From NCBI GenBank assembly GCA_944380185.1, contig CALWGV010000048.1:1-36519 (forward strand): 36,519 nt of DNA. Direction: 5' to 3'. A program made the position numbers and the translations under genes. This document shows, piece by piece, positions 1 through 36,519 of the stretch. The notes beneath the pieces are model-generated. The model was not told the origin of the DNA and did not search any database. It saw only the letters and a list, made by a program, of their open reading frames with translations. The stretch's first letter is position 1, and each line of letters starts with the position of its first letter. This DNA comes from an uncultured Lachnospiraceae bacterium. GTDB lineage: Bacteria > Bacillota > Clostridia > Lachnospirales > Lachnospiraceae.

Positions 1-495
1 AAGCTGGAAAATCAGCAGATTTATCCGGCCGTGGAGACTTACGACCTGGGAGAGCAGCTCTGCGAGTGCCTGCTCTCCTTTGAGAGCGCATGGGAGGAGA
101 AGGATTTGGATATCGAGTCCGATGTGGAAGAGGAGGTCATGGTGGACGCCGATGCGGAGCTTCTGTCCCTGGTCTGGAACAATCTTTTTTCCAATGCGGT
201 TAAATTTACAGAGCCCAAGGGCAGGGTTTCCCTGTCGCTGCGGTCCGAGGGGGAGTACGCCATTGTCCAGGTGGCGGACACCGGCTGCGGCATTGCGCCG
301 GAAGTGGGCAGGCATATATTTGAAAAGTTTTATCAGGGGGATACCTCCCATGCTACCCAGGGCAACGGCCTGGGGCTGGCGCTGGTAAAGCGGGTGATCG
401 ATATCATCGGGGGCGATATCTCCGTCAGCAGCGAGGTGGGAAGGGGAAGCGTCTTCACAGTAAAACTCAGGAGAAAGCAAGATGGAAAAGCATAA
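1..495 (+). CDS. Sensor histidine kinase, C-terminal part (5' end outside window)
   Basis: The reading frame is open from the first base, so the gene begins upstream of the window and 164 residues are visible. It holds the ATP-binding (HATPase_c) domain: N box WNNLFSNAVKF, G1 box DTGCGIAP, F box FEKFYQ and G2 box GNGLGLAL. The dimerisation/phospho-acceptor His region and membrane part are cut off. It closely resembles the kinase at 14490-15551; for example FEKFYQxDTSHATQGNGLGL occurs in both. The stop overlaps the next gene by 14 bp, implying translational coupling. By family it autophosphorylates and passes phosphate to an OmpR-type regulator, probably encoded just upstream outside the window (inference). 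Confidence 0.9.
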   Translation, partial: KLENQQIYPAVETYDLGEQLCECLLSFESAWEEKDLDIESDVEEEVMVDADAELLSLVWNNLFSNAVKFTEPKGRVSLSLRSEGEYAIVQVADTGCGIAPEVGRHIFEKFYQGDTSHATQGNGLGLALVKRVIDIIGGDISVSSEVGRGSVFTVKLRRKQDGKA

Positions 496-1396
496 CGGGG
501 AAAATCTTAAAAGGATTTTCCATAAAATTTTATATCCAGGGACAGCAGTCGTGGTGATCAGCGTGCCCGCGGCGGCAGCCCTCCTGATTTATACCTTTGC
601 GGTGGCGGGGGAGGATAGCCCCATCGCCTATGTATCCTATGTGTTTTCTGCTTATGCGCTTGTTATTCTCTGCACCGGAATTGTGCCGGCAGTCCGGAAA
701 ATTTGGAAATGGCTGAACAGCATTGCTTTGGTGAACCGATTCTTAAAGGACATTCCTTTTCGGCTGAATGTGAGCCTGCACCTGTCTTTGTGCATCAATC
801 TGCTGTATGCAGGCATGAATGCCTTATCGGGAATCCTGTATCGCTCCATTTGGTTTGGAACACTGGCCGTCTATTACATTTTCCTGACGATGATGCGTTT
901 TCTGCTGGTTCGGTACGCACATAAAAATGGCTTTGGAAAGAATATGGACGGCGAATGGAGGCGATATCGCCTCTGCGGAATCATTCTGGTGATGATGAAT
1001 GCATCGCTGTCCGGCGTGGTGGTGATGGTCCTCCATGAGGAGGGAGGCTTTCATTATGCCGGCACGCTGATCTATGCCATGGCGCTGTATGCCTTTTATA
1101 CTATGATTATGGCAGTGATCAATGTGATCCGCTATCGCCGGTATCACAGCCCCGTCATGTCGGCAGCGAAGGTGATTAATCTGGCGGCAGCCCTGGTTTC
1201 CATGCTCTCGCTGGAGACGGCTATGCTGACCCAATTTAATAACGATAACACGGCCCCCTGGTTTCGCCAGGTGATGGTCGGCTCCACCGGCATCGCCGTC
1301 AGCGCAATTGTGATAGGGGCAGGGCTGTATATGATTGTTCACGCTTCCAGGAAATTAAAAGAAGAAAGAGAGGCTGAAACGAAAGCTTATGAGTGA
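482..1396 (+). CDS. Multi-pass membrane protein of unknown function
   Basis: The product is 304 residues, with about eight hydrophobic segments spread along its length and short basic loops (for example around RKIWKW and RYRRYH). It ends in a charged, probably cytoplasmic tail rich in Lys and Glu. I see no catalytic or transport motif I can name. The ATG lies inside the end of the kinase gene, with AGGAGA seven bases upstream. The 3' end overlaps the next gene by 8 bp, so kinase, this protein and the next are almost certainly one transcript. A partner or output of the upstream two-component system is plausible but is inference from position only. Confidence 0.8.
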   Translation: MEKHNGENLKRIFHKILYPGTAVVVISVPAAAALLIYTFAVAGEDSPIAYVSYVFSAYALVILCTGIVPAVRKIWKWLNSIALVNRFLKDIPFRLNVSLHLSLCINLLYAGMNALSGILYRSIWFGTLAVYYIFLTMMRFLLVRYAHKNGFGKNMDGEWRRYRLCGIILVMMNASLSGVVVMVLHEEGGFHYAGTLIYAMALYAFYTMIMAVINVIRYRRYHSPVMSAAKVINLAAALVSMLSLETAMLTQFNNDNTAPWFRQVMVGSTGIAVSAIVIGAGLYMIVHASRKLKEEREAETKAYE

Positions 1397-1817
1397 TATA
1401 GCAAGAGGAACTTCAAAGGAAACAGCAGGGGAAACGCCGAGGGAGGTCTTTCACTATACGTATTCGGCGGGGCAGCAGGAGGAGATCCGCAATATCCGCA
1501 AGAAATACCTGCCCAGGGAAGAACAGGAAGATAAGATGGAAAAACTGCGCCGTTTGGACCAGAGCACTACCCGCAAGGGTACGCAGGTTTCCATCGCCGT
1601 AGGAGTGGCCGGCTGTCTGCTGATGGGCATCGGTATGTGCTGCAGCATGGTGTGGATGGAGCAGTGGTTTATTCCCGGCATTGTAATCGGGTTGGCGGGC
1701 ATTGCCGTTGTGGCGGCGGCGTATCCGATTTATAAGCGCATTACGGAAAAGGAGCGGCAGAAAATCGCGCCGCAGATTCTGAAGCTTACGGAGGAACTGT
1801 CGGATTCCGAGTCGTAA
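1389..1817 (+). CDS. Small two-TM membrane protein of unknown function
   Basis: The product is 142 residues. The N-terminal ~65 residues are hydrophilic and charged (FHYTYSAGQQEEI, then a KYLPREEQEDKMEKLRRLDQ helix). Two membrane segments follow at roughly residues 66-88 and 92-115, then a basic/acidic tail (KRITEKERQKIAPQILKLTEEL). From memory, this arrangement recurs in Lachnospiraceae proteins of unknown function. I know of no assigned role. The start overlaps the previous gene by 8 bp, which argues for coupled translation. A membrane role tied to the neighbouring multi-pass protein is the most that can be inferred. Confidence 0.75.
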   Translation: MSDIARGTSKETAGETPREVFHYTYSAGQQEEIRNIRKKYLPREEQEDKMEKLRRLDQSTTRKGTQVSIAVGVAGCLLMGIGMCCSMVWMEQWFIPGIVIGLAGIAVVAAAYPIYKRITEKERQKIAPQILKLTEELSDSES

Positions 1818-1882
1818 AGGGAACAGAAGGGAGAATAATAGAACTGGGAACCGGAGAGGAATATAAAACTGGGAATAGAACG

Positions 1883-3178
1883 ATGAAAAAGCGGAGATTG
1901 TTTTGGGCGGTATGCCTATGCCTTTGTCTTTGCTTGCTTTTGGCAGCCTTTTTATATTGGCGGAAGAAGCAAGGGCAGGAGCAGGCGGCAGCAGAAGCGC
2001 CTGGCCCGGTGAGTCCCGTCACCTTGGCGATTGGGACAGACATCCATTATCTTGCGCCGGAGCTGACGGATCAGGGGGCCTATTTTCAAAATATGATGGA
2101 AAATGCGGACGGCAAAATGACGGGGTATTCGCAGGAAATCCTGGAGGCCTTTATACAACAGATTCTGGCGGAAAAGCCGGATGCCCTGCTTTTGTCCGGC
2201 AATCTCACCTTTAATGGCGAGAGGCAGAGCCACCAGGAGTTTTCGCAAAAGCTGCAGGAGGTGGAGGACGCAGGGATACCGGTTCTGGTAATACCCGGAA
2301 ACCATGATCTGCTAAACCCCATGGCCGCGGCTTTTGAGGGAAACGGGTATCGTTACGTGGAAAATATTACGCCGGAGGAATTTGAAGAAATCTATTATCC
2401 ATTTGGCTATGAAAATGCTCTGTCCAAAGACGAGGCTTCTTTAAGCTATGTGGTTTCCCTGAACGATACGCTGCGGATTTTGCTGCTGGATGTCAATACG
2501 CCGGAGGAGCCGGGGAGAATAAAGGAAGAAACCCTCGCATGGGCAGAGGAGCAGCTGAAGGACGCCGCCGCGCAAGGCGCTTGGGTTTTGGCGGTAAGCC
2601 ATCAGAATATATTGGCGCACAGCACCCTGCTGAGCGAAGGCTATGTGATAGAAAACAGCGAGGAGCTCCTGGCGCTTTTGGAGAAATATCCGGTAATCTG
2701 CAATCTGAGCGGCCATATCCATATGCAGCATACTGCGCAGAGCGCCGATGGGTTCCAGGAAATTGCCACCTCCTCTCTTGCCGTTACCCCGCATCAATAT
2801 GGCATCATCGAACTGGATGGACAGGCGGCTGCCTACCATACGGTTCCGGTCAGGGTATCAGAGTGGGCTTCAAAAGAAAACATCCGGAATCAGCAGCTGC
2901 TGCATTTTGAGGAACTATCCCGCGGCTTCTTTTATGATACAAGCTATAGGCAGGCAGCCGCCGCTCTGGACGGCGCGGCCTCATCCGCTGAGCTTGCCGC
3001 TTTTTTTGCGGAGGTAAATACGGCGTATTTTTCCGGGAATGTGGACTCTGACGCATGGGATACAGACCTATTTGATGCCTGGCAGTCGGAGAGCGGTTTC
3101 TTCCCATTGTATCTGAGAAGTATTGCAGAGGATGGGTTTAAGGATCATACGAAAATATCCTTTGTATTTGGACGATAG
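1883..3178 (+). CDS. Membrane-anchored calcineurin-like metallophosphoesterase with Asn at a metal-ligand position
   Basis: The product is 431 residues. An N-terminal signal-anchor (residues ~5-27, KKRR then a Cys/Leu-rich helix) would place the catalytic domain outside the membrane. Metallophosphoesterase motifs are readable in order: GTDIHY (D53, H55), SGNLTFNGE (106-110 region), PGNHD, VSHQN and SGHIH. In the family the second motif is GD, with the Asp bridging the two metal ions. Here it is GN (Asn107, codon 2201-2203). The remaining ligands look intact, so the protein may have reduced or altered activity. About 65 bp separate it from the previous gene and the ribosome binding site is weak (GGGA), so it may be co-transcribed but less translated. 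The substrate is unknown. Confidence 0.85.
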   Translation: MKKRRLFWAVCLCLCLCLLLAAFLYWRKKQGQEQAAAEAPGPVSPVTLAIGTDIHYLAPELTDQGAYFQNMMENADGKMTGYSQEILEAFIQQILAEKPDALLLSGNLTFNGERQSHQEFSQKLQEVEDAGIPVLVIPGNHDLLNPMAAAFEGNGYRYVENITPEEFEEIYYPFGYENALSKDEASLSYVVSLNDTLRILLLDVNTPEEPGRIKEETLAWAEEQLKDAAAQGAWVLAVSHQNILAHSTLLSEGYVIENSEELLALLEKYPVICNLSGHIHMQHTAQSADGFQEIATSSLAVTPHQYGIIELDGQAAAYHTVPVRVSEWASKENIRNQQLLHFEELSRGFFYDTSYRQAAAALDGAASSAELAAFFAEVNTAYFSGNVDSDAWDTDLFDAWQSESGFFPLYLRSIAEDGFKDHTKISFVFGR

Positions 3179-3349
3179 ATGAGGAGGCGCCCAAAGCGAA
3201 TTGGCCCATTGGTTCGGTTTGCGCGGGATGATTGGCGCAGCCGGCTGGTAAATGACGAAAATCGGGAGCGCTGTCATCCCTTGCTGTCCTATCTTGCCAA
3301 GCTCGGCCAGGAAAAGGGGGCTGCGCCCACAATGGCAAACGCCGAATAA
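3179..3349 (+). CDS. Possible 56-residue basic ORF directly abutting the phosphoesterase stop
   Basis: The ATG follows the TAG of the previous gene with no gap (TAGATG) and the frame runs 56 codons to TAA. The predicted peptide is basic and Arg-rich (MRRRPKRIG... ending TMANAE) with no membrane segment or recognised motif. There is no convincing Shine-Dalgarno sequence. Expression would depend on termination-reinitiation. It may be chance or a gene remnant. This ORF, the terminator below and the 3501-3558 regulatory block account for the 416 bp between the phosphoesterase and the next regulator. Confidence 0.2.
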   Translation: MRRRPKRIGPLVRFARDDWRSRLVNDENRERCHPLLSYLAKLGQEKGAAPTMANAE

Positions 3350-3394
3350 AACGACAAATAAATTGTTTTATGGACACGAATAATAAATATGCTT

Positions 3395-3439
3395 AAAAAA
3401 GGTTCTGATGCGATGGCTCGCCAGAACCTTTTATTTTTT
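3395..3439 (+). terminator. Rho-independent terminator closing region A
   Basis: An inverted repeat pairs AAAAAAGGTTCTG (3395-3407) with CAGAACCTTTTATTTTTT (from 3422), with a 14-base loop and a T-rich run after the stem. The A-run on the left means it could also act on the opposite strand. It separates the first kinase/phosphoesterase operon from the next regulator operon. Confidence 0.8.
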
Positions 3440-3500
3440 GCCGTCTTTCTGCCGTTTCTTCTTTCTTCTCTCTTCTCTCTTCCTTCTCCATTCTTCCTCC

Positions 3501-3558
3501 TTAATACTTTGCAAACAATTAAAAAAGAATGGACTAATATTATGCAGATAGACTATCC
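3501..3558 (+). promoter_or_regulatory. Upstream region of first RR/HK operon with shared regulator box
   Basis: The box TTAATACTTTGCAAACAATT lies at 3501-3520 and the conserved GATAGACTATCC at 3547-3558. The same two elements, with the same 48-base offset from box start to the TAxACT hexamer, occur before the radical SAM gene at 7112. About 31 of the 50 bases after the box are identical between the two copies. The preceding C/T-rich flank (3475-3500) is also partly shared. TAGACT may be the -10 element, putting the box near -60 to -40, a normal place for an OmpR-family activator. The site is inferred, not shown. Confidence 0.5.
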
Positions 3559-3594
3559 CCAGCAGACAAGAAAAAGACAGAGGGGGCAGATGAT

Positions 3595-4281
3595 ATGGTC
3601 ACTATCCTAATTGTAGAAGATGAGCCAACCGTTCGGCTTTTAACGAAGGCGAAGCTTCGTTCGCTGTATAAGGTGCTGGAAGCAGAAAATGGAGAGGATG
3701 CCTTGCAGGTGCTGGATCACGAGCATGTAGACCTTCTGGTTGTGGATATTCAGATGCCAAAAATGAATGGCTATGAGCTGGTTCGGGAGCTGCGGGACTG
3801 CGGAGACAGCCGTCCGATCATCATGCTGACGGCTATGACCTCATTCGGACATAAAAAAGAAGGGTTTGCATCCGGTGTGGACGACTATATGACAAAGCCC
3901 ATCGATTATGAAGAATTGATTTGGCGGATTGAGGCCCTCCTGCGCCGCGCTAAAATCGCCAATGAAAATAAAATTGTGATTGGAAAGTTTTCTATGGAAC
4001 AAAGCACGTTTTCTGCACAGTATAACGGGAAAAATATTCCTCTTACCAATAAAGAGTTCGATCTTTTATACAAGTTTCTTTCCTATCCGGGAGTGGTATT
4101 TACGAAGCAGCAGCTGATGGATGAAATTTGGGGCTACGACTCGGATACGGAGTATGACACCATTAAGACTTATATCAGCAGACTGAGAAATAAGTTTTCC
4201 GCATGCAAAGAGTTTGAGCTGGTATCCATCCGAGGCCTTGGCTATAAAGCAATCCTTCACGAAACGGAGGAGTGCTCATGA
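3595..4281 (+). CDS. OmpR/PhoB-family response regulator
   Basis: The product is 228 residues. The receiver domain covers residues 1-120, with acidic pocket E8/D9, phospho-acceptor D51 (VVDIQMP), a Thr in MLTAM and Lys in MTKPI. A winged-helix DNA-binding domain follows at ~130-222, with the typical FDLLYKFLSYPG, IWGYDSDTEYDTIKTYISRLRNK and IRGLGYK elements. AGGGGG precedes the ATG. The gene overlaps the kinase at its 3' end by four bases (ATGA), so the two form a cognate pair. It resembles the regulator at 13822-14493 along its whole length. Its targets may include the 3501 and 7112 boxes (inference). Confidence 0.93.
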   Translation: MVTILIVEDEPTVRLLTKAKLRSLYKVLEAENGEDALQVLDHEHVDLLVVDIQMPKMNGYELVRELRDCGDSRPIIMLTAMTSFGHKKEGFASGVDDYMTKPIDYEELIWRIEALLRRAKIANENKIVIGKFSMEQSTFSAQYNGKNIPLTNKEFDLLYKFLSYPGVVFTKQQLMDEIWGYDSDTEYDTIKTYISRLRNKFSACKEFELVSIRGLGYKAILHETEECS

Positions 4282-5306
4282 AGAAAAAAACAAAATTTCA
4301 CTTGCTCCAATTTCAATGGCTTCTTCTGGTAGATGTGATTCTTGTAGTCGGCGGTGTGCTTTCTTTTGGCGCCGTTGCGCGCTTTGGGTTTCAGATGAAT
4401 GAAAGCAACGCACTGTACATGCTTGGCATGATACCATCTATGTGGATCGTTGTAAGCTTATGCACATGGATTATCCTGCGTGCAATCCGAAAAAGAATGG
4501 GCATCCTTCTGGATGGAATTCAGTCGGTTTCCAATGGGGATCTTTCGGTGCAGCTGGATACAAATGGCGCAGGAGAATATGAGGCGATTTATCGGAGCTT
4601 CAACCGTATGGTGTCGGAACTAAAAAACACAAAAGAAGAAATGGACAATTTTGTGAATGAGTTTTCTCACGAGTTTAAAACGCCGATTACCTCTATCTAT
4701 GGTTTTTCGAGGCTCCTGCTGGAGACGGGAGAGGAGATTGAAAGCCCGGAACGGATGCAGTATCTACAGGTGATTGCAGACGAGTCTCTGCGCCTTTCGG
4801 AACTGTCACAAAAAACACTGCTTCTTGCCCGCGTGGAGGCATGTGAGATTATCACGGACAAAGAGCATTATTCTTTGAGCGAGCAGCTCAAACACTGCGC
4901 GATTTTACTCTTGCCGCAGATGGATAAGAAGAAAATCACATTGGAGATGAATGTGCCGGATATCTATTATTATGGAAATCAGGAGCTTCTGGAGCATGTC
5001 TGGATTAATCTCCTGGGAAATGCCGTTAAATTTACGCCGGAACATGGCAGGATTATCATACAGGCAAAAGTCACGCCGGAGCAAATGGAAGTACAGATTG
5101 CGGATAGCGGCCCAGGGATGGAAGAAGAAATTCTGTCGCATATTTTTGAAAAATATTACCAAAGCCAGGACGGGAGGAAAAAAGGCGGCAATGGGATTGG
5201 ATTAGCGATTGCCCATCGGATTGTCACACTCAGCGGCGGGACAATAACAGCGGAAAGCCATCCCGGAAAGGGGAGTATTTTCCGGGTGGCGTTTCCCGCT
5301 GATTAG
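4278..5306 (+). CDS. Sensor histidine kinase with HAMP domain
   Basis: The product is 342 residues from the ATG at 4278, chosen because GGAGG lies seven bases upstream and the start forms an ATGA overlap with the regulator stop. An in-frame GTG at 4272 is possible. Two membrane helices (~13-35 and ~46-68) flank a very short outside loop. HAMP follows (~68-118), then HisKA with FSHEFKTPI (His131). The ATPase domain has NLLGNAVKF, DSGPGMEEE, FEKYYQ and GGNGIGLAI. With almost no extracytoplasmic domain, signal input probably comes through the membrane or a partner. The downstream lipoprotein at 6032 is the natural candidate (inference). Confidence 0.93.
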   Translation: MKKKTKFHLLQFQWLLLVDVILVVGGVLSFGAVARFGFQMNESNALYMLGMIPSMWIVVSLCTWIILRAIRKRMGILLDGIQSVSNGDLSVQLDTNGAGEYEAIYRSFNRMVSELKNTKEEMDNFVNEFSHEFKTPITSIYGFSRLLLETGEEIESPERMQYLQVIADESLRLSELSQKTLLLARVEACEIITDKEHYSLSEQLKHCAILLLPQMDKKKITLEMNVPDIYYYGNQELLEHVWINLLGNAVKFTPEHGRIIIQAKVTPEQMEVQIADSGPGMEEEILSHIFEKYYQSQDGRKKGGNGIGLAIAHRIVTLSGGTITAESHPGKGSIFRVAFPAD

Positions 5307-5327
5307 AATAAAAAATATTTTTAGATT

Positions 5328-5356
5328 TTTACTTTGCTTCAACCTTATTCTATTAC
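5328..5356 (+). promoter_or_regulatory. Candidate sigma-A promoter for the NTF2-like/lipoprotein genes
   Basis: TTTACT (5328-5333) and TATTAC (5351-5356) are separated by 17 bases, each matching the consensus at four of six positions. It lies between the kinase stop and the next gene, so the two downstream genes could be expressed apart from the kinase operon. Confidence 0.4.
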
Positions 5357-5364
5357 CTTATAGA

Positions 5365-5381
5365 CATAGCAAAGAGCTATG
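5365..5381 (+). other. Small perfect hairpin in the 5' leader
   Basis: CATAGC-AAAGA-GCTATG forms a perfect 6-bp stem with a 5-base loop just before the GGAAAGGAGA ribosome binding site. It may affect mRNA stability or translation of the following gene. It has no T-tract, so it is not a terminator. Confidence 0.35.
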
Positions 5382-5433
5382 GAAAGGAGACTCTATCATG
5401 AAATCATATGAAAATATTACAGGAGGAATTGAT

Positions 5434-6015
5434 ATGTCAGAAATGAAGGATTTTTTAAAGGACGCTTACAAGGATGCCAAAGAGGGAGCAAAGCTCGTTC
5501 ATGAGCTGAATGTGGAAGGATTGAAAGCAGCGCACACTGGCCTGGAGGACGCAGTGCAAATGGGCAGTCAGCTGCATGAAATGGTGGTCAACGAAATCAA
5601 GAATCCTACTCCCATCGAGAAGGATATCGAGAAAAAGATTGAAGAACGGCTGTTCAATGGTTTTAACAACTGGAACGGCGGATACGATGGCTGGCTGGAG
5701 TGGTGCAATACGCTCTATGAGCCGGATGCTTACTATAATGTCTACGGCAAAAGGCTGACGCTGCAGCAGTACAAGGATATGATGGGGCAATTGTTCCAGC
5801 ATTACACCATGGAACTGGGGCAGTTTGACAACATGATAATCCGGGATAACTGGTGCGCCATCCGTTATACTGTTAAGATCAAAAACCTGCATACGGGAGA
5901 GGAAATTCTCCAGAACACGATGGAATTCGTAAAGTTCAAAGAGAATCCGGAACCGATAGGCGTCCGTGTTGCAGAGGGGTGGGCGCTGTCCGACAGTCCG
6001 TTATCTGCAAAATAA
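5434..6015 (+). CDS. SnoaL/NTF2-like domain protein with helical N-terminal extension
   Basis: The product is 193 residues from the ATG at 5434, preferred because AGGAGG lies seven bases upstream. An in-frame ATG at 5398 with its own AAGGAGA would add 12 residues. The first ~70 residues are a charged, probably helical stretch (MSEMKDFLKDAYKDAKEGAK). Residues ~80-190 resemble the SnoaL/NTF2-like fold (WLEWCNTLYEPDAYYNV, LGQFDNMIIRDNWCAIRYTV, GVRVAEGWALSD). No signal peptide is seen, so it is cytoplasmic. The fold hosts cyclases, isomerases and simple ligand-binding proteins, and no substrate can be named. It sits between a sensor kinase and a lipoprotein, 16 bp before the latter. Confidence 0.75.
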   Translation: MSEMKDFLKDAYKDAKEGAKLVHELNVEGLKAAHTGLEDAVQMGSQLHEMVVNEIKNPTPIEKDIEKKIEERLFNGFNNWNGGYDGWLEWCNTLYEPDAYYNVYGKRLTLQQYKDMMGQLFQHYTMELGQFDNMIIRDNWCAIRYTVKIKNLHTGEEILQNTMEFVKFKENPEPIGVRVAEGWALSDSPLSAK

Positions 6016-6031
6016 AGGAGGGTCATTCACT

Positions 6032-7078
6032 ATGAGACGTGTAATGAAAGCAATTTGGCCCGCAGCTTTAGCAGCGGCCGTTCTGTTTGGCCTGACAGCC
6101 TGCTCCGGTAATCAGACGCAGGAAGAAAAAGTATCCGGAACATACACAGCCGGCACGGATTTAAACCGGATATCTTATGAGTTTGACGGAAAAGAAAAGG
6201 TAACGCTGCACATGCAGACATGGTTCTATGAATATGCGACCATAAGCGGAACCTATGACATTAATGACGATGGTACAGAGATTACCTTTACATTTAATTC
6301 AGAAGAGAATACCCCGCTTGGGAATATGTCATCGTATTCCGGGACGTTTCCGTATGAGTGGATGGAGGATGCCGTTTTGATTGGAAATGTGCGATATGGA
6401 AAAACGGAAGAGATTTCTGACGAGACAGCTTCGACAGCTGCCGACAGCTCTTCCTCACTGGAAGAGCCGGTAAAATTAGACGCCATATCCCTCACCCTTC
6501 CGCAGGAACCATTTGAAATCCGATATCAGGTTACGGAAGAAGGCCATGGCATTTCCAGAACATATTCGCAGGAATTGATCCGGACAGAGCAGGGAATTTA
6601 CCTCGGCTTGGGGGATTCGGATGAAAAGTATGTGTTTGAACGATTGGAAAGCGGAAAATATCTGATTTATCGCTATGACCCTATTGCCGGCCAGTATTTG
6701 GGGATCAACCGTTCGGAAGCTGTGCAGAATCAGATTGACAATGGCGTAATGACAGAGGATATGATAGCGGTTGACCAAAATGTTGTGAATGGTTACATGG
6801 TCCGAATCACGGAGTTTTTTGATTACTATGAAAAGGTGAAAAGCTCTCTCCGGTATCAGGGAGAGGAAACCGTGGGAGAAACGGTCTGCCAGAAATACAC
6901 GGCGTCCTATGTTGTCGGAGAGACGGAGCGTGAGATGGCATTCTGGATTGATCCGGAAACAGGGCTTTGCATGAAAGGCATTTATTATTACGAGGCGCTG
7001 GATGGGAGCATTTATACAAAGGCTATCCTCTGTGACCAGATTGCGGCGGAAAATATTTCGCTTCCGGAGTATAAATGA
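6032..7078 (+). CDS. Two-domain lipoprotein, paralogue of the 15691 lipoprotein
   Basis: The product is 348 residues, starting at 6032 because AAAGGAGGG precedes this ATG and the signal peptide begins there. A lipoprotein signal ends at LTAC (Cys24), so the protein is anchored outside the membrane. Residues ~35-130 form a beta-rich domain (GTYTAGTD, ISGTYDINDDGTEITFTF). After a Ser/Thr/Glu linker, residues ~150-348 match the C-terminal domain of the lipoprotein at 15691: YVFExLExGKY, NGVMTxDM, DPETGLCMK and a terminal LPEYK are shared. It sits downstream of one RR/HK pair as its paralogue follows another, suggesting an extracellular sensing or buffering role for the kinase (inference). I cannot name the domain. 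Confidence 0.82.
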   Translation: MRRVMKAIWPAALAAAVLFGLTACSGNQTQEEKVSGTYTAGTDLNRISYEFDGKEKVTLHMQTWFYEYATISGTYDINDDGTEITFTFNSEENTPLGNMSSYSGTFPYEWMEDAVLIGNVRYGKTEEISDETASTAADSSSSLEEPVKLDAISLTLPQEPFEIRYQVTEEGHGISRTYSQELIRTEQGIYLGLGDSDEKYVFERLESGKYLIYRYDPIAGQYLGINRSEAVQNQIDNGVMTEDMIAVDQNVVNGYMVRITEFFDYYEKVKSSLRYQGEETVGETVCQKYTASYVVGETEREMAFWIDPETGLCMKGIYYYEALDGSIYTKAILCDQIAAENISLPEYK

Positions 7079-7111
7079 TTTTGCCGGCCCTTCATTCATA
7101 GTTCTTCATTC

Positions 7112-7170
7112 TTAATACTACAAAAACAATTTTCAATTAATTGGCTAACACGGTACCGATAAACTATCCT
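7112..7170 (+). promoter_or_regulatory. Upstream region of radical SAM operon, near-copy of the 3501 region
   Basis: The box TTAATACTACAAAAACAATT is at 7112-7131 and GATAAACTATCC at 7158-7169, with the TAAACT hexamer starting 48 bases after the box start, exactly as at 3501. A third element, GGCTAACACGG, resembles the box half-site, and the palindrome CGGTACCG lies at 7151-7158. The match to the regulator's own promoter suggests that the radical SAM/epimerase genes belong to the same regulon (inference). Confidence 0.5.
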
Positions 7171-7226
7171 CATCCGATAAAGGAAACAAACAAACTGCTG
7201 TACGAAAGAGAAAGGACAACAAAACT

Positions 7227-8621
7227 ATGGCATTAAAAGAAAACGTAGAAGCATTTGCAGTAAAACAGGCGCTTGCCTATCTGGACAAGGATCCGGAGAA
7301 CAACCTGCCGAAACTTTTGGACTGGTTTGACCGCTTTGACCGCAAAGATACCCTGAAGGTGCAGAGGGATGTGATCCGTCAGGTGGTAATGGATAAAGAC
7401 AATAACTGGCACAAGCTGGTGATGAGCCTGTGGACCGATATCGATCCCGGCGTGCGGAACCGGGCTTTTGAGAATCTGATTATCAACGGTTCCCTGCTGG
7501 GCTATCAGAAGCAGCAGGCCAACAAGGAGAAATATAACTGCAACATCCCCTGGGCGATTCTCTTAGATCCCACCAGCGCCTGCAACCTGAAATGTACCGG
7601 CTGCTGGGCGGCGGAGTACGGCAACCATATGAACCTGACCTATGAGGAGATGGACGACATTGTAAAGCAGGGCGTCGAGCTGGGCACCTATGTCTATCTC
7701 TTCACCGGGGGAGAGCCGATGGTACGCAAGAAAGACATCATTCGCCTGTGCGAGGCCCATCCGGACTGTGTCTTTTCCGCCTTTACCAACGGCACGCTGA
7801 TCGACGAGGCCTTTGCCGCTGAGATGCTGCGGGTGCAGAACTTTGTGCCGGCCATCAGCATCGAGGGCTTCGAGGAGGCGACGGACTCCCGGCGGGGGGA
7901 CGGCACTTATCAGAAGATCATCCGTGCGATGCATATCCTGCGGGAGAAGAAGCTGCCCTTTGGCATTTCCTGCTGCTATACCTCTGCCAATGCGGAGATC
8001 ATCGGCAGCGAGGCTTATTTTGACCAGATGATCGAGATGGGAGCCAAGTTCGCCTGGTTCTTTACCTATATGCCGGTGGGGAAGGCCGCAGTGCCGGAGC
8101 TGATGGTTACCGCCCAGCAAAGAGAAATGATGTATCACAAGATTCGGGAGTACCGTCAGACAAAGCCGATTTTCACGGTGGATTTCTGGAATGATGGAGA
8201 ATTTGTGGGCGGCTGCGTGGCCGGAGGACGCAGCTACTGCCATATCAACGCCAACGGGGATATCGAGCCCTGCGCCTTCATTCACTATTCCGATTCCAAT
8301 ATCCGTGAGAAAACTCTGCTGGAGGCCTATCGCTCGCCCCTGTTTATGGGCTATCACGACAACCAGCCCTGGAATGAAAATATGCTGCGGCCCTGCCCGG
8401 TCCTGGACAATCCGGGAAGGCTGACGGAGATCGTGGAGAAGAGCCACGCAAAGAGCACGGACTATCAGAACCTGGAGACGGCGAAGGAGTTCTCCGATAA
8501 ATGCGTGGAAACCGCCAAAAAGTGGGCTCCGGTGGCAGACCGGCTCTGGAGAGAATCCCACGGAGGCTGCGCCGCCTGCGGCGGCTGCAGTGCGGCGCAG
8601 GAAGAGAGGTCTGTCTTATGA
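7227..8621 (+). CDS. Radical SAM enzyme with auxiliary cysteines and CxxCGGC tail
   Basis: The product is 464 residues. An N-terminal ~105-residue helical region precedes the radical SAM core. The core has the cluster motif CNLKCTGC (Cys119, 123, 126), binding a 4Fe-4S cluster and SAM, then the SAM-binding GGEP. Further cysteines occur in VGGCVAGGRSYC and IEPCAFIHY, plus a later RPCPVLDNP, resembling a SPASM-type auxiliary cluster region. The protein ends with a Cys-rich tail, CAACGGC. It overlaps the epimerase gene by ATGA, so the two are made together. Such enzymes modify peptides, lipids or sugars by radical chemistry; the substrate is not evident. The pairing with an SDR epimerase is loosely like HpnH/HpnA of hopanoid pathways, but no other hopanoid gene is here. 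Confidence 0.88.
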   Translation: MALKENVEAFAVKQALAYLDKDPENNLPKLLDWFDRFDRKDTLKVQRDVIRQVVMDKDNNWHKLVMSLWTDIDPGVRNRAFENLIINGSLLGYQKQQANKEKYNCNIPWAILLDPTSACNLKCTGCWAAEYGNHMNLTYEEMDDIVKQGVELGTYVYLFTGGEPMVRKKDIIRLCEAHPDCVFSAFTNGTLIDEAFAAEMLRVQNFVPAISIEGFEEATDSRRGDGTYQKIIRAMHILREKKLPFGISCCYTSANAEIIGSEAYFDQMIEMGAKFAWFFTYMPVGKAAVPELMVTAQQREMMYHKIREYRQTKPIFTVDFWNDGEFVGGCVAGGRSYCHINANGDIEPCAFIHYSDSNIREKTLLEAYRSPLFMGYHDNQPWNENMLRPCPVLDNPGRLTEIVEKSHAKSTDYQNLETAKEFSDKCVETAKKWAPVADRLWRESHGGCAACGGCSAAQEERSVL

Positions 8622-9682
8622 AAAATAGAGTTTATCTGGTAACAGGAGCGGCAGGTTTTCTGGGAAGCCATGTATGCGATGAACTGCTTGCGCGGGGAGA
8701 CCGTGTGAGAGCTCTGGTCCTGCCCGGGGACAAGGCGATGAAATATATTCCCGCTCAGGTGGAAATCGTGGAGGGAGATCTGTGCGATGTGGAATCGCTG
8801 GAGCGATTTTTCCGTGTTTCACCGACCGAGGAATCGATTGTGATCCACTGCGCCAGCATGGTGACGACCAACGCGGAGTATAATCAAAAACTGATGGATG
8901 TAAACGTGGGCGGAACGAAAAACATGATTGACAAATGTCTGGAGCATCCTGAGTGTCAGAAAATGGTGTATGTAAGCTCCACCGGGGCCATTCCGGAAGC
9001 ACCGAAAGGTACGGTAATCCGGGAGGTAGAGCAGTTTACCCCCATTGATGAGGAGCGGCAGGTGGGCTGCTATTCCCAGTCCAAAGCCATGGCCACACAA
9101 GAGGTACTGGACGCCTGCCGTACGCGGGGGCTAAAGGCCTGCGTCGTCCATCCCAGCGGTATTCTGGGGCCCAAGGATTATGCTATAGGCGAGACCACCG
9201 GTACGGTGATTAAAATCATGAATGGCAAGATGCCGGTGGGCATGGGCGGTTCCTTTAATCTCTGTGATGTGCGCGATCTGGCCTACGGATGTGTGGCCGC
9301 GGCGGATAAGGGACGTATCGGGGAGTGCTATATTCTGGGAAACAAAGAGGTGACGCTCAAGGAAGTGTGTCAGATGCTGCATGATGCCAGCGGATGCAAG
9401 ACGCCTTATTTTTACGTGCCCATCAAGATGGCTTATGTGCTGGCGGCCCAAATGGAAAAGAAGGCCAAAAAGACCGGTGAAAAACCGATGATGACAAAGT
9501 TTGCCGTCTACAATTTGGCCCGGAACAATCAATTCGACTCTTCCAAGGCAGAACGGGAGCTGGGATATCATACGAGACCCTATGAGGAAACTCTGCGGGA
9601 TGAGGCGCAGTGGCTTCTGAAGGAAGGATATATAGAGATAGTGGCTGCGGCCCAGCCCATGCCGGGAGGCGCAGGCAGGTAA
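8618..9682 (+). CDS. NAD(P)-dependent epimerase/dehydratase (extended SDR)
   Basis: The product is 354 residues. The start at 8618 gives a product that opens directly on the Rossmann fold and overlaps the radical SAM stop by ATGA. The cofactor loop GAAGFLG (residues 10-16) and the catalytic pair Tyr152/Lys156 (CYSQSKA) are intact, with Ser120-121 in the VSST position. The substrate half (~180-330) is unlike sugar-nucleotide epimerases I can name and resembles dihydroflavonol reductase/HpnA-type members. It probably oxidises, reduces or epimerises the substrate or product of the coupled radical SAM enzyme. Residues ~295-310 are Lys-rich (MEKKAKKTGEK). Confidence 0.87.
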   Translation: MKNRVYLVTGAAGFLGSHVCDELLARGDRVRALVLPGDKAMKYIPAQVEIVEGDLCDVESLERFFRVSPTEESIVIHCASMVTTNAEYNQKLMDVNVGGTKNMIDKCLEHPECQKMVYVSSTGAIPEAPKGTVIREVEQFTPIDEERQVGCYSQSKAMATQEVLDACRTRGLKACVVHPSGILGPKDYAIGETTGTVIKIMNGKMPVGMGGSFNLCDVRDLAYGCVAAADKGRIGECYILGNKEVTLKEVCQMLHDASGCKTPYFYVPIKMAYVLAAQMEKKAKKTGEKPMMTKFAVYNLARNNQFDSSKAERELGYHTRPYEETLRDEAQWLLKEGYIEIVAAAQPMPGGAGR

Positions 9683-9787
9683 GATCGGTTTGGAATGAAG
9701 TGCGAGGGGCGCAGTTATCCTGGCCGGAAGGCAGGTATGACAAAAAGATAGAGGCCGGCTCAGGCCAGGGTGCGGAGGTGTGTAAAA

Positions 9788-11416
9788 ATGGGCAATATAA
9801 TCACCTACCTGAAGTGGCGGGGTGACCTGGACTTTCGAGAGAGACCATTTTGCGAGGCGGATAACCTGGTTCTCAGTGCCCTGGTCTATCTGGATTTCAC
9901 CGGGATCGTTCCGGAAACAGCCGAGGAAGGGGCCGTCACGGTAAAGGAAGCTGCCGGGAAATACGTTCGCCGGCAGCAGGAGGAGGGCCAAAGCCCCACA
10001 TCCTTCGACCCGGTCCTGGCACAGATGGCGGCAGGCAGGAGATACCGGGATGCGCAGCTGTCCTGTTACAGGCAGAAGACGGAGGAAACGATACAGACAC
10101 AGTTTGCCGCCCTGCAGATTGGGCTGGGAGACGGCACCTTTTATCTGGCTTTTCGGGGAACCGACGACTCCATTGTGGGATGGAGGGAGGATTTCAGCAT
10201 CAGTTACCGAACGGTGCCGGCTCAGCAGGCGGCTGTAGAATATCTGAGGCAGACCATGACGAGGGAAGGCCGCGTCTATCGGCTGGGCGGCCACTCCAAG
10301 GGAGGCAATCTGGCCATGTATGCCGCGGCCATGTGCGGAGCGGAGCTGGCGGATCGGCTTATCGCGGTCTATAACAACGATGGCCCCGGTATCTGCCCCG
10401 ACATGCTGGATGCCCAGGGCTATGATCGGATACGGGATCGGCTGGTGCGGATCGTCCCCCAGTTTTCCGTGATCGGCATGCTCTTTGAGCCGGACGTGCC
10501 TCCGCTTATTGTGGCCAGCAGTGCGCGCGGCCTGATGCAGCACCGGATCCTGACCTGGGAGATTGACGGCGACGGGCTGGTCAGGGTCGGCGAGCTGGCG
10601 GAAGAGAGCCGGTTTTACAACCGTATCTTTGACACCTGGATTGAGTCGGCGGATATGGAGCAAAGGGAGGTCTTCACCCGGGATTTCTTTGATGCCCTGG
10701 AGGCGGGCGGAGCTTCTACCATTCCCCAGGTGGCCGGCGGCGGGTTGGATGGGTTTGGCACCATCCTTTTGTCCATTGTGGAATCCGAGAGCAGGACAAA
10801 GATCGTAATCGGCAAGTTTGTCCGTTCCTTTGCAAAGCAGCTGCGGCGGATCAGCCTGCGGGATTTTTTTAGGTCGCGGGAGTGGCTTCGGGGCGGATTG
10901 ACGATCCTGGCCGGGCTTGTGTTTTTTCTTGCGCCGGAGTTCGCCGTTCAGAGTATCGGCACAGCGGTGGCAGTTGTCCTCTTTGGCTGGGGCGTCAAAA
11001 AACTGCTGGATTGTGCCATGGAGGACAATGACAGGCCCCGACAGAAGAAGAGAAGGCTCATTGTCTATATTGTTTTTCTGTCTCTGATGGTATTTCTCTC
11101 CACCCACGGCGGGATCCTGCTGGTCTCCGGCAGCATGCTGCTGGGCGTGCTGTTTTTGGCGGCTTCTTTGCAGACGTTTCGCCGGATATTCCAGGAGGGC
11201 GGCGGCAAAATCAAAAAGCTGGGAATGACGCTGGCGTCCATATTGCTGTTTTTTATGGGGATTGTGATGCTCGTCACCCCGGAGAGGGCCTTCGCCCAGA
11301 AGATGCTGGCTGCCGGCTCCTTTTTAATCCTCTATGGCTTTGGACGGATACTGCTGCGGCTCTGGCAGAGCGGGGAGAGGGAAGTAGGAAGAGCGAAAGA
11401 GGATATTTGCCACTAA
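9788..11416 (+). CDS. Mbeg1-like (DUF2974) alpha/beta-hydrolase fused to a C-terminal membrane domain
   Basis: The product is 542 residues from the ATG at 9788, which has GGAGG nine bases upstream. The N-terminal ~350 residues fit the Mbeg1-like/DUF2974 family: FREADN-like opening (FRERPFCEADNLVLSALVYLDF), AFRGTDDSIVGWREDF and the nucleophile elbow GGHSKGGNLAMYAA (Ser170). From ~365 onward there are about six hydrophobic helices arranged as two similar blocks (RGGLTILAGLVFFLAPEFA and later KLGMTLASILLFFMGIVMLVTPERA), like the HdeD/DUF308 repeat type. The protein would be a membrane-tethered cytoplasmic lipase- or esterase-like enzyme. No substrate is known to me. The 105 bp upstream holds no obvious gene. 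Confidence 0.8.
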   Translation: MGNIITYLKWRGDLDFRERPFCEADNLVLSALVYLDFTGIVPETAEEGAVTVKEAAGKYVRRQQEEGQSPTSFDPVLAQMAAGRRYRDAQLSCYRQKTEETIQTQFAALQIGLGDGTFYLAFRGTDDSIVGWREDFSISYRTVPAQQAAVEYLRQTMTREGRVYRLGGHSKGGNLAMYAAAMCGAELADRLIAVYNNDGPGICPDMLDAQGYDRIRDRLVRIVPQFSVIGMLFEPDVPPLIVASSARGLMQHRILTWEIDGDGLVRVGELAEESRFYNRIFDTWIESADMEQREVFTRDFFDALEAGGASTIPQVAGGGLDGFGTILLSIVESESRTKIVIGKFVRSFAKQLRRISLRDFFRSREWLRGGLTILAGLVFFLAPEFAVQSIGTAVAVVLFGWGVKKLLDCAMEDNDRPRQKKRRLIVYIVFLSLMVFLSTHGGILLVSGSMLLGVLFLAASLQTFRRIFQEGGGKIKKLGMTLASILLFFMGIVMLVTPERAFAQKMLAAGSFLILYGFGRILLRLWQSGEREVGRAKEDICH

Positions 11417-11431
11417 AAAACAGGAGTAAAA

Positions 11432-12256
11432 ATGGGAGAAAAGATGGAAGACAAGCAGGAACAAAAACAAGAACAAGAAAAAGAACGGCGGGCAGAACAG
11501 CGGCTGGAACGTCAGTCACAGGAACTGATGAGTCTGCATCAGGGTGTGCAGGCGGTCATGCAGGATTCCATGCGGGCCTTGTCTCAGATGGTAGAGTACC
11601 AGGATCTGATGCTTCTGTATGATTCCGCCATCAAGGTGGTCAATACCAAGCTGGACATCATCAATGCGGCCTACCAGACACGCTACCACCGCAATCCAAT
11701 CCATTCCATCAGCTCCCGCCGCAAGAAAATGACCAGTATCGTGCAGAAGCTGTACCGTATGGGTGAGGCCGTCACGGCGGAGAATATCGAGCGCTGCCTG
11801 CATGATGTGGCCGGCGTGCGGGTTATCTGCTCCTACCTGGATGATGTGTACGAGGTGGCCCAGGCCATTGCCAAGCAGGACGATATCTGTCTGGTCCGGC
11901 AGAAGGATTATATCAGCAATCCCAAGCGCAACGGCTATCGGAGCCTTCATCTGATCATCCGCGTACCCGTATCCTTTGCCGAGCAGACCAGGCAGATGGA
12001 GGTGGAAATACAGATTCGCACCATCGCCATGGATTTCTGGGCCAGCCTGGAGCATCAGCTGAAATATAAAAAGGAACTGGGGCCGGAGGAAGAGCAGCAG
12101 ATCATCGAGAGGCTGCGGATCTGCGCGGAGACCATTGCCCAGACCGATGTTCAGATGCTGGCGATCCGCAGGGATATTGACAAGGAAAAGGGAGACATCA
12201 CGGAGATGGAAGAGATCGCGGAGAGGCTTTCCCATATCGATATTTCTTTTTCCTGA
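11432..12256 (+). CDS. Small alarmone synthetase (RelA/SpoT-domain GTP pyrophosphokinase)
   Basis: The product is 274 residues. A charged Gln/Glu/Lys N-terminus (1-30) precedes a RelA/SpoT synthetase domain at ~65-215: RRKKMTSIVQKL, HDVAGVRVICSYLDDVY, KDYISNPKRNGYRSLHLI and VEIQIRTIAMDFWASLEHQLKYKK. These are hallmark motifs of YjbM/YwaC-type synthetases that transfer pyrophosphate from ATP to GDP or GTP. There is no HD hydrolase domain, TGS or ACT, so it can make (p)ppGpp but not degrade it. CAGGAG precedes the ATG, 15 bp after the previous stop. Its operon position suggests alarmone output linked to envelope signals (inference). Confidence 0.92.
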   Translation: MGEKMEDKQEQKQEQEKERRAEQRLERQSQELMSLHQGVQAVMQDSMRALSQMVEYQDLMLLYDSAIKVVNTKLDIINAAYQTRYHRNPIHSISSRRKKMTSIVQKLYRMGEAVTAENIERCLHDVAGVRVICSYLDDVYEVAQAIAKQDDICLVRQKDYISNPKRNGYRSLHLIIRVPVSFAEQTRQMEVEIQIRTIAMDFWASLEHQLKYKKELGPEEEQQIIERLRICAETIAQTDVQMLAIRRDIDKEKGDITEMEEIAERLSHIDISFS

Positions 12257-12310
12257 GCAGGCTGCCGCTCTAAACGGAAAGGTGCAAAAACGGAGAGTAG
12301 GAGGAAAACA

Positions 12311-13465
12311 ATGAAGCCCGGAGTGAAAAAATATCTGCCCCTTGGCGTATGCCTGTTCCTGGTTTATCTGGCCTGCAGTATCTGGTCGGCGGCGTCGGGG
12401 CTGCTGCGGCTGGCAGCGGATGCTTCCCTGCCTTTTATCCTGGGAGCGGTCATTGCCTACGCAGTCAATATCCTGATGGTCTTCTATCAGAGGCGCATAG
12501 GAAGAAGACGGAAGAGGCCAATGGGAAAGGCGGGGCGTATGGCCTGTATGCTGGGAGCTTATCTCACCATTTTTCTGCTGATTCTGGCGGTTGTCTGGCT
12601 GGTGGTCCCGCAGTTTATCGCCTGCATCCGGACCTTGGTCCGTCAGGCCCCGGAGGCGGTGGAGCAGCTGCTTTCCGTGCCGGTTATCGAGGAAAACCTG
12701 CCGGCGGACATGAGCTCCTCTCTGTCCGGCATGGACTGGGGAGGCCTGGTCACACAGCTTCTGGAGCTTTTAAAGACAGGGGGAAGCGGCCTGTTAGCCA
12801 ATGTGCAGGCAGTCGTATCCACTGTGTTTTCCAGCATGGTAACTTGGCTGTTTTCGCTGATTTTTTCCTTCTATCTGCTCTGGGGCAAAGAAAAGCTGAA
12901 GGGGCAATGCGGCCGCGTGCTGCGGGCGTACCTTCGCCCGCAGTGGAGGGAGAAGCTCTTGGGCGGTCTGGCCCTGTTTGACTCCTGCTTCCATAAATAT
13001 ATAGTGGGGCAGTGTACGGAGGCCGTAATCCTGGGGCTTTTGTGTACGCTGGGAATGCTGCTGTTTCGTTTTCCCTACGCGGCTATGATCGGCGCTCTGG
13101 TGGGGGTGCTGGCCCTGATTCCCGTGGCCGGCGCCTATATCGGGGCAGCGGTGGGTGCTTTCATGATCTTAAGCGTATCCCCTGTTCAGGCCCTGCTCTT
13201 TTTGGTCTTTATCGTCGTACTGCAGCAGCTGGAGGGCAATCTGATTTATCCCCGCGTAGTCGGCTCTTCGGTGGGGCTGCCGGGGATCTGGGTGCTCGCC
13301 ACCGTTACAGTCTGCGGAGGACTTTTCGGGATTGCCGGAATGCTGGTGGGTGTCCCGGTGGCAGCGGCCCTGTATCAGGCCCTGGCACAGGATGTGCGCC
13401 GGCGGGAGGCCGCCGGGCAGGAGGAGACTGTACGAGAGGAAGCTGAGCAAGAGGAAACTGAGTAA
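12311..13465 (+). CDS. AI-2E/PerM-family membrane protein
   Basis: The product is 384 residues with AGGAGG seven bases before the ATG. About eight membrane helices are arranged as in PF01594: an N-terminal pair, a large soluble insert (~115-170), then a C-terminal block with LLCTLGMLLFRFPYAAMIGALVGVLALIPVAGAYIGA and the family signature QQLEGNLIYPRVVGSSVGLPGIW. Members act as exporters or ion-coupled antiporters; the name does not prove AI-2 transport. The last ~14 residues are an acidic tail encoded by a 15-bp tandem repeat, one copy of which supplies the stop codon (see repeat). Confidence 0.9.
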   Translation: MKPGVKKYLPLGVCLFLVYLACSIWSAASGLLRLAADASLPFILGAVIAYAVNILMVFYQRRIGRRRKRPMGKAGRMACMLGAYLTIFLLILAVVWLVVPQFIACIRTLVRQAPEAVEQLLSVPVIEENLPADMSSSLSGMDWGGLVTQLLELLKTGGSGLLANVQAVVSTVFSSMVTWLFSLIFSFYLLWGKEKLKGQCGRVLRAYLRPQWREKLLGGLALFDSCFHKYIVGQCTEAVILGLLCTLGMLLFRFPYAAMIGALVGVLALIPVAGAYIGAAVGAFMILSVSPVQALLFLVFIVVLQQLEGNLIYPRVVGSSVGLPGIWVLATVTVCGGLFGIAGMLVGVPVAAALYQALAQDVRRREAAGQEETVREEAEQEETE

Positions 13466-13486
13466 GAGGAATCTGAGTAAGAGGAA
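13421..13486 (+). repeat. 15-bp tandem repeat crossing the stop codon of the AI-2E gene
   Basis: Units start at 13421, 13436, 13451 and 13466, with a partial fifth at 13481: GAGGAGACTGTACGA, GAGGAAGCTGAGCAA, GAGGAAACTGAGTAA, GAGGAATCTGAGTAA, GAGGAA. In frame they encode EETVR, EEAEQ, EETE-stop and EESE-stop. A single CAA-to-TAA change in the third unit makes the present stop, so the fourth copy is now untranslated. Confidence 0.85.
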
Positions 13487-13518
13487 GGTTTTTCTGACGG
13501 GAAGGAGGCAAGTAAAAC

Positions 13519-13740
13519 ATGAATAGAGAATTTGTAGAAAAAACGCTGCGGCTGGGCGCGTATGCCCTGGGAGGGGCCGCGCTGGCATCAGTGATCATAG
13601 GACTGCTGATGCTGCATATTCCTCAGCTGATCGGACGAAGTCTGGCTTACGGGGCGGGGGTCATTCTCCTGCTGTATGGTGTGGGAACGGTGGCAAACCT
13701 TATTTGGACTTGGATAAAAACCAGGCGTCAGGACAGATAA
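13519..13740 (+). CDS. Small two-TM membrane protein
   Basis: The product is 73 residues with a strong AAGGAGG upstream of the ATG. There are two hydrophobic stretches, ~11-33 (LGAYALGGAALASVIIGLLML) and ~38-60 (LAYGAGVILLLYGVGTVANLIW), with a basic tail (KTRRQDR). No family is recognised. It is 53 bp after the permease gene, probably the last gene of that operon, before the promoter region of the second regulator. Confidence 0.65.
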   Translation: MNREFVEKTLRLGAYALGGAALASVIIGLLMLHIPQLIGRSLAYGAGVILLLYGVGTVANLIWTWIKTRRQDR

Positions 13741-13753
13741 AAGATTGGACGGA

Positions 13754-13782
13754 TTAACACTTCCCTAACAAAAATGTGTTAA
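13754..13782 (+). promoter_or_regulatory. Candidate regulator box upstream of second RR/HK pair
   Basis: TTAACACTTCCCTAACAAAA (13754-13773) matches the TTAAyACT...AACAA box seen at 3501 and 7112. It contains two direct half-sites (TTAACAC and CTAACAA) 11 bp apart, as expected for OmpR-family dimers. TTAACAC also forms a perfect inverted repeat with GTGTTAA at 13776-13782 (15-base spacer). It lies 40 bp before the regulator start, so autoregulation is possible (inference). Confidence 0.45.
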
Positions 13783-13821
13783 GCTTTCGGCAAATTCAGA
13801 AAGAGGAGGAATCAGCGCATT

Positions 13822-14493
13822 ATGATACATATTCTTGTGGTGGAGGACGACAGGGATCTCAATCAGACGGTGTGCCGTCATTTGAATGCGCGGGATTATC
13901 GGGCTGTAGGCGTCTTGCGGGCCGCAGAGGCCTTTGATCAGCTCTATGCCGGCCATTTCGACCTGATTATCTCGGATATTATGATGCCGGAGATGGACGG
14001 CTTTGAATTTGCCAGGCTTTTGCGGCAGCAGGATGCGGATATACCGATCCTGTTTATGACGGCTCGCGACGACTATACAGCCAAGGAGAGAGGATACCGT
14101 CTGGGGATTGACGACTATATGGTCAAGCCGGTCAATCTGGATGAGCTGGTTCTCCATGTCGAGGCCCTTCTGCGGCGGGCTCATATTGCTGCGGAGAAAA
14201 AGCTGACGGTGGGAAATCTGGTTCTGGACGAGGACGAGGTAAGCGCCACAGTGGACGGGGAGCCGATCAACCTGACGTTGCGGGAATTCCAGATTCTGTT
14301 TAAGCTTCTTTCCTATCCGAAGCGCACCTTCACCCGCAGTCAGCTGCTGGACGAATTCTCCGGCGTCGAGACGGAGAGCGGGCTTCGCACGGTGGATGTC
14401 CATATCACTAACCTGCGGGCAAAGCTGGCCGGCTGCGACGCCTTTAAAATCGTGACGGTGCGGGGGCTGGGCTATAAGGCGGTGATACAATGA
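13822..14493 (+). CDS. OmpR/PhoB-family response regulator (second copy)
   Basis: The product is 223 residues. The receiver domain has E8/D9/D10, phospho-acceptor D52 (IISDIMMPEMDG), MTARDD and MVKPVN. The DNA-binding domain has LTLREFQILFKLLSYPKR, SQLLDEF, RTVDVHITNLRAKL and VRGLGYKAVI. GAGGAGGA lies upstream of the ATG and the 3' end overlaps the kinase by ATGA. It is clearly related to the regulator at 3595, sharing the REF/KEF...SYP and RGLGYKA elements. The similarity of DNA-binding regions fits the similar boxes upstream of both operons. Confidence 0.93.
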   Translation: MIHILVVEDDRDLNQTVCRHLNARDYRAVGVLRAAEAFDQLYAGHFDLIISDIMMPEMDGFEFARLLRQQDADIPILFMTARDDYTAKERGYRLGIDDYMVKPVNLDELVLHVEALLRRAHIAAEKKLTVGNLVLDEDEVSATVDGEPINLTLREFQILFKLLSYPKRTFTRSQLLDEFSGVETESGLRTVDVHITNLRAKLAGCDAFKIVTVRGLGYKAVIQ

Positions 14494-15551
14494 GGAGTTT
14501 GATGAAGAGGGATACGCGAATCAACGCAAAGAACATGACGCTGCGCAATTACATGATGATCTTTCTTTCCATGCTGCTTTTTTGCGGAACCTACGCCGGC
14601 CTGTATTTTCTCCAGGTCCGTGTCACCGATACGATCTATATCATCCTGTCGATGCTTACCTACATCGTGGTGACAAGCGCCGTTACCTGCATAGTCTTTG
14701 CCTTCTTCCGGCGTAAATTCCTGATGCGGCCGGTCTACCGCCTCTGCGAGGCAGCCCAGAAGGTAGCTCAGGGGGATTTCTCCATCCGCCTTGCGCCTAT
14801 GAGGAAAGACGGGAAAAAGGATGAGTTCGAGGTGCTTTTCGAGGATTTCAATACCATGGCGGAGGAGCTGGCCAGTACGGAGATGCTGAAAAATGACTTC
14901 GTATCCAATGTGTCCCATGAGCTGAAAACACCTCTGGCAGTCATCCAAAACTATGCCACTATTCTGCAGAGCGATGATTTGTCTGAGGAGGAACGCAGGG
15001 ATTATTCCAAAAGAATCGGGGAGGCGTCACAACGTCTCTCCGTTTTGGTGACTAATATTTTGCAGATCAGCCGCCTGGAAAATCAGAAGACCCGTCCGGC
15101 TATCCGGCCCTTTAATCTCAGCGAGGCTCTGTGCCGCTGTATCTTGAATTATGATGCGCAGCTGGAGGAGAAAGATATTCAGGTAGATACGCAGCTGGAT
15201 CAGGATCTGATTGTAAACAGCGACGAAAATTTGTTGGATATGGTGTGGAACAATCTGATCTCCAACGCGGTCAAATTCACGCCCGAAGGCGGCCGGATAG
15301 AAATCCTTCTTCATCGGGACAAAGACGAAGCTGTGGTTCAGGTCAGAGACAATGGCTGCGGAATAGATGAAAAATCCGTCCGCCATATTTTTGAGAAATT
15401 CTACCAGGCGGATACCTCCCATGCCACCCAGGGCAACGGTCTGGGTCTGGCTCTGGCCAGCCAGATCATCGGATTGCTGGACGGCCGGATTTGTGTGGAG
15501 AGCAAACCCCAAGAGGGAGCAGTATTTACGGTGAGACTAAAAATTAGTTGA
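14490..15551 (+). CDS. Sensor histidine kinase with HAMP domain (second copy)
   Basis: The product is 353 residues from ATG 14490. An in-frame ATG at 14502 with AGGAG just upstream is an alternative. There are two membrane helices (~18-42 and ~47-73), a minimal outside loop, HAMP (~73-130), HisKA with VSHELKTPL (His143), and an ATPase domain with WNNLISNAVKFTPEGG, DNGCGID, FEKFYQAD and GNGLGLALA. Its C-terminal half is very close to the truncated kinase at 1-495. Like the kinase at 4278 it lacks a periplasmic-type sensor domain, so input may come from the lipoprotein or the 27-residue membrane peptide downstream (inference). Confidence 0.93.
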   Translation: MRSLMKRDTRINAKNMTLRNYMMIFLSMLLFCGTYAGLYFLQVRVTDTIYIILSMLTYIVVTSAVTCIVFAFFRRKFLMRPVYRLCEAAQKVAQGDFSIRLAPMRKDGKKDEFEVLFEDFNTMAEELASTEMLKNDFVSNVSHELKTPLAVIQNYATILQSDDLSEEERRDYSKRIGEASQRLSVLVTNILQISRLENQKTRPAIRPFNLSEALCRCILNYDAQLEEKDIQVDTQLDQDLIVNSDENLLDMVWNNLISNAVKFTPEGGRIEILLHRDKDEAVVQVRDNGCGIDEKSVRHIFEKFYQADTSHATQGNGLGLALASQIIGLLDGRICVESKPQEGAVFTVRLKIS

Positions 15552-15578
15552 AGCTTTGATTTGGAGCGCCTGCCCGAT

Positions 15579-15629
15579 TTAATCATTCGTTAGCAAATCC
15601 TTGACATTTGAAAAATAACCGTACGGTAA
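15579..15629 (+). promoter_or_regulatory. Candidate promoter of the second lipoprotein gene, with degenerate regulator box
   Basis: TTAATCATTCGTTAGCAAAT (15579-15598) partly matches the box at 13754. It is followed directly by a consensus -35, TTGACA (15601-15606). The -10 is poor: TACGGT and CGGTAA are the candidates at 15-17 bases, fitting an activator-dependent promoter. The 10-bp palindrome ACCGTACGGT overlaps this -10 area. Confidence 0.42.
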
Positions 15630-15690
15630 GCTGGATGTGCAACCGATAAGCTGATGAATCAATTTGACAATATAGATCGGAGGTACGGCA

Positions 15691-16569
15691 ATGAAGAAAG
15701 AAGCTATCGTGATATTAAGTGTATTGACTCTATCCGCACTGTTGGCAGGCTGTCAGGCCCGTGGTTCGGGCTCCGCGGAGGGTGGCTCCGAACAGACTGT
15801 CACGCGGGGGACGGACGAAGAAGGTGTAATCATCGTGACCTCGCAGGGCGAAACGATGCAGAAGCAGGAGAGCTGCGATCAGACGGAGGATTCGTTCATA
15901 CCAGCGCAGGCAGCCACAGAGGATTCAACAAATAATTCAGAAATGCAGAATAGTCAGAGCGCATCTGACGGCCTGTCCGCTCTCCAGCTGAATCTGCCAA
16001 AACAGTATACAATTCAGTACCGGGTGAGCAATTCAGAGGACTGGGAGGACGGCTATACCCAGACCCTTACCCGGACCGCGGAAGGGTATTATATGGAATT
16101 TGGCGATTCGGGCGAGCGATATGTCTTTGAATGTCTGGAAAATGGGAAATATATACAGTACGAATACGATGAGGAGCAGGGGACATATGAGCCTACCATG
16201 CTGACGGAGGATATTCAGAAGCTGATCGACGCAGGCGTGATGACGCTTGATATGGTATCGCTGGATTCCAATGTGGTTTCGGGATATGCGTCCCGCATGA
16301 CCGTGATTTTTGATTTCTACAGCTCCTTTGCACCCTCTATGACACTGGCCGGTGAGGAGGAAATAGAAGGGATATCCTGCCTGCACTATACCGTTTCTTC
16401 TGAGGAAATGTGGGGACGGCAGACGACGGACGTTTGGGCAGATCCGGAGACGGGCCTGTGCATGAAGGCGGTCTATCTCTACCAGCCGCCGGAGGGCAGC
16501 GTATCGGTCCGTCAGCTGGAGTGCTCACAGTTCGAGACAGAGAACGTGACGCTGCCGGAATACCGATAG
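15691..16569 (+). CDS. Lipoprotein, paralogue of the 6032 lipoprotein
   Basis: The product is 292 residues with GGAGG before the ATG. The lipoprotein signal ends in LLAGC (Cys21). A ~75-residue low-complexity Ser/Gln/Glu linker follows. Residues ~95-292 match the C-terminal domain of the 6032 protein: GDSGERYVFECLENGKY, DAGVMTLDMVSLDSNVVSGY, DPETGLCMK and a terminal LPEYR. It lacks the extra N-terminal beta domain of its paralogue. It stands 139 bp after the kinase stop with its own candidate promoter. I know no function for the domain; an extracytoplasmic accessory to the kinase is inferred from repeated synteny. Confidence 0.82.
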   Translation: MKKEAIVILSVLTLSALLAGCQARGSGSAEGGSEQTVTRGTDEEGVIIVTSQGETMQKQESCDQTEDSFIPAQAATEDSTNNSEMQNSQSASDGLSALQLNLPKQYTIQYRVSNSEDWEDGYTQTLTRTAEGYYMEFGDSGERYVFECLENGKYIQYEYDEEQGTYEPTMLTEDIQKLIDAGVMTLDMVSLDSNVVSGYASRMTVIFDFYSSFAPSMTLAGEEEIEGISCLHYTVSSEEMWGRQTTDVWADPETGLCMKAVYLYQPPEGSVSVRQLECSQFETENVTLPEYR

Positions 16570-16582
16570 GGAGGTGATGAAT

Positions 16583-16666
16583 ATGGTTTATATCGGCCTG
16601 ATCCTGGGAACGGCGGCAGTACTGCTTGGATTTTTTGGATATTGTGTCAAATCACTCACTGCGTAG
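16583..16666 (+). CDS. 27-residue single-TM membrane peptide
   Basis: GGGAGGTGATGA gives a strong ribosome binding site before ATG 16583, and the frame ends at TAG 16664-16666. The peptide MVYIGLILGTAAVLLGFFGY plus a short CVKSLTA tail is almost entirely a membrane helix with a GxxxxxxxG-like face. It lies 13 bp after the lipoprotein stop, so it is co-transcribed. Its last 15 bp overlap the 3' end of the convergent AraC gene. The size and position suggest a small membrane regulator of the kinase or transport machinery (inference). Confidence 0.5.
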   Translation: MVYIGLILGTAAVLLGFFGYCVKSLTA

Positions 16667-17854
16667 GCGGCGGTACTCGGTGGGGCTGACGCCGTAGAGT
16701 TTGCGGAAATGATCGGCAAAATAGCTCTGGGAACAGAATTGCAGCCGGTCGCTGATATCCTGCACATCGTCCTGACTTGTGCGCAGCAGCAGGGCGGCCC
16801 GGGCCAATCGTTCCTTTCGGATATATTCGCTGGGGGTAAGACCGGTTTCCCGCTTGAATTTTTTGCTCAGATAATATTCCGTATAGCCGGCTTGCTGTGC
16901 CAGCTGGGACAGGGTCAGCTTATCCTCCAAATGGAGACTGATGTATTCGCAGCAGTCCTGCACCGGCGGGGACAGATGGCTGGTGCGGCAGCGGTGTACT
17001 CGCTGGATAAAATCGGCCTGCATGGTGTGGGCGATATCCACCAGGTCGGAGATGGTGGAGCAGGCTTCCACACTCTGGAAATAATGGTCGGTCAGCGTGT
17101 AGGATACCTCCGGCGCCAGCCCGCCTTCGATGGCGGCCCGGGAAAACAGGGTGACGCATACCAGAACGGTATTTTTCATCTGCCGCATGGCGTCTCCATT
17201 GCTGAGCTTGCCCAGGTTGCCGGTGACAGACATCTTGTCCAGGTGGGTCTGATAGTTTAAATCGCCCTCGCGGACCATCCGCAGCATTTCCTGTTCGTCC
17301 TTATAGGTGCCGTGGGCGTCAGCCAGTTCGCTCTGAGAATGGGCGCCGGCCGTCTGTTTCCTGCTCTCGCTGTAGCGAAGGTCGCTGACCGTGATCTTTT
17401 CCTGGGTCACACAGAAGTGCAGCATGACGGCGTACTCAAAAATACGGTTCAGGCTGATGATGGGCAGACGGCGCAGAAAACGCAGAAATTCCTGGCGCAG
17501 CGAGATGCTCAGGCTGTGTTTGTTTAGCTGGGCCTCTATGCTTTTGGGCGGAATGTCATCGACGAAAAAGGGTCCCAGCACATATAGGCGGATAAATTCG
17601 TCGGCCTCGAAGCAGGGAACCATAACCCACATTAGGCCCATTTCGTTGGTAAAAATGATCGGCGTGTGTCCGGAGAGGATTTGTCTGTCAAATTCCTCAC
17701 GCCGATGGCTCATCACAAACAGGCTGTCAATGGTAGTCTGCTCCGGACAATTGCTGGAGATCAGATGAAAGTTGCTGTCATAGGTCCACAGATAAAGTTC
17801 ATGACAGCAGAGAATCATATTCCGAAACAGGGACAGACGGGCCTCTGTATCCAT
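16652..17854 (-). CDS. AraC-family transcriptional regulator of the glycoside cluster
   Basis: The product is 400 residues, with GAGGAGG eight bases before the ATG. The C-terminal ~100 residues are a double helix-turn-helix: LTLSQLAQQAGYTEYYLSKKFKRETGLTPSEYIRKERL and a second HTH ending FADHFRKLYGVSPTEYRRLR. The N-terminal ~270 residues are soluble and contain no domain I can name; they probably sense a sugar or glycoside. It lies 16 bp after the HPr-like gene on the same strand and diverges from the transporter/glycosidase operon, its probable target. The 3' end overlaps a small convergent gene. Confidence 0.88.
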   Translation of the reverse strand: MDTEARLSLFRNMILCCHELYLWTYDSNFHLISSNCPEQTTIDSLFVMSHRREEFDRQILSGHTPIIFTNEMGLMWVMVPCFEADEFIRLYVLGPFFVDDIPPKSIEAQLNKHSLSISLRQEFLRFLRRLPIISLNRIFEYAVMLHFCVTQEKITVSDLRYSESRKQTAGAHSQSELADAHGTYKDEQEMLRMVREGDLNYQTHLDKMSVTGNLGKLSNGDAMRQMKNTVLVCVTLFSRAAIEGGLAPEVSYTLTDHYFQSVEACSTISDLVDIAHTMQADFIQRVHRCRTSHLSPPVQDCCEYISLHLEDKLTLSQLAQQAGYTEYYLSKKFKRETGLTPSEYIRKERLARAALLLRTSQDDVQDISDRLQFCSQSYFADHFRKLYGVSPTEYRRLRSE

Positions 17855-17870
17855 AAAATCGCCTCCTCAT

Positions 17871-18107
17871 CTAGGATTCGCGCATACAATAAGGGTAAAG
17901 CAGTTCTTCATCCCCGGAATTCTGCACAGTGATATGCCCTTCCAGTTCCGTGAGCTTGCCGGCAACCACTGCGGTGAAGACGAATTGTGACAGGGCCGAT
18001 TTCAGATTCAGAATATCACCCTCCGAGGTGACAAAGCTTACCTCGCCCCGGCAGGAGCGCACAGCCTCCAGAAAAGCGGGGACATTTACATTCGGATTCA
18101 ATCGCAT
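17871..18107 (-). CDS. HPr-fold protein lacking the catalytic His (Crh-like)
   Basis: The product is 78 residues from the ATG at 18107 (GGGAGAG about seven bases upstream). An in-frame ATG at 18128 would add seven residues without a good ribosome binding site. It aligns by eye with HPr: the region EGDILNLKSALSQF corresponds to NGKTVNLKSIMGVM of Bacillus HPr, including the regulatory-Ser motif NLKS. The HPr active-site segment (GIHARPA) is replaced by a segment with neither His nor Arg, so phosphotransfer to sugars is not expected. By analogy with Crh it could be a regulatory protein phosphorylated on Ser (inference). It is co-transcribed with the AraC gene. Confidence 0.65.
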   Translation of the reverse strand: MRLNPNVNVPAFLEAVRSCRGEVSFVTSEGDILNLKSALSQFVFTAVVAGKLTELEGHITVQNSGDEELLYPYCMRES

Positions 18108-18159
18108 CAATATTCTCTCCCATATCATGTAAATACAGTATAGCAGGGTTTTCAGGTAT

Positions 18160-18188
18160 ATTTTATCATAAATTAGCTATTTGGACAA
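18160..18188 (-). promoter_or_regulatory. Sigma-A promoter for the HPr-like/AraC operon
   Basis: On the minus strand TTGTCC (-35, 18188-18183) and TAAAAT (-10, 18165-18160) are 17 bases apart, with an extended -10 TGA just before the hexamer. The spacing is ideal, and it lies about 50 bp upstream of the HPr-like start. Confidence 0.65.
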
Positions 18189-18200
18189 TTATTTTGTCCA
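18182..18200. promoter_or_regulatory. Inverted repeat overlapping the -35 (candidate operator)
   Basis: TGGACAA-TTATT-TTGTCCA is a perfect 7-bp inverted repeat with a 5-base centre. It overlaps the -35 of the minus-strand promoter and lies 129 bp before the transporter start, a good position for autorepression or divergent control. A second, looser repeat (CCGGTT 18262-18267, AACCGG 18290-18295) lies nearer the transporter. On the plus strand the first repeat is followed by six Ts, so a weak terminator is an alternative reading. Confidence 0.5.
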
Positions 18201-18328
18201 TTTTTTCAATGATAGCCGAAATACTGTTAAAAAACCGAATTTGCGATAACGCCTCCGTCAGCCGGTTTGTTACGATAAAGTCAACAATCAACCGGAGCTT
18301 GGATAAAAAAGCACAGTGAGGAGGAAGT

Positions 18329-20017
18329 ATGATGGCAAAAACCAAGAAAAAAAGTTTTTTTGATTCAAAAGCCCTGGATTCCCGGATTAAGTCGGCCAAC
18401 ACCCAGAACAGCGAGCGGTGGCTGGGATATTTCGGAGGTCCCTGCCTGCTGTACATGGTCTACTACGGAGTAGCCGGCACGTACCTGACCTAGTTTTATA
18501 CCGATGTGCTGGGACTGGCCGGTACCTTTCTGACCTTGATGCCTGTCTTTTCCAAAATATTCGACGCTGTTACCAACGTTATCATGGGACGGATCATCGA
18601 CCGCACACGAACCCGGCAGGGCAAGGCGCGGCCGTGGATTTTTATCTCCGGTGTGCTGATTGCCATCACCGGCATCCTTCTCTACACCGTGCCCAGAGCA
18701 TCCTATCAGGTGCAGATTATCTGGGTTATCGTCAGCTATAATCTGTTTTTCGCCTTTGCTTTTACAATCTACAATATGAGTCACGCGCTGATGGTGCCTC
18801 TTTCCACGCGCAATACCAAGCAGAGGGATACGCTGGCGCTGCTGACCAGTACGGGCACCTCCATGATTCCCGGCCTGCTGGTGACCATTGTCATGCCTTT
18901 GATGATCCGTGCCTTTGGCGTGGGTTCGGATGCCCAGGGGACCTGGATTACGATGATGAGCGTGCTGTCGGTGTTGGCGATCCCGGCCACGCTGCTGGAA
19001 TACTATTTCACCAAAGAGCGCGTTACCGAGGACAGCATGGAGGCAGAAGGAGAAAATCAGAAGGAAACGGTAGCCTTTTCCCGCCAGCTGAAAGCCTGCT
19101 TTACCGACCCTTACTGGCTTATTGTCATGGGCTTTACTGTGGTCTATCAGGTGTTTAACTATCTGTCCACCAACGGAATGATCTATTACTGCAACTGGGT
19201 GCTGGGCAATTCCGTGGACAGCGGCGCCGGTATGCAGGTACTGGTAAATATGATCGGCCAGGCGCCGTTAGGCCTTGGCATCGTTATTCTCTGGCCGCTG
19301 GTACATAAATTCGGCAAGCGCCGCGTGATGCAGGTGGGCTTTCTGATCGGAGCGGCGGGAAGCCTGGTGGTGTTATTAAATCCCGGCAATATGGCCATCG
19401 TTCTGGGGGGACTTGCCATCAAATCCATCGGCGCACTGCCGACCTATGTGATGGCGGCTCAGCTGGCTGAGGCTCTGGACCATATTGAGTGGAAAAACAG
19501 TTTCCGGGCCGACGGTTTCTCTGCCTCGGTCTACAGCATCATTCTGACAGTGGCCGCCGGCGTTGGACAGAGCATTATTCTGGGCGGTATCAATGCCTTT
19601 GGCTATATTGCGCCGAATTCTGTGACCGAGATCATCGAGCAGCCCGCAGCCATGCAGTCGTTCTTTAACTGGTGCTTTGTGGGAATTCCCATGGTGGGAT
19701 ATGTCATCGGTTCCCTTTTGATGATTCCCTTCGATGTGGAAAAGAAGATGCCCCGGATTTCCGCCGATATCACGGCTCGTCACCGGGCGGAGGCCGAGGC
19801 CCGCGGCGAGGTCTATTATTCCGCTGAGGAGAAGGCTGCCATGGAGCAGGAGCAGCAGGAGCAGATCGCCGAGGCCAAGCGCATCGAGGAGCTGAAGGCC
19901 AGGTGCGCCAGGAAAGGGCTGAATTTTGAAGAAGAGGAAGCCAGATATCAGGCCAAATTGGCGGCGAAGCAGGCAAAGAAGGATAAGAAAGAGAAGAAGG
20001 AGAAGAAGGCGGAATGA
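18329..20017 (+). CDS. GPH-family sugar:cation symporter, interrupted by an in-frame amber codon
   Basis: The frame from ATG 18329 (or 18332, AGGAGG upstream) to 20017 would encode 562 residues but has TAG at codon 55 (18491-18493). Before it, [23 protein letters not shown] is the first helix. After it, [48 protein letters not shown] is the GPH/MelB-type signature, and about eleven helices continue without further damage. A charged coiled-coil tail of ~80 residues ends [15 protein letters not shown] 18506 or ATG 18539 could restart translation but lack ribosome binding sites and lose the first helix. It is the only transporter in the cluster, so loss would be costly. The change fits CAG-to-TAG (Gln), a sequencing error, or suppression. 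Confidence 0.8.
18491..18493 (+). other. In-frame TAG in the symporter reading frame
   Basis: The codon lies in [14 protein letters not shown], 162 bases after the start and exactly in frame. Genes elsewhere in the window end in TAG (for example 3176-3178, 16567-16569 and 32309-32311), so the genome does not generally read TAG as sense. Confidence 0.9.
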
Positions 20018-22353
20018 AGCGGGAAGAGATAGAAAAGATCGTCGCTCAGATGACGCTGGAAGAGAAGGCGGGACTGACAAGCGGTCAGGATAACTGGTTT
20101 ACCAAAGAGATAAAAAGGCTGGGCGTACCTAAGGTGCGCACCAGCGACGGTCCCCATGGCCTGCGCACCCAGGAGGGGGAGATCAATTCCTTGCAGGAGG
20201 AGTCGAGCGCCAGGGCGGTGTGTTTTCCTGCCGCCTGCGCTACGGCCGTCAGCTTTGACCGGGAGCTTCTTTACCGCATGGGAGCGGCTCTGGGCAGGGA
20301 AAGCCAGGCCCTTGGGGTAAATGTGCTGCTGGGGCCGGGGATCAATATCAAGCGCAGTCCTCTGTGCGGCCGCAATTTTGAATATTTTTCCGAGGACCCT
20401 CTGCTGGCGGGCGAATTGGGAGCTGCCTTTGTAAAAGGCCTGCAGAGCGAGGGAACGGGAGCCTGCGTAAAGCATTTCTTTGCCAACAACCAGGAGCACC
20501 GCCGTATGGACGCCAGCTCCGAGATGGATGAGAGAACCATGCGGGAGATCTATCTGCCAGCCTTTGAAACGGTGGTGAAAAAAGGGAGGCCCTGGACGAT
20601 TATGGCCTCTTACAATAAGATCGGCGGAACCTATTCGACCGCCAATCGCCAATATCTGACCGACCTTCTGCGGGGCGAATGGGGATTTGCGGGGGCTGTC
20701 GTCAGCGACTGGGGCGCTACCCATGACCGCAGCGCCGCGGTGGCTGCCGGCTGTGATCTGACCATGCCTGCGGAGGATACGGACAGTCAGATTGTGACGG
20801 CGGTGCAGGAGGGGCGTCTGTCCATGGAGGATCTGGACGCCTGCTGCGAAAGACTCCTGGAGCTTGCCTTCCGGGCGCAGGAGCAGAAAAAGGAGGGGGA
20901 AGTCTTTGACTATGAGGGCGATCATGAGCTGGCGCGGGAAATAGCAGCGCAGAGCATCGTGCTTCTGAAAAACGACGGGGGACTGCTGCCCCTGGCCAGG
21001 GAAACGGAGGTGGCCTTTATCGGTCCCTTTGCCGCAGCGCCCCGCTATCAGGGCGGCGGTTCCAGCCATATCAACAGCTTTCGGGTGACGAGCGCTCTGG
21101 ATGCGGCCAAAGAGATAAAGGCGGCGGTGCGTTATGCCGGCGGCTGCCGTCCCGACGGAACCACCGATGAAGAGCTTCTGCGGGAAGCGGCTCAGACAGC
21201 TGCGGCTGCCCGTACGGCCGTCCTGTTTATAGGACTTACCGAGGCCATGGAGTCGGAGGGGGTGGACCGGGGACATATGCGGCTGCCTGAGGGGCACAAT
21301 ACCCTGGTGGAGGCTGTGTGCGCGGCCAATCCCAATACGGTCGTGGTGCTGCATAACGGAGCTCCGGTAGAGATGCCCTGGGCCGATAAGCCAAAGGCTA
21401 TCCTGGAGACCTATCTGGGCGGTCAGGCCGTAGGCGAGGCAGTGGTGGATGTTCTGTACGGACAGGTCAATCCATCCGGCCATTTGCCGGAGAGCTTTCC
21501 GCTGCGGCTGGAGGATAATCCCTCTTATCTGTACTACCCCGGAGAAAACGGCATTGTCCGCTACAATGAGGGCCTCTTTGTGGGGTATCGTTATTACGAG
21601 AGCAAAAAACAAAAGGTACGGTTCCCCTTTGGATATGGGCTGAGCTATACGACCTTTGCCTACAGCAATCTGACGCTGGACCGTGAGGAGCTTGACGAAG
21701 AGGATGCGCTTCATGTCCGGGTCACTGTGACCAACACCGGCCAAGTTGCGGGCCAGGCGGTGATTCAGCTCTACATAGCCCCGGAGAAGGTGGAAATGAT
21801 CCGTCCGGTGCGGGAGCTAAAGGAATTTGCCAAGGTGGAATTACAGCCCGGAGAAAGCCGGCAGATATCCTTTACCCTGGACGCCCGCGCCTTCTCCCAC
21901 TGGAATCCCACCACCCACAGCTGGCGCTGCGAGAACGGACGCTATACTGTTCAGATCGGTGAAAATGCCCGCGATATCTGCCTGGAGGCAGACGTAAGAC
22001 TGAGAGCGGAACCTGTGCCGCCGGCAGGAGGCTACAGTTTGGGCATGCCCATGGGTGAATTTGCAAAGAGCAGAAAGGGAGAGAAATTCTTAAACGAAAA
22101 TATCGAGTACATGATTCGGGGCATGGCCGTGGCGGGTCTGATCCCCCAAGAGCTTTTGACCTTCCTTGACCAGATTCCGGGAGGCGTCAATTTGGCCGTT
22201 ATCGATATGCTGGCCAGGCGGGCCGGAAACGCCGCCGGAGGCACCAGCGGACTGCAGGTGCTGATGGGGCAGCCCTTGTCGGTGTTAAACAGCTTTCTGC
22301 CCGCTGAAAAGAAGCAGGAGCTGGAGATTCTCCTGGGACAGCTCAATCGGTAA
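20014..22353 (+). CDS. GH3 beta-glycosidase (beta-glucosidase-like) with extra C-terminal domain
   Basis: The product is 779 residues with no signal peptide. The start overlaps the symporter stop by ATGA. The GH3 N-domain contains [35 protein letters not shown] and the nucleophile Asp232 in [10 protein letters not shown]. The GH3 C-domain follows (~300-510), then a fibronectin-like domain (~570-665; [29 protein letters not shown]). About 110 further residues (~670-779, from [13 protein letters not shown]) are predicted helical and not part of the usual GH3 layout. It probably releases beta-linked glucose or related sugars in the cytoplasm. Confidence 0.93.
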
Positions 22354-22371
22354 AAATATAAGGAGGGAACT

Positions 22372-23649
22372 ATGGCTGAGAAATTTTTGACCGGTGCGGC
22401 CACATCGGCTCATCAGGTGGAGGGAAATAACCGCCGCAGCGACTGCTGGGTTATGGAAAATCTGAAGCACAGCGATTTTGTGGAGCCCAGCGGCGCGGCG
22501 GTAGATCACTACAACCGTTATGAGGAAGATATTCGGCTGCTTGCACAGGCGGGACTGGACGCTTATCGCTTCGGCATCGAATGGGCGAGGGTTGAACCCT
22601 CGGAGGGCCGCTTTGATCCGGAAGCTATCGCCCACTACCGAAAAGTGCTTGCGTGCTGCCGGGACAACGGCGTAACGCCCGTCGTGACCCTGCATCATTT
22701 CTCCAGCCCGGCCTGGCTGATCGGAAAAGGAGGCTGGGCTAAACCCTATGTGGTGGAGGCCTTTGCGCGGTATGCGGGGTATGTGGCGCAGAATCTGGGC
22801 GGGGAACTTCCCTTTATCTGCACGATCAACGAGGCCAATATGGGATATCAGCTGAAAAAAATTGCCGCGGATATGATGAAAGCAGGACAAAAGGAGGGAG
22901 GCGTCCAGGTTGGCACCAATACAAACCTGGACATGAAAAAGATCATCCGGGGGATGTTTGAGCAGGGTAAGGCTTTCCATTGCAGTCCTTTTGCCGTAAA
23001 CACCTTTTTAAAACCCCGCAGCCAAAAGCAGGAGAGAATCGTAATGGAGGCTCATCGGGCGGCAGTCCGGGAGATCCGCAAAGCCTGTCCGCAGGCAAAG
23101 GTGGGATTGACTCTGTCGCTGTTTGACTATCAGCCGGTTCAGGGCGGGGAAGAGATGGATAAAAAACTGTGGCAGGAGGATTTCGGTTTTTATCTGCCAT
23201 ATATTCAGGAGGACGATTTTCTGGGGGTGCAGAATTATTCCCGCAAAATTGTGGACCGGCAGGGGGCGAGAGAGCCGGCGCCCGGTATGCCGGTGACGCA
23301 GATGGGATACGAGGATTATCCCGCTTCCATCGGTCATGTAATCCGCCGGGTGGCAGAATCCTTTCACGGCGATCTTCTGGTGACGGAGAACGGGATCAGC
23401 ACGGATGACGATGAGCGGCGCTGCGCCTTTTTGGAGGAGGCCTTCGCCAGCGTGCGGAAATGTGCGGAGGACGGGCTGCCGGTGAAGGGATACTTCTGCT
23501 GGAGCCTGTTGGATAATTTTGAGTGGCAGGCTGGATATGGCAAAACCTTTGGCCTGATTGCAGTGGACCGGAGCACACAGAGGCGAAGCCCCAAACAGAG
23601 CCTGTATGTGCTGGGAAAACTGGCAAGTAAAATGGAGGAAACAATATGA
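22372..23649 (+). CDS. GH1 beta-glycosidase
   Basis: The product is 425 residues, a little short for GH1 (usually 440-480), with AAGGAGGG before the ATG. The N-terminal FLTGAATSAHQVEG and YRFGIEWARVEP are family signatures. The acid/base is Glu154 in TINEAN (usual NEP becomes NEA) and the nucleophile is Glu339 in VTENGI. The aglycone/glycone region reads SLLDNFEWQAGYGKTFGL; the E-W there points to unphosphorylated substrates rather than 6-phospho-glycosides, fitting import by a symporter and not a PTS. There is no signal peptide. The stop overlaps the GH2 start by ATGA. Confidence 0.92.
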   Translation: MAEKFLTGAATSAHQVEGNNRRSDCWVMENLKHSDFVEPSGAAVDHYNRYEEDIRLLAQAGLDAYRFGIEWARVEPSEGRFDPEAIAHYRKVLACCRDNGVTPVVTLHHFSSPAWLIGKGGWAKPYVVEAFARYAGYVAQNLGGELPFICTINEANMGYQLKKIAADMMKAGQKEGGVQVGTNTNLDMKKIIRGMFEQGKAFHCSPFAVNTFLKPRSQKQERIVMEAHRAAVREIRKACPQAKVGLTLSLFDYQPVQGGEEMDKKLWQEDFGFYLPYIQEDDFLGVQNYSRKIVDRQGAREPAPGMPVTQMGYEDYPASIGHVIRRVAESFHGDLLVTENGISTDDDERRCAFLEEAFASVRKCAEDGLPVKGYFCWSLLDNFEWQAGYGKTFGLIAVDRSTQRRSPKQSLYVLGKLASKMEETI

Positions 23650-26003
23650 AGACAATCGAATTTAACGACAGCTGGCGGTTCTGGAAGCAGGGCGGCGCCG
23701 ATGGGCAGATCATTACCCTTCCCCACGACGCGATGATTCATGAGAAACGCTGTCCAGACGGGCCGGGAGGAAGCGCCCACGGATTCTTCCCCGGCGGCGT
23801 CTATGTCTATGAGAAAACCTTTGATGCGCCGGCGCAGTGGGAGGATCAGACCGTCCTCTTTATCTTTGACGGGGTCTACCGCAATGCCGCAGTGGCCATC
23901 AACGGACAGGAGGCGGGCCGGCACGCCTACGGCTACAGTCCCTTTACCATCTGCGCCGACGGGCTGCTGCACTGCGGGGGTGAAAACACGATCACCGTCA
24001 CCGTGGACAATTCCAGTCTGCCCAATTCCCGCTGGTACACAGGCTCCGGCATCTATCGCCCGGTGCGCCTGGCGGTGGCGAACAAGACCCATATAGAATG
24101 GCAGGGCGTACAGATTACAACCCTTTCCTATGAACCGGCCAGAATCCGGGTAAATACGCGAACCACCGGCGGACAAGTGTCGGTGGAGATTCGGGACGGC
24201 GGCCGCAGAGTGGCCGCGGGGGAGGGAACCTCCGTAGAATTTGAGATTCCGGATGCAAAGCTGTGGAGCGATGAGAATCCCTATCTCTACACCTGCCATG
24301 TAACCCTCACCCAGGACGGGCAGGTGGTGGACGAGGCGGCGGAGAGCTTTGGAATCCGTCAGATTGAGTGGAGTCCCAAGGGACTTTTCGTCAACGGGAA
24401 GGAGACGCTTTTGCGGGGCGGCTGCTTCCATCATGACAATGGAATCCTGGGCGCCGCTACCTTTGCCAAAAGCGAGGAGCGCCGGGTGCGGCTCTTGAAG
24501 GAGGCCGGCTTCAACGCCCTTCGTTCTTCCCATAATCCGGCTTCTCAGGCTATGCTGGAGGCCTGCGACCGGTATGGCATGTATCTGATGGATGAGACCT
24601 GGGACATGTGGTACAGCCATAAAAGCGCCTTTGACTACGCTTCTGATTTTATGGACAATTATCAGGAGGATATCCGTTCCATGGTGGAGCGGGATTATAA
24701 TCATCCCAGCGTTATTATGTATTCCATCGGCAACGAAGTATCCGAGCCGGCGGCGGAAAAGGGAGTCCGTCTGGCTCAGGAGATGACAGAGTATATTCAT
24801 GAACTGGACAAAAGCCGTCCGGTCAGCGCCGGTATGAATCTGATGATCATCAGCCGGTCGGCCAAAGGAAACGGCATTTATAAGGAAGAGGGAGGCCGCG
24901 ACGACGGCGGCAAGCAGAATGCTCTGGGCGGTATGAGCAGCACAATGTTCAACCTGATTACCTCCATGGTAGGCACCGGCATGAACCGGGGAGCCAATGG
25001 AAAAAAGGCCGATCTGGTTACCAGTCCGGTTCTGGATGCTCTGGATATCGCCGGCTATAACTACGCCTCCGGCCGCTATCCCCTGGAGGAAAAGGCCCAT
25101 CCCGACCGGGTAATCCTCGGCAGCGAAACCTTCCCGCAGGATATCTATAAGAACTGGCAGATGGTAAAGAAGTATCCCTATCTGGTGGGAGATTTCATGT
25201 GGGCGGCCTGGGATTATCTGGGTGAAGCAGGCATAGGGGCCTGGGCCTACACCGCCGACGGCAAGGCCTTTGACAAACCCTATCCCTGGCTGCTGGCCGA
25301 CGTAGGCGTTCTCGACCTGTTGGGAAATCCCAATGGAGAGCTCTATCTGGCTCAGGCGGCCTGGGGGCTTCTCGACCGGCCTGCCATCGCAGTCTGGCCG
25401 GTCAATCATCCCGGCGTAAAGCCTGCCAAATCGGTCTGGCGCGGCACCAATGCCCTGCCTTCCTGGAGCTGGCGGGGCTGCGAGGGCAACAAGGCCGTTG
25501 TGGAGATATACAGCGGCGCGGCGGCGGTAGAACTCTGGCTGAATGGAAAATCCCTGGGAAAGAAAAAGATCCGGGAAGGAAAAGCGGTTTTTAAAACCCG
25601 GTATACTCCCGGTACTCTCTCCGCCGCAGCCTACGATGAGGGCGGCAGAGAGATCGGCCGAAGCGAACTGCGCTCTGCCGGCGAGGCGGTACATCTGAGA
25701 GCAGAGCCTGAAGAGAGAGAGGTTTCGGCAGGCGAGATCGTCTACATTCCGGTGAGTCTGACGGATGCCGACGGCGTAGTGGAATGCAGCAGCGACCGCC
25801 GGGTGACTGTGCAGGTGGAGGGGGGCGAGCTGCTGGCCTTTGGCAGCGCCAATCCCCGCACGGAAGAACGTTATGACAGCGGCAGCTTTACCACCTACTA
25901 TGGCCGTGCGTTGGCTGTGGTGCGGACAGGTGCGGGAGGGAAAACCATTCTGACGGCATCCGATGGAACCGAGACGGTGCAGGCGGAAATCGGTGTGCGC
26001 TGA
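23646..26003 (+). CDS. GH2 glycosidase (beta-galactosidase/beta-glucuronidase type)
   Basis: The product is 785 residues with no signal peptide. Domain order: jelly-roll sugar-binding (1-170; FNDSWRFWKQ, TLPHDAMIHEKR), Ig-like (~175-270), TIM barrel (~275-590) with acid/base Glu364 in SIGNEVSEP and nucleophile Glu494 in LGSETFP, then a DUF4982-type and a further beta-sandwich domain (~600-785; LWLNGKSLGKKKI). This architecture suits exo-acting enzymes on beta-galactosides, glucuronides or similar groups; the specificity cannot be read from sequence. It overlaps GH1 by ATGA. Confidence 0.92.
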   Translation: MKTIEFNDSWRFWKQGGADGQIITLPHDAMIHEKRCPDGPGGSAHGFFPGGVYVYEKTFDAPAQWEDQTVLFIFDGVYRNAAVAINGQEAGRHAYGYSPFTICADGLLHCGGENTITVTVDNSSLPNSRWYTGSGIYRPVRLAVANKTHIEWQGVQITTLSYEPARIRVNTRTTGGQVSVEIRDGGRRVAAGEGTSVEFEIPDAKLWSDENPYLYTCHVTLTQDGQVVDEAAESFGIRQIEWSPKGLFVNGKETLLRGGCFHHDNGILGAATFAKSEERRVRLLKEAGFNALRSSHNPASQAMLEACDRYGMYLMDETWDMWYSHKSAFDYASDFMDNYQEDIRSMVERDYNHPSVIMYSIGNEVSEPAAEKGVRLAQEMTEYIHELDKSRPVSAGMNLMIISRSAKGNGIYKEEGGRDDGGKQNALGGMSSTMFNLITSMVGTGMNRGANGKKADLVTSPVLDALDIAGYNYASGRYPLEEKAHPDRVILGSETFPQDIYKNWQMVKKYPYLVGDFMWAAWDYLGEAGIGAWAYTADGKAFDKPYPWLLADVGVLDLLGNPNGELYLAQAAWGLLDRPAIAVWPVNHPGVKPAKSVWRGTNALPSWSWRGCEGNKAVVEIYSGAAAVELWLNGKSLGKKKIREGKAVFKTRYTPGTLSAAAYDEGGREIGRSELRSAGEAVHLRAEPEEREVSAGEIVYIPVSLTDADGVVECSSDRRVTVQVEGGELLAFGSANPRTEERYDSGSFTTYYGRALAVVRTGAGGKTILTASDGTETVQAEIGVR

Positions 26004-26033
26004 TCACTTGGAGAGGAGAAGGAGGAGAACGGG

Positions 26034-28664
26034 ATGAAGGCGATTCATCTGCAGACAGAATATTTGACAAAGCCCCTGGGGCTGGGAATTGCGCAGCCCC
26101 GGTTTTACTGGAACTGCGCGGGAGGCGCCCTCCAGACCGCATATCGAATCACCGCCCGGCGGGAGGGAGAGCTTTTATGGGACAGCGGGAAGGTTGCGTC
26201 CTCCCGCATGACCCATATCGCCTATGAAGGCAAGCCTCTGGGCAGCCGGGACCGGGTGGAGTGGTCGGTGATTCTGTGGGATGAAAGGGATGAACCAGGC
26301 GAGGCGGCTGAGAGCTGGTTTGAACTGGGACTGCTCAGGCCGGAGGACTGGGAGGCCGGGTGGATTGCCGGTGCATACAAGCCGGCCAAAAATACGCGCT
26401 ATCCCGCCGACTGCTTTCGCAAAAGATTTCAGGTCCGCACCGATGTGAAGCAGGCAAGGCTTTATATTACGGCGTGCGGCCTTTATGAGGCTTATCTCAA
26501 CGGACAGCGGGTGGGAGATTTCGTCCTGGCGCCCGGATGTACGGACTATCGCAGGCGCATCCAGTATCAGACCTACGATGTGACCGGGCTGCTCCGGGCT
26601 GAAAATGTGCTGGAGGTTACTCTGGCGGACGGCTGGTATCGCGGCTCCATTGGCTGCTTTGGCCCCACCAATGTCTATGGCCGTCAGACGAAGCTTTTAT
26701 GTCAGCTGGAGCTGACCGGCTGGGACGGCAGCCGGGAGATCATCGGCAGCGGCGAGGACTGGGAATGGTCCAACGACGGTCCCGTGCGTTTCGCTGATTT
26801 AAAGGACGGCGAAATCTATGAGGCGGGGCGGATTCCCTCCTATGGAGGCAAGGCCGTTCTCTGTCAGGAAAAGGTCACGGCGACGGCCTCGGACAATGTA
26901 TATGTAAAGAAGCGTGAGCGCTTCCCGGCCCGGCTGATCGTCACGCCAAAGGGAGATAAGGTATTGGATTTCGGCCAGAATCTGGCCGGCCTTCTCTCCT
27001 TTAGCGTTCAGGGAAAAAAGGGACAGAAGATGCGTCTTCTGTTCGGGGAAATGCTGGATGAACAGGGAGAGTTTACACAGGAAAACATTCACAAGCATCA
27101 CAAGCCGGTGAAGGAATTCGGAAAGCTGACCGAGCTGCTTTTGATGTTTGGCATGGAGGACAAAATCCGGGGCGAGCTGCAGCCTACGCCGAAGCAGGAG
27201 CTGCAGTTTGTATGCAGCGGCGGGCTGGATCACTATCAGATGACCTTCTGTGTGTTTGGCTTTCGGTATGTAAAGGTGGAAACAGATATTCCGGTTAAAG
27301 CGGAGGATTTTGAGGCGGCGGCCGTTTATTCGGCGCTGGAGGAGACGGGAGATTTTTCCTGCTCCCATCCCCTGGTCAACCGTCTGGTGCAGAGCACCCG
27401 CTGGAGCATGAAGAGCAACTTCCTCGATATTCCCACAGACTGCCCTACCCGCGAGCGGCTGGGATGGCTGGGGGAAGGGCAGACCTTTTTTATGACGGCC
27501 AATTATCTGATGGAGGCCGCCCCTTTTTACCGCAAATGGCTGCGGGATATTATGGACGCGCAGGAAAAGAGCGGAAAGGCGCCGGCTGTGGTGCCCTACG
27601 TAGGTTTTGAAATGCTCTACAGCAATAACGGCAGCTCTGTGGGCTGGGCGGACGCCATGGTGTTAATTCCCTACCGCTATTGGAAACTGTACGGAGATGC
27701 CGGTATTCTGCGGGAATGCTACGAAATGATGCGCCGGTATGCGGAATTTATGATTGCCCACACCGGGCAGAAAAACAGGAAGGAGGCCAGGGCCAATCCT
27801 TATAACCAGTATACCTATGAGAAGGGAGTGCAGCTAGGGGAATGGCTGGAGCCGGCGGATGTTCAGGACAAGATTGCAGGGGGAAAGCTGCCGCAGCAGA
27901 CGGAGGTGTGCACGGCATACCTGCACTATACCATGTCCTGCATGACGGAGATTGCCCGCGCCCTTGATCGGCGGGAGGATGAGGAGCGCTACCGCGGTTA
28001 TGCCGAGGGCGCAAAGGCTGCCTATGACTGGCTCTGCCTGCAAAGCGGCACCATCGATACGGACCGGCAGGCCAAGCTGGTGAGGCCGCTGGCCCTGGGG
28101 CTTCTGGACGGGGAGAAGAAGGAAAATGTGCAGAAGCGTCTGGCGCAGGCGGTAGAACGGCGCAGATACCGCATTGGAACGGGATTTCTCTCCACCCCCT
28201 TTGTGCTGCCGGTGCTTTCAGATATGGGTCGGGTCGATCTGGCCTACAAAATGCTGGAGAATGAGGAGACGCCGGGCTGGCTCTACGAGATGAAGCAGGG
28301 AGCCACCACCATGTGGGAGGACTGGGAGGGCAGCCGTTTTGCCAGCCGGAATCACTACGCCCAGGGAGCCGTCTGCCAGTGGCTTTTTGAATATGCGGCC
28401 GGCATTCGTGTGGAGGGGGAGAATCGCTTTGGGGTGGAACCAAAGCCGGGCGGGACTCTGGACTGGGCGCAGGCCAGCTACCGCAGCCTCTATGGCGAGA
28501 TCCAGAGCCGCTGGAAGAGAGCGGGAGATCAGCTGCTCTTTACGATCACGGTTCCGGCCGGGACCACAGCCGAGATACGGCTGCCCGATGGAAGCTGTCA
28601 CAGGGTGGGAGCGGGAGAACATCGCTTTGTCACCCGGGAAGGAGGGAGAGAAAATGCGTTATAA
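26034..28664 (+). CDS. GH78 alpha-L-rhamnosidase with Asp-to-Glu change at a third acidic position
   Basis: The product is 876 residues, with AAGGAGGAG before the ATG and no signal peptide. N-terminal beta-sandwich domains include CTDYRRRIQYQTYDVT and LADGWYRGSIG. The (alpha/alpha)6 barrel carries DCPTRERLGWLGE: Asp469 and Glu474 match the spacing (+5) of catalytic-site acids in Bacillus RhaB, while the +12 position, usually Asp, is Glu481. TTMWEDWEG and a C-terminal beta domain follow. It hydrolyses terminal alpha-L-rhamnose from oligosaccharides or aryl glycosides. It feeds rhaB/rhaA/rhaD downstream in the same operon. Confidence 0.93.
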   Translation: MKAIHLQTEYLTKPLGLGIAQPRFYWNCAGGALQTAYRITARREGELLWDSGKVASSRMTHIAYEGKPLGSRDRVEWSVILWDERDEPGEAAESWFELGLLRPEDWEAGWIAGAYKPAKNTRYPADCFRKRFQVRTDVKQARLYITACGLYEAYLNGQRVGDFVLAPGCTDYRRRIQYQTYDVTGLLRAENVLEVTLADGWYRGSIGCFGPTNVYGRQTKLLCQLELTGWDGSREIIGSGEDWEWSNDGPVRFADLKDGEIYEAGRIPSYGGKAVLCQEKVTATASDNVYVKKRERFPARLIVTPKGDKVLDFGQNLAGLLSFSVQGKKGQKMRLLFGEMLDEQGEFTQENIHKHHKPVKEFGKLTELLLMFGMEDKIRGELQPTPKQELQFVCSGGLDHYQMTFCVFGFRYVKVETDIPVKAEDFEAAAVYSALEETGDFSCSHPLVNRLVQSTRWSMKSNFLDIPTDCPTRERLGWLGEGQTFFMTANYLMEAAPFYRKWLRDIMDAQEKSGKAPAVVPYVGFEMLYSNNGSSVGWADAMVLIPYRYWKLYGDAGILRECYEMMRRYAEFMIAHTGQKNRKEARANPYNQYTYEKGVQLGEWLEPADVQDKIAGGKLPQQTEVCTAYLHYTMSCMTEIARALDRREDEERYRGYAEGAKAAYDWLCLQSGTIDTDRQAKLVRPLALGLLDGEKKENVQKRLAQAVERRRYRIGTGFLSTPFVLPVLSDMGRVDLAYKMLENEETPGWLYEMKQGATTMWEDWEGSRFASRNHYAQGAVCQWLFEYAAGIRVEGENRFGVEPKPGGTLDWAQASYRSLYGEIQSRWKRAGDQLLFTITVPAGTTAEIRLPDGSCHRVGAGEHRFVTREGGRENAL

Positions 28665-29751
28665 CAGCATCCGTCCCGGCCAGATCTGGTTGGACACGGA
28701 AGGAAAACCTATACAGGCCCACGGTTTTTCCGTTTTTTACAGCGAGAAGGATCAGACCTATTACTGGTACGGAGAAAACAAAGAAAGGACAAAGGGAGGA
28801 CTTTTTGGCACGGTATGGCACTGGGGCGTTCGCTGCTATGCCTCACAGGACCTGTATAACTGGGAGGATAAAGGGCTGATTATCCCGCCGCAGCCGGACG
28901 ACTTAAACAGTCCTCTTCATCCCACCTACTGTATGGACCGCCCTCATATCCTGTACTGTGAAAAGACCGGCAAATACGTGGCCTGGCTGAAAATCATGTG
29001 CGGAACCACCAGCCAGTTTATGAGCGTTATGCAGGCCGATACATTCCTGGGCCCTTATGAGTTTGTCCATAAAATCTACAAGCCTTTGCAGATGGACACC
29101 GGAGACTTCGCTTTAGTGGTGGACGGGGATACAAAGAAGGCCTATTTCATTTTTGACCGTCCGCATTTTGAACTGATAACGGCGGATTTGTCGGATACCT
29201 ACACCGAAGTGACCGGCGAGTTCTCCGCCCATTATACGGATCTGCATCCGCCTTTCAGCCGCGAGGCTCCCGCCTACTTTGAAAAAAACGGCTGGCGGTA
29301 TCTGATTACTTCCGGAACCACAGGCTATTATCCCAACCCCAGCCAGGTGTGCCGTTTCCGGGACTGGCACGGAGCGTATGAGGATCTGGGAGATCCCTGC
29401 GCCGGCGATTTGACGGGAACCAGCTTTTACGGACAGTTTACCTGCGTTATGAAGGTGCCGGGCCGGGAGCTGTATATCGCCATGGCGGATCAATGGAAGC
29501 CGACGGCCTTTGGACGGTGGTTTTCCAGAAAGTTCTACCGTATGGTGGAGCGGGCCATGTCGGGGAACCGCCATCCGGAGATAACCCGCCCCGATCGCAG
29601 TCCCAAGGAAGCGGGCGAGCTGCCTGGAAAATTGCAGAGACATCGGGAGAACACCTCCATTGCCCGCTATGTATGGCTGCCGGTGGAGTGGGATGGCGAT
29701 AAACCCGTAATCCGCTGGCGGGATGAGTGGAAGGTGGAGGATTTTGCATGA
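28654..29751 (+). CDS. GH43-like five-bladed beta-propeller glycosidase
   Basis: The product is 365 residues. ATG 28654 with GGAGGGAG upstream is preferred, overlapping the GH78 stop by 11 bp. The opening IQAHGFSVFYSEKDQTYYWYGEN resembles GH43 members acting on galactan or arabinan side chains (subfamily 24/34 type), followed by repeated blade motifs (YASQDLYNWEDKG, CMDRPHILYCEKTGKYVAWLK, DTGDFALVVDGDTKKAYFIFD, EAPAYFEKNGWRYLITS). No signal peptide is seen. Catalytic residues cannot be assigned with certainty by eye. It probably removes arabinose or galactose, which fits araA downstream. Confidence 0.75.
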   Translation: MRYNSIRPGQIWLDTEGKPIQAHGFSVFYSEKDQTYYWYGENKERTKGGLFGTVWHWGVRCYASQDLYNWEDKGLIIPPQPDDLNSPLHPTYCMDRPHILYCEKTGKYVAWLKIMCGTTSQFMSVMQADTFLGPYEFVHKIYKPLQMDTGDFALVVDGDTKKAYFIFDRPHFELITADLSDTYTEVTGEFSAHYTDLHPPFSREAPAYFEKNGWRYLITSGTTGYYPNPSQVCRFRDWHGAYEDLGDPCAGDLTGTSFYGQFTCVMKVPGRELYIAMADQWKPTAFGRWFSRKFYRMVERAMSGNRHPEITRPDRSPKEAGELPGKLQRHRENTSIARYVWLPVEWDGDKPVIRWRDEWKVEDFA

Positions 29752-31058
29752 TTTGTCTGGCTATTGACATCGGGGCCTCCTCGGGGCGGCATATCGTGGG
29801 CTGGCGGGAGGAAGGAAAGCTCAAAACCCAGGAGGTGTACCGCTTCCCCAACGCCATGAAAAAGGCAGGAGGCCATCTGGTCTGGGATACGCAGGAGCTG
29901 CTTGCACAGGTGATAAAGGGGATTCGGGCGGCATTTGCTCGTTTTCCCGCTCTGGACAGTCTGTCCATCGACACCTGGGGCGTGGACTATGTGCTGATGG
30001 ATGGAGATCGGGAGATTGGACCCTGCTATGCCTACCGGGACAGCCGGACGGAGACAGCGGTGCAAATGGTGCATGAGCGGATTCCCTTTGAAGAGCTGTA
30101 CCGGCGTACTGGCTGTCAGTTTCAGAGCTTCAACACGATCTATCAGCTTTTTGAGGACAGGCGAACGGGACGCCTGGACCAGGCGACGGATTTTCTCATG
30201 CTGTCGGAGTATCTGCTGTACCGGCTTACCGGTATCAAAAGAAAAGAGTATACCAATGGCACTACCACCGGCCTGGTAAATGCCGGGACGGGACAGTTTG
30301 ATCCCGTTATCACAAAAGAGCTGGGACTGCCTGCCCGGTTGTTTGGGCCGCTCTGCCGGCCGGGCACTGCGGTAGGACAGTTAAAGGAGGAGATAGCCCG
30401 GCGGGCGGGAGGCAGATGCCGGGCAGTGCTCTGCGCTACCCACGACACGGCCTCGGCGGTGGAAGGAATACCGATGGAAGGAAATCAACCCTATATTTCC
30501 TCCGGCACCTGGTCCCTTCTGGGGATTAAGACGCCCGCACCCATCACCGACGAGGCCAGCCGCCTGGCCAATTATTCAAACGAGGGCGGCGTGGGTTATA
30601 ACCGCTACCAGAAAAATATCATGGGGCTCTGGCTGGCTCAAAGCCTGCAAAAGGAGCTGTGTCCCCAAAAGGATTTTGGCCTTATAGCAGAGGAGGCGGC
30701 CTCCAGCCTTTACCGGGAGACGGTGGATGCCGGCGACGCCCGCTTTCTGTCGCCGGCGGCCATGAAGGAGGCCTTCGACGGATATCTGCGGGAGAAGAAG
30801 GCGCCCCTTCCGGCAAAAGAGGCAGATTATTTCAGCTGTGCCTTTCGCAGTCTGGCAAGGAGCTACCGGACCGCTCTGGAAGAGCTGGAAACAAACACGG
30901 GCCTTTCCTGTGACAGCCTGTATATCGTGGGCGGCGGAGCCAAAAACCGGTTCTTAAGCGAGCTGACAGAGCAGGCCACCGGCAGGCGGGTGATTGCCCT
31001 TCCCATTGAGGCCACGGCCTGCGGCAACCTGAAAATACAGATGGAGGTGGAATTTTGA
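29748..31058 (+). CDS. rhaB: Rhamnulokinase with short C-terminus
   Basis: The product is 436 residues from ATG 29748, which overlaps the GH43 stop by ATGA and has GGTGGAGG seven bases upstream. FGGY-kinase features: AIDIGASSGRHIVG at the N-terminus, DTWGVDYVLMD, ATHDTASAVEGIP, SSGTWSLLGI and YIVGGGAKNRFLSELTEQATG. It phosphorylates L-rhamnulose at C1. The family usually runs 470-490 residues. Here the frame stops five residues after the conserved GNxxxQ (GNLKIQ-MEVEF), directly on the rhaA start, so roughly 30-60 residues of the usual C-terminus are missing. A small deletion joining rhaB to the rhaA leader would explain it. Confidence 0.88.
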   Translation: MICLAIDIGASSGRHIVGWREEGKLKTQEVYRFPNAMKKAGGHLVWDTQELLAQVIKGIRAAFARFPALDSLSIDTWGVDYVLMDGDREIGPCYAYRDSRTETAVQMVHERIPFEELYRRTGCQFQSFNTIYQLFEDRRTGRLDQATDFLMLSEYLLYRLTGIKRKEYTNGTTTGLVNAGTGQFDPVITKELGLPARLFGPLCRPGTAVGQLKEEIARRAGGRCRAVLCATHDTASAVEGIPMEGNQPYISSGTWSLLGIKTPAPITDEASRLANYSNEGGVGYNRYQKNIMGLWLAQSLQKELCPQKDFGLIAEEAASSLYRETVDAGDARFLSPAAMKEAFDGYLREKKAPLPAKEADYFSCAFRSLARSYRTALEELETNTGLSCDSLYIVGGGAKNRFLSELTEQATGRRVIALPIEATACGNLKIQMEVEF

Positions 31059-32311
31059 GCAGATTTGAGAGCGCTAAAAAGATATACGCAGAATATGGGA
31101 TCGATGTGGAGCGGGCTCTGGCCCTGGCGGCCCAAAAGCCGGTCTCCATCCATTGCTGGCAGGGAGACGATGTAACCGGCTTTGATAATCCCCAGGGCGG
31201 AGCGGGCAACGGGATCCAGGCCACCGGCAATTATCCCGGCAGAGCGAGGAATTTCGAGGAGCTGAAAAGCGATTTTTTAAAGGCGGCCCAGCTGATTCCC
31301 GGAAAAAAACGGATTAACCTCCATGCCTGCTACGCTGTCTTTACCGGCGATCATCCATGGGTGGACCGGAATCGGCTGGAATACCGGCATTTCGCCCCCT
31401 GGGTGGATTTTGCCCGGGAAAACGGTCTGGGGATTGACTTTAATCCGACCTGTTTTTCCCATCCCATGGTAAAGGACGGCCTGACCTTATCAAGCCCCGA
31501 TGAAAACGTGCGCAGATTCTGGATCGATCACTGCAGGGCCTCCCGCAGGATTGCTCAGCAAATCGGCGAGGAGCTGGGCGATCCGGTGATGAATAATATC
31601 TGGGTTCCCGACGGATATAAGGATACGCCCTCCGACCGCCTTGGTCCCCGGCGCAGATTAAAAGAGGCTCTGGACGAAATCTTTGCCGAGAGCTGTCCCC
31701 GTGTCATCGACTGTGTGGAAAGCAAATTTTTTGCCGTCGGCGTGGAGAGCTATACCGTGGGTTCCAACGAGTTTTATACAGCCTACGCGGCCTCTCATCC
31801 CGGCGTCTACAACCTGATGGATGCGGGCCATTATCACCCCTCGGAATATATCAGCGATAAGATAAGCGCGATGCTTCTGTATTTTCAGTATGTGCCTCTC
31901 CATGTCACCCGGGGCGTCAACTGGGACAGCGACCATGTGGTCAGCTTCGACGATGAGACCCGGGAGATCTGCAAGGAGATCGTGCGAAACGATGCCCTGG
32001 ACCGGGTGCTGGTAGGGCTGGATTTCTTTGACGCTTCCATCAACCGGGTGGCCGCCTGGGTTATCGGCTGCCGCAGCTTTGAGAAGGCTCTTCTGTGGGC
32101 CCTGCTCCAGCCGGATACCGAGCTGCGGGCCATGCAGGAAGCGGGGGATTTCACCGGACGGCTGATGCTGCAGGAGGAGGCAAAGACTCTGCCCTTCTCC
32201 GATATCTGGACAGAATACTGCCGCAGGGAAAATGTGCCGGCAGGACGGGAATGGTACGCCATCGTAAAAGAATATGAGAAGGAGGTTTTAAGCAGCCGTG
32301 TGCAGGGATAG
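31055..32311 (+). CDS. rhaA: L-rhamnose isomerase
   Basis: The product is 418 residues, the usual family length (E. coli about 419). The start is TTG at 31055, overlapping the rhaB stop (TTGA) with GGAGGTGG upstream; no ATG fits. Family stretches are intact: SIHCWQGDDVTGFD, GRARNFEEL, NLHACYA, IDFNPTCFSHP, NIWVPDGYKDTPSDR, ESYTVGSNEFY and DSDHVV. It converts L-rhamnose to L-rhamnulose, needs divalent metal, and is cytoplasmic. The TTG start may lower its translation relative to its neighbours. Confidence 0.94.
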   Translation: MSRFESAKKIYAEYGIDVERALALAAQKPVSIHCWQGDDVTGFDNPQGGAGNGIQATGNYPGRARNFEELKSDFLKAAQLIPGKKRINLHACYAVFTGDHPWVDRNRLEYRHFAPWVDFARENGLGIDFNPTCFSHPMVKDGLTLSSPDENVRRFWIDHCRASRRIAQQIGEELGDPVMNNIWVPDGYKDTPSDRLGPRRRLKEALDEIFAESCPRVIDCVESKFFAVGVESYTVGSNEFYTAYAASHPGVYNLMDAGHYHPSEYISDKISAMLLYFQYVPLHVTRGVNWDSDHVVSFDDETREICKEIVRNDALDRVLVGLDFFDASINRVAAWVIGCRSFEKALLWALLQPDTELRAMQEAGDFTGRLMLQEEAKTLPFSDIWTEYCRRENVPAGREWYAIVKEYEKEVLSSRVQG

Positions 32312-32315
32312 AAAA

Positions 32316-33137
32316 ATGGATAAAATTATGCAGCTGCCCGCGATGAAGGGATTTATCAGAATGTGCGACGACGGATGGCTCCAGGGCTGGCATGAGAGAA
32401 ACGGCGGCAACTTAAGCTACCGCATGACCCGGGAGGAGGCAGCGCTGTGCGCGGATGAATTCTGCGAGCCGGGAGAGTGGACGGCCATAGGTCTGCCGGT
32501 GCGCAGCCTGGCCGGAGAGTATTTTATTGTCACCGGCAGCGGCAAATATTTCCGCAACGTAAAATCTGACCCCCTTCACACCATCGGAATTGTGGAGATC
32601 AATGGGCAGGGAGACGCCTGGCGCATCGTCTGGGGACTGGAGGAGGGCGGCAGGCCTACGTCGGAGCTGCCCACGCATCTGATGAATCACAGCGTCCGCA
32701 AGGAGGCTACCGGCGGAGCGAACCGGGTCATATATCATTGCCACGCCACCAATGTCATCGCCCTGACCTATGTGCTGCCTCTGACGGACCGGGATTTCAG
32801 CCGGGCTCTGTGGCAGAGCGCGACAGAGTGCCCGGTGGTGTTTCCGGAGGGCGTAGGCGTCTGCCCCTGGATGGTGCCGGGAGGCACGCAGATTGCTGAG
32901 GCTACCAGTCGGCAGATGGAGAAATATCAGGCGGTGATCTGGGCGCAGCACGGCCTCTTTGTTTCGGGTCCGGATTACGATACCGCCTTTGGCCTGGCCC
33001 ATACCATCGAGAAAAGCGCCGAGATATGCCGGCTGGTCATGGCCGCCGGACAACCGGTGCGTCAGACGATCACGGACGAAAATCTGCGGGCCATCGCCCG
33101 GGATTTCGGGGTGGAGCTAAACGAGGAATTCCTGTAA
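32316..33137 (+). CDS. rhaD: L-rhamnulose-1-phosphate aldolase
   Basis: The product is 273 residues from ATG 32316. An in-frame GTG at 32298, about 12 bases after AAGGAGG, is an alternative. Class II aldolase/AraD-family features: WHERNGGNLSYR, VTGSGKYFRNV, SELPTHLMNH, the zinc-binding YHCHATN and WAQHGLF. It cleaves L-rhamnulose-1-phosphate to DHAP and L-lactaldehyde. It completes the rhamnose pathway with the two preceding genes. No lactaldehyde reductase gene is present in the window. Confidence 0.92.
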   Translation: MDKIMQLPAMKGFIRMCDDGWLQGWHERNGGNLSYRMTREEAALCADEFCEPGEWTAIGLPVRSLAGEYFIVTGSGKYFRNVKSDPLHTIGIVEINGQGDAWRIVWGLEEGGRPTSELPTHLMNHSVRKEATGGANRVIYHCHATNVIALTYVLPLTDRDFSRALWQSATECPVVFPEGVGVCPWMVPGGTQIAEATSRQMEKYQAVIWAQHGLFVSGPDYDTAFGLAHTIEKSAEICRLVMAAGQPVRQTITDENLRAIARDFGVELNEEFL

Positions 33138-33200
33138 TAACCGGACGCTTCCGCCAATGGGTGCTGCAAAGTTACGAAATAGGAAAGGGAGGAGACAAAT

Positions 33201-34676
33201 ATGCATCTGAAGGATTATGAATTTTGGTTTGTGGTGGACAGTCAGTCTTTGTACGGACCGGAGGTGCTAAAGACGGTGGCCGCCAGAGCGGCTGAAATGG
33301 CGGAAAAGCTGAATGCCTCCGGCAATCTGCCCTGCCGGCTGGTGTACAAGGTCACGGCCAAATCAAACGAGGAGATTACGGCGGTGGTAAAAGAGGCCAA
33401 CTACGACGACCGCTGCGCCGGTATTGTCACCTGGTGCCACACCTTCAGTCCCAGCAAGATGTGGATCAACGGCCTGGCCGGACTGCAGAAGCCCTACTGC
33501 CATTTTGCTACCCAGTATAACCGGGAGATCCCCAATGAGGAAATCGACATGGATTTTATGAACCTGAACCAGGCTGCCCACGGGGACCGGGAACATGGCT
33601 TTATTGCCGCCCGTCTTCGGATGCCCCGCAAGGTCATCGCCGGATACTGGCAGGACGAGGAGGTGCAAAAGCGCATCGGCTCCTGGATGCGGGCCGCTGT
33701 GGGCGCGGCCTTTTCCCGGGGGCTTAAGGTCATGCGCTTTGGCGACAACATGCGCCAGGTGGCCGTCACCGAGGGCGATAAGGTGGAGGCGCAGATGAAG
33801 CTGGGCTGGCAGGTCAACACCTGGCCGGTGGGAGAGTTAGTGGAACAGATGGAGGCCGTTACAAAAGAGGAAATCGACGCTCTGATGGAGACCTATCGCG
33901 CCTCCTACGATTTTGCCACCGATGATCTGGACACGGTGCGCTACCAGGCCCGGGAAGAGATCGCGATGAAGCGGATGATGGATGCGGAGGGCTGCCGGGC
34001 CTTCTCCAATACTTTCCAGGATCTGTATGGGATGAGACAGTTGCCCGGTCTGGCCAGCCAGCATCTGATGGCGCAGGGCTATGGCTACGGAGGAGAGGGC
34101 GACTGGAAGGTGGCGGCCATGACGGCGATCCTGAAGGCCATGAGCGAGGGCCAGACCGGCGGCACCGCCTTTATGGAGGATTATACCTACCACCTGGAAA
34201 AGGGAAGAGAGTACAGCCTGGGGGCTCATATGCTGGAGGTATGCCCCAGCGTGGCCGCTGAAAGACCCCGCATTGAAGTGCATCCTCTGGGTATCGGCGA
34301 CAGAGAGGCCCCGGCCCGTCTGGTCTTTGAGGGACACGAGGGAGACGCCATCGTGGTCAGCCTGATCGACATGGGAGGGCGGCTGCGCCTGATCTGTCAG
34401 GATATCCACTGTGTAAAGCCGATCCTGCCTATGCCCAACCTGCCGGTGGCGCGGGTTATGTGGCAGGCTGAGCCCAATCTGACCACCGGCGTGGAGTGCT
34501 GGATTACCGCCGGCGGAGCCCATCACACGGTGCTCAGCTACGATGTAACAGCCGAGCAGATGCAGGACTGGGCGGATATGATGGATATTGAGTTCGTCCA
34601 TATCTCCCGGGATACGACGCCGGAGAAGCTGAGACAGCAGCTGCTTGTAAACGATCTGGTTTGGAAATTGAAATAA
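33201..34676 (+). CDS. araA: L-arabinose isomerase
   Basis: The product is 491 residues, near the usual 490-500, with GGGAGGAG before the ATG. Metal- and substrate-site segments are present in order: [35 protein letters not shown] and GGAHHTVLS, matching the Glu/Glu/His/His set of the family. The opening [15 protein letters not shown] and [11 protein letters not shown] are also typical. It converts L-arabinose to L-ribulose in the cytoplasm. It lies 63 bp after rhaD in the same operon, so arabinose is probably released by the same glycosidases. Confidence 0.93.
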
Positions 34677-34690
34677 AGAGGAGGAGCGGT

Positions 34691-36289
34691 ATGGATTTTG
34701 CTAGGGCAACGCTGGGCATAGAGCTGGGGTCCACACGGATTAAGGCGGTACTGCTGGATGAAAATCACGTTCCGGCGGCCTCCGGCAGCTGCGAGTGGGA
34801 GAATCAACTGGAAAACGGCATTTGGACCTATTCGCTGGAGTCCATTCATGACGGGCTCCGTTCCTGCTACCGGGACCTGGCGAGGGATGTACAGGAAAAA
34901 TGGGGGAAACCTCTGACAACGGTGGGAGCCATGGGCGTATCCGCCATGATGCACGGATATCTGCCCTTTGACCGGGAGGGAGAGCTGCTTGTCCCTTTTC
35001 GGACCTGGCGCAACACCATCACCGGCGAGGCGGCAAAAAAACTGACGGAGCTTTTTGATTTTAATATTCCCCAGAGATGGTCCATTGCCCATCTCTATCA
35101 GGCTATCCTGAACGGCGAGGAGCATGTGGGAGATATCGCTCTGCTGACAACTCTGGCCGGATATATTCATCTGCGGCTGACCGGGGAGAATGTGCTGGGT
35201 ATCGGGGAAGCGTCGGGAATGTTCCCCATTGACAGCGAAAAGCTCTGCTACGATGAGAGAATGATGGAGCTTTTCGACCGGGAGATAGCGGCCTGCGGTT
35301 TTGGCTGGCGGCTGCAGGACATCCTGCCGCAGGTGCGGATCGCCGGAGAGGAGGCGGGACGGCTGACGGCGGAGGGAGCCCGTTTCCTGGACCCGACCGG
35401 CCTATTGCAGCCCGGCATACCGCTGGCGCCTCCTGAGGGAGATGCAGGTACCGGCATGGCTGCCACCAACTCTGTGCGGGTCCACACCGGAAACGTATCG
35501 GCCGGCACCTCGGATTTTGCGATGATCGTCGTGGACCGTCCCCTGGGCGTCCACCGGGAGATCGATATGGTCACAACGCCGGCGGGACTTCCGGTGGCTA
35601 TGGTGCACTGCAACAACTGCACCTCGGATATCAACGCCTGGGCCGGTCTTTTCGGGGAGTTTGCCGCGGCCATCGGTGCAGATCTTGACAAAAATACCCT
35701 TTTTACCCTGCTGTTTCGCAGGGCCTTAGAGGGCGAAGCGGACTGCGGCGGCCTGCTGAATTATAACTATTATTCCGGAGAAGGGGTGACAGACCTGGAC
35801 GAGGGACGCCCGCTTTTTGTGCGGACGCCGGACAGCCGCCTTACCCTGGCCAATTTTATGCGCACCCAGCTGTTCTCCGCCCTGGCCACCTTGAAGATCG
35901 GCCTGGATATTCTGACAAAGGAGGAGGGTGTGACCGTTGAACGGATTTACGGCCACGGAGGTTTCTTTAAGACCCCGGATGTGGGCCAGCGCTTTTTGTC
36001 CGCCGCTGTGGGCGCTCCGGTCTCCGTCATGGAGACGGCGGGGGAGGGAGGACCCTACGGAATGGCGCTGCTGGCAGCCTACGCCCTGCGAAGGGAGCCG
36101 GGGGAATCTCTGGAGGCCTATCTGGATCAAAAGGTCTTTGCCGGAGTCAAATCCTCCACACAGACGGCAGATGAGGCGGAGATCGAAGGCTTTGCCCGTT
36201 TCCTGGAGCGATATCAGAGGGCTCTCGTCGTGGAGCGGGCAGCTGTGGAAACAGTGAAATATTCACGTAATCCTATGGAGGGGAAGTAG
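34691..36289 (+). CDS. FGGY-family carbohydrate kinase, probable L-ribulokinase role
   Basis: The product is 532 residues from ATG 34691, preceded by GAGGAGGAG. FGGY-kinase features: [16 protein letters not shown] (phosphate loop region), [30 protein letters not shown], a central [15 protein letters not shown] and the C-terminal ATP-site [21 protein letters not shown]. It lacks the typical AraB signatures I would look for, but its place right after araA suggests that it phosphorylates L-ribulose; xylulose is an alternative. No L-ribulose-5-phosphate 4-epimerase gene follows before the operon ends. Confidence 0.85.
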
Positions 36290-36311
36290 GAGATTTTCTT
36301 CATATAAACGA

Positions 36312-36374
36312 CTCCGGGCCGAATGAAGTTTCGGCCTGGAGAGAAAGCGGCGCGGCGAAAGCTGCGCCATTTTC
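36312..36374 (+). terminator. Two hairpins at the end of the glycoside operon
   Basis: Hairpin one pairs CTCCGGGCCGAA (36312-36323) with TTCGGCCTGGAG (36330-36341). Hairpin two is GGCGCGGC-GAAA-GCTGCGCC (36349-36368) with a GNRA loop, followed by ATTTT. Both stems allow one G-U pair. The T-tract is short, but the position between possibly convergent genes fits a terminator. Confidence 0.6.
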
Positions 36375-36398
36375 GTGCCGGAGACAAATCTTAATAAC

Positions 36399-36519
36399 TC
36401 AACTTTCCCAGCTAATATCTGCAAACAATGTCTGTATAAACTTGGCCTGTGAAGCAATCCAATCGGTTACTTTACTTTTTATGCAGGCTGTGATATCTGC
36501 TGACAGCATAGAAATATGC
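36399..36519 (-). CDS. Possible 3' end of a convergent gene (partial)
   Basis: The minus-strand frame is open from the window edge for 39 codons to TGA (36401-36399). The visible residues include SMLSADITACIKSKVTDWIA and end LFADISWES, an amphipathic composition that looks protein-like. No family can be named from so little, and chance is possible. If real, the hairpins at 36312-36368 would lie between the two converging genes. Confidence 0.35.
   Translation of the reverse strand, partial: HISMLSADITACIKSKVTDWIASQAKFIQTLFADISWES

Follow-up and report, generated by a model that had tools for sequence, protein, structure and literature searches.

A predicted LolA-fold lipoprotein beside two response regulator-histidine kinase pairs of different origin in a Lachnospiraceae contig

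The window, that is, the whole 36,519-nt stretch of DNA analysed here (contig CALWGV010000048.1, Lachnospiraceae), contains two response regulator-histidine kinase (RR-HK) pairs, each with a lipoprotein gene just downstream on the same strand. Gene positions and order in cassette 1 (3595-7078) and cassette 2 (13822-16666), first described in a sequence-only reading of this DNA, were confirmed by coordinates and Pfam domains:

3595..4281, + strand: RR1, OmpR/PhoB-type response regulator (Pfam Response_reg, Trans_reg_C; sister to the G040 regulator, 100/99)
4272..5306, + strand: HK1, short-loop histidine kinase with two transmembrane (TM) segments (HAMP, HisKA, HATPase_c; sister to the G040 kinase, 100/100)
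5398..6015, + strand: 205-aa probable cytoplasmic protein, weakly NTF2/SnoaL-like
6032..7078, + strand: LIP1 lipoprotein, with signal and lipobox, a DUF5640-like N-terminal piece and a predicted LolA-fold C-terminal domain at 6458-7075 (model m1865d76b9902, Foldseek)
13822..14493, + strand: RR2, OmpR/PhoB-type response regulator (Pfam Response_reg, Trans_reg_C; tree)
14490..15551, + strand: HK2, short-loop two-TM histidine kinase (HAMP, HisKA, HATPase_c; hydropathy; tree)
15691..16569, + strand: LIP2 lipoprotein, with signal and lipobox, a low-complexity linker and a predicted LolA-fold C-terminal domain at 15955-16566 (model m764523619a2b, pLDDT 86; Foldseek)
16583..16666, + strand: ORF for a 27-residue peptide with one TM segment and a sequence resembling a ribosome-binding site

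LIP2 adjoins HK2 across a gap of 139 bases, and LIP1 lies one gene past HK1. The 205-aa protein in between was present in one of 61 genomes, its own, and the label 'NTF2-like' previously given to it is weak, the SnoaL_2 match (E 0.14) falling below the cut-off. A Pfam search with the 27-residue peptide returned no match. At the contig start we observed a third kinase and two membrane-protein genes, which the earlier reading had missed:

1..495, + strand: HK3, a third kinase, truncated at the contig end to its C-terminal part and belonging to the HK2 clade (99% identical to the L046 kinase of G004, same genus)
482..1396, + strand: 304-aa membrane protein following HK3-type kinases (homolog after the kinase in L044-L049 and L052)
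1389..1817, + strand: 142-aa two-TM protein following HK3-type kinases (homolog called in six of these seven loci, not in L046)

The L046 locus gives the gene order RR-HK-304aa, and the same genome encodes a regulator matching the HK3 kind on its contig C2.

Both lipoproteins passed the lipobox test. Their C-terminal domains were identical at 84 of 200 residues (42%, E 2e-51), an alignment far beyond chance that makes the common domain proposed from the sequence a real one. The N-terminal piece of LIP1 was poorly modelled, and its DUF5640 match (E 0.00087 for the piece alone) was below the cut-off. No curated family of the LolA/LolB/LprG/RseB superfamily matched the shared domain by sequence: DUF2092 (E 0.032) and DUF3108 (E 0.07), which we take to be members of that superfamily, fell below the cut-off, an NCBIfam search gave no match above it, and PDB sequence searches yielded nothing convincing. 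By sequence, the LIP domain is a new, rare, lineage-restricted family. The model of the LIP2 domain has the half-barrel antiparallel sheet of the superfamily, matching LolA, LprF, LprG, LppX and RseB; 27 PDB chains were found by Foldseek at E <= 0.001 (6e-6 to 9e-4), of which 23 belonged to these five proteins and the remaining four were a lipoprotein-sorting domain, EPDR1, VioE and DUF1849. The LIP1 model agrees, retrieving mostly the same superfamily, with a DUF1329 protein as top match and PNGases also present. TM-scores to solved structures were low (about 0.2-0.45), so the match holds at the level of the fold. On these models, the LIP domain is predicted to be a lipid- or lipoprotein-binding fold, of a class that includes partner-regulating (RseB/MucB, GerS) or kinase-binding (LprF with KdpD) lipoproteins. 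The earlier statement that the three-part system could not be matched to a described one is thereby revised, since the lipoprotein domain can be placed by model and Foldseek in the LolA/LprG/RseB fold.

Intramembrane-sensing histidine kinases have two TM helices separated by fewer than about 25 residues. Hydropathy plots of HK1 and HK2 showed two hydrophobic segments each, with roughly 5-15 residues between them (about residues 37-48 in HK1 and 43-48 in HK2); by hydropathy, both kinases are of this type, bearing out the observation that neither has much of an extracytoplasmic sensor. RR1 and RR2 are 39% identical and HK1 and HK2 32%. Their ancestry was examined in a kinase tree of 44 rows (two from the window, 15 from the same genome and 27 from 26 of the 27 relatives' loci) and a regulator tree of 37 rows (two from the window, 10 from the same genome and 25 relatives). 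The kinase tree omitted the truncated HK3, whose near relatives L046 and L047 were included, and kinases below 300 residues (L068 among them) or 75 bits. The window pair was joined in 0% of 200 bootstrap trees, for the kinases and for the regulators alike, and each of the four proteins has closer relatives in other genomes that lack the lipoprotein. RR1-HK1 and RR2-HK2 are of different origin. The duplicated RR-HK-lipoprotein module claimed in the sequence-only reading was rejected on the trees, in which neither the kinases nor the regulators are sisters; only the lipoprotein is common to the two cassettes. A true duplication, ancient enough for the kinases and regulators to have been replaced or to have diverged since, would account for the order RR-HK-(x)-lipoprotein occurring twice and for the identity of the lipoprotein domains; against it stand the absent bootstrap support and the closer relatives elsewhere, and we regard this explanation, largely refuted by the trees, as very improbable. 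Since HK1 and HK2 are not sisters, members of a single rare lipoprotein family have joined two distinct pairs.

Within three called genes of the kinase, none of the 27 loci of nearest HK1 and HK2 relatives in other genomes encoded a lipobox protein, several of these loci stopping at a contig end; HK2 relatives carry membrane proteins instead. From the same genome, 20 of the 30 kinase-type matches outside the window were taken and 18 scored, and two of the 18 had a lipobox protein within this distance, in one case encoded on the other strand at a distance of three genes, in the other a doubtful 109-aa protein. The family was also traced from the lipoprotein side. A first genome-contig scan found no relative, nor was any found in viral contigs, in plasmids (LIP1 query) or in phages (LIP2 query). 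Profile searches of 195, 397, 392, 397 and 236 genomes, in overlapping sets, retrieved one clear relative outside the window (G110, E 6e-22; the same protein as L010/CALWCS010000039.1) and a second that is distant (G557: 21.8 bits; 31.4 bits and E 4e-9 among the ORFs of fetched loci, using a profile without the G557 sequence). Four genes separate the G110 relative from the nearest kinase gene, and the G557 relative adjoins a radical SAM gene on a 4.5-kb contig with no two-component gene. When 19 weak matches (16-20 bits) were inspected, most proved to be unrelated proteins or short frames; four resembled LolA on visual inspection (L014, a lipoprotein of 282 aa from G391 at 19.3 bits, L015, L102 and L103) and were not counted as members. 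None of these four had an RR-HK pair within three genes: in G311, four genes downstream of L015, a large kinase and an RR begin, in G733 the L102 protein follows sigma-factor-like genes with a lone weak RR match about 1.7 kb off, and no RR-HK was seen in the 8-kb G745 stretch. The prediction that the domain would keep company with two-component genes thus held for the two members in the window, just downstream of RR-HK, and failed for the two outside.

Cassette 1 has a GC content of 45-46%, against 50-59% in the other tabulated genes, and is flanked by an imperfect direct repeat identical at 70 of 103 columns (score 72; the highest score among 2000 dinucleotide shuffles was 47):

3479..3579, + strand: left copy of the 103-column repeat, before RR1, with a box-like TTAATACTTTGCAAACA at 3501
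7090..7192, + strand: right copy, past LIP1 and ahead of the radical SAM gene, with a box-like TTAATACTACAAAAACA at 7112
7227..8621, + strand: radical SAM protein (PF04055); in G557, its 78%-identical relative neighbours the distantly related lipoprotein

From its low GC and flanking repeat, cassette 1 looks inserted. Of 35 other radical SAM neighbourhoods, the best 20 were checked for a link between the two genes and held no family member. The apparent insertion speaks for the view that the lipoprotein is a coincidental neighbour with an unrelated envelope role of its own, placed by local gene shuffling where two-component genes are dense. A 16-kb span here holds three kinases, and just 9 kb separates the cassettes, so that by chance a locally made copy of the lipoprotein gene may have come to lie after the second kinase; neither outside relative is near two-component genes, and GerS offers the precedent of a Firmicute LolA-like lipoprotein that regulates an amidase (PMC8496864, excerpt). 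We nevertheless consider coincidence unlikely, lipoproteins being rare beside such kinases and both copies lying on the same strand just downstream.

Regulator boxes were predicted with matrices trained only on other genomes, from nine sites chosen by eye; the RR2 clade includes 13 regulators from relatives, and the sites belong to nine of them:

13754..13770, + strand: predicted RR2 box TTAACACTTCCCTAACA before RR2, rank 1 of 73,006 positions
15579..15606, + strand: weaker candidate RR box(es) before LIP2, TTAATCATTCG TTAGCAAATCC TTGACA, with an 11-bp period

The box at 13754 scored 14.7 of 27.3 possible bits with the 17-bp matrix and 18.5 with the half-site matrix. The candidate at 15590 ranked third of 73,006 with the 17-bp matrix (13.0 bits; region shuffle p 0.007), fell outside the best eight of a two-half-site scan and was eighth in a three-half-site scan. 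These scores of 14.7 and 13.0 lie well under the 23-25 reached by relatives' untrained sites in L044, L053 and L055, and 14.8 bits was reached elsewhere in L043, an 8.5-kb locus with no box upstream of its regulator. A pattern search of the same genome gave eight matches against four for the reversed control, two of them starting 68 and 82 bases before RR3 and a 122-aa gene near RR3; the window sites were known when the pattern was designed, and this count therefore lends no independent support to the LIP2 box. No promoter-like site was detected on the + strand in the HK2-LIP2 gap or before RR1 or RR2. RR2 probably regulates its own gene through the predicted 11-bp-period box, a likely autoregulatory element of a two-component system that many genomes in the family carry. 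The candidate box in the 139-base gap also speaks for the lipoprotein as an output rather than a sensor, that is, an LprG/LppX-type envelope lipid carrier or protection protein switched on by the neighbouring regulator. LprG and LppX are among the best fold matches, and relatives elsewhere are not beside kinases; however, the LIP2 box is weak by the second matrix, and the gap between HK1 and the gene at 5398 showed only a rank-14 match (5309, 9.6 bits, 17-bp matrix) and no pattern match. This account is possible, if somewhat doubtful.

We lean, tentatively, towards a reading that is quite possible: a LolA-fold lipoprotein has twice been added to a short-loop kinase, where it would work as an accessory sensor or supply a feedback output; the sensing step is our inference. 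LIP1 and LIP2 would be tethered to the outside of the membrane, where the half-barrel may take up a lipid or other amphiphile; loaded or empty, the lipoprotein would contact the TM and short-loop region of the kinase and set its activity, and a regulator box before the lipoprotein gene would turn its production into a feedback loop. Precedents exist for single steps: MucB lets go of its partner once it has bound lipid, LprF is an interaction partner of KdpD, and QseG activates QseE. The proposal that the lipoprotein is the missing extracytoplasmic sensor or buffer therefore survives in part: the kinases have no outer domain, the fold fits a ligand-binding partner, and lipoprotein-kinase precedents are known, but the outside relatives are not beside RR-HK genes, and for that reason a clip-on sensor role remains a proposal. 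The stronger version, in which the lipoprotein is a transferable outer sensor for short-loop Lachnospiraceae kinases, attached independently to two unrelated pairs to form three-part lipid- or envelope-sensing systems, is rather doubtful. Even if the sensor role is wrong, a predicted LolA-fold lipoprotein family without a Pfam or NCBIfam model has been described. The locus bears on how signals reach Firmicutes kinases without an outer sensor domain.

Firmicutes intramembrane-sensing kinases of the LiaS, BceS and SaeS type are often paired with an accessory membrane protein. They share with HK1 and HK2 the two TM segments and very short outer loop, whereas the partner proposed here is a LolA-fold lipoprotein; no description of such a lipoprotein paired with a kinase in Firmicutes was found among the open-access papers surveyed. 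GerS of Clostridioides difficile, a Firmicute lipoprotein with a LolA-like fold, binds and activates the CwlD amidase (PMC8496864, excerpt); it differs from LIP1 and LIP2 in this partner and in its sporulation context, and was absent among the 50 Foldseek matches listed for the LIP2 domain. QseG is an accessory lipoprotein that binds and activates the histidine kinase QseE, encoded in the same gene cluster (PMC12691602, excerpt), but it is a Gram-negative outer-membrane lipoprotein and resembles LIP1 and LIP2 by description only. RseB/MucB, extracytoplasmic regulators responding to lipid (PMC7400510, excerpt), have the half-barrel fold predicted for the LIP domain; however, their target is an anti-sigma factor where the neighbour of LIP1 and LIP2 is a kinase, and they carry a second, C-terminal domain, whereas the LolA-fold domain of LIP1 and LIP2 ends at the C-terminus. 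LprF and LprJ of Mycobacterium tuberculosis are reported to interact with KdpD and have been suggested to be sensors or ligand-binding proteins (PMC3610689, excerpt). LprF (4qa8) was the second-ranked fold match of the LIP2 domain, the two sequences being 10% identical over the fold alignment. KdpD itself possesses an input region that includes a Usp sub-domain (PMC3610689, excerpt), whereas HK1 and HK2 lack the KdpD and Usp families, with only HAMP, HisKA and HATPase above the Pfam cut-off. Should the sensor reading be true, the locus would provide a small, testable case of an existing lipid-binding fold coupled to unrelated kinases, parallel to mycobacterial LprF-KdpD and Gram-negative RseB.

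Re-calling of the genes confirmed both gene runs at the positions that the sequence-only reading had assigned to them, in a source genome of 2.9 Mb that is 84% complete.

3595-7078: RR1 (OmpR/PhoB-type response regulator), HK1 (histidine kinase), a gene for a 205-aa protein, and LIP1 (lipoprotein); cassette 1
7227-8621, + strand: radical SAM gene
13822-16666: RR2 (regulator), HK2 (kinase), LIP2 (lipoprotein), and a small membrane peptide

The start of LIP1 was placed at 6032 because a ribosome-binding site and a signal sequence fit there, and the longer mechanical ORF start was dropped. Elsewhere, positions 20014-36289 carry a + strand run of sugar-catabolism genes, whose products look by eye like glycosidases, sugar kinases, and isomerases. 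Two of the ORFs called there overlap at 28339-28664, which may come from a frame error or a misplaced start.

The common C-terminal domain proposed for LIP1 and LIP2 was borne out (84 of 200 residues identical, E 2e-51), and no Pfam or NCBIfam model scored above its cut-off for it. The structure predicted from three sequences (pLDDT 86) matched 27 PDB chains in Foldseek with E <= 0.001, 23 of which were LolA (several species), RseB, LprG, LprF, or LppX; the LIP1 model, good in the C-terminal domain only, mostly retrieved the same superfamily. The domain is thus predicted to have a LolA/RseB/LprG/LprF/LppX-type fold, a claim kept at the level of the fold because the TM-scores were low.

The idea of a duplicated module was rejected. 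Sequence identity is 39% between the two regulators and 32% between the two kinases, and neither pair was joined in any of 200 bootstrap trees (0%). In the tree of 44 kinases, HK1 was sister to a kinase of another genome, G040 (100/100), and HK2 fell within a 15-member clade (100/100); the regulator tree (37 rows) gave the same picture. At E 1e-60 and 1e-55, with at most 21 candidates scored per genome, no HK1 or HK2 orthologs were found in the six other genomes of the genus, some of which are incomplete (72-98%); the kinase matches there were of the HK3 type or more distant. HK3 is the third kinase, inside which the window opens, and its 99%-identical copy in genome G004 lies in the order RR-HK-304aa, to which L047 and five further loci add a protein of the 128-aa type. 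The slot after HK2-clade kinases is a variable accessory slot: members other than HK2 are mostly followed by other membrane proteins. At L050, L051, and L053-L056, part of the HK2 clade, a GYEYK-type protein of ~180 aa, with two hydrophobic segments in the four sequences looked at, is encoded right after the kinase and replaces the 304-aa and 128-aa proteins.

A direct repeat, AACA-N7-AACA (11-bp period), lies ahead of 9 of 13 RR2-clade regulators in other genomes (L044-L056) and is likely an autoregulatory box of these two-component systems; three of the remaining four have matrix matches ahead of the operon or further upstream. With a 17-bp matrix built from the nine relatives' sites, none from the window, the site ahead of RR2 (13754) ranked first (score 14.7) and that ahead of LIP2 (15590) third (13.0) among 73,006 positions, both scoring well below the relatives' sites; locus L043, which has no box ahead of its regulator, scored 14.8 elsewhere. 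The HK2-LIP2 gap gave p 0.007 in a shuffle test with this matrix. With a half-site matrix, 13754 ranked first with a score comparable to the relatives' sites, and 15590 lay outside the best 8 with two half-sites and ranked eighth with three. From these scores and ranks, RR2 probably autoregulates through the predicted box at 13754, and control of LIP2 by the candidate box at 15590 is only suggestive.

The four genes of cassette 1 have a GC content of 45-46% (other tabulated genes, 50-59%). An imperfect direct repeat brackets the cassette, with copies at 3479-3579 and 7090-7192 that agree in 70 of 103 columns; it scored 72, where the best of 2000 dinucleotide shuffles reached 47, and a box-like TTAATA-N5-(C/A)AAACA is retained in both copies. 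Given this repeat, cassette 1 looks inserted ahead of the radical SAM gene, or that gene has RR1's promoter in common; the data fit either such an insertion or the copying of a promoter, in which case the radical SAM gene would be under RR1. Upstream of the two nearest available radical SAM relatives, no significant match was found (p 0.06 to 0.61). At these loci, L071 (genome G032) and L070 (genome G557), single-TM peptide ORFs of 25-29 residues with ribosome-binding-site-like sequences precede the gene; the same script found no such ORF at 18 other radical SAM loci (L074 left out) or in the window.

Association of the domain with two-component genes, also proposed earlier, held for two of the four known members, both in the window, and was not seen for the two added by profile searches of genomes. 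An uncultured Lachnospiraceae bacterium, thus a member of the source's own family, carries the closest outside relative. The G110 member, with a signal sequence and no lipobox (by eye), sits after two genes, nagB- and nagA-like; four genes separate it from its nearest kinase gene, two of the four being feoA- and feoB-like (names by eye). The G557 member, on a contig of only 4.5 kb, is a lipoprotein whose gene diverges from that of a radical SAM protein; the latter shares 78% identity with its counterpart downstream of LIP1. Four more weak matches, LolA-like by eye, also lie away from regulator-kinase pairs. As a baseline, a lipobox protein occurred within three called genes at 0 of 27 loci of near kinase relatives and for 2 of 18 other scored kinases in the own genome, one on the opposite strand and one doubtful.

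The kinases do nearly lack an outer sensor, as first read: two TM segments and few outer residues, so they must detect their signal inside the membrane or by way of a partner protein. We tentatively favor the lipoprotein as that proposed partner, or as a feedback arm; that it is pure output is also possible and ranked close behind. Proteins of this fold are known to bind lipids or lipoproteins and to regulate partners, with MucB (PMC7400510) and GerS-CwlD (PMC8496864) as examples, and LprF reportedly interacts with the KdpD kinase (PMC3610689). Among other genomes of Clostridia, LolA-like lipoproteins (by eye) lie away from kinases in G391 (L107, 5438-6286) and G745 (L109, 1160-1948), and in G733 (L110, 4854-6647) a LolA-like 597-aa protein (by eye) follows sigma-factor-like genes, an arrangement reminiscent of RseB-type anti-sigma systems.
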